From Flavobacterium sp. M31R6 (GTDB lineage: Bacteria > Bacteroidota > Bacteroidia > Flavobacteriales > Flavobacteriaceae): a stretch of DNA of 64,000 bases. Positions within the stretch are counted from its first letter, which is position 1; every line of letters starts with the position of its first letter. Shown in pieces: positions 1 to 64,000 of the stretch. The notes under the pieces were generated by a model. The model ran no database searches. It saw only the letters and a program-made list of their open reading frames with translations, and was not told where the DNA came from. Position numbers and translations under genes: made by a program. The stretch is taken from NCBI RefSeq assembly GCF_013284035.1, contig NZ_CP054141.1, positions 3,410,001-3,474,000 of the forward strand, in the 5' to 3' direction.

Positions 1-1253
1 TCAAAAAGCAAGAACAACCTGAAATAATTATTGTAGTAGATAAATTATTAACTGGTTTCGATGCACCAAATAATCAAGTATTATACATTACTAGAAGTTT
101 AAAAGAGCATACTTTACTTCAAGCTATTGCAAGGGTAAATAGAGTTGCGCCTGGAAAAGAATATGGTTTTATAATCGATTATTTTGGAAATTTAGAAAAT
201 CTGGACAATGCTCTAAATACATACAGCGGACTAAATGACTTTGAATTAGAAGAACTATCAGGAACAATAATAAACATAAACAAGGAGATAGAAAAATTAC
301 CACAGGCACACAGCGAGTTATGGGATATTTTCAAAACGATAAAAAACAAATACGATGCAGAAGCATATTCCGAATTATTAAATGATGAAAGCATAAGACA
401 TCCCTTTTATGAAAAACTTTCGGCTTTTGTTCGTTTGTTTAAATTAGCAATGGCATCAATAGAATTTAATGATATTAAAAACGAGAAAACCATTGATAAA
501 TACAAAAAGGACAGTAAGTTTTTCTTGCAATTGAGAGTAGATGTTAAGCGAAGATATTTTGATGATTTAGATTATTCAGCTTATGAACCACAAGTTCAAA
601 AGTTAATAGATAAACATATAACTACGGAAGGCGAAGTATTAAAAATAACCGAACTAGTAAATATTTTTGATAGAGAAAAAAGAGAAGCTGAAGTAGAAAA
701 AGTAATTGGAAAAGCAGCAAAAGCGGATCACATTGCAACTCGTACCGTCAAGGCAATTAATGTCAAAATGAATGAAGATCCCATCTTCTATAAAAGTTTG
801 TCGGCATTAATTAGAGAAGCTATAAATGATTATCATCAGCATCGAATTGATGAAGCACTTTATTTACAAAAAGCTAAAGAATATGAAAATCAATTCTTAA
901 CTGGAAAACAAAATAATGTACCAAATGCTATCCAAGATAAACCAAATGCAATTGCTTTCTACAATCTGATAAATGCAGTTTTACAAAATAGTTTTAGCAA
1001 TGCACCAGAACCAAAAGAAGTACAAGCTGGTACAGCATTAGAAATAGAAGATTGTATAAAGAATATAGTATTTGAAAACAATACACTTATTATTGATTGG
1101 CAAACCAATACTGAAATTGAGAAAGAATTGAAAAATAATCTCGATGATTTACTTTTCGAAAAACAGCAACAATACGATACGCAATTTTCATTTGATAAAA
1201 TTGATGAATTAATAGACGAAGTAATTAAAATTGCTAAACTAAAATACATTTAA
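1..1253 (+). CDS. hsdR: Type I restriction enzyme R subunit (C-terminal part)
   Basis: The reading frame is open from the first bases, so the gene starts before the window and only about 417 residues of the C-terminus are present. The visible part begins inside the second RecA-like helicase lobe: a motif V region (VDKLLTGFDAP) is followed by a motif VI region (QAIARVNR), as in HsdR motor subunits. The rest is a helical C-terminal region rich in Lys and Glu, which in HsdR contacts the HsdM/HsdS methylase core. The family cleaves unmodified DNA after ATP-driven translocation. The nuclease domain, and presumably HsdM and HsdS, lie outside the window. The stop codon overlaps the next start by one base (TAATG), so the two genes are translationally coupled. 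Base composition is much more AT-rich than the ICE core that follows. Confidence 0.9.
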   Translation, partial: KKQEQPEIIIVVDKLLTGFDAPNNQVLYITRSLKEHTLLQAIARVNRVAPGKEYGFIIDYFGNLENLDNALNTYSGLNDFELEELSGTIININKEIEKLPQAHSELWDIFKTIKNKYDAEAYSELLNDESIRHPFYEKLSAFVRLFKLAMASIEFNDIKNEKTIDKYKKDSKFFLQLRVDVKRRYFDDLDYSAYEPQVQKLIDKHITTEGEVLKITELVNIFDREKREAEVEKVIGKAAKADHIATRTVKAINVKMNEDPIFYKSLSALIREAINDYHQHRIDEALYLQKAKEYENQFLTGKQNNVPNAIQDKPNAIAFYNLINAVLQNSFSNAPEPKEVQAGTALEIEDCIKNIVFENNTLIIDWQTNTEIEKELKNNLDDLLFEKQQQYDTQFSFDKIDELIDEVIKIAKLKYI

Positions 1254-1963
1254 TGCTACAATCAAGTCAACAAGTCAATTATGGCAGTAAAAGCATTGAA
1301 TATAAATTGTCTTTTGCTGAAAGAAAATCATTAGGCATAAAAGTATTGCCTGATGGTTTGGTATTGGTTATTGCTCCATTTGATGCGGATTTAATAGAAA
1401 TCAATAAAAAAGTAAAATTAAAAGCCAATTGGATATTAAAACAGCAAGCTTTTTTTTGTAGTTACAAACCAAATACTCCAGAGCGTAAATATGTTAATGG
1501 AGAAACACATTTGTATCTAGGTAGACAATATAAGTTACAAATTATTGAAGATACTATAAATGAAATAAAGATTTATAGAGGCGCAATGATTATGAAAACT
1601 AAAAAAAACAATCCGGAATATTTAGAGAAAAAATTAAATGAATGGTACAAGGAAAAAGCAATTGTCCATTTTGAAGAATTGCTCGAAATTTCTTTAGAAA
1701 AATTTAATAAGTACAAAATCGAAAAACCTATTTTAGATATAAGATTAATGCAAAAACGTTGGGGAAGTTGCACTAAATCAGGCAAAATAATTCTAAACAC
1801 AGAATTAATAAAAGCCCCAAAAGGAAGTATTGAATATGTTGTAATTCACGAATTATGTCATTTAGTTCATCACAATCATAATAAGGAATTCTATGATTTA
1901 CAAAATACATTATCTCCCAATTGGGAAAAATGGAAAGAAAAATTAGAACACGCTTTGTCCTAA
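1253..1963 (+). CDS. YgjP-like zinc metallopeptidase (DUF45)
   Basis: This 236-residue protein has the gluzincin-like signature HELCHLVHHNH near residue 198, where two His and the Glu would bind zinc and activate water. The preceding stretch MQKRWGSC is typical of YgjP/DUF45 proteins. Family members are small soluble metalloproteases often found beside type I restriction genes; their role there is not established. The start overlaps the hsdR stop by one base, so it probably belongs to the restriction operon. No signal peptide is visible. The function is inferred from motif and context only. Confidence 0.85.
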   Translation: MLQSSQQVNYGSKSIEYKLSFAERKSLGIKVLPDGLVLVIAPFDADLIEINKKVKLKANWILKQQAFFCSYKPNTPERKYVNGETHLYLGRQYKLQIIEDTINEIKIYRGAMIMKTKKNNPEYLEKKLNEWYKEKAIVHFEELLEISLEKFNKYKIEKPILDIRLMQKRWGSCTKSGKIILNTELIKAPKGSIEYVVIHELCHLVHHNHNKEFYDLQNTLSPNWEKWKEKLEHALS

Positions 1964-2092
1964 AATCTAACGTCTATCAAATAGAAATTATTCAACATTT
2001 ATCAAGGTAAATAAAAAGTAAAATAGTAATTAAAGACATTGTTTTAACTTCAATCGGATCTTTTTCTAACACTAACAACCGTTAACTTAAGA

Positions 2093-2111
2093 AATTCACT
2101 TGACGTGAATT
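2093..2111. other. Short palindrome between convergent genes
   Basis: AATTCAC and GTGAATT form a perfect 7-bp inverted repeat around a 5-base loop, in the 156-bp gap between the plus-strand metallopeptidase and the end of the minus-strand excision operon. No T-run follows on either strand, so it is a weak terminator candidate. It may be a protein site or a scar where the restriction genes were inserted. The rest of the gap shows nothing recognisable. Confidence 0.3.
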
Positions 2112-2119
2112 GGTCGCTA

Positions 2120-5100
2120 TCAAGTCCCCTTTAAGCGAACAGATGGTCTTTCCTGAACCAGAGCATCACTGCTTTTAATGGGTACTACCAGCTCTTCTAA
2201 ATCCTGCTCTTTATGTTCTGGAGCAATAGATAATTGTATCTTCCTGTCAATGGACGCCAATTCCGTTTTCAGTTCACTCAACCTGCTTTCCTTTGTCCAC
2301 GTACCGTTAACCACTTCCTGAAGTATAGGCAGGTCTTTTTTCAGTTCGGTAATTTTCTTTTGTTCCTGCTCAATATAGCTGGGGATTTTTTCTAAAGCAC
2401 TAAGGAAATTCATTGATGCAAGCTTTGCGTCAGTAGCAATCAAGCCATTATTATAAGTGTATTTTATATTGCCTTCACCCTGCACCAAAAAACGATTGAC
2501 CCTAATATCAATACCCTCTTTTTCGGATATTTCAGTTTTAACCAATAATGTAAACCCATACAGGCTGCCTATTTCGTCATATTGACCACCGGTACGGGCT
2601 TTATCCGCAATCTGATTTAGCTTTGTTCCAATCTGTTTCACATCAGCATTAGGTAACAATCCATCAAGCTGTACAGGGTTCAGTATCGTTCCGTCCTGTC
2701 CTTTTTGTAAGCGTTGTTGCAGATTTTCCCAATCGAGGGTCATTCGTTCCAATCGTGACTTGGCAGACTCTAGTGTCGCAGAAATATCTTCCAGCTTGTA
2801 TTTGGAGCTGAACTTGGAACGATTGAATGCCTGCTTCTCACTTTCCAATCCAGCGACCTGTTTTTCCAGTTTTGCTTTTTCCAATAAATCCGTATTTCCC
2901 GAAAGTATAGCTACGTATTCAGAGAAATTCATTCCCGATTTTTCATCCATACTCCCCTCATCAATGGTTCGCTTTCCTAGATTGTTGGTTTTGAGTTGGT
3001 CAATAAAAAGCTGTTTATTGTACAAAAGATTAAACTTGTAGCTGTCCAGCGATTTTTCGACTGCATAGATAATTACATCCACCTTGTTATCGGCGAAAAA
3101 TTTGGCAATTTCATTGCCTTTTCGCACAGCCCTTCCGTCACGTTGAGCAAGATCGCTTGGTCTCCACGGGGTATCCAAATGATGAACGGCAACAGCTCTT
3201 TTCTGTGCATTTACACCAGTTCCCAACATGCCGGTAGAACCAAACAGCACACGGATTTTCCCCTCATTCATACCGCCTATAAGCTCCTTGCGTTGCTTAT
3301 CATTTTTAGCTTCCTGTATAAAACGGACTTCATGTTCCGGTATACCATAATCATCTACAAGTTTGCGCTTGATTTCCCCATATACATTCCATTCTCCTGG
3401 CTTGTAAGTGCCTAAATCTGAAAAAACAAACTGCGTTCCTTTCTGCGCATGGAATTTTTGGTAATACTTTGCAATATTGGTTGCACAATGAGAAGCTTTG
3501 TTATCGGGGTGGTCATTATATTTACTGCTTACCATCCGCATATCGAGGGACATCTTACGGGCATAATCCGTAGCAATCAGCATCTTTGCTTTTTCTTCCC
3601 TATCTGTTAGCGGAGGTCTTCCCAATAAGGTCGCATTACCTGATTTAGCAAACTCCATCAATTTCTGGATGAATACTTCCTGATCGGGCGTAGGCGGTAT
3701 ATTATAAAGTACCTCGTTCTTTTCCGGACGATCTATACCAATATCCTTAGCGGTTCTGTAATCCGTGATTTCCGAATAGAACTGTGCCAGTTCCGGCACT
3801 TTGATAAAGTAGCGGAAGCGTTCTTTTGACACGATATTATTCGCTACCGAAAACTCATAATCAGTCGTTTTCCTTGCATAGATAGCCGCCCACGCATCAA
3901 AACAGTTAATACCTTGTTTTTCCAATGCTCTTGGACGGAGATATTTAAACAATAGATATAACTCGGTTAAGGAATTGCTGATAGTTGTACCTGAAAGAAA
4001 GGTAGCACCCATATCGCCTTGTATGCGATCCTGAATGGTGCGGATGGCAAAAAGCAGGTTCATGGCCTTTTGGCTTCCCATCATATTGCCCAAACCTGCA
4101 ACCCGGTCATGACGCGTATTGAACATCAGGTTTTTGAACTGGTGGCTTTCATCAGCAAATAAGTGGTCGATGCCCATCATCTTAAAATCCACTACATCAT
4201 CTTTTCGGTTTTCGATGTCATGTTCCAAAGTTTTCAGCCTAACTTCAAGGTTCTGTCTCCTGATGATTACACCTTTGAGCATACCCCTTGAAATCTCTTT
4301 GCCCTGTGCTTCCAAAGCGGCAAGATTATCTTCCACGCTGTTCAGTTCGACTTGTAGGATTTCCTTTTGCATTTCTGGCGACTGGGGTATCATGCCAAAC
4401 TGGTCATGGGTCAATATCACGCAGTCCCAATCGTTGTTTTTAATATCTCCGAAAATCCGTTGCCTTTTCTGTGGGGTAAAATCTTCTTTGCCAGGATACA
4501 TAATTTTAGCGTGTGGGTAGGCTTTACGGTACGTTTCTGCAATCTCATGGACATTGGCTTTCAATCCTATTATCATAGGTTTGTGTACCATTCCCAAACG
4601 TTTCATCTCCTGTGCTGCGGTACACATCACCAATGTCTTGCCGGCTCCTACTTCGTGATCGCAAATCGCACCGTTGTTCAGCTTGATCATCCATACTGTA
4701 TCCTTTTGGCTCGAATATAAATCGTTAATGCCTAAGCCTTTTCTGTCCAGTCCTGGAAATTCCTGATGGCTTCCGTCGTACTGCGGACGCACAAAACAGT
4801 TAAAGGTATCGTTATACTGGTCGGTCAGCCTTTTTTTAAACTCATCGTTTTGAGTGTGAAGCCATTCGGTAAAGGCGGTACGTATTTCATCAATCTTGGT
4901 ATTCGCCATCTGTATAGCTTCCATATCCCTTACCTTGACTTCCTTATCATCAATCATTACTTTTTTGGTAATATCAGGAGTAGTATTGACTAATGCGTTT
5001 TTCAGTAGAGCAATCCCGTCAAATGTTCGACTTTCAGACTTGACGGCATATTTATCCCATATATGTACATTTTTCTGATCGCATTTTATAGAAAAGTCAT

Positions 5101-7522
5101 CGGAAGTTTCAGAATACTGGATACGCACCTCCGTATCAAAAAGATGAGAAGCAAAACGGGCATAGATCCCTGTCGGTATCCAGCGTTCACCAAGATTGAA
5201 ATCTAACTCTTCAAATTCGATACGTCTTGGTCGGGCTTCTTCTAAAGACGTAAGGCTTTCTTTGGCCTGCCTATCATGGGGATTGCTTTCGAGATAGCTT
5301 TTTAAGGCTGTGGCTTTCTCCACCACATTGCCAGCTACCCATCTTTCAGCTATTTCATATTCCTTTTCCAAAGGATTATAAAAGATGCGTCCGTGCAATA
5401 CCGCTTTCAAATCGTCGGATGATATACCGCTGATTTTGGACATAAAGTCTAGATCAACGTTCCCGTATTTGTTCAATGATGCGGCTAAAGCCTCATCGGG
5501 ATTATCGGTAGCTAATGTGGTAATGGAGAAGCTTACCGGACGGTGGAAGATATCCGCCTTATGTACCACACCGCCCACAACACGTTCCAAATAAGCCATT
5601 TCCTTACCGGAACTGTCTGTTTTGATAAGCTTGATATTATCGGCACTGTTCAGGTTGCCGTACCTTTTTACGAAGGCATCGTAAACCTTATTAAATGTTT
5701 CTCTCTCTTCTTTATGTTCGGTTTGCAGTTTGGCTTCCTTCTGATATAAATCGAGGTAGTTATCTCGTACAGAAATATAGGCTTCAGCTCTTCCTTTCTG
5801 TAAGGACGATAATTGCAAAGGATGAAACATCGCCTGTTTCTTATCGCTATCAAAATCTTTAAGATAGCCGACCCAGCCGTTATCCACTGCAAGGCTATCG
5901 TTACGATGAAAAGACTGTATTTCTTTGGTATAAATTGCTGGTTCGGGAATGGTGTTGCCTGCGGTAATCTTTTCGGAGAGATTATTTCCTTTCAGTCCTG
6001 AAAACAAATCGCCGATAACTTCCTGTGTATTTCTCTCATTTGGTATATTGCTATTTACTGGAGAAGTAGAAATGGGAGGTTGTTGCATCAAACCGCTGAA
6101 CAGGTTTCCCTGATATCCGCTCACAGTTCTTTTTCTTTTGGCTGGTAGTTTTGTTGTTGTGACTGCTTTAACAGGAGTGGTAAAAGACGCCAGTTCTTTT
6201 GAATTTTCAAAGAGATCAAAAATGCTTAGTTGCCTTTCTTCTTTTACAATGTCTTTATTTATTGTTTGAGCAGTTAATGTCTGCGTTTTCTGTGAAATGG
6301 TTGCAGATCCGGCAACGGGAGTTGCAACCGTTGGTGTTATAGGAATTTGTTTGATTGGCGCATCGTTTCGTTCACCTTTATACAAGCCAATATCCAGATG
6401 TTTTCCAAAATCTTCCGATAGCATTTGCTTTAGGTCCTTGGCAATTCCTTCCACACCATCCCTGTGCGTATAGACAAATGCAGGTTGTCCATAAGGATCG
6501 GTAGCCAACATCTGTGTAGTATGTATAATCCTTCCGTTGTCTTGAAACAAGGCGTTGCTTGGCGTATTGTATTCCGTTATTTGACTCTGACAAAACAGTT
6601 CTTCCGCTTCGGTCAAACTTTGTTTTGCAGTATTCTTTTGCAGAATTATTAGATCACTTCCTACCTCTGTACCAGCATAGTCGGTAAATAAATTATTTGG
6701 CAACCGAACGACTGAAACTAGGTTGTTGTCCTGCATCAATACCTTGCGTATGGGTTCGTTCTTCGGGCTGTTCAGCACACCTTGTGAAGTGATAAAAGCC
6801 AGCACACCACCTTCACGGAGCATTTCGGCTCCCTTCATAAAGAAGTAATTGTGTATGCTTCGGGCAGCCTGTACTTTTGCAGCGTCCCTGCTTCTGGAAT
6901 AGGAAAGATCAAAGACGGACGTATCACCGAAAGGGATATTGCTAGCTACCACATCATAGCTGTTTTTTTCCCTTTCGGGTATTTCTTCAAAGCCGCTAAT
7001 GCGGATCGTATTATCTGGATAGAGCTGTTTTAAAATTTTTCCAGTGAGCAAGTCCTTTTCATAAGCGGTAACCTGTGGCATATCTTTATCTGCAAAGGAT
7101 TGTATGAAAGAACCGTTACCGGCAGATGGTTCTAAAAGTTTTTGAATGCTTACACCATTTTCTTTTAATGTGGTGGAAATAGCATCAATAATCAAAGGTG
7201 GTGTGTAAAATGCAGTCAGTACAGAACTCCGCATACTGTCCACATATCTACGGTATTGTTTTTCATCAGTTGCATTTTCTTTTAGAAGCTGATGGAGTTC
7301 CTGTGTAACTGGAAAAAGTTCATATTCGGTCTTTCTCCAATGGTTAATATCTATCGGATTTTGGGCAGGATTCAACACAAATTTAAGACCACCAAATCCG
7401 CTGTATTGCATCATTAGCAGTCTTTCGCCTGCGGAGGCTTTTCTGTTCTCCTTTTCCAGTTTAAAAGCAATTCGCAGGGAATCAATATTCGATTGGAGAT
7501 GTTGACGTTTACTGAAGCCCAT
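2120..7522 (-). CDS. N6-adenine methylase / SNF2-type helicase fusion (DarB-like)
   Basis: This 1800-residue cytoplasmic protein combines two enzymes. Near residue 132 is the SAM-binding motif [10 protein letters not shown], and near 195 is NIPFG, a variant of the N6-adenine methylase NPPY catalytic motif. Around residue 955 begins a superfamily 2 helicase: GAGKT (Walker A), DESH near 1124 (Walker B), SGTT (motif III) and [12 protein letters not shown] near 1460 (motif VI). Such giant methylase-helicases are typical cargo of Bacteroidota conjugative elements and resemble phage P1 DarB, which protects incoming DNA from restriction. It is the last gene of the excision operon, and its start overlaps the DUF1896 gene by 14 bp. 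A middle region near residues 400-520 is low-complexity. Methylation specificity cannot be read, and Ile replaces the first Pro of NPPY. Confidence 0.85.
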
Positions 7523-7946
7523 GTTCCTCTATCCATATTGCTATGGTTCCTGTCAGTTCCGTATAGAGCAAATCAAACTCCGTTGTATAGGCGAAGTCAT
7601 CCGTTAATTTGTAGTTTGTAAAAACAGGGTAGCAAATAGGCAACATCTTTAAGGCAAACGGTCGTAATTCTTCATCTGCCATTCTCGCATCAAACTCATT
7701 GCAGACTACTTGAAAAAGGGTATCAAATTTTGAAAAGTGCAATCCTTCAAATAAGACATAATCGGCAATATGATCACATTGGTTTATTGGGTTTCCTGCT
7801 CGAAAAGCATCTTCATAAGCATTGGAAGCCCAACTTGAACGCTGGTCAATAAATTTAACATCATACGCTTTTTCGGGAAAGCTTATAGTTAATAATTCTT
7901 GTAGTCGTAACCTGAAATATGACAGGTCTTTTTGCTGTGTATTCAT
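7509..7946 (-). CDS. DUF1896 family protein
   Basis: This 145-residue acidic protein matches my recollection of DUF1896, a family almost confined to Bacteroidota conjugative transposons and of unknown function. It is soluble, with no signal peptide or membrane segment. It lies inside the excision operon, 24 bp after the ORF6N gene, and overlaps the start of the methylase-helicase by 14 bp, so the two are probably translationally coupled. Its constant position beside the methylase-helicase in such elements suggests a joint role in protecting or processing transferred DNA; that is inference. Confidence 0.8.
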
Positions 7947-7970
7947 ACTATATTTTTATTTAGAATTTTG

Positions 7971-8852
7971 CTAAATGGCTAAAATTTGGAGCATCCTGCC
8001 AACCTCAATATCCATTCTCGAAAATGCAAACCATTTTTTACCCAGATCTTTTAATGATGCTCCTATGTGGTAGAGTTCAGTATTATCAATTATGAGAAAA
8101 CGGTCATGGACATCCGAAAAAACCTCAACTTCAATCAGGGGATATTGACTGTTATATCGTTGCACATCTAGCCGTAACTGATTACTTATGCTTTTAGTAT
8201 AGATTGTTGCGGTAACATCACTATTTCTCTTACCCAACAAGGTTAGCACAGTATCGTCTACATAATTATCAATAAGGATAATGGAACTTTGGGCACTGCG
8301 GATAATATCGGAAACAAAAGCATAGGCATCAAAAATTTGCCCATTATAGAAAATGCCCTTTTCACTGTACAACTTTCCGCTTTCCAGTGCCTTAAAGATT
8401 TCTTCAAATTTCTGGTCTGCATCTATCTGTTTCAGTTCAATCTTATCCAGTCGATGAAACAAGGCTGCGTTATTAACAAGTATCTTGCGCATTTCCACAA
8501 AGGCATTCATTATCTCGATGCTTACTTTTATGGCAATATTGCTACGGAGTACAGCTGAAAGCATCGCAATTCCTTGTTCGGAAAAAACATAAGGCAGATA
8601 ACGTCTTCCCCCGTAATTCAAACTTGAGGTCACAAATTGTGACCTCAAGTTAATTGCATCAAATTCATCCTGTGTCAATTGAAAACAAAAGGATTCAGGA
8701 AAGCGGTCTGTATTACGCTTTACAGTCTGATTAAAGACTTTGGTTTCTACCTGATAAATCCTTGCGAGATCACTGTCGAGCATAACCTGTTGTCCTCTTA
8801 TAGTATAAATGCGGTTCTCAATTTCCGGACGGGTAATGATAGAATCACTCAT
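7971..8852 (-). CDS. ORF6N (KilA-N related) protein with PLD-like C-terminus
   Basis: The first ~100 residues are an ORF6N domain, recognised by the start IITRPEIENRIYTIRG and by VFNQTVKRNTDRFPESFCF. This DNA-binding fold is found in phage and mobile-element regulators. The C-terminal half contains HDRFLIIDNTELYHIGASLK, which resembles a single phospholipase-D HxK-x4-D motif with Arg in place of Lys, so nuclease-like activity is possible but uncertain. The start codon shares one base with the topoisomerase stop (TAATG), showing translational coupling. The length of 293 residues is normal for ORF6N proteins in Bacteroidota ICEs. The role in excision is unknown. Confidence 0.82.
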   Translation of the reverse strand: MSDSIITRPEIENRIYTIRGQQVMLDSDLARIYQVETKVFNQTVKRNTDRFPESFCFQLTQDEFDAINLRSQFVTSSLNYGGRRYLPYVFSEQGIAMLSAVLRSNIAIKVSIEIMNAFVEMRKILVNNAALFHRLDKIELKQIDADQKFEEIFKALESGKLYSEKGIFYNGQIFDAYAFVSDIIRSAQSSIILIDNYVDDTVLTLLGKRNSDVTATIYTKSISNQLRLDVQRYNSQYPLIEVEVFSDVHDRFLIIDNTELYHIGASLKDLGKKWFAFSRMDIEVGRMLQILAI

Positions 8853-10939
8853 TATTTCTTCGGAAGTTTAGATTTTTCAAATTCAAAAGAGCTTTCGGCT
8901 TTCTCATTCAATACGATATAAGCATCGAATTTCTTTCCGGCTTTGCTTTTCATTCCTTTAATGAGAGTAGTTTTTCTTTTGTTAACAAGACTTTCTATAT
9001 CGGATATACTTATTTGCACACCACACACATTTCGGAATTGTACCCAATTGCAGGCCTCATCAGGACATTTAACAATTTTATCCCTAATAATCAGTTGCCT
9101 ATTTTTGCATTTGGGACAGTCAAGCATGGCTCGATTTTCTTGTGCGATGGGAGTTTGCAACAATTCATTAGTAATGGATCTAGCATAATTTTCCATTTCT
9201 TTTTGGAAAGCTTCCGCATTACTTTCGTTATTTTCTATTTTTTGTAAAGCTAGTTCCCACTCTGCGGTCATCGATACATCGGCTATTTTCTTGTCTTTGA
9301 TCAGTTCGTACACCTGCAATCCCTTTGCGGTAGGTATAAGGGCTTTCAATTCCCTTTGGATATAATTACGGGTAAACAAGGTTTCAATGATGGCAGCCCT
9401 AGTAGCGGGTGTACCTATACCTATGCTTTTTAATGCCTTACGCTCTTCCTCGTTCTCTATTTCCCTTCCGGCAGTTTCCATAGCTGATAAAAGTCCTGCT
9501 TCGGTATAAAGCACGGGTGGTCTGGTTTTCTTCTCCAAGACCAAGAAATGTTTGATATTGAGTTCATCATCTTTTTTCAGCTTAGGCAGTTCCTGCATTG
9601 GTTCAGCATCATCATCTGAAAAACTGCCTTTAATGGAACGCCAACCTGATTCCAATATCTTACAGCCTTTGAGGACAAAATCATAATGCAAAGCCTGTAA
9701 AGTAATATCGGTTATCTCTTTTATACAAGCTTGTGAAATGGCTTCCAGTAGTCGAAAGGCAATCATATTGTAAACAGCATTTTCCTTTGCTGATAATGCC
9801 GAAGGGATTTTGTCAGTAATGAGCAGACCATGATGATCGGTAACACGAAGGTCATTAACGATACGTTTATTAAAATGTCCCCATTTCACTTTGGTTACTG
9901 CTTGCTTGAAGGTTCCCATATCTTGTAAAGCCCTGATAAGATTAGGGATTTCTGCCCACATATCTTCTGGAATGTATTTACTTCCGGTACGCGGGTAAGT
10001 AATAAATTTCTTTTCATACAGACCTTGGGCTATGTTCAGGGTTTCTTCAGCGGTAAGGTTCAACTTAATATTAGCTTCTTTTTGTAAGCCTGTCAGGTCA
10101 AACAACAAAGGCGGTTGCTCCGACACATTTTTAGTTTCTACAGCGGTAACCGTAACTATATTACCATTTCTTTCGATGGACTTTAATGTAGCTTCCGTCT
10201 GCTTTTTATCTTCCCATTTGTTTTTGGAAAGACTTTTAAAGTCTGTGAACTCTTTTGTATGAGACAACTGTATCTGCCAGTATTGCTGTACCGAAAAATT
10301 TCTGTTTTCCAAATAACGCTTGCATATTAAAGCCAGTGTAGGCGTCTGCACTCTTCCGAGCGAATAAATACCATTGCCTGCAACAATGCTCAACGCCTGA
10401 GAAGCATTGATACCCACCAGCCAATCAGCACGGCTCCTACCCTGCGCCGCCTGATATAATCTATCAAAATCGCTACCAGGCTTTAGGTTGTCAAAACCCT
10501 TTTTGATTGCTTTTTCGGTAAGCGAACTGATCCAAAGGCGTTCAAATGGCTTATTACATTTCAGGTATTCATAGATGTAACGGAATATTAATTCACCCTC
10601 ACGTCCGGCATCGGTTGCTACGATAATCTTTTCACTACGGTCAATGAGCTGTTCTATTACTTTTAATTGCTTTAATGCTCCTACATCTAGTGTATAGCCT
10701 TTGTCTTTTTTGACTTTGCGAACAGTCAGTAAAAAAGGATTGGGCAGTATCGGCAAGGATGATCTCTGAAATCCAGAAATTCCGTAATCTTCCGGCATAC
10801 CCAATCCTACTAAATGTCCAAAAGCCCAGGTAACATAATAACCGTTACCTGTCAAGTAACCATCCTTCTTTTCGGTGGCTCCCAACAGGCCAGCTATTTC
10901 CTTGGCTACACTTGGTTTTTCTGCAATTACTATTTTCAT
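8852..10939 (-). CDS. topB: DNA topoisomerase III (type IA)
   Basis: This 695-residue enzyme relaxes or decatenates DNA by single-strand passage. The Toprim domain opens the protein (MKIVIAEKPSVAKEIAG) and includes ATDAGREGELI at 108-118. The catalytic tyrosine is Tyr315 in FITYPRTGS. The C-terminus has a four-Cys zinc ribbon (CPKC...CPDEAC) and then a module, IKGMKSKAGKKFDAYIVLN, that also occurs in the DUF3945 protein of the same operon. In CTnDOT the equivalent gene, exc, lies in the excision operon. It is followed by the ORF6N gene with a one-base overlap. The conserved residues suggest an active enzyme rather than a remnant. Confidence 0.93.
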   Translation of the reverse strand: MKIVIAEKPSVAKEIAGLLGATEKKDGYLTGNGYYVTWAFGHLVGLGMPEDYGISGFQRSSLPILPNPFLLTVRKVKKDKGYTLDVGALKQLKVIEQLIDRSEKIIVATDAGREGELIFRYIYEYLKCNKPFERLWISSLTEKAIKKGFDNLKPGSDFDRLYQAAQGRSRADWLVGINASQALSIVAGNGIYSLGRVQTPTLALICKRYLENRNFSVQQYWQIQLSHTKEFTDFKSLSKNKWEDKKQTEATLKSIERNGNIVTVTAVETKNVSEQPPLLFDLTGLQKEANIKLNLTAEETLNIAQGLYEKKFITYPRTGSKYIPEDMWAEIPNLIRALQDMGTFKQAVTKVKWGHFNKRIVNDLRVTDHHGLLITDKIPSALSAKENAVYNMIAFRLLEAISQACIKEITDITLQALHYDFVLKGCKILESGWRSIKGSFSDDDAEPMQELPKLKKDDELNIKHFLVLEKKTRPPVLYTEAGLLSAMETAGREIENEEERKALKSIGIGTPATRAAIIETLFTRNYIQRELKALIPTAKGLQVYELIKDKKIADVSMTAEWELALQKIENNESNAEAFQKEMENYARSITNELLQTPIAQENRAMLDCPKCKNRQLIIRDKIVKCPDEACNWVQFRNVCGVQISISDIESLVNKRKTTLIKGMKSKAGKKFDAYIVLNEKAESSFEFEKSKLPKK

Positions 10940-11000
10940 ATGTATCTTTTTATTCTATTTGTCACATAAAATACCTTTGGCATTTTAAAATTTCAAGTGA

Positions 11001-11444
11001 CTATATTTTTCTACCACTTGATTTCATTGGTGTCTGTAGCTTTTCCTGTTCAGACAGCAATTGCTTTTGCAATTGTTCTGACTGTAACTCATATTTCTTC
11101 AACAATAATCCACCTTCCTTGTAAGGATTATTGATAATAATTTGAATTTCCTTTGCTAATTCAACTGCTTTTGATTCTGGCACAATGAAAAGTTTATAAC
11201 GAGTTGGATTATGTATATTTGCAAAAAAATCCATAAGAAAGTAGAGAAGAAAATTATCATTCTTATCAAATCTTTTAAACTCTCTATGATTTTCCTTTTT
11301 TACTTCTGCCGTTTCATATTCATCATATTTTCCAACTCCCTTCATTCCGTATACTATCTTATCTACTTTATCCATATCTACTAATAATAGTAGATTAGAG
11401 ATTTTTTCCACAGATTGTTGTCCATCTATTATTAGTTTACTCAT
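11001..11444 (-). CDS. Small paralogue of the upstream DUF4099/DUF3945 protein
   Basis: This 147-residue soluble protein starts at an ATG (MSKLIIDGQ); a TTG two codons earlier is less likely. Its N-terminal ~100 residues match the N-terminal domain of the 483-residue protein encoded just upstream: a leucine-rich start, then EFKRFDKNDNFLLYFLMDFFANIHNPT against FMRVDKQGDFFSNFF and FFSQLKNPTNFTFF. Both proteins also end in the same basic tail, KSSGRKI here and KSKGRKM there. The central DUF4099 and DUF3945 modules are missing. It looks like a capped-down duplicate that keeps both ends, perhaps a partner or modulator of the larger protein. Function unknown. Confidence 0.75.
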   Translation of the reverse strand: MSKLIIDGQQSVEKISNLLLLVDMDKVDKIVYGMKGVGKYDEYETAEVKKENHREFKRFDKNDNFLLYFLMDFFANIHNPTRYKLFIVPESKAVELAKEIQIIINNPYKEGGLLLKKYELQSEQLQKQLLSEQEKLQTPMKSSGRKI

Positions 11445-11512
11445 AATCAATGCTTTTTAAGTTTATTAAGTAAGGCGGTCCAGAGTTTTTCGCAACGAAT
11501 GTATTTAGGTGA

Positions 11513-12964
11513 TTACATTTTACGCCCTTTGGATTTGGCAGGTGCTTGAGCTGCTTCCTGTTGTTCCTGTTGTTTTTTGTTGTCCGGATTTGTTTGCCCA
11601 GATTTTAAAGGCTCTTTAAGATTCTTGGTCGATTCATTGGTTTTACCATCAGAATTGACCGCCGTCTGCGTTTTATAAGCTTCAGCAGGTTTTCCCTGTT
11701 CTTTGATTTTGTTCGGGTTTTGGAAAGAGAAATCTATTTTATTGGTTTCCTTGTTAAAGGTGATGTAACCATTATATTCCTTACCTTTCTTATCTACCAA
11801 TCCGCTGACATAAACAGTCTGTCCGTCTTTAAATTTCTGATATTGCTCCTTATCCAACTCTTTGTCCCTAAAGGTTTTCGGAGCTTCCTGCGATTGGGCT
11901 TGCTGATTACCTTGCATCTGCTTATTGGAGTTACCCCTGTCAAACAGGAACTCTACAAAACGCTTATCGGCATTAAATTGTACGGTTGCATCAAACGCAG
12001 TTCCTTTTTTGGAAGTCATTCCTTCGATATAAAGTGGCTTACCCTCCATTAGGGTTTGTTTTTGTACATCATCTAGTTTCACGCCTTTAATCTCATCAGA
12101 GATCTTGATTTTATCTGTTCGCAGTGCAACAAGCTCATTGGTAAGCCTGTCCACGCTGACAATGGATGGAATGCTCTCATTCGTTTTTGGATTGGTCAGA
12201 TTGACCACACGGCCCATATTCCCTGTCTGGAGCAGGTTCTCTTTATCTTCCTTAGTGAACTCGTGACCGAAAAAAGGAAAATTCAGGTTAGGTTCTTTGC
12301 GGATACCATGAATGGCAACCACAACCGCCCCTTCATCATTTTGTTGCAGAGACAGCCGTGCATCCATACGGGTAACGGCAGTGCCGAGATTAAGGCTTAC
12401 TGGTACAAGCTCATTGGTTTTAAAACCTCTCAATAAAGGATCAAGGAGGTTCATCTTTTCGAGTTTTTCTTTACTCAGTCCGAGATTGTTCATTGTTTCC
12501 CAGTCAATCTGTTCTGGTTTGTAGCGGTATTCACTTGTCTCTGATGTTGTCTGTGTTGTTTCCATACTATTTTTATTTTCTTGTTTATTATTTTGAACTA
12601 GTTCCGTTTTCACTTCGTGTTGCTTCATTAGTTGTTCTCCTTCAGGTGTTGGATAATCTACCTGTTTTTGCATTTCTTTTGCCATATTAATAGCCAATGG
12701 TGCAGGAACTTTGAAGAATGTGAAATTGGTAGGATTCTTCAATTGGCTGAAAAAATTAGAGAAGAAATTGGAAAAGAAATCACCCTGCTTATCAACCCGC
12801 ATAAACTGGTTCTGGTTCTTCTTTGTAGGGTCAACGGTTTCCAGCTTGCCATTTTCATCAATACCCTTTACAGCCTGAATTTTCTTTTTCTCTTTATCCA
12901 GCACCAATAATATCTCAGATAATTGTTCGGAAGTTTTTGGTTTATCTAAATTTTGTTCGCTCAT
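11513..12964 (-). CDS. DUF4099/DUF3945 domain protein of ICE excision operon
   Basis: The ATG at 12964 (MSEQNLDKPKTSEQ) is chosen over upstream non-ATG starts, giving 483 residues. After an N-terminal domain shared with the small downstream paralogue comes a DUF4099 region (YRPEQIDWETMNNLGLSKE) and then at least two DUF3945-type modules with the pattern YIEGMTSKKGTAFDATVQFN and YVSGLVDKKGKEYNGYITFN. The C-terminal ~60 residues are Gln-, Lys- and Asn-rich and end in KSKGRKM. The protein is soluble and of unknown function. It is ubiquitous in Bacteroidota conjugative elements between the xis-like gene and the topoisomerase, and it shares the DUF3945-like module with the topoisomerase C-terminus, suggesting that the two bind the same partner or DNA. 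Confidence 0.83.
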   Translation of the reverse strand: MSEQNLDKPKTSEQLSEILLVLDKEKKKIQAVKGIDENGKLETVDPTKKNQNQFMRVDKQGDFFSNFFSNFFSQLKNPTNFTFFKVPAPLAINMAKEMQKQVDYPTPEGEQLMKQHEVKTELVQNNKQENKNSMETTQTTSETSEYRYKPEQIDWETMNNLGLSKEKLEKMNLLDPLLRGFKTNELVPVSLNLGTAVTRMDARLSLQQNDEGAVVVAIHGIRKEPNLNFPFFGHEFTKEDKENLLQTGNMGRVVNLTNPKTNESIPSIVSVDRLTNELVALRTDKIKISDEIKGVKLDDVQKQTLMEGKPLYIEGMTSKKGTAFDATVQFNADKRFVEFLFDRGNSNKQMQGNQQAQSQEAPKTFRDKELDKEQYQKFKDGQTVYVSGLVDKKGKEYNGYITFNKETNKIDFSFQNPNKIKEQGKPAEAYKTQTAVNSDGKTNESTKNLKEPLKSGQTNPDNKKQQEQQEAAQAPAKSKGRKM

Positions 12965-13047
12965 AATTTGAATTTTTTTAATTTGATATCGAAAGTAAAA
13001 GAGGCTTCTACTGTTTTGTACTAATTGCCATTTATTGGCATTATTTG

Positions 13048-13356
13048 TCACCCGTTGACTTTTACTTTGGGCATGGAGGCGGTAAAGCTTTCTCTGATGA
13101 ATTGGTGCACATCTGAGAGCTTATAATAAATTTTTCCACTAATTGTATAATAGGGCAACTTGCCAGAAGAGCGGTAACGCTGAAGTGATCGTGCACTTAT
13201 CTTCAGCATCTGCAAAATATCCTGATTGTCCAGTAACTCTTCTCCATCAATAATAGCACTTTGATTTTTAGCCCCGTTTACCATTTCCATAAGGATGTCG
13301 AACCTCTCGATTATTCGCTCCATCCAAGCCATAAATTCTATTCTGTCAACATTCAT
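13048..13356 (-). CDS. Xis-like helix-turn-helix protein
   Basis: This 102-residue protein has an HTH_17/MerR-like DNA-binding domain in its second half: DNQDILQMLKISARSLQRYR is the helix-turn-helix, followed by a wing ending SGKIYYKLSDVHQFI. An ATG start (MNVDRIEF) is preferred to a TTG two codons upstream. It is the first gene of the excision operon, and its position and size match Xis2c/Xis2d of CTnDOT, small HTH proteins that direct integrase to excise the element. The region just upstream carries two ~88-bp repeats that probably contain its regulatory sites. Confidence 0.82.
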   Translation of the reverse strand: MNVDRIEFMAWMERIIERFDILMEMVNGAKNQSAIIDGEELLDNQDILQMLKISARSLQRYRSSGKLPYYTISGKIYYKLSDVHQFIRESFTASMPKVKVNG

Positions 13357-13448
13357 AATCAAAAATTTAGGTTCAATACGCAGTATGTAGCAATTCTTCC
13401 AGATAGAGGTACTATTTAATATGCTTTTACAAAATTCAGTTGCTTTTT

Positions 13449-13690
13449 TTGGATTTTATCACAATGGCTTTCGTAGTACTGAAAAAATTTAACATTTAAA
13501 ATTCTTCAAGCCTTGGTTTTACAGGGGAATTATTCTCTAAAAATGAATGCGCTTATGATTTCTGTTTTAGGTTGATACTCATTAGCCTATTTAGCGGCAA
13601 TTATTGGATTTTATCCCAATAGCCTTCGTAGTACGAAAAAAATTAACATTTAAAATCTGCAAAAACCTTAATTTTATGGGGAATTATTCT
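13449..13690. repeat. Pair of ~88-bp direct repeats in xis/rteC intergenic region
   Basis: Two imperfect copies lie at 13449-13537 and 13604-13690, offset by 155 bp. Both begin TTGGATTTTATC, share TTCGTAGTAC and AACATTTAAAAT, and end near GGGGAATTATTCT. They fill most of the ~350-bp non-coding gap between the rteC terminator and the first gene of the excision operon. In CTnDOT, RteC binds inverted half-sites upstream of xis2c, so these repeats are good candidates for RteC or Xis binding sites. A duplicated promoter is the alternative. Confidence 0.7.
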
Positions 13691-13706
13691 TTGATTGATT
13701 CTAGCA

Positions 13707-13748
13707 TAAAAAAAGCAGTATATCCTTTTAAATCAGGATTTACTGCTT
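13707..13748 (-). terminator. Rho-independent terminator of rteC
   Basis: AAGCAGTATATCCT pairs with AGGATTTACTGCTT (one mismatch) around an 8-base loop. On the minus strand the stem is followed by a run of at least seven T, directly downstream of the rteC stop. It should separate rteC from the excision operon. Confidence 0.85.
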
Positions 13749-13770
13749 GTATATTTTCGTAGTTACGACT

Positions 13771-14604
13771 TTACTCTTGATCTTCTCTAGACATTTTTTG
13801 TTGTAAGTTTAGCGTTAATTCTTCCAAAAATTTTGTCTTGCTACTTTTACGGGCTTTGATTTCGGTATAGGTTTTATAGATATTATCTAATTTGATATTG
13901 AAGAAATCTTCAAAGGATGCTGTTATCGTATTAATGTCTGCAGCACCATGATTGATTGTACCATTAGAAAACAATGCATAAATCAATTCTGTTAAAGCTG
14001 TTTTTGGTCCTGTCCATACCAATACTTTGTGTTTTTTTTCTTCAAATATTTCGGAATCATCGACTTTTAGTCTTTTTAGTGCTTGTCGGATATAATGAAT
14101 GAATCGATACATCGCTTTTACTTTTGCCCAAAGCATGTCTTGCGATGTTGAAAATTCAGGAAATTGGTAATAATCAGTCATGGGTGTAAAAGGAAAATTA
14201 TCCCTATGATTCCTAGTAAAGAATTGATGGTCTAGGTAACAGTATCCTTGTTCCATATAATGCACAAAATCGGCATTTCTGTAAAAGAATTTATTGATTT
14301 TTCGCAATTCTTTTTGGAAGAATTGAACTTTATAGGTGTTACCCGCTTTAGGCATTCTTAGTTCACAGGAACGTACTTCTGTAAAATAAATCAATAAGCT
14401 CATAGGGACAGGTTTAATGTTTTTGAAAAAATCAATCTCCTCCGGAACGGTGTTGAAATCATTTTTATCCACTATCTCTTTTAAGTTCGTTAATGTTTTA
14501 TTACACAATACAATTCCATTGCAAGCCTTATTTTGCATCGTTTCGTTTGCATCTAAAATTTCATTGCAGACAGCATTAAATGATTCAATTGCTTTTTCAA
14601 ACAT
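13771..14604 (-). CDS. rteC: RteC family regulator of ICE excision
   Basis: This 277-residue protein matches the RteC domain throughout, with the characteristic segment YLDHQFFTRNHRDNFPF and a Lys-rich C-terminus. In CTnDOT, RteC is a DNA-binding activator that turns on the xis operon after tetracycline induction through RteA/RteB. No tetQ or rteAB genes are visible here. Instead the gene starts 32 bp after the stop of an oxoamine-synthase/GNAT gene on the same strand, so the two are probably co-transcribed. It points toward the xis-like operon across the ~88-bp repeats and ends at a strong terminator. Excision is therefore probably under a different input from CTnDOT; that last step is inference. 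Confidence 0.88.
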   Translation of the reverse strand: MFEKAIESFNAVCNEILDANETMQNKACNGIVLCNKTLTNLKEIVDKNDFNTVPEEIDFFKNIKPVPMSLLIYFTEVRSCELRMPKAGNTYKVQFFQKELRKINKFFYRNADFVHYMEQGYCYLDHQFFTRNHRDNFPFTPMTDYYQFPEFSTSQDMLWAKVKAMYRFIHYIRQALKRLKVDDSEIFEEKKHKVLVWTGPKTALTELIYALFSNGTINHGAADINTITASFEDFFNIKLDNIYKTYTEIKARKSSKTKFLEELTLNLQQKMSREDQE

Positions 14605-14636
14605 CTTTTTTAATATTAGTTGTCAATATGCTTTCG

Positions 14637-17066
14637 TCATTTTGCAATTGATTTGTAATCATTTTGCAAAGTATTCATAAGTTCCATTGCGTAATTGTCT
14701 CTTGCCTGAACATAGGCTATTTTTGGAATTACTCTAGCACCTAATTTTCTTTTTTCAAAAGAAGCGGACACTCCAAAATCTATTTTTTGAAACTCTAATG
14801 CATTAGCTCTTTTTATAGTTTGAAATAATAATTGCCTGTAGAGTTGGTATTCTTTTGCCCATTTGTAATCCATTCCTATTAATTCTGGGACATAGGTGTG
14901 ATTGCTGTTTTTGTAGCAAAACATAACACCTGCAAATGGATTTTCGGTATCAGCTTTCAATGTTAACACTATGAACTCCCAGTTGGGGCTTTCATTCATG
15001 TTTTCGAAAACTTCTTGAGAATATCGAAATGTATTGATAGCGTAATTATTGTCTTTTACATTGTTGTAGAGTTGATATGCTCTTGCTATTTCTGATTTGC
15101 TTAATTGATTTTTTATTGCTACACCATAGCACTTTTCGTAAGGTTCTATCTCTTTATAAAAATGTTTACGGGAACGAATAGATAATGACTCTGCAAACTC
15201 TTCATTTGTATGCCAACCTTGGTTTTCAATCACACAGGATTCCGGCATGTCTATTCTAAAATATGCTTGGTCAACTATTGTTTTGTTATAGCTATTGTCT
15301 TTTTCAAAATCTCTTAAAACCAACATATCAGCATTTAAGGCATTGTATTTTTCTTCTATATTGTCTAATAAAAGTTTTACTGCTTTCTCCGCTAAAGGAT
15401 GTTCCTGATTGATAAAGCAGTGTTTACCTTCAGTAAATAAAGATCCCATACTCAAAACTTTTGAGGTTAGATATAAAGGATTGGTTTTTCTTATTTCTTC
15501 CAAATGAATAGAGACAGATTCGGTAGCGAGCATATCGTCTTTCCAAAGTCCGTACGTAAAAAAGGTCATAAGTATTATGTTGCCTTCATTGTCTTTAATA
15601 GCATAATAATAAAAATCCCATTGGTTTGTTGGGTCAGGATGCTGGCTGAATGTATTCTCTAAATAAACCATTCCTTCCCAATCAAAAATATTTTGCTTAC
15701 CCATGTATTGATTCCACTCTAATTTCTCAATGTCTTGAATGGTGCTTTTTTCTTCAATAATAAGTTCCTGTTGTTTTAATTCTGAAATCTTTTGAATCCT
15801 TCCAATGCCTAATCCAAAAGCCTGTCTTATTTTGTTTTCACTGTTGTTTGTTTCTTCCAACGCTTTAGGGAAATGATATTCCAACGCTTCGGCCAAGGCT
15901 GTAATATCTTGTTGCTGATTGTGACTAGATAATGTAATTCTAATCCCGGTATTCTTTATTGGTACAGCAGGATAAATTCCCAAATTCAGAAAAAATCCTT
16001 CCTTGAATAAACGTTTCGAAAAATTATAGGCCGTTGCAGGCGTCCCCATTCCCAAAAAGAAAACTGGCGAATCGTTTTTTGAGATTATTGGAAGGTTTCC
16101 TAAAGACAACAATTGATTGAAGTGAGCAATTTTATCTGCCAAATCTTTTTGTTTCAATTCTATTTCAGGAGATAAATGGATTTCTGCTGAAGCTATTGCA
16201 GCCGCTACAGATGCAGGTTCTAACTGAGCGGAAAAGGTTAACGGTCCGCCGAAATTTTTAATTTTTTCCCGCAGTTTTTGGTTCTTGCAAAATAATGTTG
16301 CGCCACTGGCTCCAAATGTTTTGCTTAGTGTACTCACTACAATGCAATTTTCAGGTAGTTCTTTGATCGCGTCAAAAACAAAACCAGTTCCATTTTTGCC
16401 TTTCCAACTCATTCCATGGACATCATCAAAATAAAGGTTTAGCTGTGCATACTTTTGGGTTAAAGCCAATAATTCCGGGATATGTGCATAATCCCCAAAC
16501 ATGGAATATACACCATCAGCCATATACCAGATTTTGTTGCACTTGGTACTTAGTTGTTTTATTTTATCTTCCAACATATCCAAATTGCTGTGTCTGATCA
16601 TTTCTACCGGAATTCCTCGCAGTTTTAAAAGTTGACAAGCATTTTGCACACTCCAGTGGACCTGGTGATCTATTATTACTGCATCCTCATCTCTAATGAG
16701 CGTTGGGATAATAGCTAAATGCCCCAATGTACTATTCTTGGTTATAATAGGTGGTATACCATACATTTGTTCGATTTTACTTTCCAATTCACTATATAAT
16801 GGATGTGAAATATATGATTTTGAAAGGGGAAATTGCGTACCATAATTACGTATGGCTTGAATAGCAGCTTCTTTAAGTCTGTCGTCCTGTTCTAAACCCA
16901 GATAACCAGTAGTTCCGAAATGAAACATTTCCTTTCCCTTGATTTGGATTGTCCTGCCCGTTAAAATCTTGTCTTCTGCATATAAGTGCAGTATGCCTTC
17001 TTTCTTTGCTTCCGAAAAAACTTCATCCACAGTATCGATAAAGTTATTGTGTCTAATTTTTGCCAT
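14637..17066 (-). CDS. PLP-dependent alpha-oxoamine synthase fused to GNAT acyltransferase
   Basis: Residues 1 to about 405 form a fold-type I PLP enzyme of the alpha-oxoamine synthase group (BioF, KBL, serine palmitoyltransferase, CqsA). FDDVHGMSW at 213-221 supplies the cofactor-binding Asp and His, and the Schiff-base lysine is Lys249 in STLSKTFGASGA. Residues from about 415 to 809 resemble a GNAT-type acyltransferase region. Oxoamine synthases condense an amino acid with an acyl-CoA; CqsA and LqsA of this group make autoinducers, others make biotin or sphingoid bases. The substrate cannot be read here. It is divergent from the DUF7793/AraC genes across a 218-bp region with phased repeats, and rteC follows it by 32 bp. 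There is no signal peptide or membrane segment. Confidence 0.85.
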   Translation of the reverse strand: MAKIRHNNFIDTVDEVFSEAKKEGILHLYAEDKILTGRTIQIKGKEMFHFGTTGYLGLEQDDRLKEAAIQAIRNYGTQFPLSKSYISHPLYSELESKIEQMYGIPPIITKNSTLGHLAIIPTLIRDEDAVIIDHQVHWSVQNACQLLKLRGIPVEMIRHSNLDMLEDKIKQLSTKCNKIWYMADGVYSMFGDYAHIPELLALTQKYAQLNLYFDDVHGMSWKGKNGTGFVFDAIKELPENCIVVSTLSKTFGASGATLFCKNQKLREKIKNFGGPLTFSAQLEPASVAAAIASAEIHLSPEIELKQKDLADKIAHFNQLLSLGNLPIISKNDSPVFFLGMGTPATAYNFSKRLFKEGFFLNLGIYPAVPIKNTGIRITLSSHNQQQDITALAEALEYHFPKALEETNNSENKIRQAFGLGIGRIQKISELKQQELIIEEKSTIQDIEKLEWNQYMGKQNIFDWEGMVYLENTFSQHPDPTNQWDFYYYAIKDNEGNIILMTFFTYGLWKDDMLATESVSIHLEEIRKTNPLYLTSKVLSMGSLFTEGKHCFINQEHPLAEKAVKLLLDNIEEKYNALNADMLVLRDFEKDNSYNKTIVDQAYFRIDMPESCVIENQGWHTNEEFAESLSIRSRKHFYKEIEPYEKCYGVAIKNQLSKSEIARAYQLYNNVKDNNYAINTFRYSQEVFENMNESPNWEFIVLTLKADTENPFAGVMFCYKNSNHTYVPELIGMDYKWAKEYQLYRQLLFQTIKRANALEFQKIDFGVSASFEKRKLGARVIPKIAYVQARDNYAMELMNTLQNDYKSIAK

Positions 17067-17150
17067 TGGTTACTTATTTTTGGTGTTTTTTAAAATAGAG
17101 TCATAAATTTCATAAAAAAAATGAAAGTTATTTCAACTACTTCTTCAATA

Positions 17151-17227
17151 CTCCCAAATTGACAAGTCAAATTCCCGAATTAACAACAAATACTGCAAAA
17201 AGCAACAAATATTCCCAAATTAACAAG
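17151..17227. promoter_or_regulatory. Phased direct-repeat operator candidate
   Basis: Three direct repeats occur in the divergent promoter region: CTCCCAAATTGACAAG (17151-17166), TTCCCGAATTAACAAC (17172-17187) and TTCCCAAATTAACAAG (17212-17227). The first two are offset by exactly 21 bp, two helical turns, and the third by 40 bp. The third ends in the palindrome AACAAGCGCTTGTT. Tandem sites in helical register are the normal arrangement for AraC-family proteins, and an AraC gene lies just downstream. The same repeat recurs at 18639-18675. Confidence 0.65.
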
Positions 17228-17284
17228 CGCTTGTTAATAAATGTTTATATTTTTGTTAAATTATAAAACTTTAATTCATAGAAC

Positions 17285-17668
17285 ATGATTGCAGCCCATG
17301 ATCTTTATGAGAATGATTTTGCGCGGTTTTGGATAACCGATGGTATTCTTTTTTTTGAATATAAACCCAATACTATTATTGATCTTAAGGTAGCCCAATG
17401 TGTTGTAACTGATAGAATTCATTTTCAAAACGAAAAATCTTATCCTATTCTGTGTGATATTCGTGGTATTGTTGCCACCGAGAAATCAGGTAGAGATTAT
17501 TTGGCACAATCTGGGTCTATATTGACACAAGCCGTTGGTCTTATTGTGCACGAGAAAGTATTGTTGACGATAAGCACTTTTTATGTACAGATTAGTAAAC
17601 CTTCTGTACCTACTCAAATTTTCACTAAAGAAGAAGATGCTTTAGTTTACCTGAAAGGGTTTATTTAG
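17285..17668 (+). CDS. DUF7793-like (STAS-like) protein
   Basis: This 127-residue soluble protein starts with IAAHDLYENDFARFWITDGILFFEY in outline and matches my memory of DUF7793, a small alpha/beta family related in shape to SpoIIAA/STAS domains. The central segment YPILCDIRGIVATEKSGRDYL is the most conserved-looking part. No catalytic residues or membrane segments are seen. It is the first gene after the phased-repeat region and precedes the PAS-AraC gene by 32 bp, so it probably belongs to a regulatory operon and may act as a sensor or anti-regulator. Function unknown. Confidence 0.72.
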   Translation: MIAAHDLYENDFARFWITDGILFFEYKPNTIIDLKVAQCVVTDRIHFQNEKSYPILCDIRGIVATEKSGRDYLAQSGSILTQAVGLIVHEKVLLTISTFYVQISKPSVPTQIFTKEEDALVYLKGFI

Positions 17669-17700
17669 TTTTTAGAAAGAAAAATTAAGAGTTGAATTTT

Positions 17701-18618
17701 ATGAAAGCGTACAATAAAGAACGTATTGTAACCATTCATCAAATGCTATTTGAGATGGCACGTGGCAATTTTAACAGTCGCATTCCCTTAAGTTCCAATG
17801 ATGAAGAATTGGAAACGCTTGTTGTTTTAATTAATATGGTTGCGGAAGAAATGAAAGAGTCGATTTTTAATGTCGGCTATGTTAATGCCCATAGAAAACT
17901 TCAATTTATAGCTCAAAGTACACTTGTTTTGGACACCTCTTTTTCTATCAAAAGCTTTACTCCTGAAATTGCTTATTTTTTAGGTTATTCGGAATCTGAA
18001 TTGATAGACCTGCCTTTGGCGGGCATTATTACTCCAGCTTCTTTGCAACAACTTCATGATGTACTCGATGTAAATGTTTCATCGCCTACAACTATTGCTT
18101 TAGATTTTACACCTAATGAACATTTGCCTGTTTCTGTTTCCTGTACTATTGGAAGGTTAGTTATTAGTTCGGAAATTATATTAAATTTTGTTACTCCTGC
18201 CCGTAAAGATTCTTATCGTCCTTTGATGTACGAAAATGAAAACGAGAAACATAATAAAACTCGAAAGGAAGACGCACTCTTGATTCAAAAACTTTATGAC
18301 TATATATTGGCACACCTTGAAGAACCGCTTCCATCGCTAAAAGTGCTTTCATCTGAATTTGGTACTAATGAACATAAATTAAAAGATGGCTTTCGTCATT
18401 TTTTCAAGACCAGTATTTACCAGTTTTATAATGATGAGCGTTTGAAAAGAGCTTATTTTATGATTGAACACACTACGATACCTTTGAAAAATATATCGGT
18501 GATGAATGGCTTTAACGATTATCCCAATTTTTCAAAATCCTTTAAAAAACGATTTGGTTTTTCTCCATATGAAATAAAGCGAAATGAAACCGGTTCTACT
18601 TCTATAGTGGAAGATTAA
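17701..18618 (+). CDS. PAS-containing AraC family transcriptional regulator
   Basis: This 305-residue protein is taken from the ATG at 17701; an in-frame TTG three codons earlier is less likely. Residues ~10-55 look like a soluble HAMP-type helical pair (GNFNSRIPLSSNDEELE). Residues ~75-165 form a PAS-like domain (IAYFLGYSESELIDLPLAGI). The last ~100 residues are an AraC double helix-turn-helix, with LKDGFRHFFKTSIYQFYNDERLKRAYFMIE in outline and ending GFNDYPNFSKSFKKRFGFSP. It likely senses a cytoplasmic signal and binds the 21-bp-phased repeats found both upstream of its own operon and between it and the MauE-like gene. Autoregulation plus control of the MauE/DUF6520 genes is inferred from these sites. 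Confidence 0.85.
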   Translation: MKAYNKERIVTIHQMLFEMARGNFNSRIPLSSNDEELETLVVLINMVAEEMKESIFNVGYVNAHRKLQFIAQSTLVLDTSFSIKSFTPEIAYFLGYSESELIDLPLAGIITPASLQQLHDVLDVNVSSPTTIALDFTPNEHLPVSVSCTIGRLVISSEIILNFVTPARKDSYRPLMYENENEKHNKTRKEDALLIQKLYDYILAHLEEPLPSLKVLSSEFGTNEHKLKDGFRHFFKTSIYQFYNDERLKRAYFMIEHTTIPLKNISVMNGFNDYPNFSKSFKKRFGFSPYEIKRNETGSTSIVED

Positions 18619-18638
18619 ATTTTAGCTTTTCAAACCTT

Positions 18639-18675
18639 ATCCGTTTTGGACAAGTTTTGCTCCCAATAAGACAAG
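18639..18675. promoter_or_regulatory. Second phased direct-repeat operator candidate
   Basis: Between the AraC stop and the MauE-like start, TATCCGTTTTGGACAAG and GCTCCCAATAAGACAAG occur with their ACAAG ends exactly 21 bp apart (18650-18654 and 18671-18675). The second copy matches CTCCCAAATTGACAAG at 17151 in 13 of 16 positions. Same sequence and same helical spacing at two promoters of one locus points to a shared regulator, most simply the adjacent AraC protein. Confidence 0.6.
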
Positions 18676-18730
18676 TGTTTTGGCTTTTGAATTCAGAATT
18701 TTGCTTTGTAGAACTAAAATCTATGAAGCT

Positions 18731-20209
18731 ATGAGATTTAATATCAAAATACAGAACTTGTTTTTAGAGTTTACTTGTTTGCTCTATATTATACTTTTTG
18801 TCTATGCAGCAGTCAGTAAACTATTGGATTTTGAAAACTTTCAGGCTCAGTTGGGACAGTCTCCCCTTTTAAGTCCCTTTGCAGATTTTGTGTCTATTAC
18901 AGTAATTGTTCTGGAACTGATTATTGCAGTTCTACTGAGTGTCCCTAGATTTAGATATATTGCTTTATGGGCAGCAGTTGCCTTGATGAGTATGTTTACT
19001 GCTTATATAGTTATCATACTGCACTTCAGTTATTTTATTCCCTGTTCATGCGGTGGTATTTTGGAAAAGTTAGGATGGAAAGAACATCTTATTTTTAATC
19101 TGGCATTCCTGTTTTTGGCAATATTCGCCATTTTATTGCGATCCATGAATAACCGCATTCTGATTCGACTATCCTTATTAGTTTTAGGAAGTGTTTTGGT
19201 CATTACAGGATTATTTCTTTTCTCGGAAGACATCATGCAAAAGGAAAACCCTTTTATTAGACGCTTTCCACAAGCGACAGCGGCCAAAGTAGGCAGCATT
19301 GATTTAAGAAATACATCTTATTATGTTGCTGGTACTAATAAAAATAAAATTTATTTAGCCAATCGTTTGGCTCCGCTTCAAATTCTTGAAATTGATTCCA
19401 ATCTAAAAAGCAAAAAGAAATACACCATCCAATTGGACCGTGAGAATTTTAATTTTAAGGCAGTCGAGATTCGGATTAACGCTCCATATTTCTATGTAAT
19501 TGATGGGACGGTTCCTGTCATTTACAGAGGTTTGATTTCTGATTGGAAAGCCAAAGTAATGATGGAAAAACAATTCTATTTTTCAGATATAGTCTTTATC
19601 AATGATAAGCAGCTGGCTTTTAGAACCCAAAAACCTCCAACAGGAGAAAATATTCTGGGGATTGCCAACAACTATGAGAATCCAAAAATCAAATACAATC
19701 CACAGGTGTTGCAAAAACAGATGGAAGGAATTTTTGACACCGATGGTACACTACAATATAGCGCCACATTGCATAAACTGATTTACACTTACTACTATCG
19801 CAACCAATATATTATTACAAAGGAAAACCTAACCGTTGAGCATCGTGCCAATACCATTGACACTACTACTAAAGCAAAATTGGAAGTGGTAAAAATAAAA
19901 CAATCCGGGGACATAAAATTAGCAGCACCACCGTATATGGTTAATCGTCACACAACAGTACGGGGTAACTTACTTTTCGTTAATTCCCTGTTACGAGGCA
20001 AATATGAAGAGATTGATGTGTGGAAGTATGCTTCTGTAGTTGACGTTTATGATTTGTCAAAACAGACTTATCTTTTGAGTTTTTACGTGTATGATGAAGA
20101 AGCGGGGCGAATGAAAAACTTTTTCGCTGGCGATTCAGCGATGTATATCCTCTCGGGACATTATATGCTCAAATACGGATATGGGAAAAGAATCCAATCC
20201 AAAATTTAG
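18731..20209 (+). CDS. MauE/DoxX-like redox membrane protein with periplasmic domain
   Basis: Starting at the ATG at 18731 (MRFNIKIQNLF), this 492-residue protein has four hydrophobic segments in its first ~135 residues. It also carries the MauE-type thiol motif CSCGG at 105-109, next to the third segment. MauE/DoxX proteins shuttle disulfide electrons in the membrane. A fifth segment near residue 150-165 leads to a ~320-residue region without Cys-rich motifs that may fold as a periplasmic beta-propeller-like domain. The gene follows the phased repeats and precedes the four-Cys DUF6520 peptide gene by ~106 bp, which suggests that it forms or reduces disulfides in that peptide. That partnership is inferred. 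Confidence 0.78.
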   Translation: MRFNIKIQNLFLEFTCLLYIILFVYAAVSKLLDFENFQAQLGQSPLLSPFADFVSITVIVLELIIAVLLSVPRFRYIALWAAVALMSMFTAYIVIILHFSYFIPCSCGGILEKLGWKEHLIFNLAFLFLAIFAILLRSMNNRILIRLSLLVLGSVLVITGLFLFSEDIMQKENPFIRRFPQATAAKVGSIDLRNTSYYVAGTNKNKIYLANRLAPLQILEIDSNLKSKKKYTIQLDRENFNFKAVEIRINAPYFYVIDGTVPVIYRGLISDWKAKVMMEKQFYFSDIVFINDKQLAFRTQKPPTGENILGIANNYENPKIKYNPQVLQKQMEGIFDTDGTLQYSATLHKLIYTYYYRNQYIITKENLTVEHRANTIDTTTKAKLEVVKIKQSGDIKLAAPPYMVNRHTTVRGNLLFVNSLLRGKYEEIDVWKYASVVDVYDLSKQTYLLSFYVYDEEAGRMKNFFAGDSAMYILSGHYMLKYGYGKRIQSKI

Positions 20210-20315
20210 TACAGTATATGAATATTATTGAAAGATACCGGCCGGTAGCAGGAGTAACGATCGAAAACCTGTAGAAAAGAGTAGATCAAATTCTATTAAT
20301 TTAAATTTAAATATT

Positions 20316-20582
20316 ATGAAAACAACCATTTTAAGAGCGTTTGTACTGCCTATAGCAGCATTTGCTCTGGCTAGTGCCGGTGCAGTAAGTACTAACACTT
20401 CAGAAGTAAGTAAAGCCGATGTATTGATTCCGGCTTTTATTCACAATCCATCAGTGAACGACTGTCAGGAAGTTCCTGATGTTAACTGTGCTCCAGGTAA
20501 TGGTCCTGCCTGTCTCAGCGGTGGTAATATCGCCTATGGTGGCAGTAAAACTTCTTGTAACCAACAATTGCACCGCAATTAG
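20316..20582 (+). CDS. DUF6520-like secreted four-cysteine peptide
   Basis: This 88-residue precursor has a signal-like N-terminus: a basic start (MKTTILRAF), a hydrophobic core to about residue 22, and a small-residue region (ASAGAVS). The mature part holds four cysteines at 50, 58, 66 and 81 with many Gly, Pro and Asn, and ends in a short basic tail. Size and layout match the flavobacterial DUF6520 family of unknown function. It lies just behind the MauE/DoxX-type gene and converges on the S9 peptidase-SusD-SusC operon across a shared terminator. Two disulfides are possible. It could be a signal, a bacteriocin-like peptide or a surface component; the sequence does not decide. Confidence 0.78.
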   Translation: MKTTILRAFVLPIAAFALASAGAVSTNTSEVSKADVLIPAFIHNPSVNDCQEVPDVNCAPGNGPACLSGGNIAYGGSKTSCNQQLHRN

Positions 20583-20605
20583 TAAAATCATTTTTCAATG
20601 AAGAT

Positions 20606-20641
20606 AATGCAGTTTTTTTGAAAAACTGCATTATTTTTTTA
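20606..20641. terminator. Bidirectional terminator
   Basis: AATGCAGTTTTT and AAAAACTGCATT form a perfect 12-bp stem with a 3-base loop, followed by ATTTTTTT on the plus strand. A-rich bases on the other side give a weaker T-run on the minus strand. It ends the DUF6520 transcript and probably also that of the convergent S9 peptidase operon. Confidence 0.88.
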
Positions 20642-20651
20642 TGTTTATTCC

Positions 20652-23303
20652 CTATTCCGTTTCTTTTGATACTGCTTTAAATTCAGCTTCCCCTTTCAGC
20701 CAATAATCAAACCATTCCATCATTCGCTGACTGAGATTCTTCTGGTTTTTTGGATTCTCTAGCGAATGGTCTTCGTCAGGATAAACAAGCATCTGGGTTG
20801 AAACTCCCAATTTTCGAAGTGCCAAATAGTAGGTAATACTCTGATTCCAAGGAACGATTCTGTCGTTTTTTCCGGTCCACAGCAGCAGCGGCGTTCTCAC
20901 ATTTTCCGCATGCATAATGGGAGAGTTATTAACGTATACTTCTTTATCATCGTACAGTGATTTTCCAATACGAAACTGCTGGTTTTCAAATCGCCACATA
21001 TCTGATTGAAAATAGCCATTCCTGCTGATATTAAAATAAAGGGATATGATGTCACTTATGCCAGCGCCGGAAACAGCGGCCGCAAAAATAGGAGTTTGCG
21101 ATATGATGAAATTGGTTTCATAGCCGCCAAAGGAATGGCCGTACAAACCGATCTTATCTTTATCCACCAGGCCTTTACCAATAACTGTATTGACTCCAGC
21201 TGTCACACAATCAACGGCCGAACTTCCGGGATTACCCATCTGGTAGATGATATCGGGCATCAATACAAAATAACCATTGAGCGCATAATTGGTGACATTA
21301 AAACCTTCGGGATTTAAAAACGAGGGGTTAGCATAGTTATACCTGTTTTTAGACATAACATCATAAATTTCCACCACCATTGGGTATTTTTTCGTAGGGT
21401 CATAATTGGCAGGATAGAACAGCGCCGCTTTTAGTTTTTGACCTTTACTATTGTAGTAATACAGTAATTCAGATTTTCCAAAAGAATACTCTTTTTGCTG
21501 TTTGTTGGACTGAAATAAAATTTTGGAAGCGGTCTGGTTTTTCCGTCTGAATTCCAATCGCGGCGACTGATTGAAAGTTTGAGTCTGGAAGATATAAGCA
21601 CTGTTTTTACTCTTACGGATTTCATCGATTTTACTGGCTTCATATACTATGGGTTGTTCTTTCGATTTATCATTGTAAATAAAATATCCCGTTGACCAGT
21701 TTTCACTATTGGTGGCTTCGAGCAGCAGGTCTTCGGATAGATCAAAAATGGTGGGGTTCCTTCCATCATAGTTACTCTGTGATCGCCAGTCATATTCAAT
21801 GGGAGTTATCCTGTAAACTAGGTTTTTCTCGTATCCTCTGGTTAATCGCTTACAAGAAGAACCATCGATAGCCACCAGCCAGATATCATTGGCATCATAC
21901 AATAAAACATTTTTTCCATCATTGGTCCAGCCCGGATTGCCATAGGCTCCAAATTGATGGGGAGCATCAGAAGTATTATAGTTGTCCCAGTGAGTTGTAA
22001 CTTTTTTAGTCAGGTTGGTATGTGTTTTTTCCACAGGATCATACATCCACCAATTACTTTCCCGATAATACAGTATTCTGTTGCTGAAAGGATCAAAGCC
22101 CATCTGGTTCAAATCAACGGATTGCTTTTTCAGTATCAGCTCTTTGGAACCATCCTTTAGATTGGTTAAATAAAAATCCGCTTCTTCATAATATTTCGAT
22201 TGCAGGCCATAGGAAAACTTATTGTATAAAACAGCATACTGCTGTTGTCCGCTCAGCATGATTGACGGTAGCTCGTCATCGCTGATCTGTAAACACAAAC
22301 CCGTTTCAGGATACCAGAGAGCTACTTTGGGAATATCGCCCTCAGTCTGCTGCCGTTGTCTGTCTGCATAAAGCCATTTGTCGTTGCCGTGCCAAATTTC
22401 AGGCACATCCGGCTTTTCTAAATTAGGATCCTTCTTTTTGGCTAACATAAAAAATACTTTTTTTCCATCGTCGGAAATGGCATATGTAGTCCTTTTAAAA
22501 ACTTCCATATTCTTTGAATCCGCTTTAGAGGCATAATCCAGTGAGAAGAGCTTTTTATCAGCAATTCTATAATAATTCACGGTAACTTCCTTAGTAGCTG
22601 AATCTGTCTCCCGTAAAAAAGCCACCGATTTAGAGTCCTTAGCCCACATCAAGTTAAAAAAGTGACTGCCGTTTACTTTTGAAACAGCAGTATGTGAATA
22701 GAGGGTAAAATGAATAATCCCTATCTCGCTATAATCCTTTTGACTCGAAGCATACACAATCGCATCCTTATCTGCATTTAACACATATTCAGAGATACCG
22801 TCAATACTGTCAATCACCTTACCATTTGGGTTGCGGATCTGCATCAGGCATTTTTCACCGTAACCTTTATTCAGGGTGATTATATATTGGCCATCCTTTG
22901 CCAGCTCATACCGCTTAACATTGTCATAAACCGCAATTTTGCCTGTGGGAAGCTCCATTACTTTTAGTTTTGAATCGGGAGCTAGAAAAGCAAAGAGTTG
23001 TTCCCCTCCAAAACGACCCTCATTTCCTTTTGGGAAAACATAGCTTTTATTTTTAGCGATGTTCTGCACAAATAAAGTATCACTGTGGTTTTCGTAACGC
23101 ATCGCATAACTTGCCCATTTCCCTTGGTCAGAAATGGCTTTTACTTCTAGTGTTCCCCATCTCTGGTAATCGTTCTCGGTTAATGCCTTCTTTTGTTGTA
23201 CCTGCCCCATACAGGGACAGGACAGTAACAAAAGAAGTGTAGCCAATACTAAACTCAAAATTTCGAAGTCAATTTTTTTTCTTATTATTAGTATTGCTTT
23301 CAT
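20652..23303 (-). CDS. S9 family (prolyl oligopeptidase-type) secreted peptidase
   Basis: This 883-residue protein begins with a signal-like hydrophobic stretch (~residues 14-33). It then has a long WD-like beta-propeller region to about residue 610 and a C-terminal alpha/beta-hydrolase domain. The catalytic triad reads Ser724 in GHSFGGY, Asp814 in WTGKNDRIVP and His846 in DEDHS. Such enzymes cleave oligopeptides, often after Pro or Ala, in the periplasm or at the cell surface. It is the last gene of a SusC-SusD-S9 operon (7-bp gap from susD), so it probably processes peptides imported by, or presented to, the SusCD transporter. The nearby four-Cys peptide is a possible substrate; that is inference. 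Confidence 0.88.
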   Translation of the reverse strand: MKAILIIRKKIDFEILSLVLATLLLLLSCPCMGQVQQKKALTENDYQRWGTLEVKAISDQGKWASYAMRYENHSDTLFVQNIAKNKSYVFPKGNEGRFGGEQLFAFLAPDSKLKVMELPTGKIAVYDNVKRYELAKDGQYIITLNKGYGEKCLMQIRNPNGKVIDSIDGISEYVLNADKDAIVYASSQKDYSEIGIIHFTLYSHTAVSKVNGSHFFNLMWAKDSKSVAFLRETDSATKEVTVNYYRIADKKLFSLDYASKADSKNMEVFKRTTYAISDDGKKVFFMLAKKKDPNLEKPDVPEIWHGNDKWLYADRQRQQTEGDIPKVALWYPETGLCLQISDDELPSIMLSGQQQYAVLYNKFSYGLQSKYYEEADFYLTNLKDGSKELILKKQSVDLNQMGFDPFSNRILYYRESNWWMYDPVEKTHTNLTKKVTTHWDNYNTSDAPHQFGAYGNPGWTNDGKNVLLYDANDIWLVAIDGSSCKRLTRGYEKNLVYRITPIEYDWRSQSNYDGRNPTIFDLSEDLLLEATNSENWSTGYFIYNDKSKEQPIVYEASKIDEIRKSKNSAYIFQTQTFNQSPRLEFRRKNQTASKILFQSNKQQKEYSFGKSELLYYYNSKGQKLKAALFYPANYDPTKKYPMVVEIYDVMSKNRYNYANPSFLNPEGFNVTNYALNGYFVLMPDIIYQMGNPGSSAVDCVTAGVNTVIGKGLVDKDKIGLYGHSFGGYETNFIISQTPIFAAAVSGAGISDIISLYFNISRNGYFQSDMWRFENQQFRIGKSLYDDKEVYVNNSPIMHAENVRTPLLLWTGKNDRIVPWNQSITYYLALRKLGVSTQMLVYPDEDHSLENPKNQKNLSQRMMEWFDYWLKGEAEFKAVSKETE

Positions 23304-23310
23304 AATGATT

Positions 23311-24729
23311 TTAATATCCCGGGTTTTGTGGATTAAGATTTGGATTGGAATTCAATTCAAGAGCAGGTAATGGCCACAAACTATCAGTAGTATTCCATCC
23401 CGGTTTGGATACAGATAGTATTTCGTCCAGTTTTCCAGTTCGTTTTAAATCAAAAAAACGTTGCCCAAATTCAGTAAACAATTCAAAACGCCTCTGATTA
23501 AGAATATCGGTTTTAATATCCTCGGCTGTCACAGCATTTGTAGGGTTAAGTCCTGCCGTTGTTCTAATCCGATTCAGATCTTCCTTCGAACCAATCAGAT
23601 CGCCCTGATATACTCTGGCCTCGGCTCGGATCAAATATTGTTCCGCTAAACGAAACACTATGGAATATTCCACTGAACTCGGGGTCGTCGATTGTTGTTT
23701 ATATTTAGAGGCATGGTACCACGTGGAGACTCCATCAGTTACTTCGGTTGTCCAATGCGTTTTTCTCTGATCACCCTGCTCAAAAGCATTTACAAACTCC
23801 GGTTTAAGTCCCACGACCGGTGGTGGACCAGAAGTAAAAATGTACAGACTACCCTCTGCAGTATTACTGTCGGAGGTGTTAGGCATAAATTGCCAGATTG
23901 TAGTACTGCTTCCTTTTAGAAAGATTTTATCCAAATCCGTTTCCCAGATATACAGTGGATTATTAATCACAGAAGAGGCGGCATTGGATGCTTCAGGATA
24001 CATTCCCATATACAAATAAACCCGTGCCAAAAGTGCTGTAGCAGTACTTCGGTTAGGAAGAATGCGCTCAGGCGAAACATAATCCTCTGATAGTAATTCA
24101 ACAGCTTTGTTCAGGTCCATCAGAATTAGGCTGTAGATTTTATCGGCTGGCATTCTGGACACTTTGCTGTTCAGCAGATAATCCGTTGTGGTGATATAAG
24201 GAATATCGCCATAGAGATTTAACAGATAAAAATGAAGCAATGCCCTCACAAAGATAGCTTCCCCTTGCAACTGTTTTTTATTGGCTTCGGCAATGGATAT
24301 GGAATTATCCAATCCTTCAAGAACTGCATTGGCGCTATAAATCTGGCTGTAACTCTTGTTCCAGATATCGTTTACACCTAGTTCACCAGGAAATAGCGAA
24401 TTGGTATAAAAATTGCTTACGTCATATGCGTAGTAGTAGTCAAATTCATCGGCGTAGAGGCCAAGATTACAGGAAACACCATTTGAATTTCCATTTAACA
24501 AGCCGCCATCTCTCATTTTGGCATACAAACCCGCCATTGCGGCATTAGCAGTTCCTGCATCTTCGAACACGGTTTTGGCTGTCAGTTGTGAAGCAGGAAG
24601 ATCCACTTCCACAAAGCTGTCGCAGCCAGCTAGTGTTAGACATACCGCTATAAGGAAACAACTATTAGCAGTCAATTCTTTAGCACTTTTATGAAGTAGC
24701 TTTTTAAAAATAATAAGTATATATATCAT
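23311..24729 (-). CDS. SusD/RagB family outer-membrane lipoprotein
   Basis: This 472-residue protein carries a lipoprotein signal with the lipobox LAGC, then the SusD-type N-terminus (FVEVDLPASQLTAKTVFEDA). A mid-region of TPR-like helices follows (YSLILMDLNKAVELL), and the C-terminal signature is RRFELFTEFGQRFFDLKRTG. SusD lipoproteins cap the SusC TonB-dependent channel on the cell surface and bind the substrate. The gene sits 17 bp after susC and 7 bp before the S9 peptidase. A peptide rather than a glycan substrate is suggested by the peptidase partner and the absence of glycoside hydrolases. The start lies somewhat upstream of the hydrophobic core, so a later start is possible. Confidence 0.9.
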   Translation of the reverse strand: MIYILIIFKKLLHKSAKELTANSCFLIAVCLTLAGCDSFVEVDLPASQLTAKTVFEDAGTANAAMAGLYAKMRDGGLLNGNSNGVSCNLGLYADEFDYYYAYDVSNFYTNSLFPGELGVNDIWNKSYSQIYSANAVLEGLDNSISIAEANKKQLQGEAIFVRALLHFYLLNLYGDIPYITTTDYLLNSKVSRMPADKIYSLILMDLNKAVELLSEDYVSPERILPNRSTATALLARVYLYMGMYPEASNAASSVINNPLYIWETDLDKIFLKGSSTTIWQFMPNTSDSNTAEGSLYIFTSGPPPVVGLKPEFVNAFEQGDQRKTHWTTEVTDGVSTWYHASKYKQQSTTPSSVEYSIVFRLAEQYLIRAEARVYQGDLIGSKEDLNRIRTTAGLNPTNAVTAEDIKTDILNQRRFELFTEFGQRFFDLKRTGKLDEILSVSKPGWNTTDSLWPLPALELNSNPNLNPQNPGY

Positions 24730-24746
24730 GGCTGTATGTATTAAGG

Positions 24747-27700
24747 TTAAAAAGTAAGCTGTACGCCAGCCGTGATTATTCTTAACGGAGGCAGGTAGGC
24801 AGTATATTTAAATTCGGGATCACCGCCTTTGTATGGAGTAAATGTTAACACATTCTGTCCCAGCAGTGAGATTTTGCAGTGCACCCCTTTGATGGCCTGT
24901 TGTGGCAAGTCATAACTTAATGCAATATTTTTTAATCGAATAAAAGAGGCATCTACAATGGAGGCATTACTGTCCAGATAATTATAATAGGCATTTACTG
25001 CATCCCCATTTTCACCTGATGTATTCATTTGAAAGGGAACTTGATCGCCTGCATGTTGCCATGCATTTGCCATGTCCGAATGCTGATTAAAGAAACTTCC
25101 TCCAGGAACGCTGGGACTGTAGTCGTAATTTTTCTGTTTTACAAATTGAAAAAGAAAATCCAATTGCCAATTTCCATATTGAAACTGGTTTTCTAAACCT
25201 CCAAAATATTTTGGAGTGAGATCCTCAATATTTTTTTTGTCTTCCAAAGAAGTAATCATTCCATCTTTATTAATATCTTCCACTTCATAGAGTCCCGTTT
25301 GCGGATTGACCCCATTTAACTGATATGTCTTTACAATGCTTGTAGATTCTCCGATAACATAGCGATTAGAATAGGTCGAACCTTCGAGTCCCGGAAAAGA
25401 AAGCAGTTTGTTGTGGGAAGCCGAGATATTAAAGTTAGTTGTCCATTTAAAATTGGCGTTTTCAAAATTTAAGGTTCGCAGTGTAAATTCCAGACCCATA
25501 TTTTGGACGGTCGCGTTTAAATTGGCATTAATAGAACTGAATCCAGTGGTGCCAGGCAAAGGAATTCCCACCAGCTGATTGGACGATCGATTTTGATACC
25601 AAGCCAGCGTAAAGAATATACGATCACTTAGAAGCCCCATTTCCAATGCAGCTTCCAATTTTTTATTGATTTCCCAACTAAAATCTGGATTGTAGAGTCG
25701 TGTGGGATCCAAACCTATTGCGCCATTATAATTCAGACCTGAAGAAGTATAGGTATCCAAATACTGATAATCCCCTATTTGATCACTGCCTGAACTGCCA
25801 TAACTCGCTCTAAGCTTTCCAAAACTAAAAACGGTGTTTTCCTTGAGGAAATTTTCTTTCGAGAACAGCCATGCGGCTCCCACAGCTCCAAAAGTGGCAA
25901 ACTGCTTACCTGGACCAAATCGGCTGGAGCCGTCCCTTCTTCCTGTTATATTCACAATGTATTTTTGATCCCAATTGTAATTGAGCCGCCCAAAAAAGGC
26001 TTGGTATTTATACAGAGTTTCATCGCTTACATAAATGGATTTTTGCGTGGCAGAAGCTATATCTGTAATCTGGCTGTTGCTGGCAAAACCATATCCGAAC
26101 TGGTACAGCCTTGAAGAAGTTTGCTGCTGTGCGGTACCCCCCACCAATATATCAATTTTACTGATTCCAAAATCATGGTTCCAGCGGAGTTGTGGTTCCA
26201 CAATCCATGATTTTCTTTGAGTATTGTTGGAAAACATCGATGAGCGGTTACTTCCCAATCCATAGGCAGGATCATACATCGTCGAAGGCAATAGTCGCTG
26301 TTCTGCATTCTTTAAATCCGTTAAGCCTAAGTTAGCCTTGAGTTCCCAACTGGGGGATATTTGATAACTAAGTACGGTATTGGCAATAAGATCATTTGTT
26401 TTTGCAGTGGTGATGGCTCTAAGTGCTGCCAATGGATTTCTAAAGGTACTGTTTTCAAAATTCAGGTTGCCATCGGCATCATATAAGGCGGGGGCATTTG
26501 GAGCCAGATTTCGTGCAGTGCGGCTAATATCGGTTTCAGGCTGTACATTGTCTTGGGCGGTATAGCCTGTTGAAAAAGTGAGTTTAAACTTTTTATCTTC
26601 ACTCCTATGGTTCATGCTAAAATGAACAGCCGCTTTATCGTACTCAAAATCTCCCGGGAGTACCGTTGTTTCAGTGTGATAGGTACCACTCAACAGGTAT
26701 TGAGTTAAATCGGAACCACCCGATACGGATGCCTGCATATTGGTAATTACCGCAGTTCCGCCCAAAAGTTCTTTCTGCCAATCGGTATAACGGTTTTGAT
26801 CCCAGGTTCCATTAATGTCATACGCCCAATCGGGATATGTAGTAACACCATCATTGGCAAAACCCTGTCTTCTCATTTCCAGATACTCCTGGGTATTCAT
26901 CAGGTTTATCATTTTGGTAACTTTTCCAATTCCTGAGGACGCAGAAACTGTTACATTGGTCTTTCCTTCCTTACCTTTTTTGGTGGTAATCAGTACCACA
27001 CCATTGGCACCACGCGAACCGTAAATAGCAGTCGCATCGGCATCTTTTAGAACTTCTATACTCTCAATATCGTTGGGATTAATACTGTTTAACGGACTGG
27101 TGGGTGTAGGTATACCACTGGTCGTATTGCTGTATCCGATGACTTCCGACGAATACGGCACGCCATCAATAATATACAGTGGCTCATTGCCTTCTTCACG
27201 AAGACTGTTGAGTCCTCGTATCTTTATTTGAAACCCACCGCCGGGAGTTCCTGTGTCTTGTGTGATATCTACTCCCGCCATACGCCCCTGCATCGTGGCC
27301 AATACATTGGTAACAGGCTGTTTCTCGATGTCTTTGGTAGTTATTTTGGAAATGCTACCGGTACGTTCACTGTTCTTTACAGAATAGTATCCTGCATTAA
27401 TCTTGACCTCCTGAAGTTTGGTTGTGTTTTCCTGTAAACTAATATTGATAGTAGTTCTCCCTTGAACGTAAACCTGCTGGGTTCTGTAACCTATATACGA
27501 AAAAACTAAAATATCTTGTGGAGAGGCAGAAAGGGTGTAATGACCACTATAATCGGTGACAGTAGCAATCTTAGAATTCCCTTGTATCGAAATACTGACT
27601 CCTGCTAAGGGACTATTCCCATCTGTGACAGTTCCCTGAATTTGATGCTGTTGAGTAGTTGCTAGATTATGCCGTAGTGAATTGTTGGCTTGTATAGGAG

Positions 27701-27776
27701 AAAAAGACAACAGGCAACCCATTAAAAATAGGAAACAAAAAGCCTTTCCGCCCCTAGAAAATGAAAAATTATTCAT
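24747..27776 (-). CDS. SusC/RagA family TonB-linked outer-membrane receptor
   Basis: This 1009-residue protein has a signal peptide, then a carboxypeptidase-regulatory-like beta-sandwich domain (IQGTVTDGNSPLAGVSISI), and a plug domain with the SusC signatures GMAGVDITQDTG-like and SIEVLKDADATAIYGSRGAN. A 22-strand barrel region runs to the C-terminus. SusC proteins form TonB-driven channels that import ligands held by SusD. It is the first gene of the SusC-SusD-S9 peptidase operon. The ~590 bp upstream are non-coding and contain several inverted repeats that may form a long structured leader. The length is normal and the frame intact. Confidence 0.92.
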   Translation of the reverse strand: MNNFSFSRGGKAFCFLFLMGCLLSFSPIQANNSLRHNLATTQQHQIQGTVTDGNSPLAGVSISIQGNSKIATVTDYSGHYTLSASPQDILVFSYIGYRTQQVYVQGRTTINISLQENTTKLQEVKINAGYYSVKNSERTGSISKITTKDIEKQPVTNVLATMQGRMAGVDITQDTGTPGGGFQIKIRGLNSLREEGNEPLYIIDGVPYSSEVIGYSNTTSGIPTPTSPLNSINPNDIESIEVLKDADATAIYGSRGANGVVLITTKKGKEGKTNVTVSASSGIGKVTKMINLMNTQEYLEMRRQGFANDGVTTYPDWAYDINGTWDQNRYTDWQKELLGGTAVITNMQASVSGGSDLTQYLLSGTYHTETTVLPGDFEYDKAAVHFSMNHRSEDKKFKLTFSTGYTAQDNVQPETDISRTARNLAPNAPALYDADGNLNFENSTFRNPLAALRAITTAKTNDLIANTVLSYQISPSWELKANLGLTDLKNAEQRLLPSTMYDPAYGLGSNRSSMFSNNTQRKSWIVEPQLRWNHDFGISKIDILVGGTAQQQTSSRLYQFGYGFASNSQITDIASATQKSIYVSDETLYKYQAFFGRLNYNWDQKYIVNITGRRDGSSRFGPGKQFATFGAVGAAWLFSKENFLKENTVFSFGKLRASYGSSGSDQIGDYQYLDTYTSSGLNYNGAIGLDPTRLYNPDFSWEINKKLEAALEMGLLSDRIFFTLAWYQNRSSNQLVGIPLPGTTGFSSINANLNATVQNMGLEFTLRTLNFENANFKWTTNFNISASHNKLLSFPGLEGSTYSNRYVIGESTSIVKTYQLNGVNPQTGLYEVEDINKDGMITSLEDKKNIEDLTPKYFGGLENQFQYGNWQLDFLFQFVKQKNYDYSPSVPGGSFFNQHSDMANAWQHAGDQVPFQMNTSGENGDAVNAYYNYLDSNASIVDASFIRLKNIALSYDLPQQAIKGVHCKISLLGQNVLTFTPYKGGDPEFKYTAYLPPLRIITAGVQLTF

Positions 27777-28367
27777 AATATTGGGTTGGTTTAGTAAAAT
27801 GTTAGTTTTATTAGCTAGGTCCTCTACACAAGTTTTGCCGGCGAGTTAGAGGGCCATTTTTTTCTTAAAGTCAAAAGTTTTACCATGACTGAAAGAATGG
27901 ATGATTTTTTTTTATTGCATAGGCATTTAATTTAAAAGGTTAATTAAAAGGAAAGCCAACTGCCGTTGCCTATTGCAGCCAGACGGTGGCAGTGTCTTTC
28001 CCAACTAATTCAGTAAGATAATGTTATGCGATGCTTAAAAAAAGAAACGTTGCTAAGAATTGTAGTTGAGTTTTTGCCTAATTAATGGCAATAAAAAATG
28101 GCATGGAACTCAGCTTACTGCACCGTAGGTACTGGTATACCCTGCAACAATAAGTGAGCCCACGCCATAGGACGTGAGCATCATACTTATTATCCCGTTG
28201 CTAAATTACCAGTTTCACGATGCGAGATTCTAAGCGAATGCTTCAAATATTTTATATGAAGAATCGCAAATATATATATTCAATGTCAAATATAATAATA
28301 AAATTTAATGTAGCAATATATTACCACATTTTTATTATTGATTTTAAACAAATTGCATAAAAAAAAT
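27777..28367. other. Non-coding region with inverted repeats upstream of susC
   Basis: This ~590-bp stretch between the susC and XRE starts has no convincing gene. It contains three stem candidates: GGTCCTCTA pairing with TAGAGGGCC (about 27819-27862, followed by seven T on the plus strand), an ACTGCC/GGCAGT pair near 27960-27995, and a nested hairpin at 28149-28191. In that hairpin AATAAGT pairs with ACTTATT and GCCCACG with CGTGAGC. The middle of the region is richer in G and C than its flanks. On the minus strand this would be a structured susC leader or a small RNA. It fits no riboswitch class that I recognise. Confidence 0.4.
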
Positions 28368-28604
28368 ATGGTTGATGATGATATAAAAAAAGCTTTTCTA
28401 GTTAAATTTGGTACGGAACTAAATAAATTACGCAAATCTAGGGGGTTAAGTTATCGAAAATTAGCAACTCTTTGCGAGAGTTGTGATCACAGCTATATAA
28501 GTAAAATTGAAAAAGGAGAAGCAAATATAACTTTAGAAACAATTTTAGAGTTACTAATTGCATTAAATGCAAATCCTAAGGATTTATTTGATTTTACATT
28601 ATAA
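28368..28604 (+). CDS. XRE family helix-turn-helix regulator
   Basis: This 78-residue protein starts at the ATG at 28368 (MVDDDIKKAF); upstream TTG codons are less likely. It is almost entirely a Cro/C1-type helix-turn-helix: ELNKLRKSRGLSYRKLATLC, then SYISKIEKGEANITLETILE. Such one-domain regulators commonly sit before restriction or defence genes and repress them. A terminator follows, then two large AT-rich genes on the same strand that look like defence cargo. Base composition is more AT-rich than the susC operon before it. Confidence 0.82.
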   Translation: MVDDDIKKAFLVKFGTELNKLRKSRGLSYRKLATLCESCDHSYISKIEKGEANITLETILELLIALNANPKDLFDFTL

Positions 28605-28641
28605 TTAAATATAACAAAAACAAGTTTGATCAATACCACTA

Positions 28642-28670
28642 AAAAAAGATGCTTTTCAGCATCTTTTTTT
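28642..28670 (+). terminator. Rho-independent terminator after XRE gene
   Basis: AAAAAAGATGC pairs with GCATCTTTTTT around a 6-base loop and runs into a T-tract. It isolates the regulator from the next gene and is symmetric enough to act in both directions. Confidence 0.85.
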
Positions 28671-28783
28671 ATATAAGCAATTTACATTAAGATAATACGG
28701 AAAACCGTAAAGAATAATCAGAATGGTTTTGTAAGTTTGATATTGCATAGTAAATAAAGAAACCAAACGCATTAAAAAATATT

Positions 28784-30220
28784 ATGGAAGAAAGTACCAA
28801 ACTGCAAATAATTGACAACACCAATAATAACACACTTCAACTTAATCAATTTGAAGATGGATTAAAACAAGTTTTGGCATTACATTCATTACCAACTGAA
28901 GGTATTTTTGTTGATGTAAATCAAAGATTAAATGTATTTAAAAACCTAGAATCGGTTTTAGTACAAATAACTGAACCTGAAAAAAAACAATCAATTTATC
29001 TTTCAAAATTTATTGCTAGTGTAGCGTCAGGATTATTCGATGCTTCTTTAAATTATTTATGGGACGAAACTATTTTACAAATAAGAAAAAGAGTTTCTCA
29101 ATATGACATTGAATTTTTTTATGATAATGCTGTTACAGGAGATAGAAGAAAAAAACTTAAAGATGAAAATGATTTGGACAAGGTCGATGATTACGACTTA
29201 ATTCGTGGTGCAAAAGAAATTGGTCTTATTTCTGATTTAGGCTTTAAACATTTGGAATACATCAATTATATGCGAAATTGGGCAAGTGCGGCTCATCCAA
29301 ATAATAGTGAAATTACAGGATTGCAATTGGTCTCTTGGTTAGAAACTTGTGTCAAAGAAGTTATTACTTTACCTATATCAAATATAACTATTCGCATTAA
29401 GCAATTATTACAAGGCGTAAAAAATACTGCAATATCAGATAATGACGCTCAAGAAATTTCTGTTTTTACTACTGGTTTAACACAAGAACAGATAAATAAT
29501 TTGACATCTGGTTTTTTTGGCATCTATTTAAAACCTGACACTGAAAGTCAAACACATCAGAATATTAACAAATTATTACCCCTTATTTGGGGCAGAGTTG
29601 ACGAAGATGTAAAATTGTCATTTGGCCTAAAATATGCTCATTTTGCGGCAAACAATAGTCAAGACGAAAAAAAAACAGCTAGAGAGTTTTTACAAATAGT
29701 AAATGCTGAAAGTTATATCCCTGATGAATTAAGGGCTATCGAAATTGATAACTCAATAGATAATTTATTATCAGCCCACAGAAATTTTAACAATTTTTAT
29801 AATGAACCCGCATTTGCAAGACAACTACAAAGAATAATTGGAGAACCGATAAAATTGCCAAAATCAGTTTCAAAGAAATTTATAATGGCTATAGTTGAAA
29901 CATTTTTAACAAATGGCAATGGAGTTGCGGTTTCTGCAAATGAAATTTACACTAGTATTCTTTCAAATTTAGATTCACATCAAGCTAACATTGCTGTCCT
30001 TTCATTTACTGATACAAGAATAAGCAGTAGATTACAGTTCTCTCTTTGTCAAAGAAAATTTGTTGAATTAATCAACATTGTGAAACCTAGTATCACTTCT
30101 CCACCTGTAAGAGATTTAATCAAATATATTAAAGAAGATTATAAAGGAAAGCCATCACAATTGATGAATGACAAAATAATTAAAACATCAGTCGAAAATT
30201 TGAGAACATTATTAAAATAG
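28784..30220 (+). CDS. Hypothetical protein with HEPN-like motif
   Basis: I do not recognise this 478-residue soluble protein as a named family. It is helical and has no signal peptide or membrane segment. The stretch MRNWASAAHPNN gives R164-x6-H171, which fits the R-x4-6-H signature of HEPN RNases, with an expected polar residue after the Arg (RN). HEPN domains often drive abortive-infection or toxin activity. It lies between an XRE regulator and a PD-(D/E)XK nuclease-like gene, all three on one strand and all AT-rich, so a defence function is plausible. A role in ICE maintenance is equally possible. Assignment rests on one motif and context. Confidence 0.6.
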   Translation: MEESTKLQIIDNTNNNTLQLNQFEDGLKQVLALHSLPTEGIFVDVNQRLNVFKNLESVLVQITEPEKKQSIYLSKFIASVASGLFDASLNYLWDETILQIRKRVSQYDIEFFYDNAVTGDRRKKLKDENDLDKVDDYDLIRGAKEIGLISDLGFKHLEYINYMRNWASAAHPNNSEITGLQLVSWLETCVKEVITLPISNITIRIKQLLQGVKNTAISDNDAQEISVFTTGLTQEQINNLTSGFFGIYLKPDTESQTHQNINKLLPLIWGRVDEDVKLSFGLKYAHFAANNSQDEKKTAREFLQIVNAESYIPDELRAIEIDNSIDNLLSAHRNFNNFYNEPAFARQLQRIIGEPIKLPKSVSKKFIMAIVETFLTNGNGVAVSANEIYTSILSNLDSHQANIAVLSFTDTRISSRLQFSLCQRKFVELINIVKPSITSPPVRDLIKYIKEDYKGKPSQLMNDKIIKTSVENLRTLLK

Positions 30221-30425
30221 AAAATCCTGCCACCAACAGCAAATTTTCGTTGCGTGTGCAACGCGAATAATAAAACTCGTATGAGTTAGAAATTTTAAAA
30301 AAGATAATTATACTTTAAATCATAACATTTATTGCTAATTAAGGTAAAACAAGTTTGTTTACCCTTATTTAACTGCTCTTAATATAAAAGACACCGTAAT
30401 AATCTAGAAAATTACACTAAAATTT

Positions 30426-31700
30426 ATGGAGGATAAAATTCCAAGTTGGTTGAAGGCAATGCAAAATGGGTCATTAGGAGAAGCTAGATCAAAAGCCTTT
30501 TTGATGGATCGATTTTGGATATTAGAACGCTCTGTTGATATTGATGGTGCCGATTTAATTATTCAAAGACGTATAACAAGCCAGAATTTATTGGACAGAA
30601 ATCCTCCAAAATTAGGTTTTGTTCAAGTAAAATTTTTTGAATCAGAGAAAACTACACATTATATTCCTAAAGATTATATAACAGATGACAATGGTAAATT
30701 AAGAAATGAGTTTTTTCTTTTATGTCATTCTGGATTTGAAGAAAACTCACAAACTTTCTTTTTGACATCGGAAATGATAAATTCAGATTTCGACATTGTT
30801 AAAAAATCAGGGATTAATAAATTTAGAATTAGTGGTGCTAAAATATTACGAAACAAGAAATTTTTAGTCCAATCGAAAACTAATACCTTAAGCAGGATTG
30901 AAAGACAAATTGCCTTGTCAAATTTTATCCGAAACCGAGAATTTATTTCTTGGAAATTACCAAACTTAATTTCTAATTCTGATGCAATTCTTCCTGATTT
31001 TAATGAACCTATTGAAAATTCTTGGGGTCATATACCAAATGAATTTCAAAAAATTAAAGATAATGCTTTAAAGGCAATGAATAAAATTGAAACCTTATAT
31101 TTGGATTTAAAATCAATTGCTGAAGAAATTGACCCTTTGGAAGCATTTACTAAAATTGAGATTTTAAATTCAGAGTTAAGTGATCAAACATATGGACACT
31201 GGGGACGTGAGATAATGGAAAGTTTATATGATAAAGACTTTTATTATACGAGCAAGACGCACTTGGATAAAGTCGAACTTCTTCGAAGTGACGGATTATT
31301 AGATATATTCATTAATCTCAAAGGGGTAATTAGAAAAAATGTTTCAGATTTTTTATGTGATAATTTACCAATTGATTCTAATACTATTCACTCATTGCAA
31401 ATTGAGTTCTCTTTAGAGGATTTTAAGATAATATCCATGAAGCACAATCTAGTAAAAGCAAGTGAATATTTTAATGTTCCAGAAACTTTGGATCGATTTG
31501 GACATATAGAAGTACCTTCATCTAATTATAGAGGATTTAAAGAGATTTCTAACTCCGGTTTTGAGTATTATTGGTTGGCAGGTCGCATATACATTGATGA
31601 AAAATTTAAAGATAAATTAGCTGATTTTTATCGTGAAAGCGATTTCTGGGTTTATAATGACTGCATAGAAAAGATGTATGAATTGAAATATTGTAATTAA
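30426..31700 (+). CDS. DUF4365-like PD-(D/E)XK nuclease-fold protein
   Basis: This 424-residue soluble protein has, in its first 70 residues, the order GSLGE (Glu19), DIDGADLI (Asp40 and Asp43) and FVQVK (Gln67-Val-Lys69). This is the layout of the restriction-endonuclease-like core seen in DUF4365 and Mrr-type proteins. Residues ~150-424 are helical with no named domain and could recognise DNA or a partner. A GC-poor 205-bp gap with a small inverted repeat (GTTGC/GCAAC) separates it from the HEPN-like gene. Together they may form a defence module. The active site looks complete, but the metal-binding pattern is inferred, not aligned. Confidence 0.65.
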   Translation: MEDKIPSWLKAMQNGSLGEARSKAFLMDRFWILERSVDIDGADLIIQRRITSQNLLDRNPPKLGFVQVKFFESEKTTHYIPKDYITDDNGKLRNEFFLLCHSGFEENSQTFFLTSEMINSDFDIVKKSGINKFRISGAKILRNKKFLVQSKTNTLSRIERQIALSNFIRNREFISWKLPNLISNSDAILPDFNEPIENSWGHIPNEFQKIKDNALKAMNKIETLYLDLKSIAEEIDPLEAFTKIEILNSELSDQTYGHWGREIMESLYDKDFYYTSKTHLDKVELLRSDGLLDIFINLKGVIRKNVSDFLCDNLPIDSNTIHSLQIEFSLEDFKIISMKHNLVKASEYFNVPETLDRFGHIEVPSSNYRGFKEISNSGFEYYWLAGRIYIDEKFKDKLADFYRESDFWVYNDCIEKMYELKYCN

Positions 31701-31754
31701 TTGCGTCACACAATAAACAATGAAACCTGTTTCGAGTGAAATCGCTAATAATTA

Positions 31755-32018
31755 CTATTTATGTGACTTGATCTCTCTTATCATTCGTTCAATTTCTGCC
31801 TGCTGCTGTTTCATTTTTTCATCATATGCCTTTTGTCTTCTTTCGGACTTGACTTCAAGCTGATACAGTTCTTTGTCTATCTCAAGACGTTTTTTTTCTA
31901 CAATTAATATCTCATATCGATTATAAACTAAGAGAGATAATAAAAATATAATAATGCAGAAATAAAAACGATATTCCTGTAGTATGTATTTTAACGTTTC
32001 AATTGTTCTTGATAACAT
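31755..32018 (-). CDS. Small membrane-anchored coiled-coil protein
   Basis: This 87-residue protein has one hydrophobic segment at about residues 17-34 (FYFCIIIFLLSLLVYN), then a strongly charged Glu/Lys/Gln helix that is probably a coiled coil (ERRQKAYDEKMKQQQAEIER). I do not recognise the family. It lies at the left edge of the metal island, convergent with the nuclease-like gene and 73 bp downstream of the truncated phosphoesterase. Function unknown; composition supports real coding. Confidence 0.55.
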   Translation of the reverse strand: MLSRTIETLKYILQEYRFYFCIIIFLLSLLVYNRYEILIVEKKRLEIDKELYQLEVKSERRQKAYDEKMKQQQAEIERMIREIKSHK

Positions 32019-32091
32019 ATTATACTATTTTAAAAATGTTCTTTTGAAAAAACTCCTATCAAGGTAAATATACTACAAATTACAAAAAATG

Positions 32092-32352
32092 TTATTCCTT
32101 TTTAACTTCTATTTTAAGATAAGCACATCCGCAATCATTACTTGTTCTTCCAATACCGAAATCGTAGTTTCCTGCAATGGTAGGAATACCTCTTTTTCTT
32201 ATCTCATTGATAACTTCGTTTGGCCAGATATTGTATCCGACCAAATCTCCTAAACAATAAACCGCATCTGGTTTTGTTATTTCTATATCTTTAAAAAAAG
32301 CTTCCAAAGCAGGAAGGTTTGCGTGGATATCACTAAACAAAGCTATTCTCAT
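32092..32352 (-). CDS. Truncated calcineurin-like metallophosphoesterase
   Basis: These 86 residues contain the first three metal-binding blocks of the YfcE/MJ0936-type phosphoesterase fold: SDIHAN (DxH), GDLVGY (GD) and GNYD (GNxD). The protein then stops after NDCGCAY and a short Lys-rich tail. Full-length relatives are about 240-250 residues and supply two further His ligands from the missing half, so this copy is probably inactive. It lies 43 bp after the ACR3 gene; phosphoesterases of this kind are common in Bacteroidota ars clusters. A deletion that joined it to unrelated sequence is the likely cause. Confidence 0.7.
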   Translation of the reverse strand: MRIALFSDIHANLPALEAFFKDIEITKPDAVYCLGDLVGYNIWPNEVINEIRKRGIPTIAGNYDFGIGRTSNDCGCAYLKIEVKKE

Positions 32353-32395
32353 AATTTATTTGTTTTTAAATTATTTATTCACTTTAAAAAAAAAA

Positions 32396-33466
32396 TTATG
32401 CTTTTACAGTATAGTATTTCCTTCTAAACCAAAAAGCAACATTTACTAATGCAATAAGTGCAGGCACTTCAACTAATGGTCCAATTACACCAGCAAAGGC
32501 TTGACCGCTATTAATTCCAAAAACTCCGATTGCAACTGCAATGGCCAATTCGAAATTATTTCCAGTAGCTGTAAAAGCAATGGCTGTAGATTTTGAATAA
32601 TCTGCACCGAAATATTTCCCGATGAAAAAACTAATGACAAACATTATTACAAAATAGATAACTAATGGAATGGCTATTCGCACTACATCCATAGGTATTT
32701 GTATAATCAATTCTCCTTTGAGGCTAAACATTAAAATAATGGTAAACAACAATGATATTAATGTTATTGGCGAAATAAAAGGAACATATTTGGTCTCAAA
32801 CCATTCTGCGCCTTTAAGGGCAATCAAAGCATAACGACTTATGATTCCGAGTGCAAAAGGGATTCCCAAATAGATACCCACGCTTTCGGCAATTTGTCCG
32901 ATGCTGATGTTGACTTCAAAACCAGTATATCCAAAATAAGGAGGCAAAATTGTAATGAAAACATAGGCATAAATACTGTAAAGCAATACCTGAAAAATAC
33001 TGTTCAAGGCAATCAAACCTGCTGCATATTCTCTATTTCCGTCGGCTAAATCATTCCAAACGACAACCATCGCGATACAGCGTGCCAAACCAATAAGGAT
33101 AACACCAATCATATATTCCGGATAACCGTTAAGAAACAATAATGCCAAAGAGAACATTAATATTGGACCAACAATCCAATTTAGAAATAATGAAGCCCCT
33201 AACACTTTTGTGTTTTTGAATACTTCTCCCATTTGCTCATATTTTACCTTTGCTAATGGAGGATACATCATCAAGATTAATCCGATGGCCAATGGAATAT
33301 TAGTTGTTCCACTTGAAAAGGAGTTGATAAAACCGCTACTTGATGGAATTAAATAACCTATTGAAACTCCAATTGCCATTGCCAAGAATATCCAAAGCGT
33401 AAGATAACTATCTAAAAAACTTAATTTTTTTCGCCCCACAACCGGAGCACAATTATTTGCTGACAT
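32396..33466 (-). CDS. arsB: ACR3 family arsenite efflux transporter
   Basis: This 356-residue inner-membrane protein with about ten hydrophobic segments matches the ACR3 family. It has [18 protein letters not shown], whose Cys corresponds to the essential arsenite-binding cysteine, and the conserved [13 protein letters not shown] segment. ACR3 exports arsenite or antimonite using the proton gradient. It is preceded on the same strand by arsC (5-bp gap), a DUF6428 gene and arsR, forming a complete ars operon. Length and frame are normal. Confidence 0.93.
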
Positions 33467-33471
33467 ACTTA

Positions 33472-34101
33472 TTATTTAATTTGTGAAAAAACGTAAAACA
33501 TTTCGGTTGCTATCTGCAAACTTCTCTCTTCGTATTTTTCTTCTTGCTGAGGTGTATTGTCAAATGCTTTTGGATCTTCAAAAGTGATTGGAATACGCTT
33601 TTCAGCTCCGGCGATAAAAGGACAACCTCCATCGGCTTGTGAACAGGTCATAATGGCAACAAATTCATCTTGCGGATTAAAATCGTCATCATAAGTTTTA
33701 GAAAAGCCAATAATCGGATGCTCATTCTTAGCATATTTTATAGTATATATTGGATTGCTTCCTTCTGCAATAGTTTTTATTTCAAAACCTTGCTTGGTAA
33801 GTGTTTTAGACACCATAGGAAACATAGCTGTCGCTTCTGTACCGCCAGAATAACAAAATACATTTTTTATATCATAATATGCAGCAGCTGTTTGTGCCCA
33901 GACTTGAGACAAATGGCTTCTTCTTGAATTGTGAGTACAAATTAAGTTTAGTCTTATTTCTTGTTGATTAGTCGCTTTACCTTGTATATAATCTACAAGT
34001 GGCTGTAAAATAATTTTACGTTCTGCAGTAATGCTTTCAAAATTAAAAGTATTGATCACAGCTGCAATCTCAGTAAAAACGTTTGTTTTGGTTAAGGTCA
34101 T
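33472..34101 (-). CDS. arsC: Arsenate reductase (low-molecular-weight PTPase-like)
   Basis: This 209-residue cytoplasmic enzyme reduces arsenate to arsenite for export by ACR3. The phosphatase-type loop is C55-THNSR-R61 (CX5R), and a later pair, C153 and C160 in CSQADGGC, provides the disulfide cascade of thioredoxin-linked ArsC. The N-terminal ~50 residues are an extension found in flavobacterial forms. It sits between DUF6428 and arsB with short gaps. The loop reads CTHNSRRS rather than the usual CTGNSCRS, which is normal for this branch as far as I recall. Confidence 0.88.
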
Positions 34102-34128
34102 TATTATATCAATTTTTATAGTTTAACA

Positions 34129-34599
34129 TTAGCAACAGCTTCCACCGGGAGTACAACAACTAGCTTCATTATTCATATCGGATAATCTCACTTTTGGCTT
34201 CTCTGATGGAATGCCACATTGGTCTTGAGCCAAACAAGCCGTTTTCTTGTCTAATAAAACAAAATCATTTCCGTTGAAATCCAAATCGTATTTACCGATG
34301 GTTTGTGCCTGATATTCCACTTCGATTTCAAAATCTTCTATTCCCAGCACTTTCTCCGATAACTCGATGATATTGAGTAATTTTTGAGGTTTCAATCGAT
34401 GTTCAAAATCGTTGGCATCCCATAATTGGAAGTTGACCACAGTTTCTTTTCGAACTGTTCCTCCGCAATCAATAAAGTTTTTGGTAATTAAACCCACTTC
34501 GGTTACATGAAAATGTTCCGGTACTGAAGTTCCGTCAGCCAAGATGAAGTTTACAGCTTCAACCGATTTCAAGATGTTTTTTACTTGTGATAGTTTCAT
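34129..34599 (-). CDS. DUF6428 family protein of ars operon
   Basis: This 156-residue soluble protein matches DUF6428, a small family found in Bacteroidota ars operons. The C-terminus carries a cysteine cluster, CCTPGGSCC, well suited to bind arsenite or another soft metal, preceded by ACLAQDQCG. It lies between arsR (19-bp gap) and arsC (27-bp gap). It may act as an arsenite chaperone that passes the metalloid to ACR3; this is inference from the Cys cluster and position. Confidence 0.8.
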   Translation of the reverse strand: MKLSQVKNILKSVEAVNFILADGTSVPEHFHVTEVGLITKNFIDCGGTVRKETVVNFQLWDANDFEHRLKPQKLLNIIELSEKVLGIEDFEIEVEYQAQTIGKYDLDFNGNDFVLLDKKTACLAQDQCGIPSEKPKVRLSDMNNEASCCTPGGSCC

Positions 34600-34618
34600 A
34601 ATATTTTAATTTAAAAAT

Positions 34619-34951
34619 TTAACAACAGTCGTTTTTCTTTTTATCCAAATGTTTTGTGATGTCTTGGAAAAAACCTTTTATTTGTTCAAAACCCGGTTCG
34701 TTGATACAATAGCAAATTGAATTTCCTTCAAAGTTTCCCTTGATTATCCCAGCATTTTTTAGCTCTTTTAAGTGTTGCGAAACCGTAGGTTGTGCCAGTG
34801 GCAACTCATTTACAATATCTCCACAGATACAAGAGTCCACTTTGAGTAAATATTCAATAATAGCGATACGCGCAGGATGTCCTAATGCTTTGGCTAAAAT
34901 GGCCAACTCATTTTGTTTATCTGTAAAGCTGTCTGTTTTTGTTGCTCCCAT
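34619..34951 (-). CDS. arsR: ArsR family arsenite-responsive repressor
   Basis: The ATG at 34951 (MGATKTDSF) gives 110 residues; a TTG seven codons upstream is less likely. It is a winged-helix ArsR protein with the metal-sensing motif DSCICGDIV at the start of the DNA-recognition region and the helix-turn-helix [15 protein letters not shown]-terminal DCC may add thiols. It is first in the ars operon and should repress it until arsenite binds. Confidence 0.9.
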
Positions 34952-35346
34952 AGTATTATATTTATATTGCAATATTACGATATATTTTTTTTTAATAAAA
35001 AAATGAATACCGTTTTATTTAATAAGTTATTTTTTGATTTCCATTTTATCTTTACATATAAAACTAAAAACAGCATCAAAAATGTTTTTGATGCTGTTTA
35101 ATTTATTTAAATTTATCTAATAATCTGTATCGATTATTTAGGACTAGTCATTTCATCCAATTTTACATTTTATTGTTTCGGTTATCGTAAATATCCAGAA
35201 TTCGCAATTTAGGTTTCCAATAAAATGGATGTGTCATACCTACAAATATTTTTTGTTCAGCAATATAGCTCGATAGAAACTCTAAACTGCATCTTTTGAA
35301 ATCATTTGGAAATGATTTATTTTTATATCATATTTATTCTTAGTTT
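34952..35346. other. Non-coding gap with a perfect hairpin
   Basis: This ~395-bp gap separates arsR from the end of copA. AAACAGCATCAAAAA and TTTTTGATGCTGTTT form a perfect 15-bp stem with a 2-base loop at 35068-35099. It probably terminates the minus-strand copA transcript from upstream, although it lies ~250 bp beyond the stop. A possible gene remnant is listed separately. The rest is AT-rich and should hold the arsR promoter. Confidence 0.7.
35163..35327 (-). pseudogene. Possible gene remnant between copA and arsR
   Basis: One minus-strand frame is open for about 54 codons and reads like protein (FLSSYIAEQKIFVG, then THPFYWKPKLRILDIY, ending DNRNNKM and a stop). No good start codon precedes it, and an in-frame TGA lies just upstream. 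I do not recognise the family. It may be the C-terminal end of a gene lost when the ars and copper modules were joined, or chance. Confidence 0.25.
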
Positions 35347-37884
35347 TTATAATTTTAAACTTCGTAAACGCAACGCATTTACAATAACTGATACAGAACT
35401 AAAACTCATTGCTAAAGCTGCAATCATTGGCGATAATAAAACTCCAAAAAATGGATACAAAACTCCCGCTGCAATTGGAACTCCTAAAACATTATAGAAG
35501 AAAGCAAAAAACAAGTTTTGTTTGATGTTTCGCATTACAGCGTGGCTCAAATTCTTGGCTTTTACAATGCCTTGCAAATCGCCTTTAACTAATGTTATTT
35601 TAGCAGATTCTATAGCTACATCAGTTCCGGTTCCCATAGCGATTCCAATGTCGGCTTGTGCTAGTGCGGGTGCATCATTTATACCATCGCCTGCCATTGC
35701 AACAATTTTCCCTTCGGATTGTAAACGTTTTATTTCGTTTAATTTGTCTTCGGGTAAACAACTTGCTTTGTAGGATGATAAGTTTAATTCATCGGCAACT
35801 GCTTTGGCTGTGTTTACATTGTCGCCTGTAAGCATAATGACTTCAACTCCTTGACGCATTAATTCTTTTATAGCTTCTTTACTGGATATTTTAATTGCAT
35901 CGGTAATTGATACAAAACCAACCGCAATGCTATCAACAGCAATATAGGAAACAGTTTTTCCTAGTTTCTGTTCGGCAGTGATTTTGTTTTCTAAATCATC
36001 AGAAACAGTAACTTTGACCTGTTCCATTAATTTTTTATTGCCTAATGCTACTTTTTTATTGGTAACCGTTCCTATAACTCCTTTTCCTGCAACGGCTTCA
36101 AAATCTTTCACTTCTATCAATGAAATATTTTTTGTTTTTGCATAATTTACAACCGCTTGGGCTAATGGATGTTCGCTGTATTGATTTAAAGAAGCAATGC
36201 TTTCTAGCAAATCATTCTCATTATTGTTTGAAGCAAAAATCTTTTCTACCGATGGTTTCCCTTCTGTTATTGTACCTGTTTTATCGGTAATTAACACATT
36301 AACTTTATTCATGTTTTCTAAAGCTTCAGCATTTTTTATAAGTACACCAGATTGCGCACCTTTACCAACGCCAACCATTACCGACATTGGCGTAGCTAAT
36401 CCTAATGCACAAGGACAAGCGATAATTAAAACAGCAATAGCATTTACAAAACCATAAACCAAGGCAGGTTCTGGGCCAAATTTGGCCCAAACAAAGAATG
36501 TTATTACCGAAATAATGACTACAATTGGGACAAAATATTTAGCAATACTGTCGGCTAATTTTTGAATTGGTGCTCTTGAACGACTAGCATCATTTACCAT
36601 CTGCACTATTTGGGAAAGCAAAGTTTCTGAACCTACTTTTTCGGCAATCATTACAAAGGACTTGTTACCGTTTATGGTTCCGGCAATAACATTATCGTCT
36701 TTCTTTTTGTCAACGGGTATTGGTTCTCCTGTAATCATCGCTTCATCAATACTACTTTCGCCATCGGTAATTTTTCCGTCAACTGGAATTTTATCTCCAG
36801 GTTTTACTCTCAGTAAATCACCTTTTTTGATATCATGAATAGAAATTACTTTGTCACCTCCATCTGCTACTAAAGTAGCCTCAGTTGGTGCCAATTTAAG
36901 CAATGCTTTAATAGCTCCGCTGGTTTGGCTGTGTGCTCTGGCTTCGAGTAGTTGCCCCAATAAAACTAAAGTCAGAATAACTGTTGTAGCCTCGAAGTAC
37001 AGTAATACTGCCCCATGTTCTGTTTTAAATTCACTAGGAAAAATGTCTGGGAAAAACATGCCGACCAAACTAAATAAAAAAGCCACTCCTGTACCAATTC
37101 CGATAAGGGTGAACATATTTAAATTCCATGTAATTATTGATTTCCAAGCGCGAACAAAAAATATCCAACAGGCATAAAAAACAACTGGAAGTGATAAAAT
37201 AAGCTGTACCCAATTCCACTTAGTGGCATCCATTAGTTGAAGCAAAGGATTATTATGTGCCATTTCTATCATAGCAATAGCGAAAATAGGAACTGTAAAT
37301 ACGACCGCTATTTTCATTTTCTTTACCAAATCTTTATACGTCTTTTGGTCTTCGCTTTCGCTTGGTTCCATTGGTACTAAATCCATCCCGCAAATAGGAC
37401 ATGAACCTGGAGTTTCACTAATTACTTCAGGATGCATCGGACAAGTATATAAGGCTTTATTAACTGTTAAATCGGGTGCTTTTACTAAATCCATTCCACA
37501 CACAGGGCAGTCACCCGCTTTGTCATATAGTTTTTCGCCTTCACAATGCATTGGACAGTAGTATTTTCCCTGAGCATTGCTTGGTATAACAGTTTCTTTT
37601 TTATGCTCATGAGAATGCGTAGAGCAGCAGGATTTTGTTGTAGTTTCATTAGCTGGTGCCTGTACTAGGATCTTGCCATTATTCATTTCTATGGTGTATT
37701 TCCCAACTGCTGTCAATGCTTCTTGTAACTGTGTTGTTGGTATATGTTTTTCCATAGTTATAGTTGCGATGGGTGGATTTAATGCAACTTTTGCCTCAAC
37801 TCCTTCAATAGTATTCAATGCTTTTTCGACTTTAGAGCGACAACCATCGCAAGTCATACCGGTAATGCTGTAAGTATGTATCAT
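35347..37884 (-). CDS. copA: Copper-translocating P1B-type ATPase
   Basis: This 845-residue inner-membrane pump exports Cu(I). In order it has an N-terminal HMA domain (GMTCDGC), two heavy-metal-binding CxxC domains (CPMHCEGEKLYDKAGDCPVCGMDL and CPMHPEVISETPGSCPICGMDL in outline), the P1B transmembrane core with CPCALGLATP, the phosphorylation site DKTGTITEG, and the hinge GDGINDAPALAQADIGIAMG. CPC and the GMTCxxC domain indicate copper or silver. Upstream on the same strand are an interrupted HMA-AraC gene and a metal-binding lipoprotein. All catalytic blocks are present, so it is probably functional. Confidence 0.94.
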   Translation of the reverse strand: MIHTYSITGMTCDGCRSKVEKALNTIEGVEAKVALNPPIATITMEKHIPTTQLQEALTAVGKYTIEMNNGKILVQAPANETTTKSCCSTHSHEHKKETVIPSNAQGKYYCPMHCEGEKLYDKAGDCPVCGMDLVKAPDLTVNKALYTCPMHPEVISETPGSCPICGMDLVPMEPSESEDQKTYKDLVKKMKIAVVFTVPIFAIAMIEMAHNNPLLQLMDATKWNWVQLILSLPVVFYACWIFFVRAWKSIITWNLNMFTLIGIGTGVAFLFSLVGMFFPDIFPSEFKTEHGAVLLYFEATTVILTLVLLGQLLEARAHSQTSGAIKALLKLAPTEATLVADGGDKVISIHDIKKGDLLRVKPGDKIPVDGKITDGESSIDEAMITGEPIPVDKKKDDNVIAGTINGNKSFVMIAEKVGSETLLSQIVQMVNDASRSRAPIQKLADSIAKYFVPIVVIISVITFFVWAKFGPEPALVYGFVNAIAVLIIACPCALGLATPMSVMVGVGKGAQSGVLIKNAEALENMNKVNVLITDKTGTITEGKPSVEKIFASNNNENDLLESIASLNQYSEHPLAQAVVNYAKTKNISLIEVKDFEAVAGKGVIGTVTNKKVALGNKKLMEQVKVTVSDDLENKITAEQKLGKTVSYIAVDSIAVGFVSITDAIKISSKEAIKELMRQGVEVIMLTGDNVNTAKAVADELNLSSYKASCLPEDKLNEIKRLQSEGKIVAMAGDGINDAPALAQADIGIAMGTGTDVAIESAKITLVKGDLQGIVKAKNLSHAVMRNIKQNLFFAFFYNVLGVPIAAGVLYPFFGVLLSPMIAALAMSFSSVSVIVNALRLRSLKL

Positions 37885-37962
37885 CTTCTATATTATTTTA
37901 ATACAAATTTCTATCATAATTGTTTTTTGCATTTGCACAATTTTGGGTATGATATGCAAGAT

Positions 37963-38523
37963 TTACAAATCTTCTATTTGCTTTCTTTTAATGGTTTTTA
38001 TGTTCTTGAAGTAAGTTGGCGAAAAGCCAGTTACTTTTTTGAATTGATTACTCAAATGCGAAACAGTACTATAATTTAAAGAGTAGGCAATTTGGCTTAA
38101 AGATAATTCATCATAAATAATCAATTCTTTTACTTTCTCAATTTTCTGATTGATGAAATACTTCTCAATAGTAGTATTTTCAACTTCCAAAAACAGATTA
38201 CTCAAGGTGTTATAGTCTTGATGGAGTTCTTGTGAAATATAACTGGATAAGTTACTTTTCAAATCATTGTTTTTATTTTGAACCAAATCAATAATCTATG
38301 TTTTAATCTTATCGATTGTTTTACTTTTCTTATTGTCAATTAAATCAAAGCCAATTGCACGAAGTTTTTTTAACAATTCGCTTTTTTGATTTTCGTTAAT
38401 GTCACTTTTCAATTCAACTTCCCCTAACTCAACTGAAAAAGGATTAATTCCCATACTTTCAAATACAGACTTTACTACCATTTTACAACGGCCGCATACC
38501 ATATTTTTGATATAAAGTTTCAT
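37963..38523 (-). pseudogene. HMA-AraC copper regulator interrupted by an amber stop
   Basis: Two pieces in the same reading frame together form one known architecture: an N-terminal HMA-like domain (NMVCGRCKMVV, 38296-38523) and a C-terminal AraC helix-turn-helix (SLSQIAYSLNYSTVSHLSNQFKK). They are separated by a single in-frame TAG at 38296-38298, where relatives would have a sense codon, so a TTG-to-TAG change is a likely cause. The C-terminal piece has only a TTG as a possible new start, at 38286. Intact relatives are about 185-190 residues, which is what readthrough would give. It lies directly before copA, so loss may alter copper control. Readthrough or restart cannot be excluded. Confidence 0.8.
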
Positions 38524-38604
38524 AGTAAACAGGTTTAATTAATATAAACTAACCCTGCTAAGTTCATAACAAGGTTAATTATAGTTTCTTCCCCAAATTA
38601 GGTG

Positions 38605-38895
38605 TTATTTGTTTTCTTCTTTTTTCTCAGGAACAAGTTCTGTTAATTTCATCCCACATTTTGAACATTTGTCATTCAGTTTTCCTTGCACTTCCGGGTG
38701 CATTGGGCATGCATACATTTTTTCATGATTTTTCATTGTACTGTTTTTGTCGTTTATCGTTATACTGTCATTATCCATCATTGTACTATCGTTGCTCATC
38801 ATATTAGAATGATCCGTTGAAGCTTCTTTGTTTTTTTGGTTACAGGAAACCAATACAAATACCATTACTATGGCTGAAAAGATTATTTTTTTCAT
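38605..38895 (-). CDS. Lipoprotein with one heavy-metal-binding domain
   Basis: This 96-residue precursor has a lipoprotein signal (FVLVSC lipobox), a Met/Asn/Asp-rich linker with repeated NDS and TMM segments, and one CxxC heavy-metal-binding domain (ACPMHPEVQ...CSKCGMKL). It is probably held in the outer or inner membrane facing the periplasm and could bind Cu(I) through its Met and Cys residues. It is placed between the copper regulator remnant and the Cus-type adaptors. A metallochaperone role is inferred. Confidence 0.8.
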   Translation of the reverse strand: MKKIIFSAIVMVFVLVSCNQKNKEASTDHSNMMSNDSTMMDNDSITINDKNSTMKNHEKMYACPMHPEVQGKLNDKCSKCGMKLTELVPEKKEENK

Positions 38896-39056
38896 TTTAT
38901 CGGATTTTAATTTACAGATTACTTTCTGTTATATAAATATATAGTTTACTGTTTTGTAAATTGTTATACTATTATTTTTTTGATTTATGTAATTCTCCCC
39001 AACCATTTTACTCTTTTTTAAGAGCTTGATTATTTTCGATGCCCAATGAGTATTTT

Positions 39057-40274
39057 TTACATTTTCATCCCCTCCATTGGGTCACTTCCTTTCCGGAATT
39101 TGTATTCACTATTTATGGCATAAGCACCTGTAATCACTACTTTTTTTGAGGGATCCAAATCGGATTTGATTTCAATCATTCCATTGGTTTCTATTCCTGT
39201 TTCTACCATAACATTTTCAAATATTCCCGGTCTTTTTTCAACCCAAATATAGGAAGCGTTTTCTTCTCGAATAACTGCATCAATCGGGATAAAAAGTCCT
39301 TTAGCATTTGATTGTGTCAATTTTACAACCGCCTGCATTCCTGGTTTTAACTGTAAACCCCTATTTGGAATTTCCATTCGAATTAACAGCAATCGGGTAT
39401 CTGGATTTATTTCAGGATTGATAAAGGCAACTTGGGTATTTATTGTTTTATCTGGGAAATCACTAAAAGTAACATTGGCTTTTTGACCTATTTTAAGGTT
39501 TTTGGCATAGTTTACGTTTACTTGTGTTTCTAACCAAAGGTTGTTTAAATCAGCGATTTTTATTATTCCCGAACCTTCCATTACATAACTTCCTTCTGTA
39601 GCTACAATTTCAGAAATTGTTCCGCTATGAGAACTGTAAAATATGGTATTTGGTGAAACCTCTTTATTGGTTTTAATGTTTTCAATTTGGGCATTGGTAA
39701 GACCATAAAAAAGAAGTTTTTGCTTCGCGCTGGCTAGCATGTTTTTTGCGTTTTTCCCAAAATCTCCTGGCATTGACAGTTGCTTGAATGCCGTGAAATA
39801 ATCCTGTTTGGCTATGGCGATATCTTCACTGTATAATTGATAAACCGCTTGGTTTTTGGCAACATAATCTCCAACTGTTTTGAAAAATAATTTTTCAATT
39901 CGCCCCATCGCTCTTGATGAAACGGAATTGATTTTATCCTGATTTATAGCTAAAGTACCCGTGTAATTTTGGTTTACACTACTTTGGGATGTTGTAATAG
40001 ACTGAAGACTAATATTACCCAATCGGATTTGCTGTTTGCTTAAACTTATTTCATTTGAGTTAGTTTTATCGAGTTTTACGGGAGTTAAATGCATATGACA
40101 AATGGGACATTTGCCTGGTTTGTCTTCTTTTATCTGAGGATCCATCGAGCAAGTGTAGAAAGTTGTTTCATCAGTCATTTTATGTTCACTATGATCTTCC
40201 TTGTTTTTCGAATTGCAAGCTATCATTACCATAAGTAGTATTGATAGTAAAGTTATTATTTTTAATGTCTTCAT
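39057..40274 (-). CDS. cusB: CusB-type periplasmic adaptor lipoprotein
   Basis: This 405-residue membrane-fusion protein links an RND pump to its outer-membrane channel. It has a lipobox (MIACNSK), a heavy-metal-binding domain near residues 41-65 (YTCSMDPQI...CPICHMHL), a barrel-sandwich/lipoyl region, a helical hairpin near residues 140-215, and beta-barrel domains. It is the second of two adaptors, starting 2 bp after the first. The domain uses CHMHL where most copies read CGMxL. It is probably part of the Cu(I)/Ag(I) efflux complex with the split CusA. Confidence 0.88.
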   Translation of the reverse strand: MKTLKIITLLSILLMVMIACNSKNKEDHSEHKMTDETTFYTCSMDPQIKEDKPGKCPICHMHLTPVKLDKTNSNEISLSKQQIRLGNISLQSITTSQSSVNQNYTGTLAINQDKINSVSSRAMGRIEKLFFKTVGDYVAKNQAVYQLYSEDIAIAKQDYFTAFKQLSMPGDFGKNAKNMLASAKQKLLFYGLTNAQIENIKTNKEVSPNTIFYSSHSGTISEIVATEGSYVMEGSGIIKIADLNNLWLETQVNVNYAKNLKIGQKANVTFSDFPDKTINTQVAFINPEINPDTRLLLIRMEIPNRGLQLKPGMQAVVKLTQSNAKGLFIPIDAVIREENASYIWVEKRPGIFENVMVETGIETNGMIEIKSDLDPSKKVVITGAYAINSEYKFRKGSDPMEGMKM

Positions 40275-40276
40275 CT

Positions 40277-41524
40277 TTATTCGGTTTTAATGAAGCTTTC
40301 GCTGTCAATTAAATATTGTGCGTTTTTAGCAATTGTATCTCCCACAGAAATACCTCCAATAATTTGAACAAAATCATCAATTTCAATACCCGTTTGTATT
40401 GCTGTTGCTTTGAAGCCATTGTCCAATTTTATAAAAACAACTTTTTTGTTACCCAAACTAACCAAAGTTTGCTTTTGCAACCAAATTCCCTTTGTGGAAT
40501 TTAATTGCACAACACCCTGTAATCTTGTTCCAATGGGCAATTTTAGAGTTGAATTATTCAAATGCACCCGAATCCTATTGGTTTTATCAGTTGGATTCAA
40601 CTGTGTTTCCACAAAATTTATTTTTGAATAAATACTATTCTTTTCATCCAATTCAGAAGAAATATCAATAGACTGATTCATTTTAATAAGACTATTATAA
40701 CCTTGCAAAACATTGAAAATACCCCATACTTTATCGGTATTCGCTAACTTGAAAACAACTTCCCCTTTTTTAATATAGTTTCCCTGTTTGACATCCAAAG
40801 TTTCTGTGTTGCTACTTGTATTGGACATAGGAGAAACACTAGAACCAGTCATCTTTTCGGTTCCCGTGATGATTCCGTTAGCGGGACTGTAAATAACGAT
40901 TACAGGATTCACTTTTTTAGCGGAAGCCAATGTGTTAACTTGATTATTGGACATTCCATAAAGTAATAATTTTTGCTTAGCGGAATTAATAATCGATGTG
41001 TTTTGACTGTCATTGGAAATCAAATAGATAAAATTTTGTTGTTCGGTCAATAATTCAGGGCTGTATATTTCAAATATTTTTTGTCCTTTGGTTACTTTTT
41101 GGTACTTATAGTTGACGTACATTTTTTCAATTCTACCACTTATTCTCGCTGCTATATTTACTGCTGAATTAGGATCGTAACTCACTATTCCGGGTAAACT
41201 GATTTCGCTATTTATAACTGTGTCTTTTACCGTTGTGGTTTGATAATTTCCCACAACAAAACTATCAGTAGGTTTCAAAAGATCGTTGATAGAGTCATTT
41301 TTTTCAGAATGGTCTTCGGTTACTTTTTTTACTAAAGTCATTCCGCAAATAGGACAGCTGCCCGGTTTGTCTTTGATAACTTCAGGGTGCATCGAGCAAG
41401 TGTAAACCTCATTTTGATGTTCCATTTCAGAATGTTTTCCTGATTTTGTTGCAAAAAAATAGATTGTAATTCCAATAAAAACTACGACCAAAAATAGTAT
41501 TGCAAATTTTAAATATCTGTTCAT
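40277..41524 (-). CDS. cusB: CusB-type periplasmic adaptor (membrane anchored)
   Basis: This 415-residue adaptor has an N-terminal membrane anchor (FAILFLVVVFIGITIYFF) in place of a lipobox, then a heavy-metal-binding domain (YTCSMHPEV...CPICGMTL), lipoyl-like halves around a helical hairpin, and C-terminal beta domains. It overlaps the end of the TolC gene by 4 bp and is followed after 2 bp by a second, clearly different adaptor. Such paired adaptors for one pump may build a mixed hexamer. Copper or silver is the likely substrate from the neighbours. Confidence 0.88.
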   Translation of the reverse strand: MNRYLKFAILFLVVVFIGITIYFFATKSGKHSEMEHQNEVYTCSMHPEVIKDKPGSCPICGMTLVKKVTEDHSEKNDSINDLLKPTDSFVVGNYQTTTVKDTVINSEISLPGIVSYDPNSAVNIAARISGRIEKMYVNYKYQKVTKGQKIFEIYSPELLTEQQNFIYLISNDSQNTSIINSAKQKLLLYGMSNNQVNTLASAKKVNPVIVIYSPANGIITGTEKMTGSSVSPMSNTSSNTETLDVKQGNYIKKGEVVFKLANTDKVWGIFNVLQGYNSLIKMNQSIDISSELDEKNSIYSKINFVETQLNPTDKTNRIRVHLNNSTLKLPIGTRLQGVVQLNSTKGIWLQKQTLVSLGNKKVVFIKLDNGFKATAIQTGIEIDDFVQIIGGISVGDTIAKNAQYLIDSESFIKTE

Positions 41525-42780
41525 AATTTTTCGGTTTCAAGTTGTTTTTCTATTTCTACTTGTGTCGCTAAAATCGATTTTAATTTGTCGAAAGCATCGA
41601 TTTGAGTCATATTCATCGCTTCCCACGCATCCAAGGCTACGAATAAATCTCCGGTGTTATTTTGCCAAGCTAAAATAGCTGTATCATAATTTCGTTTCAA
41701 AGCTGGAATAATATTGTCTTGCGTAATTTTGTATTGCTTTTTCAGATTCAAAAACTCAGCATTCATTCCTTTTATCATACCGCTTGCTTCGTTCGCAATC
41801 ATCTGTTTTTGCCAATCCAAACTTTCGTTTTTTATTCGATAGCTTTCCATATTGGCTTTATTCATTTTGGTTGAATAAGGCATTGGAATAGTGACCATTC
41901 CCATCAATGAAAATTGTTGTGGCTGATTGCCAAAAGCGAACATATGGTCGTATTTTACACCAAATTCAGGTCTGGTTGCCACTTTTTCAACCTCTATTTT
42001 CAGGTTGTTGATTTCTTTGGTTTTATCAATGGCTTTGATATCACTACGGTTGTTGATGTAGGGAGACAAATCGGTTTCGAAGAGATTGAAATCTTTAATC
42101 TCGTAATTGGAATCAATTTCTAAATCCTCGTTTTTATTACGAGCCATTAATGTATTGAGCATATATTTTCGCTGTGATACATCATTTTCCAACATCACAA
42201 TCATACTTTGCAAAGTGGCATATTGTGATTTTGCTTTGTAATAGGACGGCAATTTGTCCATATTATATTGATAGCGTATTTCCATACTCTTAATCATATA
42301 ATCTAAAAGCAAAAGATTGTCTTGGGCAATTTTTATTTTTTTCTTAATGATAATCCATTCATAATAATAGGTTTTGGCCAATGCATTTAATTGATTGAGC
42401 GTGAAGTTTTTATTTTCACTTTCGACTGATGACATTGCTTTCATTAAATTTTCATTGGCATTTAGCTTAGAAGCATTCGGAATCATTTGAGTTACTCCCA
42501 ACATATAACTCCCCATTCCTGGCCCCATTTCGTCGGCTTTCCATAGATTGGAATTGTACGGAGTCATAAAGAAACCCGTTTCCACTTGCGGTGGCATCCA
42601 ACTTCTGGCTCCTTTGGCCGAAGCATCCATACTCTGAATATCGGCATCGTACATTTTCAGTTGGGGATTATTTGTCTTGATGGTACTCAAGACATTATCC
42701 AAAGTAAGTGTTTGGGCTTTAGTATTTGTAAAGCTTAAAACCAAACAACTCAGGGCGATATAAAATTTAATGTTTTGCAT
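41521..42780 (-). CDS. cusC: TolC family outer-membrane efflux protein
   Basis: This 419-residue protein has a signal peptide ending near AQT and two long heptad-rich helical repeats of the outer-membrane-efflux-protein type (LDNVLSTIKTNNPQLKMYDA at the start). It forms the outer-membrane duct for the Cus-type pump. Its start overlaps the end of the CusA C-terminal half by 14 bp and its end overlaps the first adaptor by 4 bp, so the whole unit is tightly coupled. Length is typical. Confidence 0.88.
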   Translation of the reverse strand: MQNIKFYIALSCLVLSFTNTKAQTLTLDNVLSTIKTNNPQLKMYDADIQSMDASAKGARSWMPPQVETGFFMTPYNSNLWKADEMGPGMGSYMLGVTQMIPNASKLNANENLMKAMSSVESENKNFTLNQLNALAKTYYYEWIIIKKKIKIAQDNLLLLDYMIKSMEIRYQYNMDKLPSYYKAKSQYATLQSMIVMLENDVSQRKYMLNTLMARNKNEDLEIDSNYEIKDFNLFETDLSPYINNRSDIKAIDKTKEINNLKIEVEKVATRPEFGVKYDHMFAFGNQPQQFSLMGMVTIPMPYSTKMNKANMESYRIKNESLDWQKQMIANEASGMIKGMNAEFLNLKKQYKITQDNIIPALKRNYDTAILAWQNNTGDLFVALDAWEAMNMTQIDAFDKLKSILATQVEIEKQLETEKL

Positions 42781-44704
42781 CTATGAGACTAATTTTTCCT
42801 TTTGTTCTTAACTCGTGAAGTTTCACCATTTCAAAAACAACCGGGGTTACTAATAATACATAAATTGTTGAAGTAATTGTTCCTCCTATGAGCGGAACAG
42901 TGATTGGGAGCATCACATCTGCTCCTGTTCCCGTTGCCCAAAGAATGGGGATTAATCCAAATAATGAAACAGAAACTGTCATCAGTTTTGGACGTAATCG
43001 TTTGGCAGAACCATCAATAATATACTCTCTCACTATTTCTTCTGTTAGGGTTTGTTTGCTGTTACCGTGTTTTTCGACCATTTTGTTCATCGCTTCATTC
43101 AAATATATAGTGATTAACATAGCTGTTTCGACAGCCAAACCAAACAAAGCAATAAAACCGACTGCTACAGCCACCGATAAATTAATCCCATAGAAATACA
43201 CCATAAAAACTCCCCCGATTAATGCAAACGGAACCGTTATCATTGTAATCAAAGCCTCTTTCATAGAATGATAAGTGAAATAGAGAATGAGGAAAATAAT
43301 CACGACAACAATTGGCAGAATTAAACCCAATGTTTTGTTGGCTCTGATTTGGTTTTCCCATTGACCGCTCCATTCCACATAATACCCTTTGGGCATTTTG
43401 GTTATCATTTCATTCAGTTTTTTCTGTGCTTCTTTGACGGTACTTCCTAAATCACGGTCACGAACATTAAACAATACACTTCCACGAAGCATTGCATTTT
43501 CGCTGTTTATCATTGGCGGGCCATCGCTTATTTTTACATCGGCAACCGTTTCCAAAGGAATTGGGCCAAAATCCATTGTTTGTACTTGTAGCTTTTTCAA
43601 GGCTTCAATACTACTTCGATATTCTTGTGCATATCGTGCGTTTACCGAAAAACGCTGTCTTCCCTCGATGGTTGTGGTGAGTTTCATACCTCCAATTGAA
43701 GCTTCCACTACATTGTTAATATCATCGATGCTTAGTCCGTATCTACCAATAACTTCTCTTTTGGGTTCAATATCAATGTATTTTCCGCCCGTAATAGGTT
43801 CAGCGTACAAGTCTTTTACTCCCGAAGTTCCATCCAATGCCATTTTTATTTTTTGTGATAAAGCATTAATGGTGTCTAAATTTTCCCCGTAGATTTTTAT
43901 TCCCACATCGGTTCTGATACCTGTAGAAAGCATATTGATACGATTGATAATCGGTTGTGTAAAACCATTGGTTACTCCCGGTATTTGCAGTTTATTGTTT
44001 ATATCATTTATAATATCCGCTTTTGTTTTACCTTCTCTCCATTCGTTGTGGGGCTTCAGCAAAATAATTGTTTCAATCATACTTATGGGGCTGTTGTCCG
44101 TTGCTGTATTGGCTCTGCCTGCTTTTCCTAAAACGTGAGCCACTTCGGGAATTGATTTTATCAATCGGTCCTGAACCTGTAAAATTCGTTTCACTTCAGA
44201 ATTGGACACATCGGGCAATGTTACAGGCATAAATAAAACAGAACCTTCGTCGAGCGGAGGCATAAATTCAGAACCAAGTCTTGTAAACATTAACACACCA
44301 ATTAACAGCGCCACAATATTGACTGCCAAAACTGTTTTTCTCCATTTTAAACAAAGCGTCAAAATTGGAGTATAAATGCTTTCCAATTTTCTGTTTATCG
44401 GATTTTTATTTTCTGTACGAAGTTTGCCTTTAAGTAAAAAACTAATCAGCACAGGAGTAAGTGTAATCGCAAAAAACGCATCCACAATTAGTATAAAAGA
44501 TTTTGTCCAAGCCAATGGACTAAACAATTTACCCTCCATTCCCGTAAGCAGGAATACGGGTAAAAATGAAGCAATTACTATTATTGTCGAATAAAAAACA
44601 CCCGGTCCAACCAATTTGGAAGAGGATTCAATTAGCTTCAGTTTCTCATCGGAAGATAACGGGTCATTTTCTTTTTTGAATATATTTTTCAGTTTATCTT
44701 TCAT
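42767..44704 (-). CDS. cusA: CusA RND pump, C-terminal half
   Basis: From the ATG at 44704 (MKDKLKNIFKK) this frame encodes ~645 residues: the segment KLIESSSKLVGPGVFYSTIIV at the start of the fifth membrane helix, the second periplasmic porter loops and helices 7-12 (ATGTGADVMLPITVPLIGG). The frame also extends upstream to 44767, overlapping the N-terminal half in another register. It lacks the first four helices, so it works only with the other half. Both halves together (~1075 residues) cover a whole heavy-metal RND pump. It is either a frameshifted pseudogene or a split pump made of two polypeptides. Confidence 0.85.
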   Translation of the reverse strand: MKDKLKNIFKKENDPLSSDEKLKLIESSSKLVGPGVFYSTIIVIASFLPVFLLTGMEGKLFSPLAWTKSFILIVDAFFAITLTPVLISFLLKGKLRTENKNPINRKLESIYTPILTLCLKWRKTVLAVNIVALLIGVLMFTRLGSEFMPPLDEGSVLFMPVTLPDVSNSEVKRILQVQDRLIKSIPEVAHVLGKAGRANTATDNSPISMIETIILLKPHNEWREGKTKADIINDINNKLQIPGVTNGFTQPIINRINMLSTGIRTDVGIKIYGENLDTINALSQKIKMALDGTSGVKDLYAEPITGGKYIDIEPKREVIGRYGLSIDDINNVVEASIGGMKLTTTIEGRQRFSVNARYAQEYRSSIEALKKLQVQTMDFGPIPLETVADVKISDGPPMINSENAMLRGSVLFNVRDRDLGSTVKEAQKKLNEMITKMPKGYYVEWSGQWENQIRANKTLGLILPIVVVIIFLILYFTYHSMKEALITMITVPFALIGGVFMVYFYGINLSVAVAVGFIALFGLAVETAMLITIYLNEAMNKMVEKHGNSKQTLTEEIVREYIIDGSAKRLRPKLMTVSVSLFGLIPILWATGTGADVMLPITVPLIGGTITSTIYVLLVTPVVFEMVKLHELRTKGKISLIDAKH

Positions 44705-44714
44705 TTTACGTAAC

Positions 44715-45995
44715 TTATTGGTTATTATCCATTTCTTCCTGTTTCTCAGAAATTGTCCTATACGCATTCTCTACCATTACAATTCCGTCATCAACCAAAA
44801 CACCAATTGCTAAAGCAATTCCCGTGAGCGACATAATATTTGAAGAAATTCCAAAAGCCTGCAGGAAGATAAAGGCAACCGCCACCGAAATTGGTATTTG
44901 TATCAAGATAATTAATGCGCTTCGCCAATGAAAAAGAAAAAGCAACACCACTATTGAAACGGCAATCATTTCTTCGATTAGCGTTCCTTTGACAGATTCA
45001 ATTGCTTTCTCAATCAATTCGCTTCTGTCATAAGAGGTTTTAAAAGTTACGCCCTCGGGTAGTCCTCTCTCCACTTCTTTCATTTTGGCTTTGACCGCTT
45101 TTATGACATTATCTGCATTTTCTCCGTATCGCATAACTACGATACCACCAACGACTTCTCCTGTGCCATTTTCATCAAAAATACCCAAACGCAAATCGCC
45201 TCCCATTTGAATGGAACCGATATCTTTTACCCGCACCGGAATAGAATTGTAATTTTTGATGGCAATTTCTTCTACGTCCTTTATGTTTTTTATATACCCC
45301 AAACCCCTTATGATGTATGACATATCACTCATTTCGAATTTCCGTCCTCCTACATCATTATTATTGGCTTTAACAGCATTCATCACTTCCATCATAGTGA
45401 CTTTATAATATTGCATTTTCAAAGGATCCAAAACCAATTGGTATTGTTTTTCAAAGCCTCCAAAAGAAGCTACTTCAGCAACTCCTGGAACCGTTTGCAA
45501 TGCAAATTTCACGTACCAATCCTGCAAAGCTCTTTGCTCTCCCAAATCCATACCATTGGCATCTAAATGATACCAAAATATGTGACCAACACCCGTACCA
45601 TCAGGGCCAAGCGTAGGAACTACATTTTGAGGTAGTAATCGTTGAGCATAATTCAGTCGTTCCAAAACTCTTGTTCTTGCCCAATAAATATCGACATTGT
45701 CCTCAAAAACAATATATACGAAGCTCATTCCAAACATAGAAGCACCACGAATATTCTTGACTTTTGGAATTCCCTGAAGATTTGAAACCAAAGGATAAGT
45801 TACTTGCGCTTCTATAACCTGCGGACTTCTTCCCATCCATTCTGTAAATACAATTACTTGATTTTCGGACAAATCGGGAATGGCGTCAATAGGATTTTGT
45901 TGCACACTATAAACACCCCAAGCAAATAAACAGGCCGAAACGAGCAAGACAACGAATCGGTTTTTTAATGAAAATGATATTAATTTTTCTACCAT
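44715..45995 (-). CDS. cusA: CusA RND pump, N-terminal half
   Basis: These 426 residues start in the normal place (MVEKLISFSLKNRFVV) and cover helix 1, the first porter domain and helices 2-4. They end shortly after the proton-relay helix AIGVLVDDGIVMVENAY (Asp402/Asp403, Glu409). That helix lacks the extra Asp of Zn/Co pumps and matches the Cu/Ag type. The frame stops in the cytoplasmic loop before helix 5, and the remainder of the pump continues 10 bp downstream in the +1 frame from its own ATG. The break falls in a variable loop, which is where a split could be tolerated. Confidence 0.87.
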   Translation of the reverse strand: MVEKLISFSLKNRFVVLLVSACLFAWGVYSVQQNPIDAIPDLSENQVIVFTEWMGRSPQVIEAQVTYPLVSNLQGIPKVKNIRGASMFGMSFVYIVFEDNVDIYWARTRVLERLNYAQRLLPQNVVPTLGPDGTGVGHIFWYHLDANGMDLGEQRALQDWYVKFALQTVPGVAEVASFGGFEKQYQLVLDPLKMQYYKVTMMEVMNAVKANNNDVGGRKFEMSDMSYIIRGLGYIKNIKDVEEIAIKNYNSIPVRVKDIGSIQMGGDLRLGIFDENGTGEVVGGIVVMRYGENADNVIKAVKAKMKEVERGLPEGVTFKTSYDRSELIEKAIESVKGTLIEEMIAVSIVVLLFLFHWRSALIILIQIPISVAVAFIFLQAFGISSNIMSLTGIALAIGVLVDDGIVMVENAYRTISEKQEEMDNNQ

Positions 45996-46008
45996 AATAT
46001 TTTAATTT

Positions 46009-46608
46009 TTAACAACATTTATCTCCTGCTTGTATAGGGGGACATTTTACAGTGCCATAGCTACAAAAAACACAGCAATCTCCTTGTTTTGGTCTTAAAA
46101 CTGTTTTGCACTTTTCACATTCATAAAAAAATTGACAAGCATCCGTTGGCATCATTTCATCTTTTTTGTGTCCGCAGTTTGGACAAGTTAAAGTTGATTT
46201 TAGCTCCACTGATTTACCGTTATAAATGGTGCAGGTTTCACAATTACCACCTAATTTATTATAGTAGTAATTAAGGACAGTCGCAATTAGTAGCCCAAAC
46301 ATACCGATGTAGATATGTTGAAAATCATTACTGAAATAATATCCATATAAAATGACTATTCCACTTGGAATAGCAAACAATAATGGATAAAGACTGTGAT
46401 GCTTTCTATAAGAAAAAATCAAGCCTGCAATTGATATTAAAATCATTGCCTGAAATATCCACATTGTCCATCCGCCAAACAATTCGAAACTACCCAAACC
46501 GAAAGCTGAAGCCACGAATGCAAAAAGGGGAAAACAGCAAGGAGAAAATAATGCCGTGAAGAAAAGTCCAAGTGTACCTAGTTTATCTATATTATTGTTT
46601 AATTTCAT
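46009..46608 (-). CDS. merC: MerC-like transporter fused to Cys-rich GDCC tail
   Basis: This 199-residue protein has four hydrophobic helices with a Cys pair at the first (FSPCCFPLFAF), as in MerC mercury importers. A cytoplasmic tail of ~85 residues carries CETC, CPNCGHKK, CEKC, GDCCVFCSYGTVKCPP and a terminal CC. The tail resembles small stand-alone Cys-rich proteins from the same taxa. MerC moves Hg(II), and the tail could receive it, but no merA is visible here. It precedes cusA by 13 bp in the copper operon, so copper or another soft metal is also possible. A decayed copy of the tail lies at 53756-53956. Confidence 0.8.
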   Translation of the reverse strand: MKLNNNIDKLGTLGLFFTALFSPCCFPLFAFVASAFGLGSFELFGGWTMWIFQAMILISIAGLIFSYRKHHSLYPLLFAIPSGIVILYGYYFSNDFQHIYIGMFGLLIATVLNYYYNKLGGNCETCTIYNGKSVELKSTLTCPNCGHKKDEMMPTDACQFFYECEKCKTVLRPKQGDCCVFCSYGTVKCPPIQAGDKCC

Positions 46609-46636
46609 TTTTATAAGAATAATTTGTGTTAGACTA

Positions 46637-47092
46637 TTAGTTATTTTTAAGTGTATTGATCCAATTCATTAGTTCCTGTTTTTGACTAACCGAAAGTATT
46701 GCGTTTTTATGGATCAAAGTATAAGAAGCCAAAGGCATTTCATTCAACTTTATTTGTTTACTCATAGCTTTTAATTTGCTATTCTGTTTGCGTTTTGAAT
46801 AATTTCCAAATTCATTAAAGTTCAATTCCTCTTTGCCTTCATTTATATGGCTATCCATAAAAAAACGAACAGGCTGAATGTTTGAATACCAAGGATAATC
46901 GGTTTTGTTGCTGTGACAATCATAACAAGAGGTTCGCAGTATAGTTTCTACACTTTTAGGGACATTATATACTTTTGTAAAATTTGCAGTTACATCCTGC
47001 TCAAAACCAATGTTTCGAGCAGGTTGATAAAACTGCATCAGTAAAAAAATAATTAATCCAATAAAAAATATTTTTTTGAAGATTCTTCTCAT
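46637..47092 (-). CDS. Haem-binding domain protein
   Basis: The ATG at 47092 (MRRIFKKIFF) gives 151 residues and starts one base after the upstream stop. A hydrophobic N-terminal segment anchors the protein in the membrane. The periplasmic part has one CxxCH haem c site (SCYDCHSN) followed by YPWYSNIQP and a DSHINEGKEELNF segment, which together identify the small haem-binding domain family. It may carry electrons or sense redox state. It follows the DUF3347 gene in the copper cluster, a common pairing in Bacteroidota. Confidence 0.82.
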   Translation of the reverse strand: MRRIFKKIFFIGLIIFLLMQFYQPARNIGFEQDVTANFTKVYNVPKSVETILRTSCYDCHSNKTDYPWYSNIQPVRFFMDSHINEGKEELNFNEFGNYSKRKQNSKLKAMSKQIKLNEMPLASYTLIHKNAILSVSQKQELMNWINTLKNN

Positions 47093-47093
47093 T

Positions 47094-47666
47094 CTAGAAT
47101 TCTTTTCTAACGGAACCACAAGTAAGCATTTCTGAACCATAATATGGATTTTTGATGTCTTTTAACTCGCTTATCCAAATAGCTCCTTTTCCTTCATCTG
47201 CCATTGGGCAAAAATCCTGATATAGTTTTTGTTCTGTTCCAAAAGTGGTTATCAAATCATTGATGTCTTTGCTCATTAAAACAAAATGCTCTCTTTGGTG
47301 TGCTATGTTCCCCGCATTATCTCCAATATGTTCAGCGTGTTCTTTGAGATCATCGGCAATATCCATATAGGTTTTCATTTGTTCACTAGATAATTTTTTC
47401 ATATCAATTTTCCCCAAAGTCGCCACCATTTCTTTTCCTGCATCGGCAGTAGCGTTAGAATCGTCTTTAGTCAAAGCATTTTTTAAAGACAAATAATCCG
47501 TTACAATTTCTTTAATGGAAAAAGAATTTGGATTAACTTTTACAGCTGTAGCTTTAGCTTCAGTTTCATTAGGTGCTGAAGTAACTGTTTCTTCTTGCTT
47601 GTTTTTTTGGTTGCAAGAAATTAATACGAATGACATTGCTATCGCTGAAAGAATTATATTTTTCAT
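47094..47666 (-). CDS. DUF3347 domain lipoprotein
   Basis: This 190-residue precursor has a lipobox (FVLISC), an Ala/Thr-rich linker, and a DUF3347 domain: IVTDYLSLKNALTKDD, then helices, ending QDFCPMADEGKGAIWISE and YYGSEMLTCG. The CPMAD and MLTCG cysteines probably bind Cu. DUF3347 occurs alone or as part of CusB-like adaptors. The gene is next to the haem-binding protein (one base between stop and start) within the copper cluster. Its first ~22 residues closely resemble those of the metal-binding lipoprotein at 38605-38895, suggesting a common origin of the signal region. Confidence 0.85.
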   Translation of the reverse strand: MKNIILSAIAMSFVLISCNQKNKQEETVTSAPNETEAKATAVKVNPNSFSIKEIVTDYLSLKNALTKDDSNATADAGKEMVATLGKIDMKKLSSEQMKTYMDIADDLKEHAEHIGDNAGNIAHQREHFVLMSKDINDLITTFGTEQKLYQDFCPMADEGKGAIWISELKDIKNPYYGSEMLTCGSVRKEF

Positions 47667-47696
47667 TTTTAAAATTTTTGTTATTGAAAGATTAGA

Positions 47697-48314
47697 TTAG
47701 TGTTTATGGTTTTCTGTTTGCGTCATATCCATACCGCATTTAGGACATTTTCCAGGAACATCTGAAGTGGAACCATCCATAGGACAAACATATTTTGTCA
47801 CAATTTTACTTTGAGGCTGACTTCCTTTTTGAGGGTGCAAATCAACTTTTTCGGTGACTTTTACCAAACCCATTCCACATTTAGCGCATTGACCCGGTTT
47901 ATCAGAAGTTGTGCCGTCCATCGAGCAAACATATTTTGTCACAGTTTTACTCGTAGGCTGACTTCCTTTTTGCGGGTGCAAATCAATTTTTTCAGTGGTT
48001 TTTACCATTGCCATTGCACATTTAGAACATTTACCTGGTTTGTCGGAAGTTGATCCGTCCATCGGACAGACATATTTTGTTACAATTTTACTTTGAGGCT
48101 GACTTCCTTTTTGAGCATGGGTATCTACTTTTACAGTGGTTTTAATCAATTCCATTCCGCATTCAGGGCATTTACCTGCACTTGAATTTTTCTCGTCAGG
48201 ATGCGTAGGGCAAACGTAAATTGTTTTTTGCTCTTCCTTTTTTGTACCGTCTTGTGCTGACGCTACTGTACTAAATGCAAAAAATGCACTTAATACGATA
48301 ATTAAATTTTTCAT
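47697..48314 (-). CDS. Secreted protein with four tandem heavy-metal-binding domains
   Basis: The ATG at 48314 gives 205 residues with a signal peptide ending near VASAQ. Four CxxC domains follow, at about residues 33-58, 81-105, 128-152 and 175-199 (CP...CPECGM, CSKCAM, CAKCGM, CPKCGM), joined by near-identical linkers with the core HPQKGSQPQSK. It looks like a periplasmic metal sponge or carrier for Cu(I), built by repeated 47-residue duplication. The second domain reads CAM in place of CGM. It is the first of the group DUF3347, haem-binding and MerC-like genes. Function inferred. Confidence 0.85.
   Translation of the reverse strand: MKNLIIVLSAFFAFSTVASAQDGTKKEEQKTIYVCPTHPDEKNSSAGKCPECGMELIKTTVKVDTHAQKGSQPQSKIVTKYVCPMDGSTSDKPGKCSKCAMAMVKTTEKIDLHPQKGSQPTSKTVTKYVCSMDGTTSDKPGQCAKCGMGLVKVTEKVDLHPQKGSQPQSKIVTKYVCPMDGSTSDVPGKCPKCGMDMTQTENHKH
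47715..48218. repeat. 141-bp tandem repeat within metal-sponge gene
   Basis: The four metal-binding modules are encoded by a 141-bp DNA unit repeated about 3.6 times. The linker-encoding parts are nearly identical at the DNA level. This marks recent expansion by recombination or slippage, and copy number may vary between strains. Confidence 0.8.
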
Positions 48315-48536
48315 TTTTTTTGATTTTGTGAAACGATACAATTGTTCGTCTAAATTTTAGATTTAGCGAATTGCCGTTTCCATTAAAGTTTAAAAAATAT
48401 TGAATTGAACAGGCCGTAGAATATTAAAATGACAGCAATAAACTATAATTTAATAATTCAATTAACCGATAAAATATAATGATTTAAAGCAAGAATTGCT
48501 TAGAATTTGACACACGTATGGCTGTCAAAATTTGAT

Positions 48537-48905
48537 TTAGCCTATTTTTGGTATAAGCCATAAAGAATTGAAACCACAAGAAATGGAGGTTTCGTAATCG
48601 TAAAATTTTTCTTTTTCTGAAGAGAAATTAAAAATATTTTTATTAATATCCCATTCACTAATTGAAATAGATGTGTTGCTTGAAGAAGCACAAGCGCATT
48701 TTGAATGGTTGCATTTACCACCGCAACCTTCATGATTTTTAGTTTTTGAATGGCTGTCCTTTTTACAGCAATCGCTATGACAAGTTTCAGAAGAAGTCGC
48801 TTTGTGGGAAGTATCTTTAGCAGAATCTTTTTCACATGCAAAAACACCATTTGACATCAGTAAGAAGCCAAATAATGTGATTACTAAAATGTGAAATTTA
48901 TTCAT
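48537..48905 (-). CDS. Secreted Cys/His-rich small protein
   Basis: This 122-residue precursor has a signal peptide ending near VFAC, then a mature region rich in Cys, His, Lys and Ser (CHSDCCKKDSHSK, CGGKCNHSKCACA). Its C-terminus ends SCGFNSLWLIPKIG. Such composition suits binding of Zn or Cu in the periplasm. The C-terminal pattern (aromatic, Trp-Leu, Pro, Ile) recalls the end of the DUF6660-like proteins further right. I do not recognise a named family. It stands alone between the copper genes and the DUF3943 gene. Confidence 0.7.
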   Translation of the reverse strand: MNKFHILVITLFGFLLMSNGVFACEKDSAKDTSHKATSSETCHSDCCKKDSHSKTKNHEGCGGKCNHSKCACASSSNTSISISEWDINKNIFNFSSEKEKFYDYETSISCGFNSLWLIPKIG

Positions 48906-49017
48906 TTATGTTTGTATTTAATTACATCAAAAATAATCAAATTGTATTGATTATTTGATAATAACCTGTTAAAAAAAACATGCATTGTATTTTTTCATAA
49001 ACAAACAAGTGGTTTAA

Positions 49018-49884
49018 TTAAAAACTGGCCGAAAAACTAAGTCCCCACGTGGTATTTTTAGTATATGGATTGAATCCTACTGGAGCTACATTAAGTTGTG
49101 TTTTTACCTTTTGCTTGTAGCCGCAACCATCCATTATAGTATTAAATGGATCCATAAAAAATAAAGACGTTTTGCCTAAAAATCGCGAATTTAAAACTCT
49201 GGAATCATTTTTAAGAATGCTTTTCTTCGCATAAAAAAATCCCTCACCCATTGCAGAACCAACAATAGGTGTAATAATTAAATCTTGCACTGAAGGAATC
49301 TCTGCAAAAGCTTCAACACCGTATTCCCAGAAGAAAGTTGACATTATAGCCGAATAAGTAAAGGATTCAAAGATATTAAAGCCACAACTACGAGCTGTCA
49401 TATAGTACACCGCTCCAGCATAGGGATGGGTAACATAATTAAAAAAAAAGTTGTCACTATCTACTACAGGACCCGCTTTCACATTCTCTTTCCATTTGGC
49501 TGTAATTCCGTTTTTTCTCATTTCTTCTTTGTCCCATTTCGTTACGCTTTCAGGAAGCAACAATAAAACACCGTAAATAACAACAGTAGTACCTGCGAAA
49601 AGAGCGGTATTATATCCTAATTTTCTATAATCTTTTGTTGTAGGTGGATATACAAGGGAATCTTTAACATAAAAAGAAGAGTCTAATTGGAATGAATCCT
49701 CTTTGTCAAAAGGATAACTGTTAGTATTGTCATTTTCTAATTTATCAATACTAGAATTAAAAGTTAATAAAGAGTTGTCAAATGAGAATTGGTTAGTACT
49801 ACTGGTGCTGATTTGTTGTGCAAATGTTGCAACTCCTATCAATGTAAAAAGTAAGCTGCAAATATTATTCTTTGTTTGAATCAT
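49018..49884 (-). CDS. DUF3943 family outer-membrane-associated protein
   Basis: The ATG at 49884 (MIQTKNNICSLL) gives 288 residues with a signal peptide ending near TFAQ. The core contains HPYAGAVYYMTARS, FFWEYGVEAFAEIPS and IITPIVGSAMGEGFFYAKK, which I recognise as DUF3943. The family is predicted to be in the outer membrane; its role is unknown. It lies between the copper genes and the Zn/Cd ATPase without close partners. An N-terminal Ser/Asn-rich linker of about 50 residues follows the signal. Confidence 0.78.
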   Translation of the reverse strand: MIQTKNNICSLLFTLIGVATFAQQISTSSTNQFSFDNSLLTFNSSIDKLENDNTNSYPFDKEDSFQLDSSFYVKDSLVYPPTTKDYRKLGYNTALFAGTTVVIYGVLLLLPESVTKWDKEEMRKNGITAKWKENVKAGPVVDSDNFFFNYVTHPYAGAVYYMTARSCGFNIFESFTYSAIMSTFFWEYGVEAFAEIPSVQDLIITPIVGSAMGEGFFYAKKSILKNDSRVLNSRFLGKTSLFFMDPFNTIMDGCGYKQKVKTQLNVAPVGFNPYTKNTTWGLSFSASF

Positions 49885-50175
49885 GGGTAATGTAAAAAAT
49901 ATTTTATTTAATATTGTTATCAAGTGTATATCTCAGATTTTACGTTCTTTCAAATAGCATAAAAAATAATTTCCTGCTTAAATAGAATTATTTAAGCCGG
50001 AAAAAGTAATCACATGAATGCTATGTTGACCAACTCAATTAATAAGTTTTGGAATCGTTATACTTCTGATTTTCTTTAATTATAGTTAGAATTCGTTTTG
50101 TTCTTTCATTCAATTTGCTCTTTCTTGAAATATTGAATACTTTTCGTTGAAAAGAGAATTATTTGAATCGGATTT

Positions 50176-52296
50176 TTAAAACTTCATTCTCTGTATTCTG
50201 ACTGCGTTTAAAATGGCAAGCAATGCTACACCTACATCTGCAAAAACGGCTTCCCACATTGTTGCCAGACCACCAGCTCCAAGAACAAGAACAATCGCTT
50301 TTACTGCAAATGCCAGTCCAATGTTTTGATACACAATTTGCTTGGTTTTTTTGCCGATGTTTATCGCTGTAAATATTTTATATGGCTGGTCATTTTGAAT
50401 GACAATATCTGCAGTTTCAATTGTTGCATCACTGCCTAAACCACCCATTGCAATTCCTGCATCGGCAAGGGCAACTACTGGTGCATCGTTTACACCATCG
50501 CCAACAAAAGCAATTTTTAAGTTTTCAGATTTGAGTTCTTCTACTTTCTCTACCTTATTTTCAGGCAATAAATCGCCATAGGCTTGATCGATATTTAACT
50601 CTTTGGCAACAGCATCAACAACGGCTTGTTTGTCTCCCGAAAGCATTACTGTTTTTACATTTATTCTATGTAAACTTTCGATAGCTTGTTTGGCATCTTC
50701 TTTTATTTCGTCTGCAATTAGAAAATAGCCAGAATATTTTTGATTGATGGCAATAACGATAATCGTGAAAGGTGTATTGTCGATTTCGGCATCATAACTG
50801 ATATTGAATTTCTTCATCAGTTTTACATTTCCTGCCAAGATTTCGTTTCCATCTACTTTGCCTTTTAATCCGTGTCCTGCAATTTCTTCGACGTCGGTAA
50901 CGGTTGTGTTTTTCTCTGTTCCTTTTGCATATTCAATAATAGCTGTTCCAACGGGGTGAGTCGATTTGGTTTCTAATGCAGCCGTAAATTTTACTAAATC
51001 AGCTTCGGAAATATCCACAGCAACCACTTTTTGAACTTTGAAAACGCCTTTGGTCAGTGTTCCTGTTTTATCCATAACGACCACTTGAATGGTTGCCATT
51101 ATATCCAGAAAATTAGATCCTTTGACCAGAATTCCGTTTTTACTTGCTGCACCAATTCCTCCAAAATATCCTAACGGAATGGAGATTACTAACGCACAAG
51201 GACAGGAAATAACCAAAAAGATTAATGCTCTGTACAACCAATCGCTGAAAACATAATTATCGACAAAAGCAATAGGTATGAGACAAATGGCAATAGCTGC
51301 AAACACTACTGCTGGCGTGTATATTTTGGCAAATTTTCTGATGAACAATTCGGTTGGTGCTTTTTTGGCGGTTGCTTCCTGCACCATTTCCAAGATTTTT
51401 GAGAGCTTACTATCTGAATAAGCCGTTGTTACTTCGACCAAAACAACTGTATTCAGGTTTATCATTCCAGCAAGAACGGTTTCGTCTTTTTGTTTGGTAT
51501 CAGGTTTACTTTCTCCTGTTAGGGCAGCAGTGTTGAACGAAGCGGTGTCAGAAATTAACTTTCCGTCCAGTGCCAGTTTTTCTCCAGGTTTTAATTGAAT
51601 AATTTCTCCAATTGTGATTTCAGATGCTTTTTTAGAAACAGCATTTTTACCTTCCATTACAGTTGCAGTATCCGGTCTTTGGTCTAATAATGCTTTAATG
51701 TTTGATTTTGCCCTTTGAACTGCCAATGTTTGAAACACTTCGCCAATTGCATAAAACAGCATTACAGCAACACCTTCTGGATATTCGCTAATTGCAAAAG
51801 CTCCAATGGTAGCAATACTCATTAATAAAAACTCTGAAAATATTTCACCTTTTCGGATGCTTTCAAATGCTTCTTTAAGCACAGGTAATCCAACAGGTAA
51901 ATAGGCTATTATATACCACGCAGTTCTAACCCAATCTGTAAACCAAGTTGGTGTAAAATAGTTGTCGAAACCAATTGCGACAAGTAATAGTGTAAAACTT
52001 ATGATTGCCGGTAGAAACATTTGAAGCGTGGTTTGGTCACCGCCTGAATGGTCGTGCTCGTCATCGTCTGAATGTTCGTCGTGGCTGTGCGCATCGTGAT
52101 TGTGACCGTCATCGTGATCGTCATTGTTTTTGTGCTGTGCTTTTACAGGTTCGTCATCGCCACAGCAACTGTCTTTTTTGGTTTTGGCTTTAGTTTTTTT
52201 ATCTGCCAAATGATTTATTTTTACTTCTTGTGAGCAACAAGTCATTTTGCCTTGTGCGTCATAAATATGCTTGTGTTTTGGGTCTGTATTTATCAT
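50176..52296 (-). CDS. zntA: Zn/Cd/Pb-exporting P1B-type ATPase
   Basis: This 706-residue inner-membrane pump has no HMA domain. It has instead a Cys pair (MTCCSQ), a DSCCGD motif and a long His/Asp-rich stretch (HDDGHNHDAHSHDEHSDDD in part) that suits Zn or Cd. The core contains SCPCALVISIPLG, the phosphorylation site DKTGTLTKG, HP in THPVGTAI, and GDGVNDAPVVALADAGIAMG. These match the ZntA/CadA group. It is followed by DUF1345 and ZIP genes, suggesting a zinc/cadmium module. No metal-responsive regulator is adjacent. Confidence 0.93.
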   Translation of the reverse strand: MINTDPKHKHIYDAQGKMTCCSQEVKINHLADKKTKAKTKKDSCCGDDEPVKAQHKNNDDHDDGHNHDAHSHDEHSDDDEHDHSGGDQTTLQMFLPAIISFTLLLVAIGFDNYFTPTWFTDWVRTAWYIIAYLPVGLPVLKEAFESIRKGEIFSEFLLMSIATIGAFAISEYPEGVAVMLFYAIGEVFQTLAVQRAKSNIKALLDQRPDTATVMEGKNAVSKKASEITIGEIIQLKPGEKLALDGKLISDTASFNTAALTGESKPDTKQKDETVLAGMINLNTVVLVEVTTAYSDSKLSKILEMVQEATAKKAPTELFIRKFAKIYTPAVVFAAIAICLIPIAFVDNYVFSDWLYRALIFLVISCPCALVISIPLGYFGGIGAASKNGILVKGSNFLDIMATIQVVVMDKTGTLTKGVFKVQKVVAVDISEADLVKFTAALETKSTHPVGTAIIEYAKGTEKNTTVTDVEEIAGHGLKGKVDGNEILAGNVKLMKKFNISYDAEIDNTPFTIIVIAINQKYSGYFLIADEIKEDAKQAIESLHRINVKTVMLSGDKQAVVDAVAKELNIDQAYGDLLPENKVEKVEELKSENLKIAFVGDGVNDAPVVALADAGIAMGGLGSDATIETADIVIQNDQPYKIFTAINIGKKTKQIVYQNIGLAFAVKAIVLVLGAGGLATMWEAVFADVGVALLAILNAVRIQRMKF

Positions 52297-52317
52297 AGAT
52301 ATTTGATTTTAATTGAT

Positions 52318-52995
52318 TTAATTTAGATTAGATATTGCACTAATAGTAAGTGCCACAATAATTGTATTGAATGTAAATGATATTAAACTATGCATTAAAA
52401 CAAAACGCCTAATTGTTCTTGAAGTTATTACAATGTCTGATACTTGAAAAGTCATTCCGATTACAAACGAAAAGTAGGCAAAATCTAAATAATCGGGTTT
52501 AGTTTTACTTGGAAATTTGATTCCACCAATATTAGTACCCGTATTGAGTTCATTATGGTCGTGGTATAAATGTGCATATCGAATTGTGAATGTCGTGTGC
52601 AAAAGTAACCACGATAAAACAACAGGCGAGATTGAAATAATGGAATGAAAAAGTTTATATTCATTTGTATAGTTTTTTTTAGTTAGTAATGCCAAAGTTC
52701 CAAAAAGACTAAATATGATTGCAATGAGTACAATGCTAAAAATGGTTTTAAGATTTTCGTCTTGTTTAGTAACAATATGGCATAGATGATCTGCTTTTGT
52801 AGTCGAAAAAAGAATCCAACTAAAAAGTAGCATAAAGATGCAAAAAGTATCCCAACTCAAAATAATACTATTATTAAAGTTGACATTTAAATAAAATAAT
52901 AAGCCATAAATAATTATTGACAATGCAGAAGCAATAATTAATTTTTTAGACCCCGTTATTTTTTCAATCCAATGATGTTTGATATTATTTTCCAT
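52318..52995 (-). CDS. DUF1345 family membrane protein
   Basis: This 225-residue protein has about six hydrophobic segments and the conserved YAHLYHDHN and YLDFAYFSFVIGMTFQVSD stretches of DUF1345. The function is unknown. It lies between the ZIP transporter (12-bp gap) and the Zn/Cd ATPase (21-bp gap) on the same strand, so it is probably co-expressed with them. The His-rich loop could bind a metal, but this is speculation. Confidence 0.83.
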   Translation of the reverse strand: MENNIKHHWIEKITGSKKLIIASALSIIIYGLLFYLNVNFNNSIILSWDTFCIFMLLFSWILFSTTKADHLCHIVTKQDENLKTIFSIVLIAIIFSLFGTLALLTKKNYTNEYKLFHSIISISPVVLSWLLLHTTFTIRYAHLYHDHNELNTGTNIGGIKFPSKTKPDYLDFAYFSFVIGMTFQVSDIVITSRTIRRFVLMHSLISFTFNTIIVALTISAISNLN

Positions 52996-53007
52996 TTAGT
53001 TTAAAAT

Positions 53008-53739
53008 TTATGCTATCATTCCTATTATTAAAAATATGAGAAACCCAACAAAAAACATTGCTGTTTGTAAAAGTGTTTCTTTTTCTTCGTGTGCTTCGGT
53101 GAGTAATTCTTCGGTTACTAAAAACAATAAAGCGGCTAATCCAAAGGACAAAACTAATTCTAACCATTCTTGTGATAAGGAAGATAGAAATGTAATGCCC
53201 AAAGTAGCTCCTATAAAGAAACAAAATCCTAAAATGGATAAGATTATTATATTTTTTTTTGCAGAAATATTACTTGTAGAAAGTGCTAATATTACAGCCA
53301 AGCCAAGAGCAAATGTTTCTAAAGCCAATGCTACAGAAAGTAAAATACCTTCCGTATTTCCTGCTGCAAAACCTACGCCTAAAAGCAAACCGTCTATTAC
53401 TAAATCAATACCCAATGCAATTAATAAACCCATTGGCAAAGCATTTGAGGTTTTATTTTCTTCTTCTTTACTTTCTATTTTTTCGGCAAAATATTTTACT
53501 AAAACCATCGTGATAATGCCTAAACCAAAACCAATACCAACTTCTAATGGTTTGTGGTTTTTTATGATATCTGGCAACAACTCTACGGCTACCACCGAGA
53601 ATACTACACCACCTGCAAAGTGCAAAACCGCACTACGAAAAGCACCATTTGGGGTTGTAAATAATCCTGTAAGACCACCAATTAAGATAGAAACTACTGG
53701 AATTAATGCGTATAAATAAACTTCTGAAATGTTTGTCAT
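53008..53739 (-). CDS. ZIP family metal transporter
   Basis: This 243-residue inner-membrane protein has eight predicted helices and a charged loop after the third. The metal-site helices carry LHFAGGVVFSVVAVELLPD and ALGIDLVIDGLLLGVGFA, as in ZupT/ZIP proteins. ZIP proteins usually take up Zn and other divalent ions, although some flavobacterial members lie next to efflux genes. It is the first gene of the ZIP-DUF1345-ATPase group. The combination of a ZIP with an exporter suggests control of zinc level rather than simple resistance. Confidence 0.88.
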   Translation of the reverse strand: MTNISEVYLYALIPVVSILIGGLTGLFTTPNGAFRSAVLHFAGGVVFSVVAVELLPDIIKNHKPLEVGIGFGLGIITMVLVKYFAEKIESKEEENKTSNALPMGLLIALGIDLVIDGLLLGVGFAAGNTEGILLSVALALETFALGLAVILALSTSNISAKKNIIILSILGFCFFIGATLGITFLSSLSQEWLELVLSFGLAALLFLVTEELLTEAHEEKETLLQTAMFFVGFLIFLIIGMIA

Positions 53740-53755
53740 ATTTTTTGATTATTAA

Positions 53756-53956
53756 TTAACAACAATTATCTCCTGCTTGTATTGGTGGACATTTTACTGA
53801 ACCATAACTGCAATAAACGCAACAATCTCCTTCTAATGGTTAGAGTATTGCTTTGCACTTATCATATTCGTAAAAGAACTAACAAGCATTGGTTGGCATT
53901 ATTTCTTCTTTTCTGTATCCGCAGTTGGGGCAAGTTAAAGTTGATTTTAATTTCAT
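53756..53956 (-). pseudogene. Decayed copy of the MerC Cys-rich tail
   Basis: This frame of 67 codons from an ATG matches the C-terminal ~65 residues of the MerC-like protein at 46009-46608: LKSTLTCPNCG at the start and GDCCVYCSYGSVKCPPIQAG near the end. Two in-frame stops, TAG after TNAC and TAA after KAIL, break it. The DNA similarity is obvious over the whole length. It is an isolated duplicate of the metal-binding tail, or the remains of a stand-alone GDCC protein. Confidence 0.85.
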
Positions 53957-54012
53957 AATTATTTAATTTTGATGTACATCGAATCAATTTATCGTTTGTA
54001 AAGTATTTATGT

Positions 54013-54423
54013 TTATTTATTATCAATGTAATTTGTTTCAATCTCTACTTGTTGATTTAGAATCCATTCTTTTGCTTTTTCTCTGTCGGGCAAATCGAAA
54101 TACATCAACTTGGCTTTTGTAAATGGTTTCATAATTGAACGCATACTATTTTCCCATTTTTTAACACCTACAATAGCAATTCTTTCGATATCCGCAGAAT
54201 GTGTAAAATTCATTTTCCCATAATTGATTTCGATTATACCATCTTCCCAAAAACCATTTGAACCAGAATCATCGTCCATTTCAAAATACCATCTAACTTT
54301 TTTACCGGTATCAATAATATTATGAATAAAAGGATGAATTTTTTCATAATCTTTAATACCTAATAAATCATTTGCCCTTGTAGCTATGATATTTTCCCCT
54401 GTAAAATCTAAAAGCTGTAGCAT
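54013..54423 (-). CDS. SpoIIAA-like STAS/SEC14 domain protein
   Basis: The ATG at 54423 (MLQLLDFTGENIIATRAND) is preferred to a start eight codons upstream and gives 136 residues. The fold pattern, with VRWYFEMDDDSGSNGFWEDG and ERIAIVGVKKWEN, matches the SpoIIAA-like family. These soluble proteins are often stress-linked and of unknown mechanism. The gene sits between the ZIP/ATPase module and the MgtC gene with no tight coupling. A lipid- or nucleotide-binding role is possible but not visible. Confidence 0.8.
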   Translation of the reverse strand: MLQLLDFTGENIIATRANDLLGIKDYEKIHPFIHNIIDTGKKVRWYFEMDDDSGSNGFWEDGIIEINYGKMNFTHSADIERIAIVGVKKWENSMRSIMKPFTKAKLMYFDLPDREKAKEWILNQQVEIETNYIDNK

Positions 54424-54579
54424 AATTATAAATATTTTGAAATTCAAAGTTGACTAATTCTTTTTTATGTTAATAAATACTAGATTTTACCATAGGTGAT
54501 GCAACTTTTGATTCAGTAGAAGTTGTGTTTGATGTAGTCATAATTATTATCTTTTAAATTAATTTCACTATTTTAAGTA

Positions 54580-55047
54580 CTAATTGTTGCAGTCTCCTTC
54601 ACCATACTTGTTTATCATATTTTGCTTCCATTTTATATACCTTTTTTGATGGTGTAATGAAAGTAGAAAATACAACGCACAAGCACCTATTATAGCTATA
54701 ATGAACATATTTAATCCAACGGCAACACCAACAGCTGAAGTACACCAAACCGTAGCTGCAGTTGTTAATCCGTGTGATGTTCCTGTACTAGAGTTGCGAT
54801 AAATAATACCTGCACCTAGAAAACCAACACCTGTTACAATATTTGCAATTACTCTTGAAGTATCCGCAGAATTATTAACTAAATGTGCAGTAATAGCGGT
54901 AAATAAGGTTGAGCCAATACAAACTGCGGCATAGGTTCTTATACCAGCATCACTACCGTGTCTTTCTCTATCTAAACCAATAAATGCTCCTAATAAAAAT
55001 GAAACAATCAGTTTAAAAACAATAATTAATTCGGCATTTATATCCAT
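54580..55047 (-). CDS. MgtC/SapB family membrane protein
   Basis: This 155-residue protein has four or five hydrophobic segments and the MgtC signatures FLLGAFIGLDRERHGSDAGIRT and GVGFLGAGIIYR. It has only the conserved membrane part; the C-terminal ACT-like domain of true MgtC is missing, as in many YhiD/SapB forms. Family members modulate ATP synthase, acid tolerance or Mg homeostasis. It lies between the STAS-like and CzcB genes in the metal island. Confidence 0.88.
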   Translation of the reverse strand: MDINAELIIVFKLIVSFLLGAFIGLDRERHGSDAGIRTYAAVCIGSTLFTAITAHLVNNSADTSRVIANIVTGVGFLGAGIIYRNSSTGTSHGLTTAATVWCTSAVGVAVGLNMFIIAIIGACALYFLLSLHHQKRYIKWKQNMINKYGEGDCNN

Positions 55048-55169
55048 AAATCTATTATATTAAATGATTTTGGTTTTCTACAATTTTAGATAAATTAACC
55101 CATTGGAGCAATTAGTTTAAAAAAAGTGACTTACTGTTTTTAATAATTGCATCCAATGAGTATTACAGT

Positions 55170-56408
55170 TTATTCTTCCCCTTTGTTGGTTAATTTTGCA
55201 TTTACAAAGAATGCGCCTTTTGTCACAATTTTTGCATTTGCAGGAATGTCTTTTACCAATGTTATAGCTGTATAACCCATATTAGAAACGCCTATTGCGA
55301 CTTCTATTTTTTCAAAATTTGTTGTAGTCTCCTTGGTTTTTGGTTCTTCGGATTTGTTTTCTTCTTCTTGTGGTTCTTCTTCGGCTTTTTTATCCGTTAC
55401 AATAAAAATATAGTCTTTCCCATCAGCACTTACTATGGCATCCGTAGGGATTGCATCGGTAGTAACATTATTTAAACTTACAATTGCCGTTATATTCATT
55501 CCGTCTATGAGTCCGGTTTTATTACCTTGAACAGTAGCGTGCACTGGAATACTTTTACTATCACTCTCAAATGAAGCCCCTACTGAATATACTTTTGCAT
55601 TGTAATCTTCCCCTGAATTATTGGTGATTCTAAAATGGATAATTTGCCCCACTTTTAGCATAGGCAAATCTTTTTCAAATACGTTTAGATCTAAATGTAG
55701 TTGTGTGTTATCAACAATTTCGGCAACTGGTGAAGAGACATCAACATAACTTCCGATTTTAGAGAAAACATTACTAATTGTACCGCTTATAGGGCATGTT
55801 ACTGATAATGCGGAACGTAAATTACCGTTGTTTAAGCTATTTGGATTAATACCCATCAATTGAATTTGCTGTTGCAAAGATGCTCTGCGTGTTCTAATTG
55901 ATTTTAGTTCTGCATCGGCATTTTGGTAGTTTTTTAATGCCCCTGCATTTCCTGCATTGAGTTCTTTTTGTCTTGCTAATTCTTGTTCGGCAAAGATTAT
56001 TTTACTGGAAGTACTCAAATATTCTTCCTGTAGTTGTATGAATTGCGGATTGACGATTGTAGCAATTACTTGGCCTTTTTTTACAAAATCACCTAACTGT
56101 ACATTAATTGTTTTTATTACACCTCCGTACATCGAAGTAGCATTGGCTTTGTTATTATTAGGCACCCGTAATGCTCCATTGGCTTTCAATGTGGCTGTTA
56201 ATTCTTTTTGTTCTATGCTTCCGTATTGTATACCCACAGTTTTAATTTGTTCAGCAGTTAATGATGCAATTGATGCTGGTGCTTCTTCAGTTTTAGGTTT
56301 CTCAACTACTTCTTCTGGTTTCGTTTCTTTACTCCCGCAAGAAATTAACGTTACGCATAAAGTGGTGAGTAAAAGATAATTTTTATATTTTATTTTTAAA
56401 GATTTCAT
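55170..56408 (-). CDS. czcB: CzcB-type efflux adaptor lipoprotein
   Basis: The ATG at 56408 (MKSLKIKYKN) gives 412 residues with a lipobox (TLISCGSKE). The protein has a lipoyl/barrel-sandwich region (GGVIKTINVQLGDFVKKGQ), a helical hairpin near residues 130-190, and beta domains. A Glu-rich insertion (EEEPQEEENKSEE) near residue 360 is unusual and may bind divalent ions. It is the adaptor for the Czc-type pump encoded 10 bp upstream. No heavy-metal-binding CxxC domain is present, in contrast with the Cus-type adaptors, which fits a Zn/Co/Cd substrate. Confidence 0.88.
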   Translation of the reverse strand: MKSLKIKYKNYLLLTTLCVTLISCGSKETKPEEVVEKPKTEEAPASIASLTAEQIKTVGIQYGSIEQKELTATLKANGALRVPNNNKANATSMYGGVIKTINVQLGDFVKKGQVIATIVNPQFIQLQEEYLSTSSKIIFAEQELARQKELNAGNAGALKNYQNADAELKSIRTRRASLQQQIQLMGINPNSLNNGNLRSALSVTCPISGTISNVFSKIGSYVDVSSPVAEIVDNTQLHLDLNVFEKDLPMLKVGQIIHFRITNNSGEDYNAKVYSVGASFESDSKSIPVHATVQGNKTGLIDGMNITAIVSLNNVTTDAIPTDAIVSADGKDYIFIVTDKKAEEEPQEEENKSEEPKTKETTTNFEKIEVAIGVSNMGYTAITLVKDIPANAKIVTKGAFFVNAKLTNKGEE

Positions 56409-56418
56409 TTTTTTGAAT

Positions 56419-59400
56419 TTATTTGTTTGTGAAATAATTGTATTCAATAATCGCTTGGTTGTATGCATTTAGATTGTCTAAATAGTTTTTTCGTATTTCG
56501 ATGGCTTGACTTAAATACAATGAAAAATCGGCATAACTTATTTCTCCTGCTCGATAGGATTGATTCGCGGCTTTTATGATTTCGTCAGCTTGTTGTAAGC
56601 CTGAAATTTCGTAAAATTGCAAACCTGACACACTTTTTTCAACTTCGGTTTGACGTTGTGCTAAAGAAGATTTAAGTATTTGTGTTTGATATTGCAATTG
56701 TTGTTCTTGTACTTCTTTTTCGGTTTTGGCGGCTTTTATTTTATTGCGATTGGCACCACTTCCAAATATTGGAAATGATGTTGCAAATGAGAAACCAGTA
56801 TATGGATCGGCTACGCCATATAATTTTTGTGAAAAAACACGACCGGAAAATTCAGGTAAGCGATTGCTTTTTTGGATTGCAATTTCACTATTGGCAATCG
56901 ACACATTTTGTTGCAATAAAAGAAGATTTGGATGGTTTTCTGTTGAATTTTGCAAACCATATTCTAACTTTTCTAATGATTTTGAAAGCGGTAAAATGGC
57001 TTCCGAACTATTCAATAACTGCATTAGTGCCTGTTGCTGTACAATCATTTCTTTTTGAAGTTGAATGATATTTGTTTCAATTTCTTTCAACTTTACGTTT
57101 GCTGAAATTTTTTCAATACCAGCACTTTCTCCTGTTTTAACTTTTATAATTGTGGTCTTTAGTAAACCAATATAGATACTGTCCAGTCGCTGATACAAAG
57201 CTGTTTTATCTTGTAAATACCATAATTGGTAATAAACAGAACGGATATTTTTTTTCAGCTCTGTATTGATTACTTCCTTGTTGAACTCATAGTATTTGGT
57301 TTGCTCTCGATAGTAATTCTTCTTGGCTTGGTTTACTTGAGGCATATAGAAGCTCTGCTGTAAACCAATTTTCCAAATACCCGTTTTATCCGAAGGGCGC
57401 AAATCTTCATTTTCTACAAATATTCCCGTTTTGGGAAATTCCTTGTTCCCTTTTATCAGGAACCGGTTTTTTGCGATTTGCGATTGATTGATGTTGTATT
57501 GCAAATTGTCTTTTAAGCCCAAGTTCAAAACTTCATCGATACTTTTTCGGGATTGTGCTTGACCATTATTGAATGAAAATAATAATCCAATAACTAAAAT
57601 AGTTGTAATTGATTTCACTCTTGGTTTTCTTTTTAATTTTAGTTTTGTGTTGAATATGATGTAGAGCAACGGCAATACAAACAAGGTCAAGAATGTTGCC
57701 GAGATTAATCCGCCAATTACTACGGTAGCCAATGGTTTTTGTACTTCGGCACCAGCACTATGTGACATTGCCATCGGTAAAAATCCTAACGATGCTACGG
57801 TAGCCGTCATTAAAACTGGTCGTAATCTTATTTTTGTTCCTTCGATTACCCGTTTTATGACATCATCCCAACCTTCTTTTTCGAGTTGGTTGAATGTGCC
57901 GATTAATACAATTCCGTTCAATACCGCTACTCCAAACAAAGCAATAAAACCAATCCCTGCCGAAATACTAAAAGGCATTCCACGAAGCAGTAAAGCAAAT
58001 ACACCACCAATGGCACTCATTGGAATTGCCGTGAAAATTAAACCAGCTTGTTTCATTGAATTGAACGTAAAATACAAAAGCATAAAAATTAATAATAAGG
58101 AAATAGGAACGGCAATCATCAATCGATTAGATGCTTTTTGTAAGTTCTCAAATGTACCTCCATAGGTAAAATAATAACCTGATGGCAATTTTACTTTTGT
58201 TGCCAGCTTGTCTTGAATTTCTTTTACCACACTCTGAACATCTCTATCTTGTATGTTAAAACCTATTACAATTCTACGTTTTCCAGATTCTCTACTGATT
58301 TGTGCTGGACCTAATTTAAAATCTACTTTTGCAACTTGAGACAATGGTATTTGATTGCCAGTAGGTGTAGGTATCAATAAATTATTCACATCATCAATAC
58401 TTCTTCTTGACGTACTGTCTAATCGCACCACTAAATCAAATTTTCGCTCATTTTCGTAGACTACACCTGCTGCTTTTCCTGCAAAAGCAGTACTTACGAT
58501 ACTGTTTATGTCTTCGACATTTAGACCATAATTGGCAATTCGCAAACGGTCATATTCTATATTGATTTGTGGTAATCCATCCACTTGCTCTACTTGTGGA
58601 GAAGAAACGCCTTTTACGTTTGTTATTACACTTTCGACTTTTTTGGCATACACAGAAAGACTGTCCAAGTTTTCTCCAAATATTTTTATAGCTACATCCT
58701 GTTTAATCCCAGTCATCAATTCATTAAAACGCATTTGAATCGGTTGGCTTTTCTCAATAAAAACACCAGGAATTACGCTTAATTTTTCTTCTATTGCATC
58801 GCCCAATTCATCATAGGTTCTGCCTGATTTCCATTCGTCTTGCGGTTTGAGAATAATCATCATATCTGTTGCTCCAGGAGGCATTGGGTCAGTAGGCACT
58901 TCACCAGCTCCCGTTTTTCCCACTACAATTTTTACTTCATCAAATTGCTTGGCGATTCTTGCGCCTTGCATCGAGGTTTCAATACTTTGGGATAAAGAAG
59001 TTTCGATAGGCATTTTAAATTCAAAGGCATAATCTCCTTCGGCTAAATTGGGGATAAACTCTCCACCCATTTTGGTAAAAATAAAAACGGTAATCAACAA
59101 TAAAGCAACAGTAAGACCTACGACTTTGTATTTTATGGCAATTACTTTTTCTAAAAGAGGTTCGTATTTGCCGTACAAGAAATCCATCATTTTATCCGAA
59201 AATGTTTTCTTGTGACTGATGTGTTTTGGCAAAAACAAGGCACTCATCATTGGAATGTATGTTAACGAAAGTATCATAGCACCGATAATGGCAAACGAAA
59301 CTGTTTTTGCCATTGGGCCAAACATTTTTCCTTCGATTCCTACCAATGATAAAATTGGGAAGTACACAATCATAATGATGATTTGTCCAAAGGCAGCACT

Positions 59401-60741
59401 GCTCATCATTTTCTTGGCACTGTTTTCAACCGCCAGATCCATTTCGAGTTGGGTGAGTCTTTTTTTGCTTTTATTGTGTTCCAGAAAATACAATGAAGCT
59501 TCGACGATAATGACGGCACCATCTACAATTAAACCAAAATCTATAGCTCCTAAACTCATTAGATTTGCACTTACTCCAAAAATTTTCATCAATCCTAAAG
59601 CAAACAACATAGAAAGTGGTATAGCCGATGCTACAATAAGTCCCGCACGAAGGTTCCCCAGGAATAAAACCAATACAAAAATCACGATTAATGCTCCTTC
59701 AATCAGGTTTTTTTCAACGGTAGAAATGGCACGGTTTACAAAGTTGCTTCGGTCAATAAATGGTTCAACTACAACATCATTTGGTAATGATTTTTGTATG
59801 ATTAGCATTTTGTCTTTTATCCTTTGTACCACTTCATTACTGTTCGCACCTTTAAGCATCATCACAATACCACCAACAGCATCTACTTTTCCGTTAAAGG
59901 TCATTGCTCCATAACGTACTGCATTACCAAACTTTACATCGGCAACATCTTTTATAAAAATTGGAACACTGTTGGGGTTGCTCTTCACAACGATATTTTT
60001 TACATCTTCCAAGGAAGTAACCAGACCAACTCCACGAATGAAGTAAGCACTTGGTTTTTTGTCAATGTATGCACCTCCTGTATTTTGATTGTTTTTCTCC
60101 AAAGCACTAAAAATATCAGGAATTGTTACTCCCATCGCTTTTAATCGATTTGGATTCACGCCAACTTCATATTGTTTCAATTTACCCCCAAAACTATTTA
60201 TTTCTGCAATACCGGGCGTTCCGTTGAGTTGTCTTGCTACTATCCAGTCTTGCATAGAACGCAAGTCCATCGCAGAATATTTATTTTCACTTCCTTTTTT
60301 TGGATGTAAAATATATTGATACACTTCACCAAGTCCTGTACTTACTGGACCTAACTCAGGTCTTCCAATACCTTCAGGTATTTGGCTAATAGCTTCTTTA
60401 AGTCTTTCACTAATAAGTTGCCTGGCAAAATAAATATTGACATCATCATCAAAAACGACTGTGATTACCGATAAACCAAAGCGAGAAATACTTCGGGTTT
60501 CTACTAAATCGGGAAGATTTGCTATGCTTTGTTCAATTGGGAAAGTTACTAATTGTTCGACTTCTTGGCCTGCCAAAGTTGGGCAAAGTGTAATGATTTG
60601 TACCTGATTGTTTGTAATATCTGGTACGGCATCAATGGGTAGCTTGGAAGCACTCCAAACTCCCCAAATGATGAGAAATAAAGTCATCAAACCAATGATG
60701 AATTTATTATTTATACTAAAATGAATGATTTTGTCTAACAC
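56419..60741 (-). CDS. czcA: CzcA-type RND pump fused to TolC-like channel domain
   Basis: This 1440-residue protein combines two components. Residues 1 to ~1035 are a heavy-metal RND pump with the relay helix IDFGLIVDGAVIIVE near residues 396-410, which has the Asp-Asp-Glu pattern of Zn/Co/Cd pumps. Residues ~1065-1440 are an outer-membrane-efflux-protein domain. Between them (~1045-1065) lies a basic stretch, a hydrophobic segment (ITTILVIGLLFSFNNGQAQ) and an Ala-Gln site resembling a signal peptide. This fusion is known in Bacteroidota; processing at that site would release a channel protein. The start codon is GTG. It is followed by czcB after 10 bp. The DNA is intact. Confidence 0.92.
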   Translation of the reverse strand: MLDKIIHFSINNKFIIGLMTLFLIIWGVWSASKLPIDAVPDITNNQVQIITLCPTLAGQEVEQLVTFPIEQSIANLPDLVETRSISRFGLSVITVVFDDDVNIYFARQLISERLKEAISQIPEGIGRPELGPVSTGLGEVYQYILHPKKGSENKYSAMDLRSMQDWIVARQLNGTPGIAEINSFGGKLKQYEVGVNPNRLKAMGVTIPDIFSALEKNNQNTGGAYIDKKPSAYFIRGVGLVTSLEDVKNIVVKSNPNSVPIFIKDVADVKFGNAVRYGAMTFNGKVDAVGGIVMMLKGANSNEVVQRIKDKMLIIQKSLPNDVVVEPFIDRSNFVNRAISTVEKNLIEGALIVIFVLVLFLGNLRAGLIVASAIPLSMLFALGLMKIFGVSANLMSLGAIDFGLIVDGAVIIVEASLYFLEHNKSKKRLTQLEMDLAVENSAKKMMSSAAFGQIIIMIVYFPILSLVGIEGKMFGPMAKTVSFAIIGAMILSLTYIPMMSALFLPKHISHKKTFSDKMMDFLYGKYEPLLEKVIAIKYKVVGLTVALLLITVFIFTKMGGEFIPNLAEGDYAFEFKMPIETSLSQSIETSMQGARIAKQFDEVKIVVGKTGAGEVPTDPMPPGATDMMIILKPQDEWKSGRTYDELGDAIEEKLSVIPGVFIEKSQPIQMRFNELMTGIKQDVAIKIFGENLDSLSVYAKKVESVITNVKGVSSPQVEQVDGLPQINIEYDRLRIANYGLNVEDINSIVSTAFAGKAAGVVYENERKFDLVVRLDSTSRRSIDDVNNLLIPTPTGNQIPLSQVAKVDFKLGPAQISRESGKRRIVIGFNIQDRDVQSVVKEIQDKLATKVKLPSGYYFTYGGTFENLQKASNRLMIAVPISLLLIFMLLYFTFNSMKQAGLIFTAIPMSAIGGVFALLLRGMPFSISAGIGFIALFGVAVLNGIVLIGTFNQLEKEGWDDVIKRVIEGTKIRLRPVLMTATVASLGFLPMAMSHSAGAEVQKPLATVVIGGLISATFLTLFVLPLLYIIFNTKLKLKRKPRVKSITTILVIGLLFSFNNGQAQSRKSIDEVLNLGLKDNLQYNINQSQIAKNRFLIKGNKEFPKTGIFVENEDLRPSDKTGIWKIGLQQSFYMPQVNQAKKNYYREQTKYYEFNKEVINTELKKNIRSVYYQLWYLQDKTALYQRLDSIYIGLLKTTIIKVKTGESAGIEKISANVKLKEIETNIIQLQKEMIVQQQALMQLLNSSEAILPLSKSLEKLEYGLQNSTENHPNLLLLQQNVSIANSEIAIQKSNRLPEFSGRVFSQKLYGVADPYTGFSFATSFPIFGSGANRNKIKAAKTEKEVQEQQLQYQTQILKSSLAQRQTEVEKSVSGLQFYEISGLQQADEIIKAANQSYRAGEISYADFSLYLSQAIEIRKNYLDNLNAYNQAIIEYNYFTNK

Positions 60742-60889
60742 TATTGAAAATAATTAATGTTTAATAATTGATTTTTGATTTACAGTAATTGATAGAATCA
60801 AATACAGTAAGCTGAATAATGGTAAACAATAGTATGATTAATGCACAAGACATTAATCGCTATTCATTTAAACATTAATCAAAAAAAAA

Positions 60890-61207
60890 TTAAGCATTAA
60901 TTTGAGGCGGTTGCCAGATACTTCCGAAGAAATTGGAAGTAAGAATTGATTTGTATTCAGGCAGTTTTTTGTCAATTATGTTTTTAATGGCAACAAAATT
61001 GTAATTGCATATTGTATTGTAGGCGAAACCTTGGCAACCACAACAGTTACAAATGCACAAAGGAGAACAGGTGTCTTTTTCGTGGTGCTGTTTTGAGCTA
61101 TTGGTTATAGTTACTTTTACAGACGAAACGCCTTGTTCCTTGTCTGCACAAGGCATACAGGAAAGTACTACGATGATAATTGACAATATGATGTTTGTAA
61201 ATTTCAA
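60890..61207 (-). CDS. DUF6660-like secreted Cys-rich protein, copy 1
   Basis: This 105-residue precursor starts at a TTG (MKFTNIILS when initiated), since no ATG precedes the signal peptide. The signal ends near LSCMPC. The mature part has a His/Cys segment (QHHEKDTCSPLCICNCCGCQG) and ends LPEYKSILTSNFFGSIWQPPQI. It matches DUF6660, a family adjacent to Czc/Cus pumps. Metal binding in the periplasm is likely. The neighbour at 61527-61844 is its duplicate. It lies upstream of czcA on the same strand. Confidence 0.78.
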   Translation of the reverse strand: MKFTNIILSIIIVVLSCMPCADKEQGVSSVKVTITNSSKQHHEKDTCSPLCICNCCGCQGFAYNTICNYNFVAIKNIIDKKLPEYKSILTSNFFGSIWQPPQINA

Positions 61208-61266
61208 GACTGTAAAAATATGATTTTTATTTTTATAATTAATAAATTATTTATAATGATTATTAA

Positions 61267-61434
61267 TTATTTGTAATATTTATTGTAGTAGTACCAATAT
61301 TTTGCAGCAACTCCCAATAACAAAAGCAACAAAAGTAGTATTATCATTATAGTACGAATAACAGTGTAAACCGTTATTGGCTTTTTGGATTTAGGTTTAG
61401 GGTTGTTCGGTCTTTTTGTTTTTTGCTTTGCCAT
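61267..61434 (-). CDS. Small basic single-span membrane protein, copy 1
   Basis: The ATG at 61434 gives 55 residues: a Lys/Pro-rich N-terminus (AKQKTKRPNNPKPKSKK) and one hydrophobic helix (TIMIILLLLLLLLGVAAK), ending in an aromatic Tyr/Lys tail (YWYYYNKYYK). I do not recognise the family. It lies 59 bp upstream of the first DUF6660 gene and has a duplicate at 61903-62064. It may help membrane targeting of the adjacent Cys-rich protein; function unknown. Confidence 0.6.
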   Translation of the reverse strand: MAKQKTKRPNNPKPKSKKPITVYTVIRTIMIILLLLLLLLGVAAKYWYYYNKYYK

Positions 61435-61526
61435 TATTATATCTATAACTGTAATTAATTTAAATAAAGAAAACTTTGTAACTAACTCTATCAAGTAGAA
61501 TTGTATTCTTTTAATCATCAAAAAAA

Positions 61527-61844
61527 TTAAGCAATAATTTGTGGGGGTAGCCAAATACTCCCGAAGAAATTGGAAGTAATAATTGATTTGTATTCAGGAA
61601 GATTTTTATCAATTATAGTTTTAACCGAAAAGATATTATAAGAACAAATAGTGTTGTGAACGTAACCTTGACATCCACAACAATTACAAACACACAAAGG
61701 GGAACAAACATCTTTATGGTGATGCTGTTTTGAAGTATTGTTTATAGTCATTTTTTCAAACGATACATCTTGTTCCTTATCTGCACAAGGCATACAGGAA
61801 AGAACTACGATGATAATTGATAATATGATGTTTGCAAATTTCAA
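61527..61844 (-). CDS. DUF6660-like secreted Cys-rich protein, copy 2
   Basis: This 105-residue protein is a close duplicate of copy 1, with the same TTG start, signal (LSCMPC), metal-binding segment (QHHHKDVCSPLCVCNCCGCQG) and C-terminal motif (SNFFGSIWLPPQI). Differences are mostly conservative changes in the linker. The retained Cys and His residues show selection on metal binding. Both copies keep the same non-ATG start, which supports TTG as the true initiator. Confidence 0.78.
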   Translation of the reverse strand: MKFANIILSIIIVVLSCMPCADKEQDVSFEKMTINNTSKQHHHKDVCSPLCVCNCCGCQGYVHNTICSYNIFSVKTIIDKNLPEYKSIITSNFFGSIWLPPQIIA

Positions 61845-61902
61845 GGCTGTAAAAATAAGATTTTTATTTTTATAATTAATAATTATTTATAATGATTATT
61901 AA

Positions 61903-62064
61903 TTATTTGTAATATTTATTGTAGTAGTACCAATATTTTGCAGCAACTCCCAATAACAAAAGCAACAAAACGAGTATTATCATTATAGTACGAATAACAG
62001 TATATACCGTTATCGGCATTTTGGATTTAGCTTTTGAGATCTTCAATAAAAAAAAGTTCGACAT
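61903..62064 (-). CDS. Small single-span membrane protein, copy 2 with altered start
   Basis: From the ATG at 62064 this 53-residue frame ends with the same hydrophobic helix and Tyr/Lys tail as copy 1 (YTVIRTIMIIL and YWYYYNKYYK). Its first ~14 residues (SNFFLLKISKAKSK) differ, because similarity to copy 1 breaks near 62032. The N-terminus is thus a new fusion. It may be a non-functional by-product of the duplication; the frame is open. Confidence 0.45.
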   Translation of the reverse strand: MSNFFLLKISKAKSKMPITVYTVIRTIMIILVLLLLLLGVAAKYWYYYNKYYK

Positions 62065-62404
62065 TTGTTAGTATGAAAATACTTTAGAATTAATGCCATC
62101 ATTAAATCTGTTACCACTAGTTATATAATCCTTTTTCTGATAGATATTCTTCATAAAAATAAGATACTGCGTTATAACAACTAGCAATATTTTTTTCTAG
62201 ACAATTTAAGTACGAAGACTGATGCTTTTTTAAAATATTATCATATTTCTTCAGGATTCATTCACAAAAAAGTTCAACCCATCTAAACACCTACTCTCAG
62301 ACATTAAAAGCCTAACAAGGACATGAAATACCTTTTTCAAAAGTCTAAAAAATTACTCCTTAATTTCACTCATTATTTAACAAATTAAGATAGGAGGCGC
62401 GAAG
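62065..62404. other. Non-coding gap with strong Shine-Dalgarno at its end
   Basis: I see no gene in this 340-bp AT-rich stretch between the metal island and the xis-like gene. It ends in AGGAGG (62392-62397), 7 bases before the next ATG, an unusually strong ribosome-binding site for Bacteroidota, which mostly lack them. The change in style marks a different origin for the next two genes. Confidence 0.6.
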
Positions 62405-62677
62405 ATGAACGATAATATAACTAAAGATGATTTAAGCCAATTTGGTCTATTGCTAGTGGAGCAGTTCAAAAAAATTATAGAGAAAAACCAAAATAAAGAA
62501 GAAGGTGGCTTAAATCCAGAATGGCTTAAAAGCCGTGTTGTCAGGAAACTAATGGATATGTCTGCTGCATCGTTACAGAATCTCCGGATAACGGGAAAAG
62601 TGCGCTTCAAAAAAGTTTTAGGATCTTATTATTATAGCAAATCAGATTTAATGAATCTGTTCAGCGATAAAAACTAA
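62405..62677 (+). CDS. ICE-type helix-turn-helix (excisionase-like) protein
   Basis: This 90-residue protein has an N-terminal helical part and an HTH_17-like winged helix: EWLKSRVVRKLMDMSAASLQ, then LRITGKVRFKKVLGSYYYSKSDL. Such proteins lie at the end of Bacteroidota integrative elements and act as excisionases or regulators. It has a perfect Shine-Dalgarno sequence and is followed one base later by the next gene. It is distinct from the xis-like protein at 13048-13356. Confidence 0.8.
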   Translation: MNDNITKDDLSQFGLLLVEQFKKIIEKNQNKEEGGLNPEWLKSRVVRKLMDMSAASLQNLRITGKVRFKKVLGSYYYSKSDLMNLFSDKN

Positions 62678-62678
62678 T

Positions 62679-62975
62679 ATGAGACTGCAAAAACTTTCAA
62701 GATACCTTTCCATTTTAGAAGAGGATCCCAGGCTTAATGTTTGGCATTTCGCTCTTTTAAGTGCTATTCTTTGCCTCGGATATAGACAAGGACACACGAA
62801 GATAATTAAAGTAAGTCGCAGCAAAATAATGTCGCTTTCACATATCAGTACACTACCTACCTACCATAAATACTTTAAGGAGTTACAGCAAATGGGATAT
62901 ATCAATTACCGCCCATCATACCATCCAGGATATAGAAGTGAAGTGGAAATAACAATAAAGCCTTACAAATCGTAA
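62679..62975 (+). CDS. Small winged-helix-like ICE protein
   Basis: This 98-residue basic protein has the order LSRYLSILEEDPRLNVWHFALLSAI, VSRSKIMSLSHISTLPTYHKYFKEL and QMGYINYRPSYHPGYRSEVEI, which suggests a replication- or transfer-linked winged-helix fold. I recall close relatives paired with HTH genes in Bacteroidota elements, without a known function. The terminator stem begins inside its last codons. It is one base downstream of the HTH gene. Confidence 0.7.
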   Translation: MRLQKLSRYLSILEEDPRLNVWHFALLSAILCLGYRQGHTKIIKVSRSKIMSLSHISTLPTYHKYFKELQQMGYINYRPSYHPGYRSEVEITIKPYKS

Positions 62976-62985
62976 GGCTTTTTCT
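62957..62985 (+). terminator. Terminator overlapping gene end
   Basis: AAAGCCTTAC pairs perfectly with GTAAGGCTTT around AAATC, and T-rich bases follow. The 5' arm and loop lie inside the last codons of the small winged-helix gene. Confidence 0.88.
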
Positions 62986-63030
62986 TAATTGACATGTAAT
63001 CAAAATTTTTATAGCATAAATCATAGAATA

Positions 63031-63088
63031 TTGTGCAACTATACCGTCTGAGAACCTATACTCAGAATTTGTTCGGCGGTATGCACAA
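63031..63088. other. Nested hairpin near candidate element end
   Basis: Within 58 bp three arms pair: TTGTGCA with TGCACAA (63031-63037 and 63082-63088), ATACCG with CGGTAT allowing one extra base, and TCTGAG with CTCAGA around AACCTATA at the tip. No gene and no T-run is present, so it is unlikely to be a terminator. It lies ~240 bp left of the tRNA-like fragment. An oriT, attachment-region site or small RNA are candidates. Confidence 0.5.
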
Positions 63089-63330
63089 CACTTTAACACT
63101 ACAAGTAGAAGTCGCAAATATGATTTGAGTGCATTAATCACTTGCCAATAAGTTTATAGTTCTTAAATAATGTTTACTTTTGTAGTAATCATTGTATTAT
63201 GTCGTTCTTTTAAAGTCAATCAGTTTCATGCAGGAAAGTTTAAAATTCAAAGATTTCAAGGAATTTTTAAACTTGTGGCAACATCGTGGCATACCAGATT
63301 TTACAAAGTAAAATATCCGTAATAGCACGG

Positions 63331-63369
63331 GTTTTCGGGCTTAGGTTCGATTCTCGGCGATTCCACAAA
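63331..63369 (+). other. tRNA 3'-end-like fragment, possible att site
   Basis: GGTTCGATTC resembles a T-loop, followed by TCGGCGATTCCACA like an acceptor end. No matching 5' acceptor (GGAATCG) occurs in the preceding 80 bases, and the T-stem pairs poorly. A terminator follows at once, as after tRNA genes. Elements that integrate in tRNA genes leave such a partial copy at one end. This could be the right attachment site; the intact tRNA would lie beyond the left end. Confidence 0.35.
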
Positions 63370-63410
63370 AAGCCTTGTAATTAACTAATTACGAGGCTTT
63401 TATTTTTTTT
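63367..63410 (+). terminator. Terminator after tRNA-like fragment
   Basis: AAAGCCTTGTAATTA and TAATTACGAGGCTTT form a 15-base stem with one mismatch and a 2-base loop, followed by TATTTTTTTT. Beyond it are two copies of AGTTGCCGTTT (63411-63434). The remaining bases to 63720 show no gene. Confidence 0.85.
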
Positions 63411-63720
63411 AGTTGCCGTTTTAGTTGCCGTTTACTTCTTGTTGTAAAGTTTAAAGTACAATCGCAAAAGATTTAAAAATTAATCGTTAGACCTACGAAA
63501 TTTTATAAATTTTACCCACATCATTACTAGAAAAAACATCTGTAAATGAATTTCTTATGAAATCACATTGCAATAATAATGATCACCACAATATTACCAT
63601 CTGGTTTTCAACTTATTTTAAGTAGACAAAACTCAACATAAATACATAAATATTGATGATATTTGAAGACTTAAAAAGCTTCATAATAAAGGTATTTCTT
63701 TGTCTTTAAAATTTTTTGTA

Positions 63721-64000
63721 ATGAAAAAAATCGCCCATCTCCTACTTATTAGTTTTATATTCATCTGTTTTACAGCCCACTCTCAGAAAAATATATGGGA
63801 TGAAAATCCAAGTGATTCACAGGTTGAACTAGACAGTTTGTTAACAATCTTGCCTACATCTAAAGGAGAAAAGAAAATGTCTTTATTAAATAGAATTGCC
63901 GAGATATACTGGACCACCGATCCTAATAAAACTTTGAAATATGGCTCGGAAGCTTTACGTTTATCAATTGAGTTTAAAAATAAAGACCAAGAAGGGCTAG
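63721..64000 (+). CDS. TPR-containing signalling protein, N-terminal part
   Basis: The frame is open from an ATG to the end of the window, so only 93 residues are seen. A signal peptide (MKKIAHLLLISFIFICFTAHS) is followed by LDSLLTILPTSKGEKKMSLLNRIAEIYW, then DPNKTLKYGSEALRLSIEF, the start of TPR repeats as in Bacteroidota hybrid histidine kinases and LuxR-type TPR regulators. It is probably chromosomal and lies outside the element. The output domain is beyond the window. Confidence 0.75.
   Translation, partial: MKKIAHLLLISFIFICFTAHSQKNIWDENPSDSQVELDSLLTILPTSKGEKKMSLLNRIAEIYWTTDPNKTLKYGSEALRLSIEFKNKDQEGL

Follow-up and report, generated by a model that had tools for sequence, protein, structure and literature searches.

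A surface module beside rteC suggests an undescribed way of timing the movement of CTnDOT-type elements in Flavobacteriaceae

ICEs of Bacteroides such as CTnDOT, which carries tetQ-rteA-rteB, rteC and an excision operon, move upon tetracycline sensing; RteC binding was reportedly studied by Park and Salyers in 2011. In Firmicutes, conjugation of ICEBs1 (RapI-PhrI) and of pCF10 is controlled by peptide pheromones. RteB of CTnDOT activates rteC, and RteC controls excision and the transfer genes (PMC1976400, PMC10865816). We analyzed a window, a stretch of 64,000 nucleotides from Flavobacterium sp. M31R6, that contains an rteC gene (Table 1). The encoded protein belongs to the RteC family (209.2 bits for PF09357, gathering cut-off 25.3) and is the sole match to this family in the genome. 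As in CTnDOT, judging by the gene order of its xis operon, genes for an HTH_17 protein and a topoisomerase follow rteC. Genes for a relaxase, MobC, a coupling protein, TraG, TraJ, TraM and a DUF4138 protein are located 11-32 kb left of the window (L041/L042). They fall in the same Pfam families as the Tra and Mob genes of CTnDOT (PF03432, YWFCY/T4SS-DNA_transf, P-loop_TraG, CtnDOT_TraJ, Transposon_TraM and DUF4138) and presumably belong to the same element. In contrast to CTnDOT, rteC has no adjacent rteAB; it is the second gene of its presumed operon and is divergent from genes for DUF7793 and AraC proteins. The segment 14637-27776 codes for the synthase, DUF7793, AraC, MauE, peptide, S9, SusD and SusC proteins. 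Each has a Pfam match (that of the peptide just under the cut-off) and none is a two-component protein, in agreement with a preliminary description in which rteAB were not visible. On the sequence evidence, we consider it somewhat probable that CTnDOT-type ICEs of Flavobacteriaceae carry a surface module whose output operon consists of the synthase-GNAT gene and rteC, and that this module replaces RteAB as the input to RteC.

Table 1. Features of the rteC locus and its surroundings, numbered from the first position of the window
Feature	Position	Strand	Remarks
DNA topoisomerase	8852-10939	-	Exc-like position; Topoisom_bac 385 bits, Toprim
DUF4099/DUF3945 protein	11513-13051	-	Pfam
HTH_17 protein	13048-13362	-	PF12728; excisionase-like position; first gene of presumed RteC-controlled operon
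Imperfect palindrome copy, GTACTACGAA on minus strand	13470-13482		some 120 nt ahead of HTH17; candidate RteC operator
Palindrome TTCGTAGTACGAA	13625-13637		candidate RteC operator
Terminator-like hairpin 3' of rteC	13713-13748	-	arms 13713-13726 / 13735-13748, then T run (minus strand)
Palindrome TCGTA-AC-TACGA	13757-13768		directly past rteC stop; candidate RteC operator
rteC	13771-14604	-	277 aa; RteC PF09357
Synthase-rteC junction	14605-14636	-	32 nt, hairpin-free
PLP enzyme (alpha-oxoamine synthase fold) + GNAT fusion	14637-17066	-	809 aa; Pfam
Divergent promoter region between DUF7793-AraC and synthase-rteC	17067-17284		candidate AraC operator
ATTCCCAAATTAACAA-like repeats	17150-17165, 17171-17186, 17211-17226		candidate AraC operator
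DUF7793 protein	17285-17668	+	first gene of divergent arm; Pfam DUF7793 152 bits
AraC-family regulator	17692-18618	+	Pfam HTH_18; putative regulator of divergent promoter
MauE-type membrane protein	18680-20209	+	C-terminal extension; Pfam MauE 108 bits
Precursor-like DUF6520-type peptide	20316-20582	+	88 aa; signal-peptide-like start (by eye), then 4 Cys
S9 prolyl-oligopeptidase-family peptidase	20652-23303	-	Pfam Peptidase_S9
SusD lipoprotein partner	23311-24729	-	Pfam SusD-like_3, SusD_RagB
SusC/RagA TonB-linked outer membrane transporter	24747-27776	-	Pfam Plug, CarbopepD_reg_2; TIGR04056 723 bits, cut-off 368

The preliminary description had placed rteC 32 bp after the synthase stop on the same strand, with no terminator between the two genes and a strong one after rteC. 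Both ORFs and the gap were confirmed. The junction folded no better than shuffled sequences (z -0.26) and a terminator at this site was rejected, whereas the stretch after rteC folded far better than its shuffles (z -4.56); a simple terminator scan listed neither site. Conserved adjacency in other elements had been proposed as a check, and the couplet does recur, which excludes a local accident: of the 21 synthase genes in a Flavobacteriaceae sample, 17 are followed directly by RteC, on their own strand and within 5 kb, and an RteC ORF was called next on the same strand in 41 of the 54 synthase loci examined. The gap was at most 60 nt in 28 of these 41, a set that includes two loci (L001, L002) in which it reads -26 because the start was called at an upstream ATG (31 nt from the aligned start), and one (L007) in which the ORF is an rteC remnant and a second rteC lies farther along. 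In L004, L005 and L007 the synthase is followed by what is left of the original rteC and then by another rteC. Identities of synthase and RteC correlated at 0.93 (120 pairs) and 0.80 (45 pairs). The operon proposed in the preliminary description thus gains support from a couplet that is co-directional, tight and conserved. Against our reading count five synthase-RteC loci with a junction of more than 150 nt and nine of the 54 with no RteC next (L015, L016, L022, L023, L024, L097, L098, L100, L111), and an internal rteC promoter could lie within the 3' end of the synthase gene. Moreover, of 40 other RteC genes, 36 have their nearest upstream gene on the same strand and 9 have it within 60 nt; the position ahead of rteC takes up cargo in general, so that tight co-direction by itself is weak proof.

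If rteC is the output of the module, AraC, together with DUF7793, would bind the direct repeats of the divergent promoter region and activate synthase-rteC. RteC would in turn bind the palindromes and turn on the excision operon (HTH17-DUF4099-topoisomerase). The cue might be tied to SusCD import and to the small secreted-looking peptide, or to a metabolic state. Over 27 loci, direct repeats in the divergent region peaked at lag 21 (z 11.1; next best lag 40, z 4.8). A direct repeat beat all but 2 of 100 shuffles in 10 of 30 regions; the window is not among these, and its own repeat was equalled by 17 of 100 shuffles, which counts against our reading. The palindrome was present in the spacer after rteC in 21 of 23 loci whose RteC is at least 47% identical to that of the window and in 0 of 57 at 44% or less, a line that was drawn once the result was known. 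Two matches in the window, equalled in 29 of 100 shuffles, are unsurprising by themselves. Another motif, CCCAACTTGGG-like and often located 46-49 nt before the same promoter-like element, was found in 33 of the 52 other spacers, and 19 of the 52 were without it. A palindrome that tracks the RteC type is a candidate operator for RteC ahead of the HTH17-topoisomerase operon, and such a motif could help locate RteC targets in other elements.

The same counts on the genes upstream of rteC bear on the main alternative, in which the module is accessory cargo placed before rteC, rteC is transcribed from its own promoter or by accidental read-through, and mobility is not controlled by the module. In other elements, cargo genes of various kinds adjoin rteC, mostly on its strand, and 16 of the 41 MauE genes of module type are farther than 10 kb from RteC, which also counts against our reading. 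When near relatives are compared, variation in AraC and DUF7793 follows the SusD/MauE block, not the synthase; a single regulatory core is therefore disfavoured, and weight is shifted from our reading to the cargo explanation. The latter is challenged by eight module copies beside rteC that have no synthase. In seven of them rteC is directly opposite a module gene: DUF7793 in L166 and L167 (the rteC of L167 is broken), LytTR in L128, L133, L142, L165 and L168; in the eighth, L140, a gene judged kinase-like by eye is next to rteC. In L166 a perfect 21-nt, 11-mer repeat lies between DUF7793 and rteC, directly before the latter. The module was also found on two ICE cores, combined with RteC proteins of several groups. 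We judge the cargo explanation a serious possibility, though a minority one.

The preliminary description had also suggested that the synthase makes a signal, i.e. a diffusible alpha-oxoamine autoinducer that would drive rteC. The enzyme shares the PLP alpha-oxoamine synthase fold with CqsA and LqsA (Aminotran_1_2, residues 47-394, 85 bits) and weakly resembles CAI-1 synthase chains (45 bits) and the LqsA-type model NF005526 (76 bits, cut-off 428). By this score membership of the LqsA/CqsA family was rejected, and, unlike these synthases, the enzyme has a fused GNAT half (Acetyltransf_6/GNAT, residues 632-773, 30 bits). The equivalog models of BioF (176 bits, cut-off 426), serine palmitoyltransferase (152 bits, cut-off 500) and glycine C-acetyltransferase (142 bits, cut-off 460) scored higher, and the cut-off was reached for none of the NCBIfam models matched. 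TLSK and DDVHG, to which catalytic roles are assigned, are invariant across 15 relatives. For the GNAT half, the AlphaFold2 model had a mean pLDDT of 67.9, and residues 430-809 gave no match up to E 1 when searched by sequence against the PDB. A plasmid collection held no match to the synthase at E 1e-40; in the phylum sample, the one synthase-like match outside the family (G233, L164) has no module genes nearby, as judged by eye. The search for a cognate receptor covered the Pfam matches of the neighbouring genes, and the literature searched contained no paper that links an oxoamine synthase, an acetyltransferase and an autoinducer. Given these scores and the eight module copies that lack the enzyme, the claim of a synthase-made signal is not upheld, and we regard such an autoinducer as improbable. 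The synthase is a frequent yet dispensable part of the module and may make or modify a small molecule for it. As sensors, AraC, DUF7793, the small peptide, SusCD and the peptidase are stronger candidates. The broader proposal of a new control circuit fares better: like the operon, it is strengthened by the module regulators beside rteC, the repeats and the palindromes.

How the module might sense was considered from the peptide and its neighbours. The window peptide falls just below the gathering cut-off of Pfam DUF6520 (PF20130; 21.9 against 25.4 bits), which its relatives in L166 (50.3) and L165 (32.7) pass. In 48 of the 52 loci given, a similar gene is found at the corresponding position; the remaining 4 have no MauE or SusD call. 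In one scheme, the exported peptide would be oxidized with the aid of MauE, the peptidase would trim it, and after uptake by SusCD it would be read by AraC/DUF7793 or by a kinase and LytTR, so that rteC and excision would follow the density or kind of neighbours. Its recurrence speaks for this scheme, as does a second version of the module in which a kinase and LytTR occur beside the same kind of peptide. Identities point the same way. In 94 pairs from 21 loci whose synthases share at least 84% identity, pairs that are not independent, median identity was 89 for the synthase, 58 for the first 26 residues of the peptide and 31 for its rest, 37 for S9, 48 for MauE and 56 for SusD. S9, MauE and SusD correlated mutually at 0.83-0.88 and at about 0 with the synthase. 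However, the mature peptide correlated at just 0.45-0.49 with these three, and the swapping of a cassette for nutrient uptake would leave the same picture. In some modules the peptide has 2 Cys or a different gene stands where that of the S9 peptidase would be. A signalling role of DUF6520, which the literature searched does not mention, is supported neither there nor by our observations. We therefore hold peptide sensing as tentative and rather unlikely. Alternatively, SusCD and the peptidase would import a peptide or cofactor and AraC would report nutrition, tying mobility to it. SusCD and S9 peptidases usually serve in uptake and modules also exist away from RteC, but the dedicated small peptide gene argues against this possibility, which we find unlikely.

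Described peptide systems offer partial parallels. Like ICEBs1 and pCF10, the module has a gene for a small secreted-looking peptide next to regulators of a mobile element and, in one version, LytTR with a kinase; it differs in having SusCD instead of their importers, AraC/DUF7793 in the window version and RteC as output, a comparison made at the level of genes. A literature search returned no paper on peptide-pheromone conjugation with SusD in Bacteroidetes. Lasso isopeptidase loci of Proteobacteria have an adjoining TonB receptor. For these loci, an S9-family peptidase beside a peptide gene is described in one report (PMC13352647). The window resembles them in that genes for an S9-family peptidase and a TonB-dependent receptor accompany a peptide gene; in contrast, its S9 protein is far under the cut-off of its best NCBIfam model, the lasso peptide isopeptidase NF033523 (117.8 against 400 bits), and the Pfam matches of the module genes include no lasso synthetase.

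Combined, these observations lead us to read rteC as the output of a surface module, possibly a peptide-sensing one. The location of rteC beside such a module, and not beside the tetracycline sensor of Bacteroides, suggests an undescribed way of timing element movement. It is conceivable, if unlikely, that in this family of Bacteroidota ICEs the self/non-self or density cue is a peptide that is secreted, polymorphic and Cys-containing and is served by a SusCD importer and a peptidase of its own, and that interchangeable regulators (AraC-DUF7793 with the alpha-oxoamine synthase, or kinase-LytTR) fire rteC and hence excision. If true, this would be a peptide-pheromone conjugation circuit outside Firmicutes, with pherotype-like cassette swapping. 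With its proposed operators and its peptide gene, the locus provides a conserved and testable candidate circuit for ICE mobility.

The preliminary description had placed rteC 32 nt behind a synthase gene, a PLP alpha-oxoamine-synthase-fold/GNAT fusion, with a hairpin after rteC; the two genes, the gap and the hairpin were all confirmed. A pattern scan for terminators listed none at the synthase-rteC junction and likewise did not list the hairpin, which is based on an inverted repeat and its fold (z -4.56). The synthase protein starts with the PLP alpha-oxoamine synthase domain, and its second half carries the GNAT domain at its end. Its top NCBIfam score was for PRK07505, an unnamed subfamily (272 bits, cut-off 342), and it fell under the cut-off of all NCBIfam models listed, including BioF, glycine C-acetyltransferase, serine palmitoyltransferase and the LqsA type. 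The motifs TLSK and DDVHG, which presumably have catalytic roles, were invariant among 15 aligned synthase sequences.

Features of the window around the synthase-rteC pair
Feature	Position	Strand	Remark
149-aa protein	11001-11450	-	after rteC
DUF4099/DUF3945 protein	11513-13051	-	after rteC
HTH_17, topoisomerase, ORF6N, DUF1896, N6-methylase/helicase		-	after rteC
rteC	13771-14604	-	
Synthase	14637-17066	-	
Divergent region	17067-17284		between DUF7793-AraC and synthase-rteC arms
DUF7793, AraC, MauE, 88-aa peptide gene			divergent from synthase
S9 peptidase, SusD, SusC			facing the DUF7793-AraC-MauE-peptide arm
ORF, 478 aa	28784-30220	+	between SusC and metal genes
ORF, 424 aa	30426-31700	+	between SusC and metal genes
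Metal-efflux-like cargo	35347-41524, 50176-60741		

Transfer and mobilisation genes near the window (coupling protein, relaxase, MobC, ParA, TraG, TraJ, TraM and DUF4138 genes 11-32 kb to its left) suggest that it is probably part of a CTnDOT-type ICE; the closest Phage_integrase match lies ~92 kb left of rteC. The metal-efflux-like cargo comprises two P-type ATPases and three HlyD/CusB-type adaptors, together with a 1440-aa protein in which an AcrB-type pump is fused to an outer membrane efflux domain. At E 0.001 neither of the two plus-strand ORFs matched Pfam. A partial duplication is indicated by the 149-aa protein, which is similar to the N-terminal portion of the adjoining DUF4099 protein (33-39% where measured in relatives).

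A scan of genome contigs gave 33 synthase loci, two of them in MAGs whose names go no further than Bacteroidetes. Of 199 genomes sampled from the family, 20 carried 21 synthase genes at E 1e-60 (identity 48-100%). Conserved synthase-rteC adjacency elsewhere, a check proposed at the outset, was present: RteC lay within 5 kb, downstream and on the same strand, in 17 of the 21 (91 of 102 RteC rows were typed, 11 fragment rows being left out). Among 395 genomes sampled across the phylum, eight of nine matches at E 1e-60 were from Flavobacteriaceae, and the ninth, from another family, was to the synthase only (41%). At the junctions of 54 loci (33 + 20 + the window), an RteC ORF came next after the synthase in 41, no more than 60 nt away in 28 of those; among these 28, L001 and L002 read -26 from an upstream ATG (31 nt from the aligned start) and the ORF of L007 is an rteC remnant. 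No RteC adjoined the synthase in nine loci (L015, L016, L022, L023, L024, L097, L098, L100, L111), three stopped at a contig edge (L029, L031, L032), and L033 had a broken synthase with RteC further on. Directly after the synthase in L004, L005 and L007 comes a short rteC remnant of the window type, and behind it an unrelated rteC. This scar of exchange shows that rteC was swapped there with its position retained.

The surface module (SusC, SusD, S9 peptidase, a small DUF6520-type peptide, MauE, AraC and DUF7793) tracked RteC more than the synthase did. Among the matches listed, MauE lay within 10 kb of RteC in 24 of the best 40 rows, or 25 of 41 with a lower-scoring G100 row added by hand because it is part of a synthase module; 17 of these 25 had the synthase and eight, all inspected, did not. 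Without the synthase, L166 and L167 carry DUF7793 and then AraC directly divergent from rteC (broken in L167). In L128, L133, L142, L165 and L168, also without it, the gene directly divergent from rteC is of the LytTR type and the next encodes a TPR histidine kinase, a layout that makes up a second version of the rteC-adjacent peptide module; a response regulator was Pfam-confirmed in the loci scanned (L128, L133, L165). In L140 kinase-like and regulator-like genes were recognised by eye, the closest of them 547 nt away from rteC.

These arrangements suggest that the module may drive rteC, and hence excision. The main alternative is that the position before rteC is a cargo slot, same-strand cargo there being the general rule, because 36 of 40 control loci had their closest upstream gene co-directional with rteC (taken from 74 typed RteC rows away from the synthase, mostly top scores with some near contig edges skipped, and thus non-random). 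We rank this as the strongest point against control by the module. The upstream genes were, by eye, UvrA-like, metal-efflux-like, LacI-like, integrase-like and others, and ended at most 60 nt before rteC in 9 of the 40; one of the 36, in L155, is a synthase fragment. The four loci with an opposite-strand upstream gene (L128, L133, L140, L142) are the same four that have the module MauE upstream. In L120, L124, L125, L127 and L147 a gap of 11-29 nt separates rteC from an unrelated, co-directional cargo gene upstream, as though transcription of any preceding cargo operon could run on into rteC.

For control by the module, candidate operators were found in the divergent regions, which share a direct repeat with a 21-nt lag (z 11.1, 27 regions against 40 shuffle sets); the runner-up among 52 lags was 40 (z 4.8). 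Single regions were weak, at most 2 of 100 shuffles doing as well in 10 of 30 regions and 17 of 100 in the window. Between DUF7793 and rteC of L166, which has no synthase, an 11-mer is repeated perfectly at 21 nt. This spacing fits AraC-type sites, and we infer that AraC may bind these repeats.

Protein identities were compared across loci. In two thinned sets (120 and 45 pairs), correlation with the synthase was 0.93 and 0.80 for RteC, 0.90 and 0.85 for DUF7793, 0.85 and 0.76 for AraC, 0.63 and -0.18 for MauE, and 0.62 and 0.38 for SusD. Among near relatives (94 non-independent pairs from 21 Flavobacterium loci, synthase identity at least 84%), median identities were 89 for the synthase, 77 for DUF7793, 69 for AraC, 56 for SusD (81 pairs), 48 for MauE and 37 for S9, and for the peptide 58 over the first 26 residues and 31 over the remainder. 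SusD, S9 and MauE correlated mutually (0.83-0.88) and at ~0 with the synthase; AraC and DUF7793 correlated with SusD/MauE (0.78-0.80 and 0.57-0.67) and at -0.07 and 0.09 with the synthase, which argues against a clean split. Together, the two ranges indicate that AraC, DUF7793, synthase and RteC travel together over long distances, and that in near relatives all genes beyond the divergent promoter seem to be exchanged. Such exchange resembles signal polymorphisms; nutrient cassettes exchanged likewise could give the same pattern.

Candidate sites for RteC lie in the spacer between rteC and the HTH17 gene. Where RteC shared at least 47% identity with that of the window, 21 of 23 loci had the first palindrome (GTA[CG]TACGAA or TTCGTA-n-TACGAA); at 44% or less, none of 57 did. 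This line was set after the result was known, and L007 was left out; for loci lacking a called HTH17 gene (L013, L020 and L021, plus five of the 57), the stretch used was that following rteC, to a maximum of 500 nt. Of the two exceptions, L013 runs out after 81 nt and L025 carries a variant. The case is comparative, since two matches (at most 2 mismatches) in the window alone arose in 29 of 100 shuffles. With two substitutions allowed, the 23 first-group spacers (L166 included, L013 excluded) held 56 sites versus 8.65 in shuffles, and 58 other spacers held 24. The palindrome was found on both ICE cores; its tracking of RteC may reflect a common ancestry of spacer and rteC in closely related loci. 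A CCCAACTTGGG-like site (at most 2 mismatches) was present in 33 of 52 other spacers versus 1 of 20 first-group spacers, as raw counts for a motif derived by aligning some of the same spacers. In spacers with the promoter-like anchor TTTG..CGAAAGT, these sites often lay 46-49 nt ahead of it; in L114, from the first group, that group's palindrome motif stands at 46. Of 58 spacers, 24 had at least two CCCAACTTGGG-type sites; in 22 of these the spacing was 125-128 nt, or ~12 helical turns, with one site shortly downstream of rteC and the other closer to the next gene, a spacing at which looping between them is possible. Such pairs were seen in L104-L110, L119, L120, L123, L124, L126, L128, L131, L133-L139 and L147.

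Most likely, as a whole pathway, a cue read via the surface genes would reach AraC/DUF7793, which would activate the divergent promoter; joint production of synthase and RteC would follow, and RteC at its candidate palindromes would start the HTH17-topoisomerase (excision) operon. Our favourite candidate for the cue is the peptide, the synthase product coming second. The initial idea of a control circuit, with the synthase product as a possible autoinducer, is strengthened for the module and rteC but not for the synthase as its centre. In CTnDOT, rteC placed under a foreign promoter could control the genes for excision and transfer in the absence of rteA and rteB (PMC1976400), so any input that switches on rteC may set the element in motion. 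A literature search, thin on subscription journals, found no paper on the module-synthase-rteC arrangement. The arrangement would be a new variant of RteC-controlled ICE regulation.
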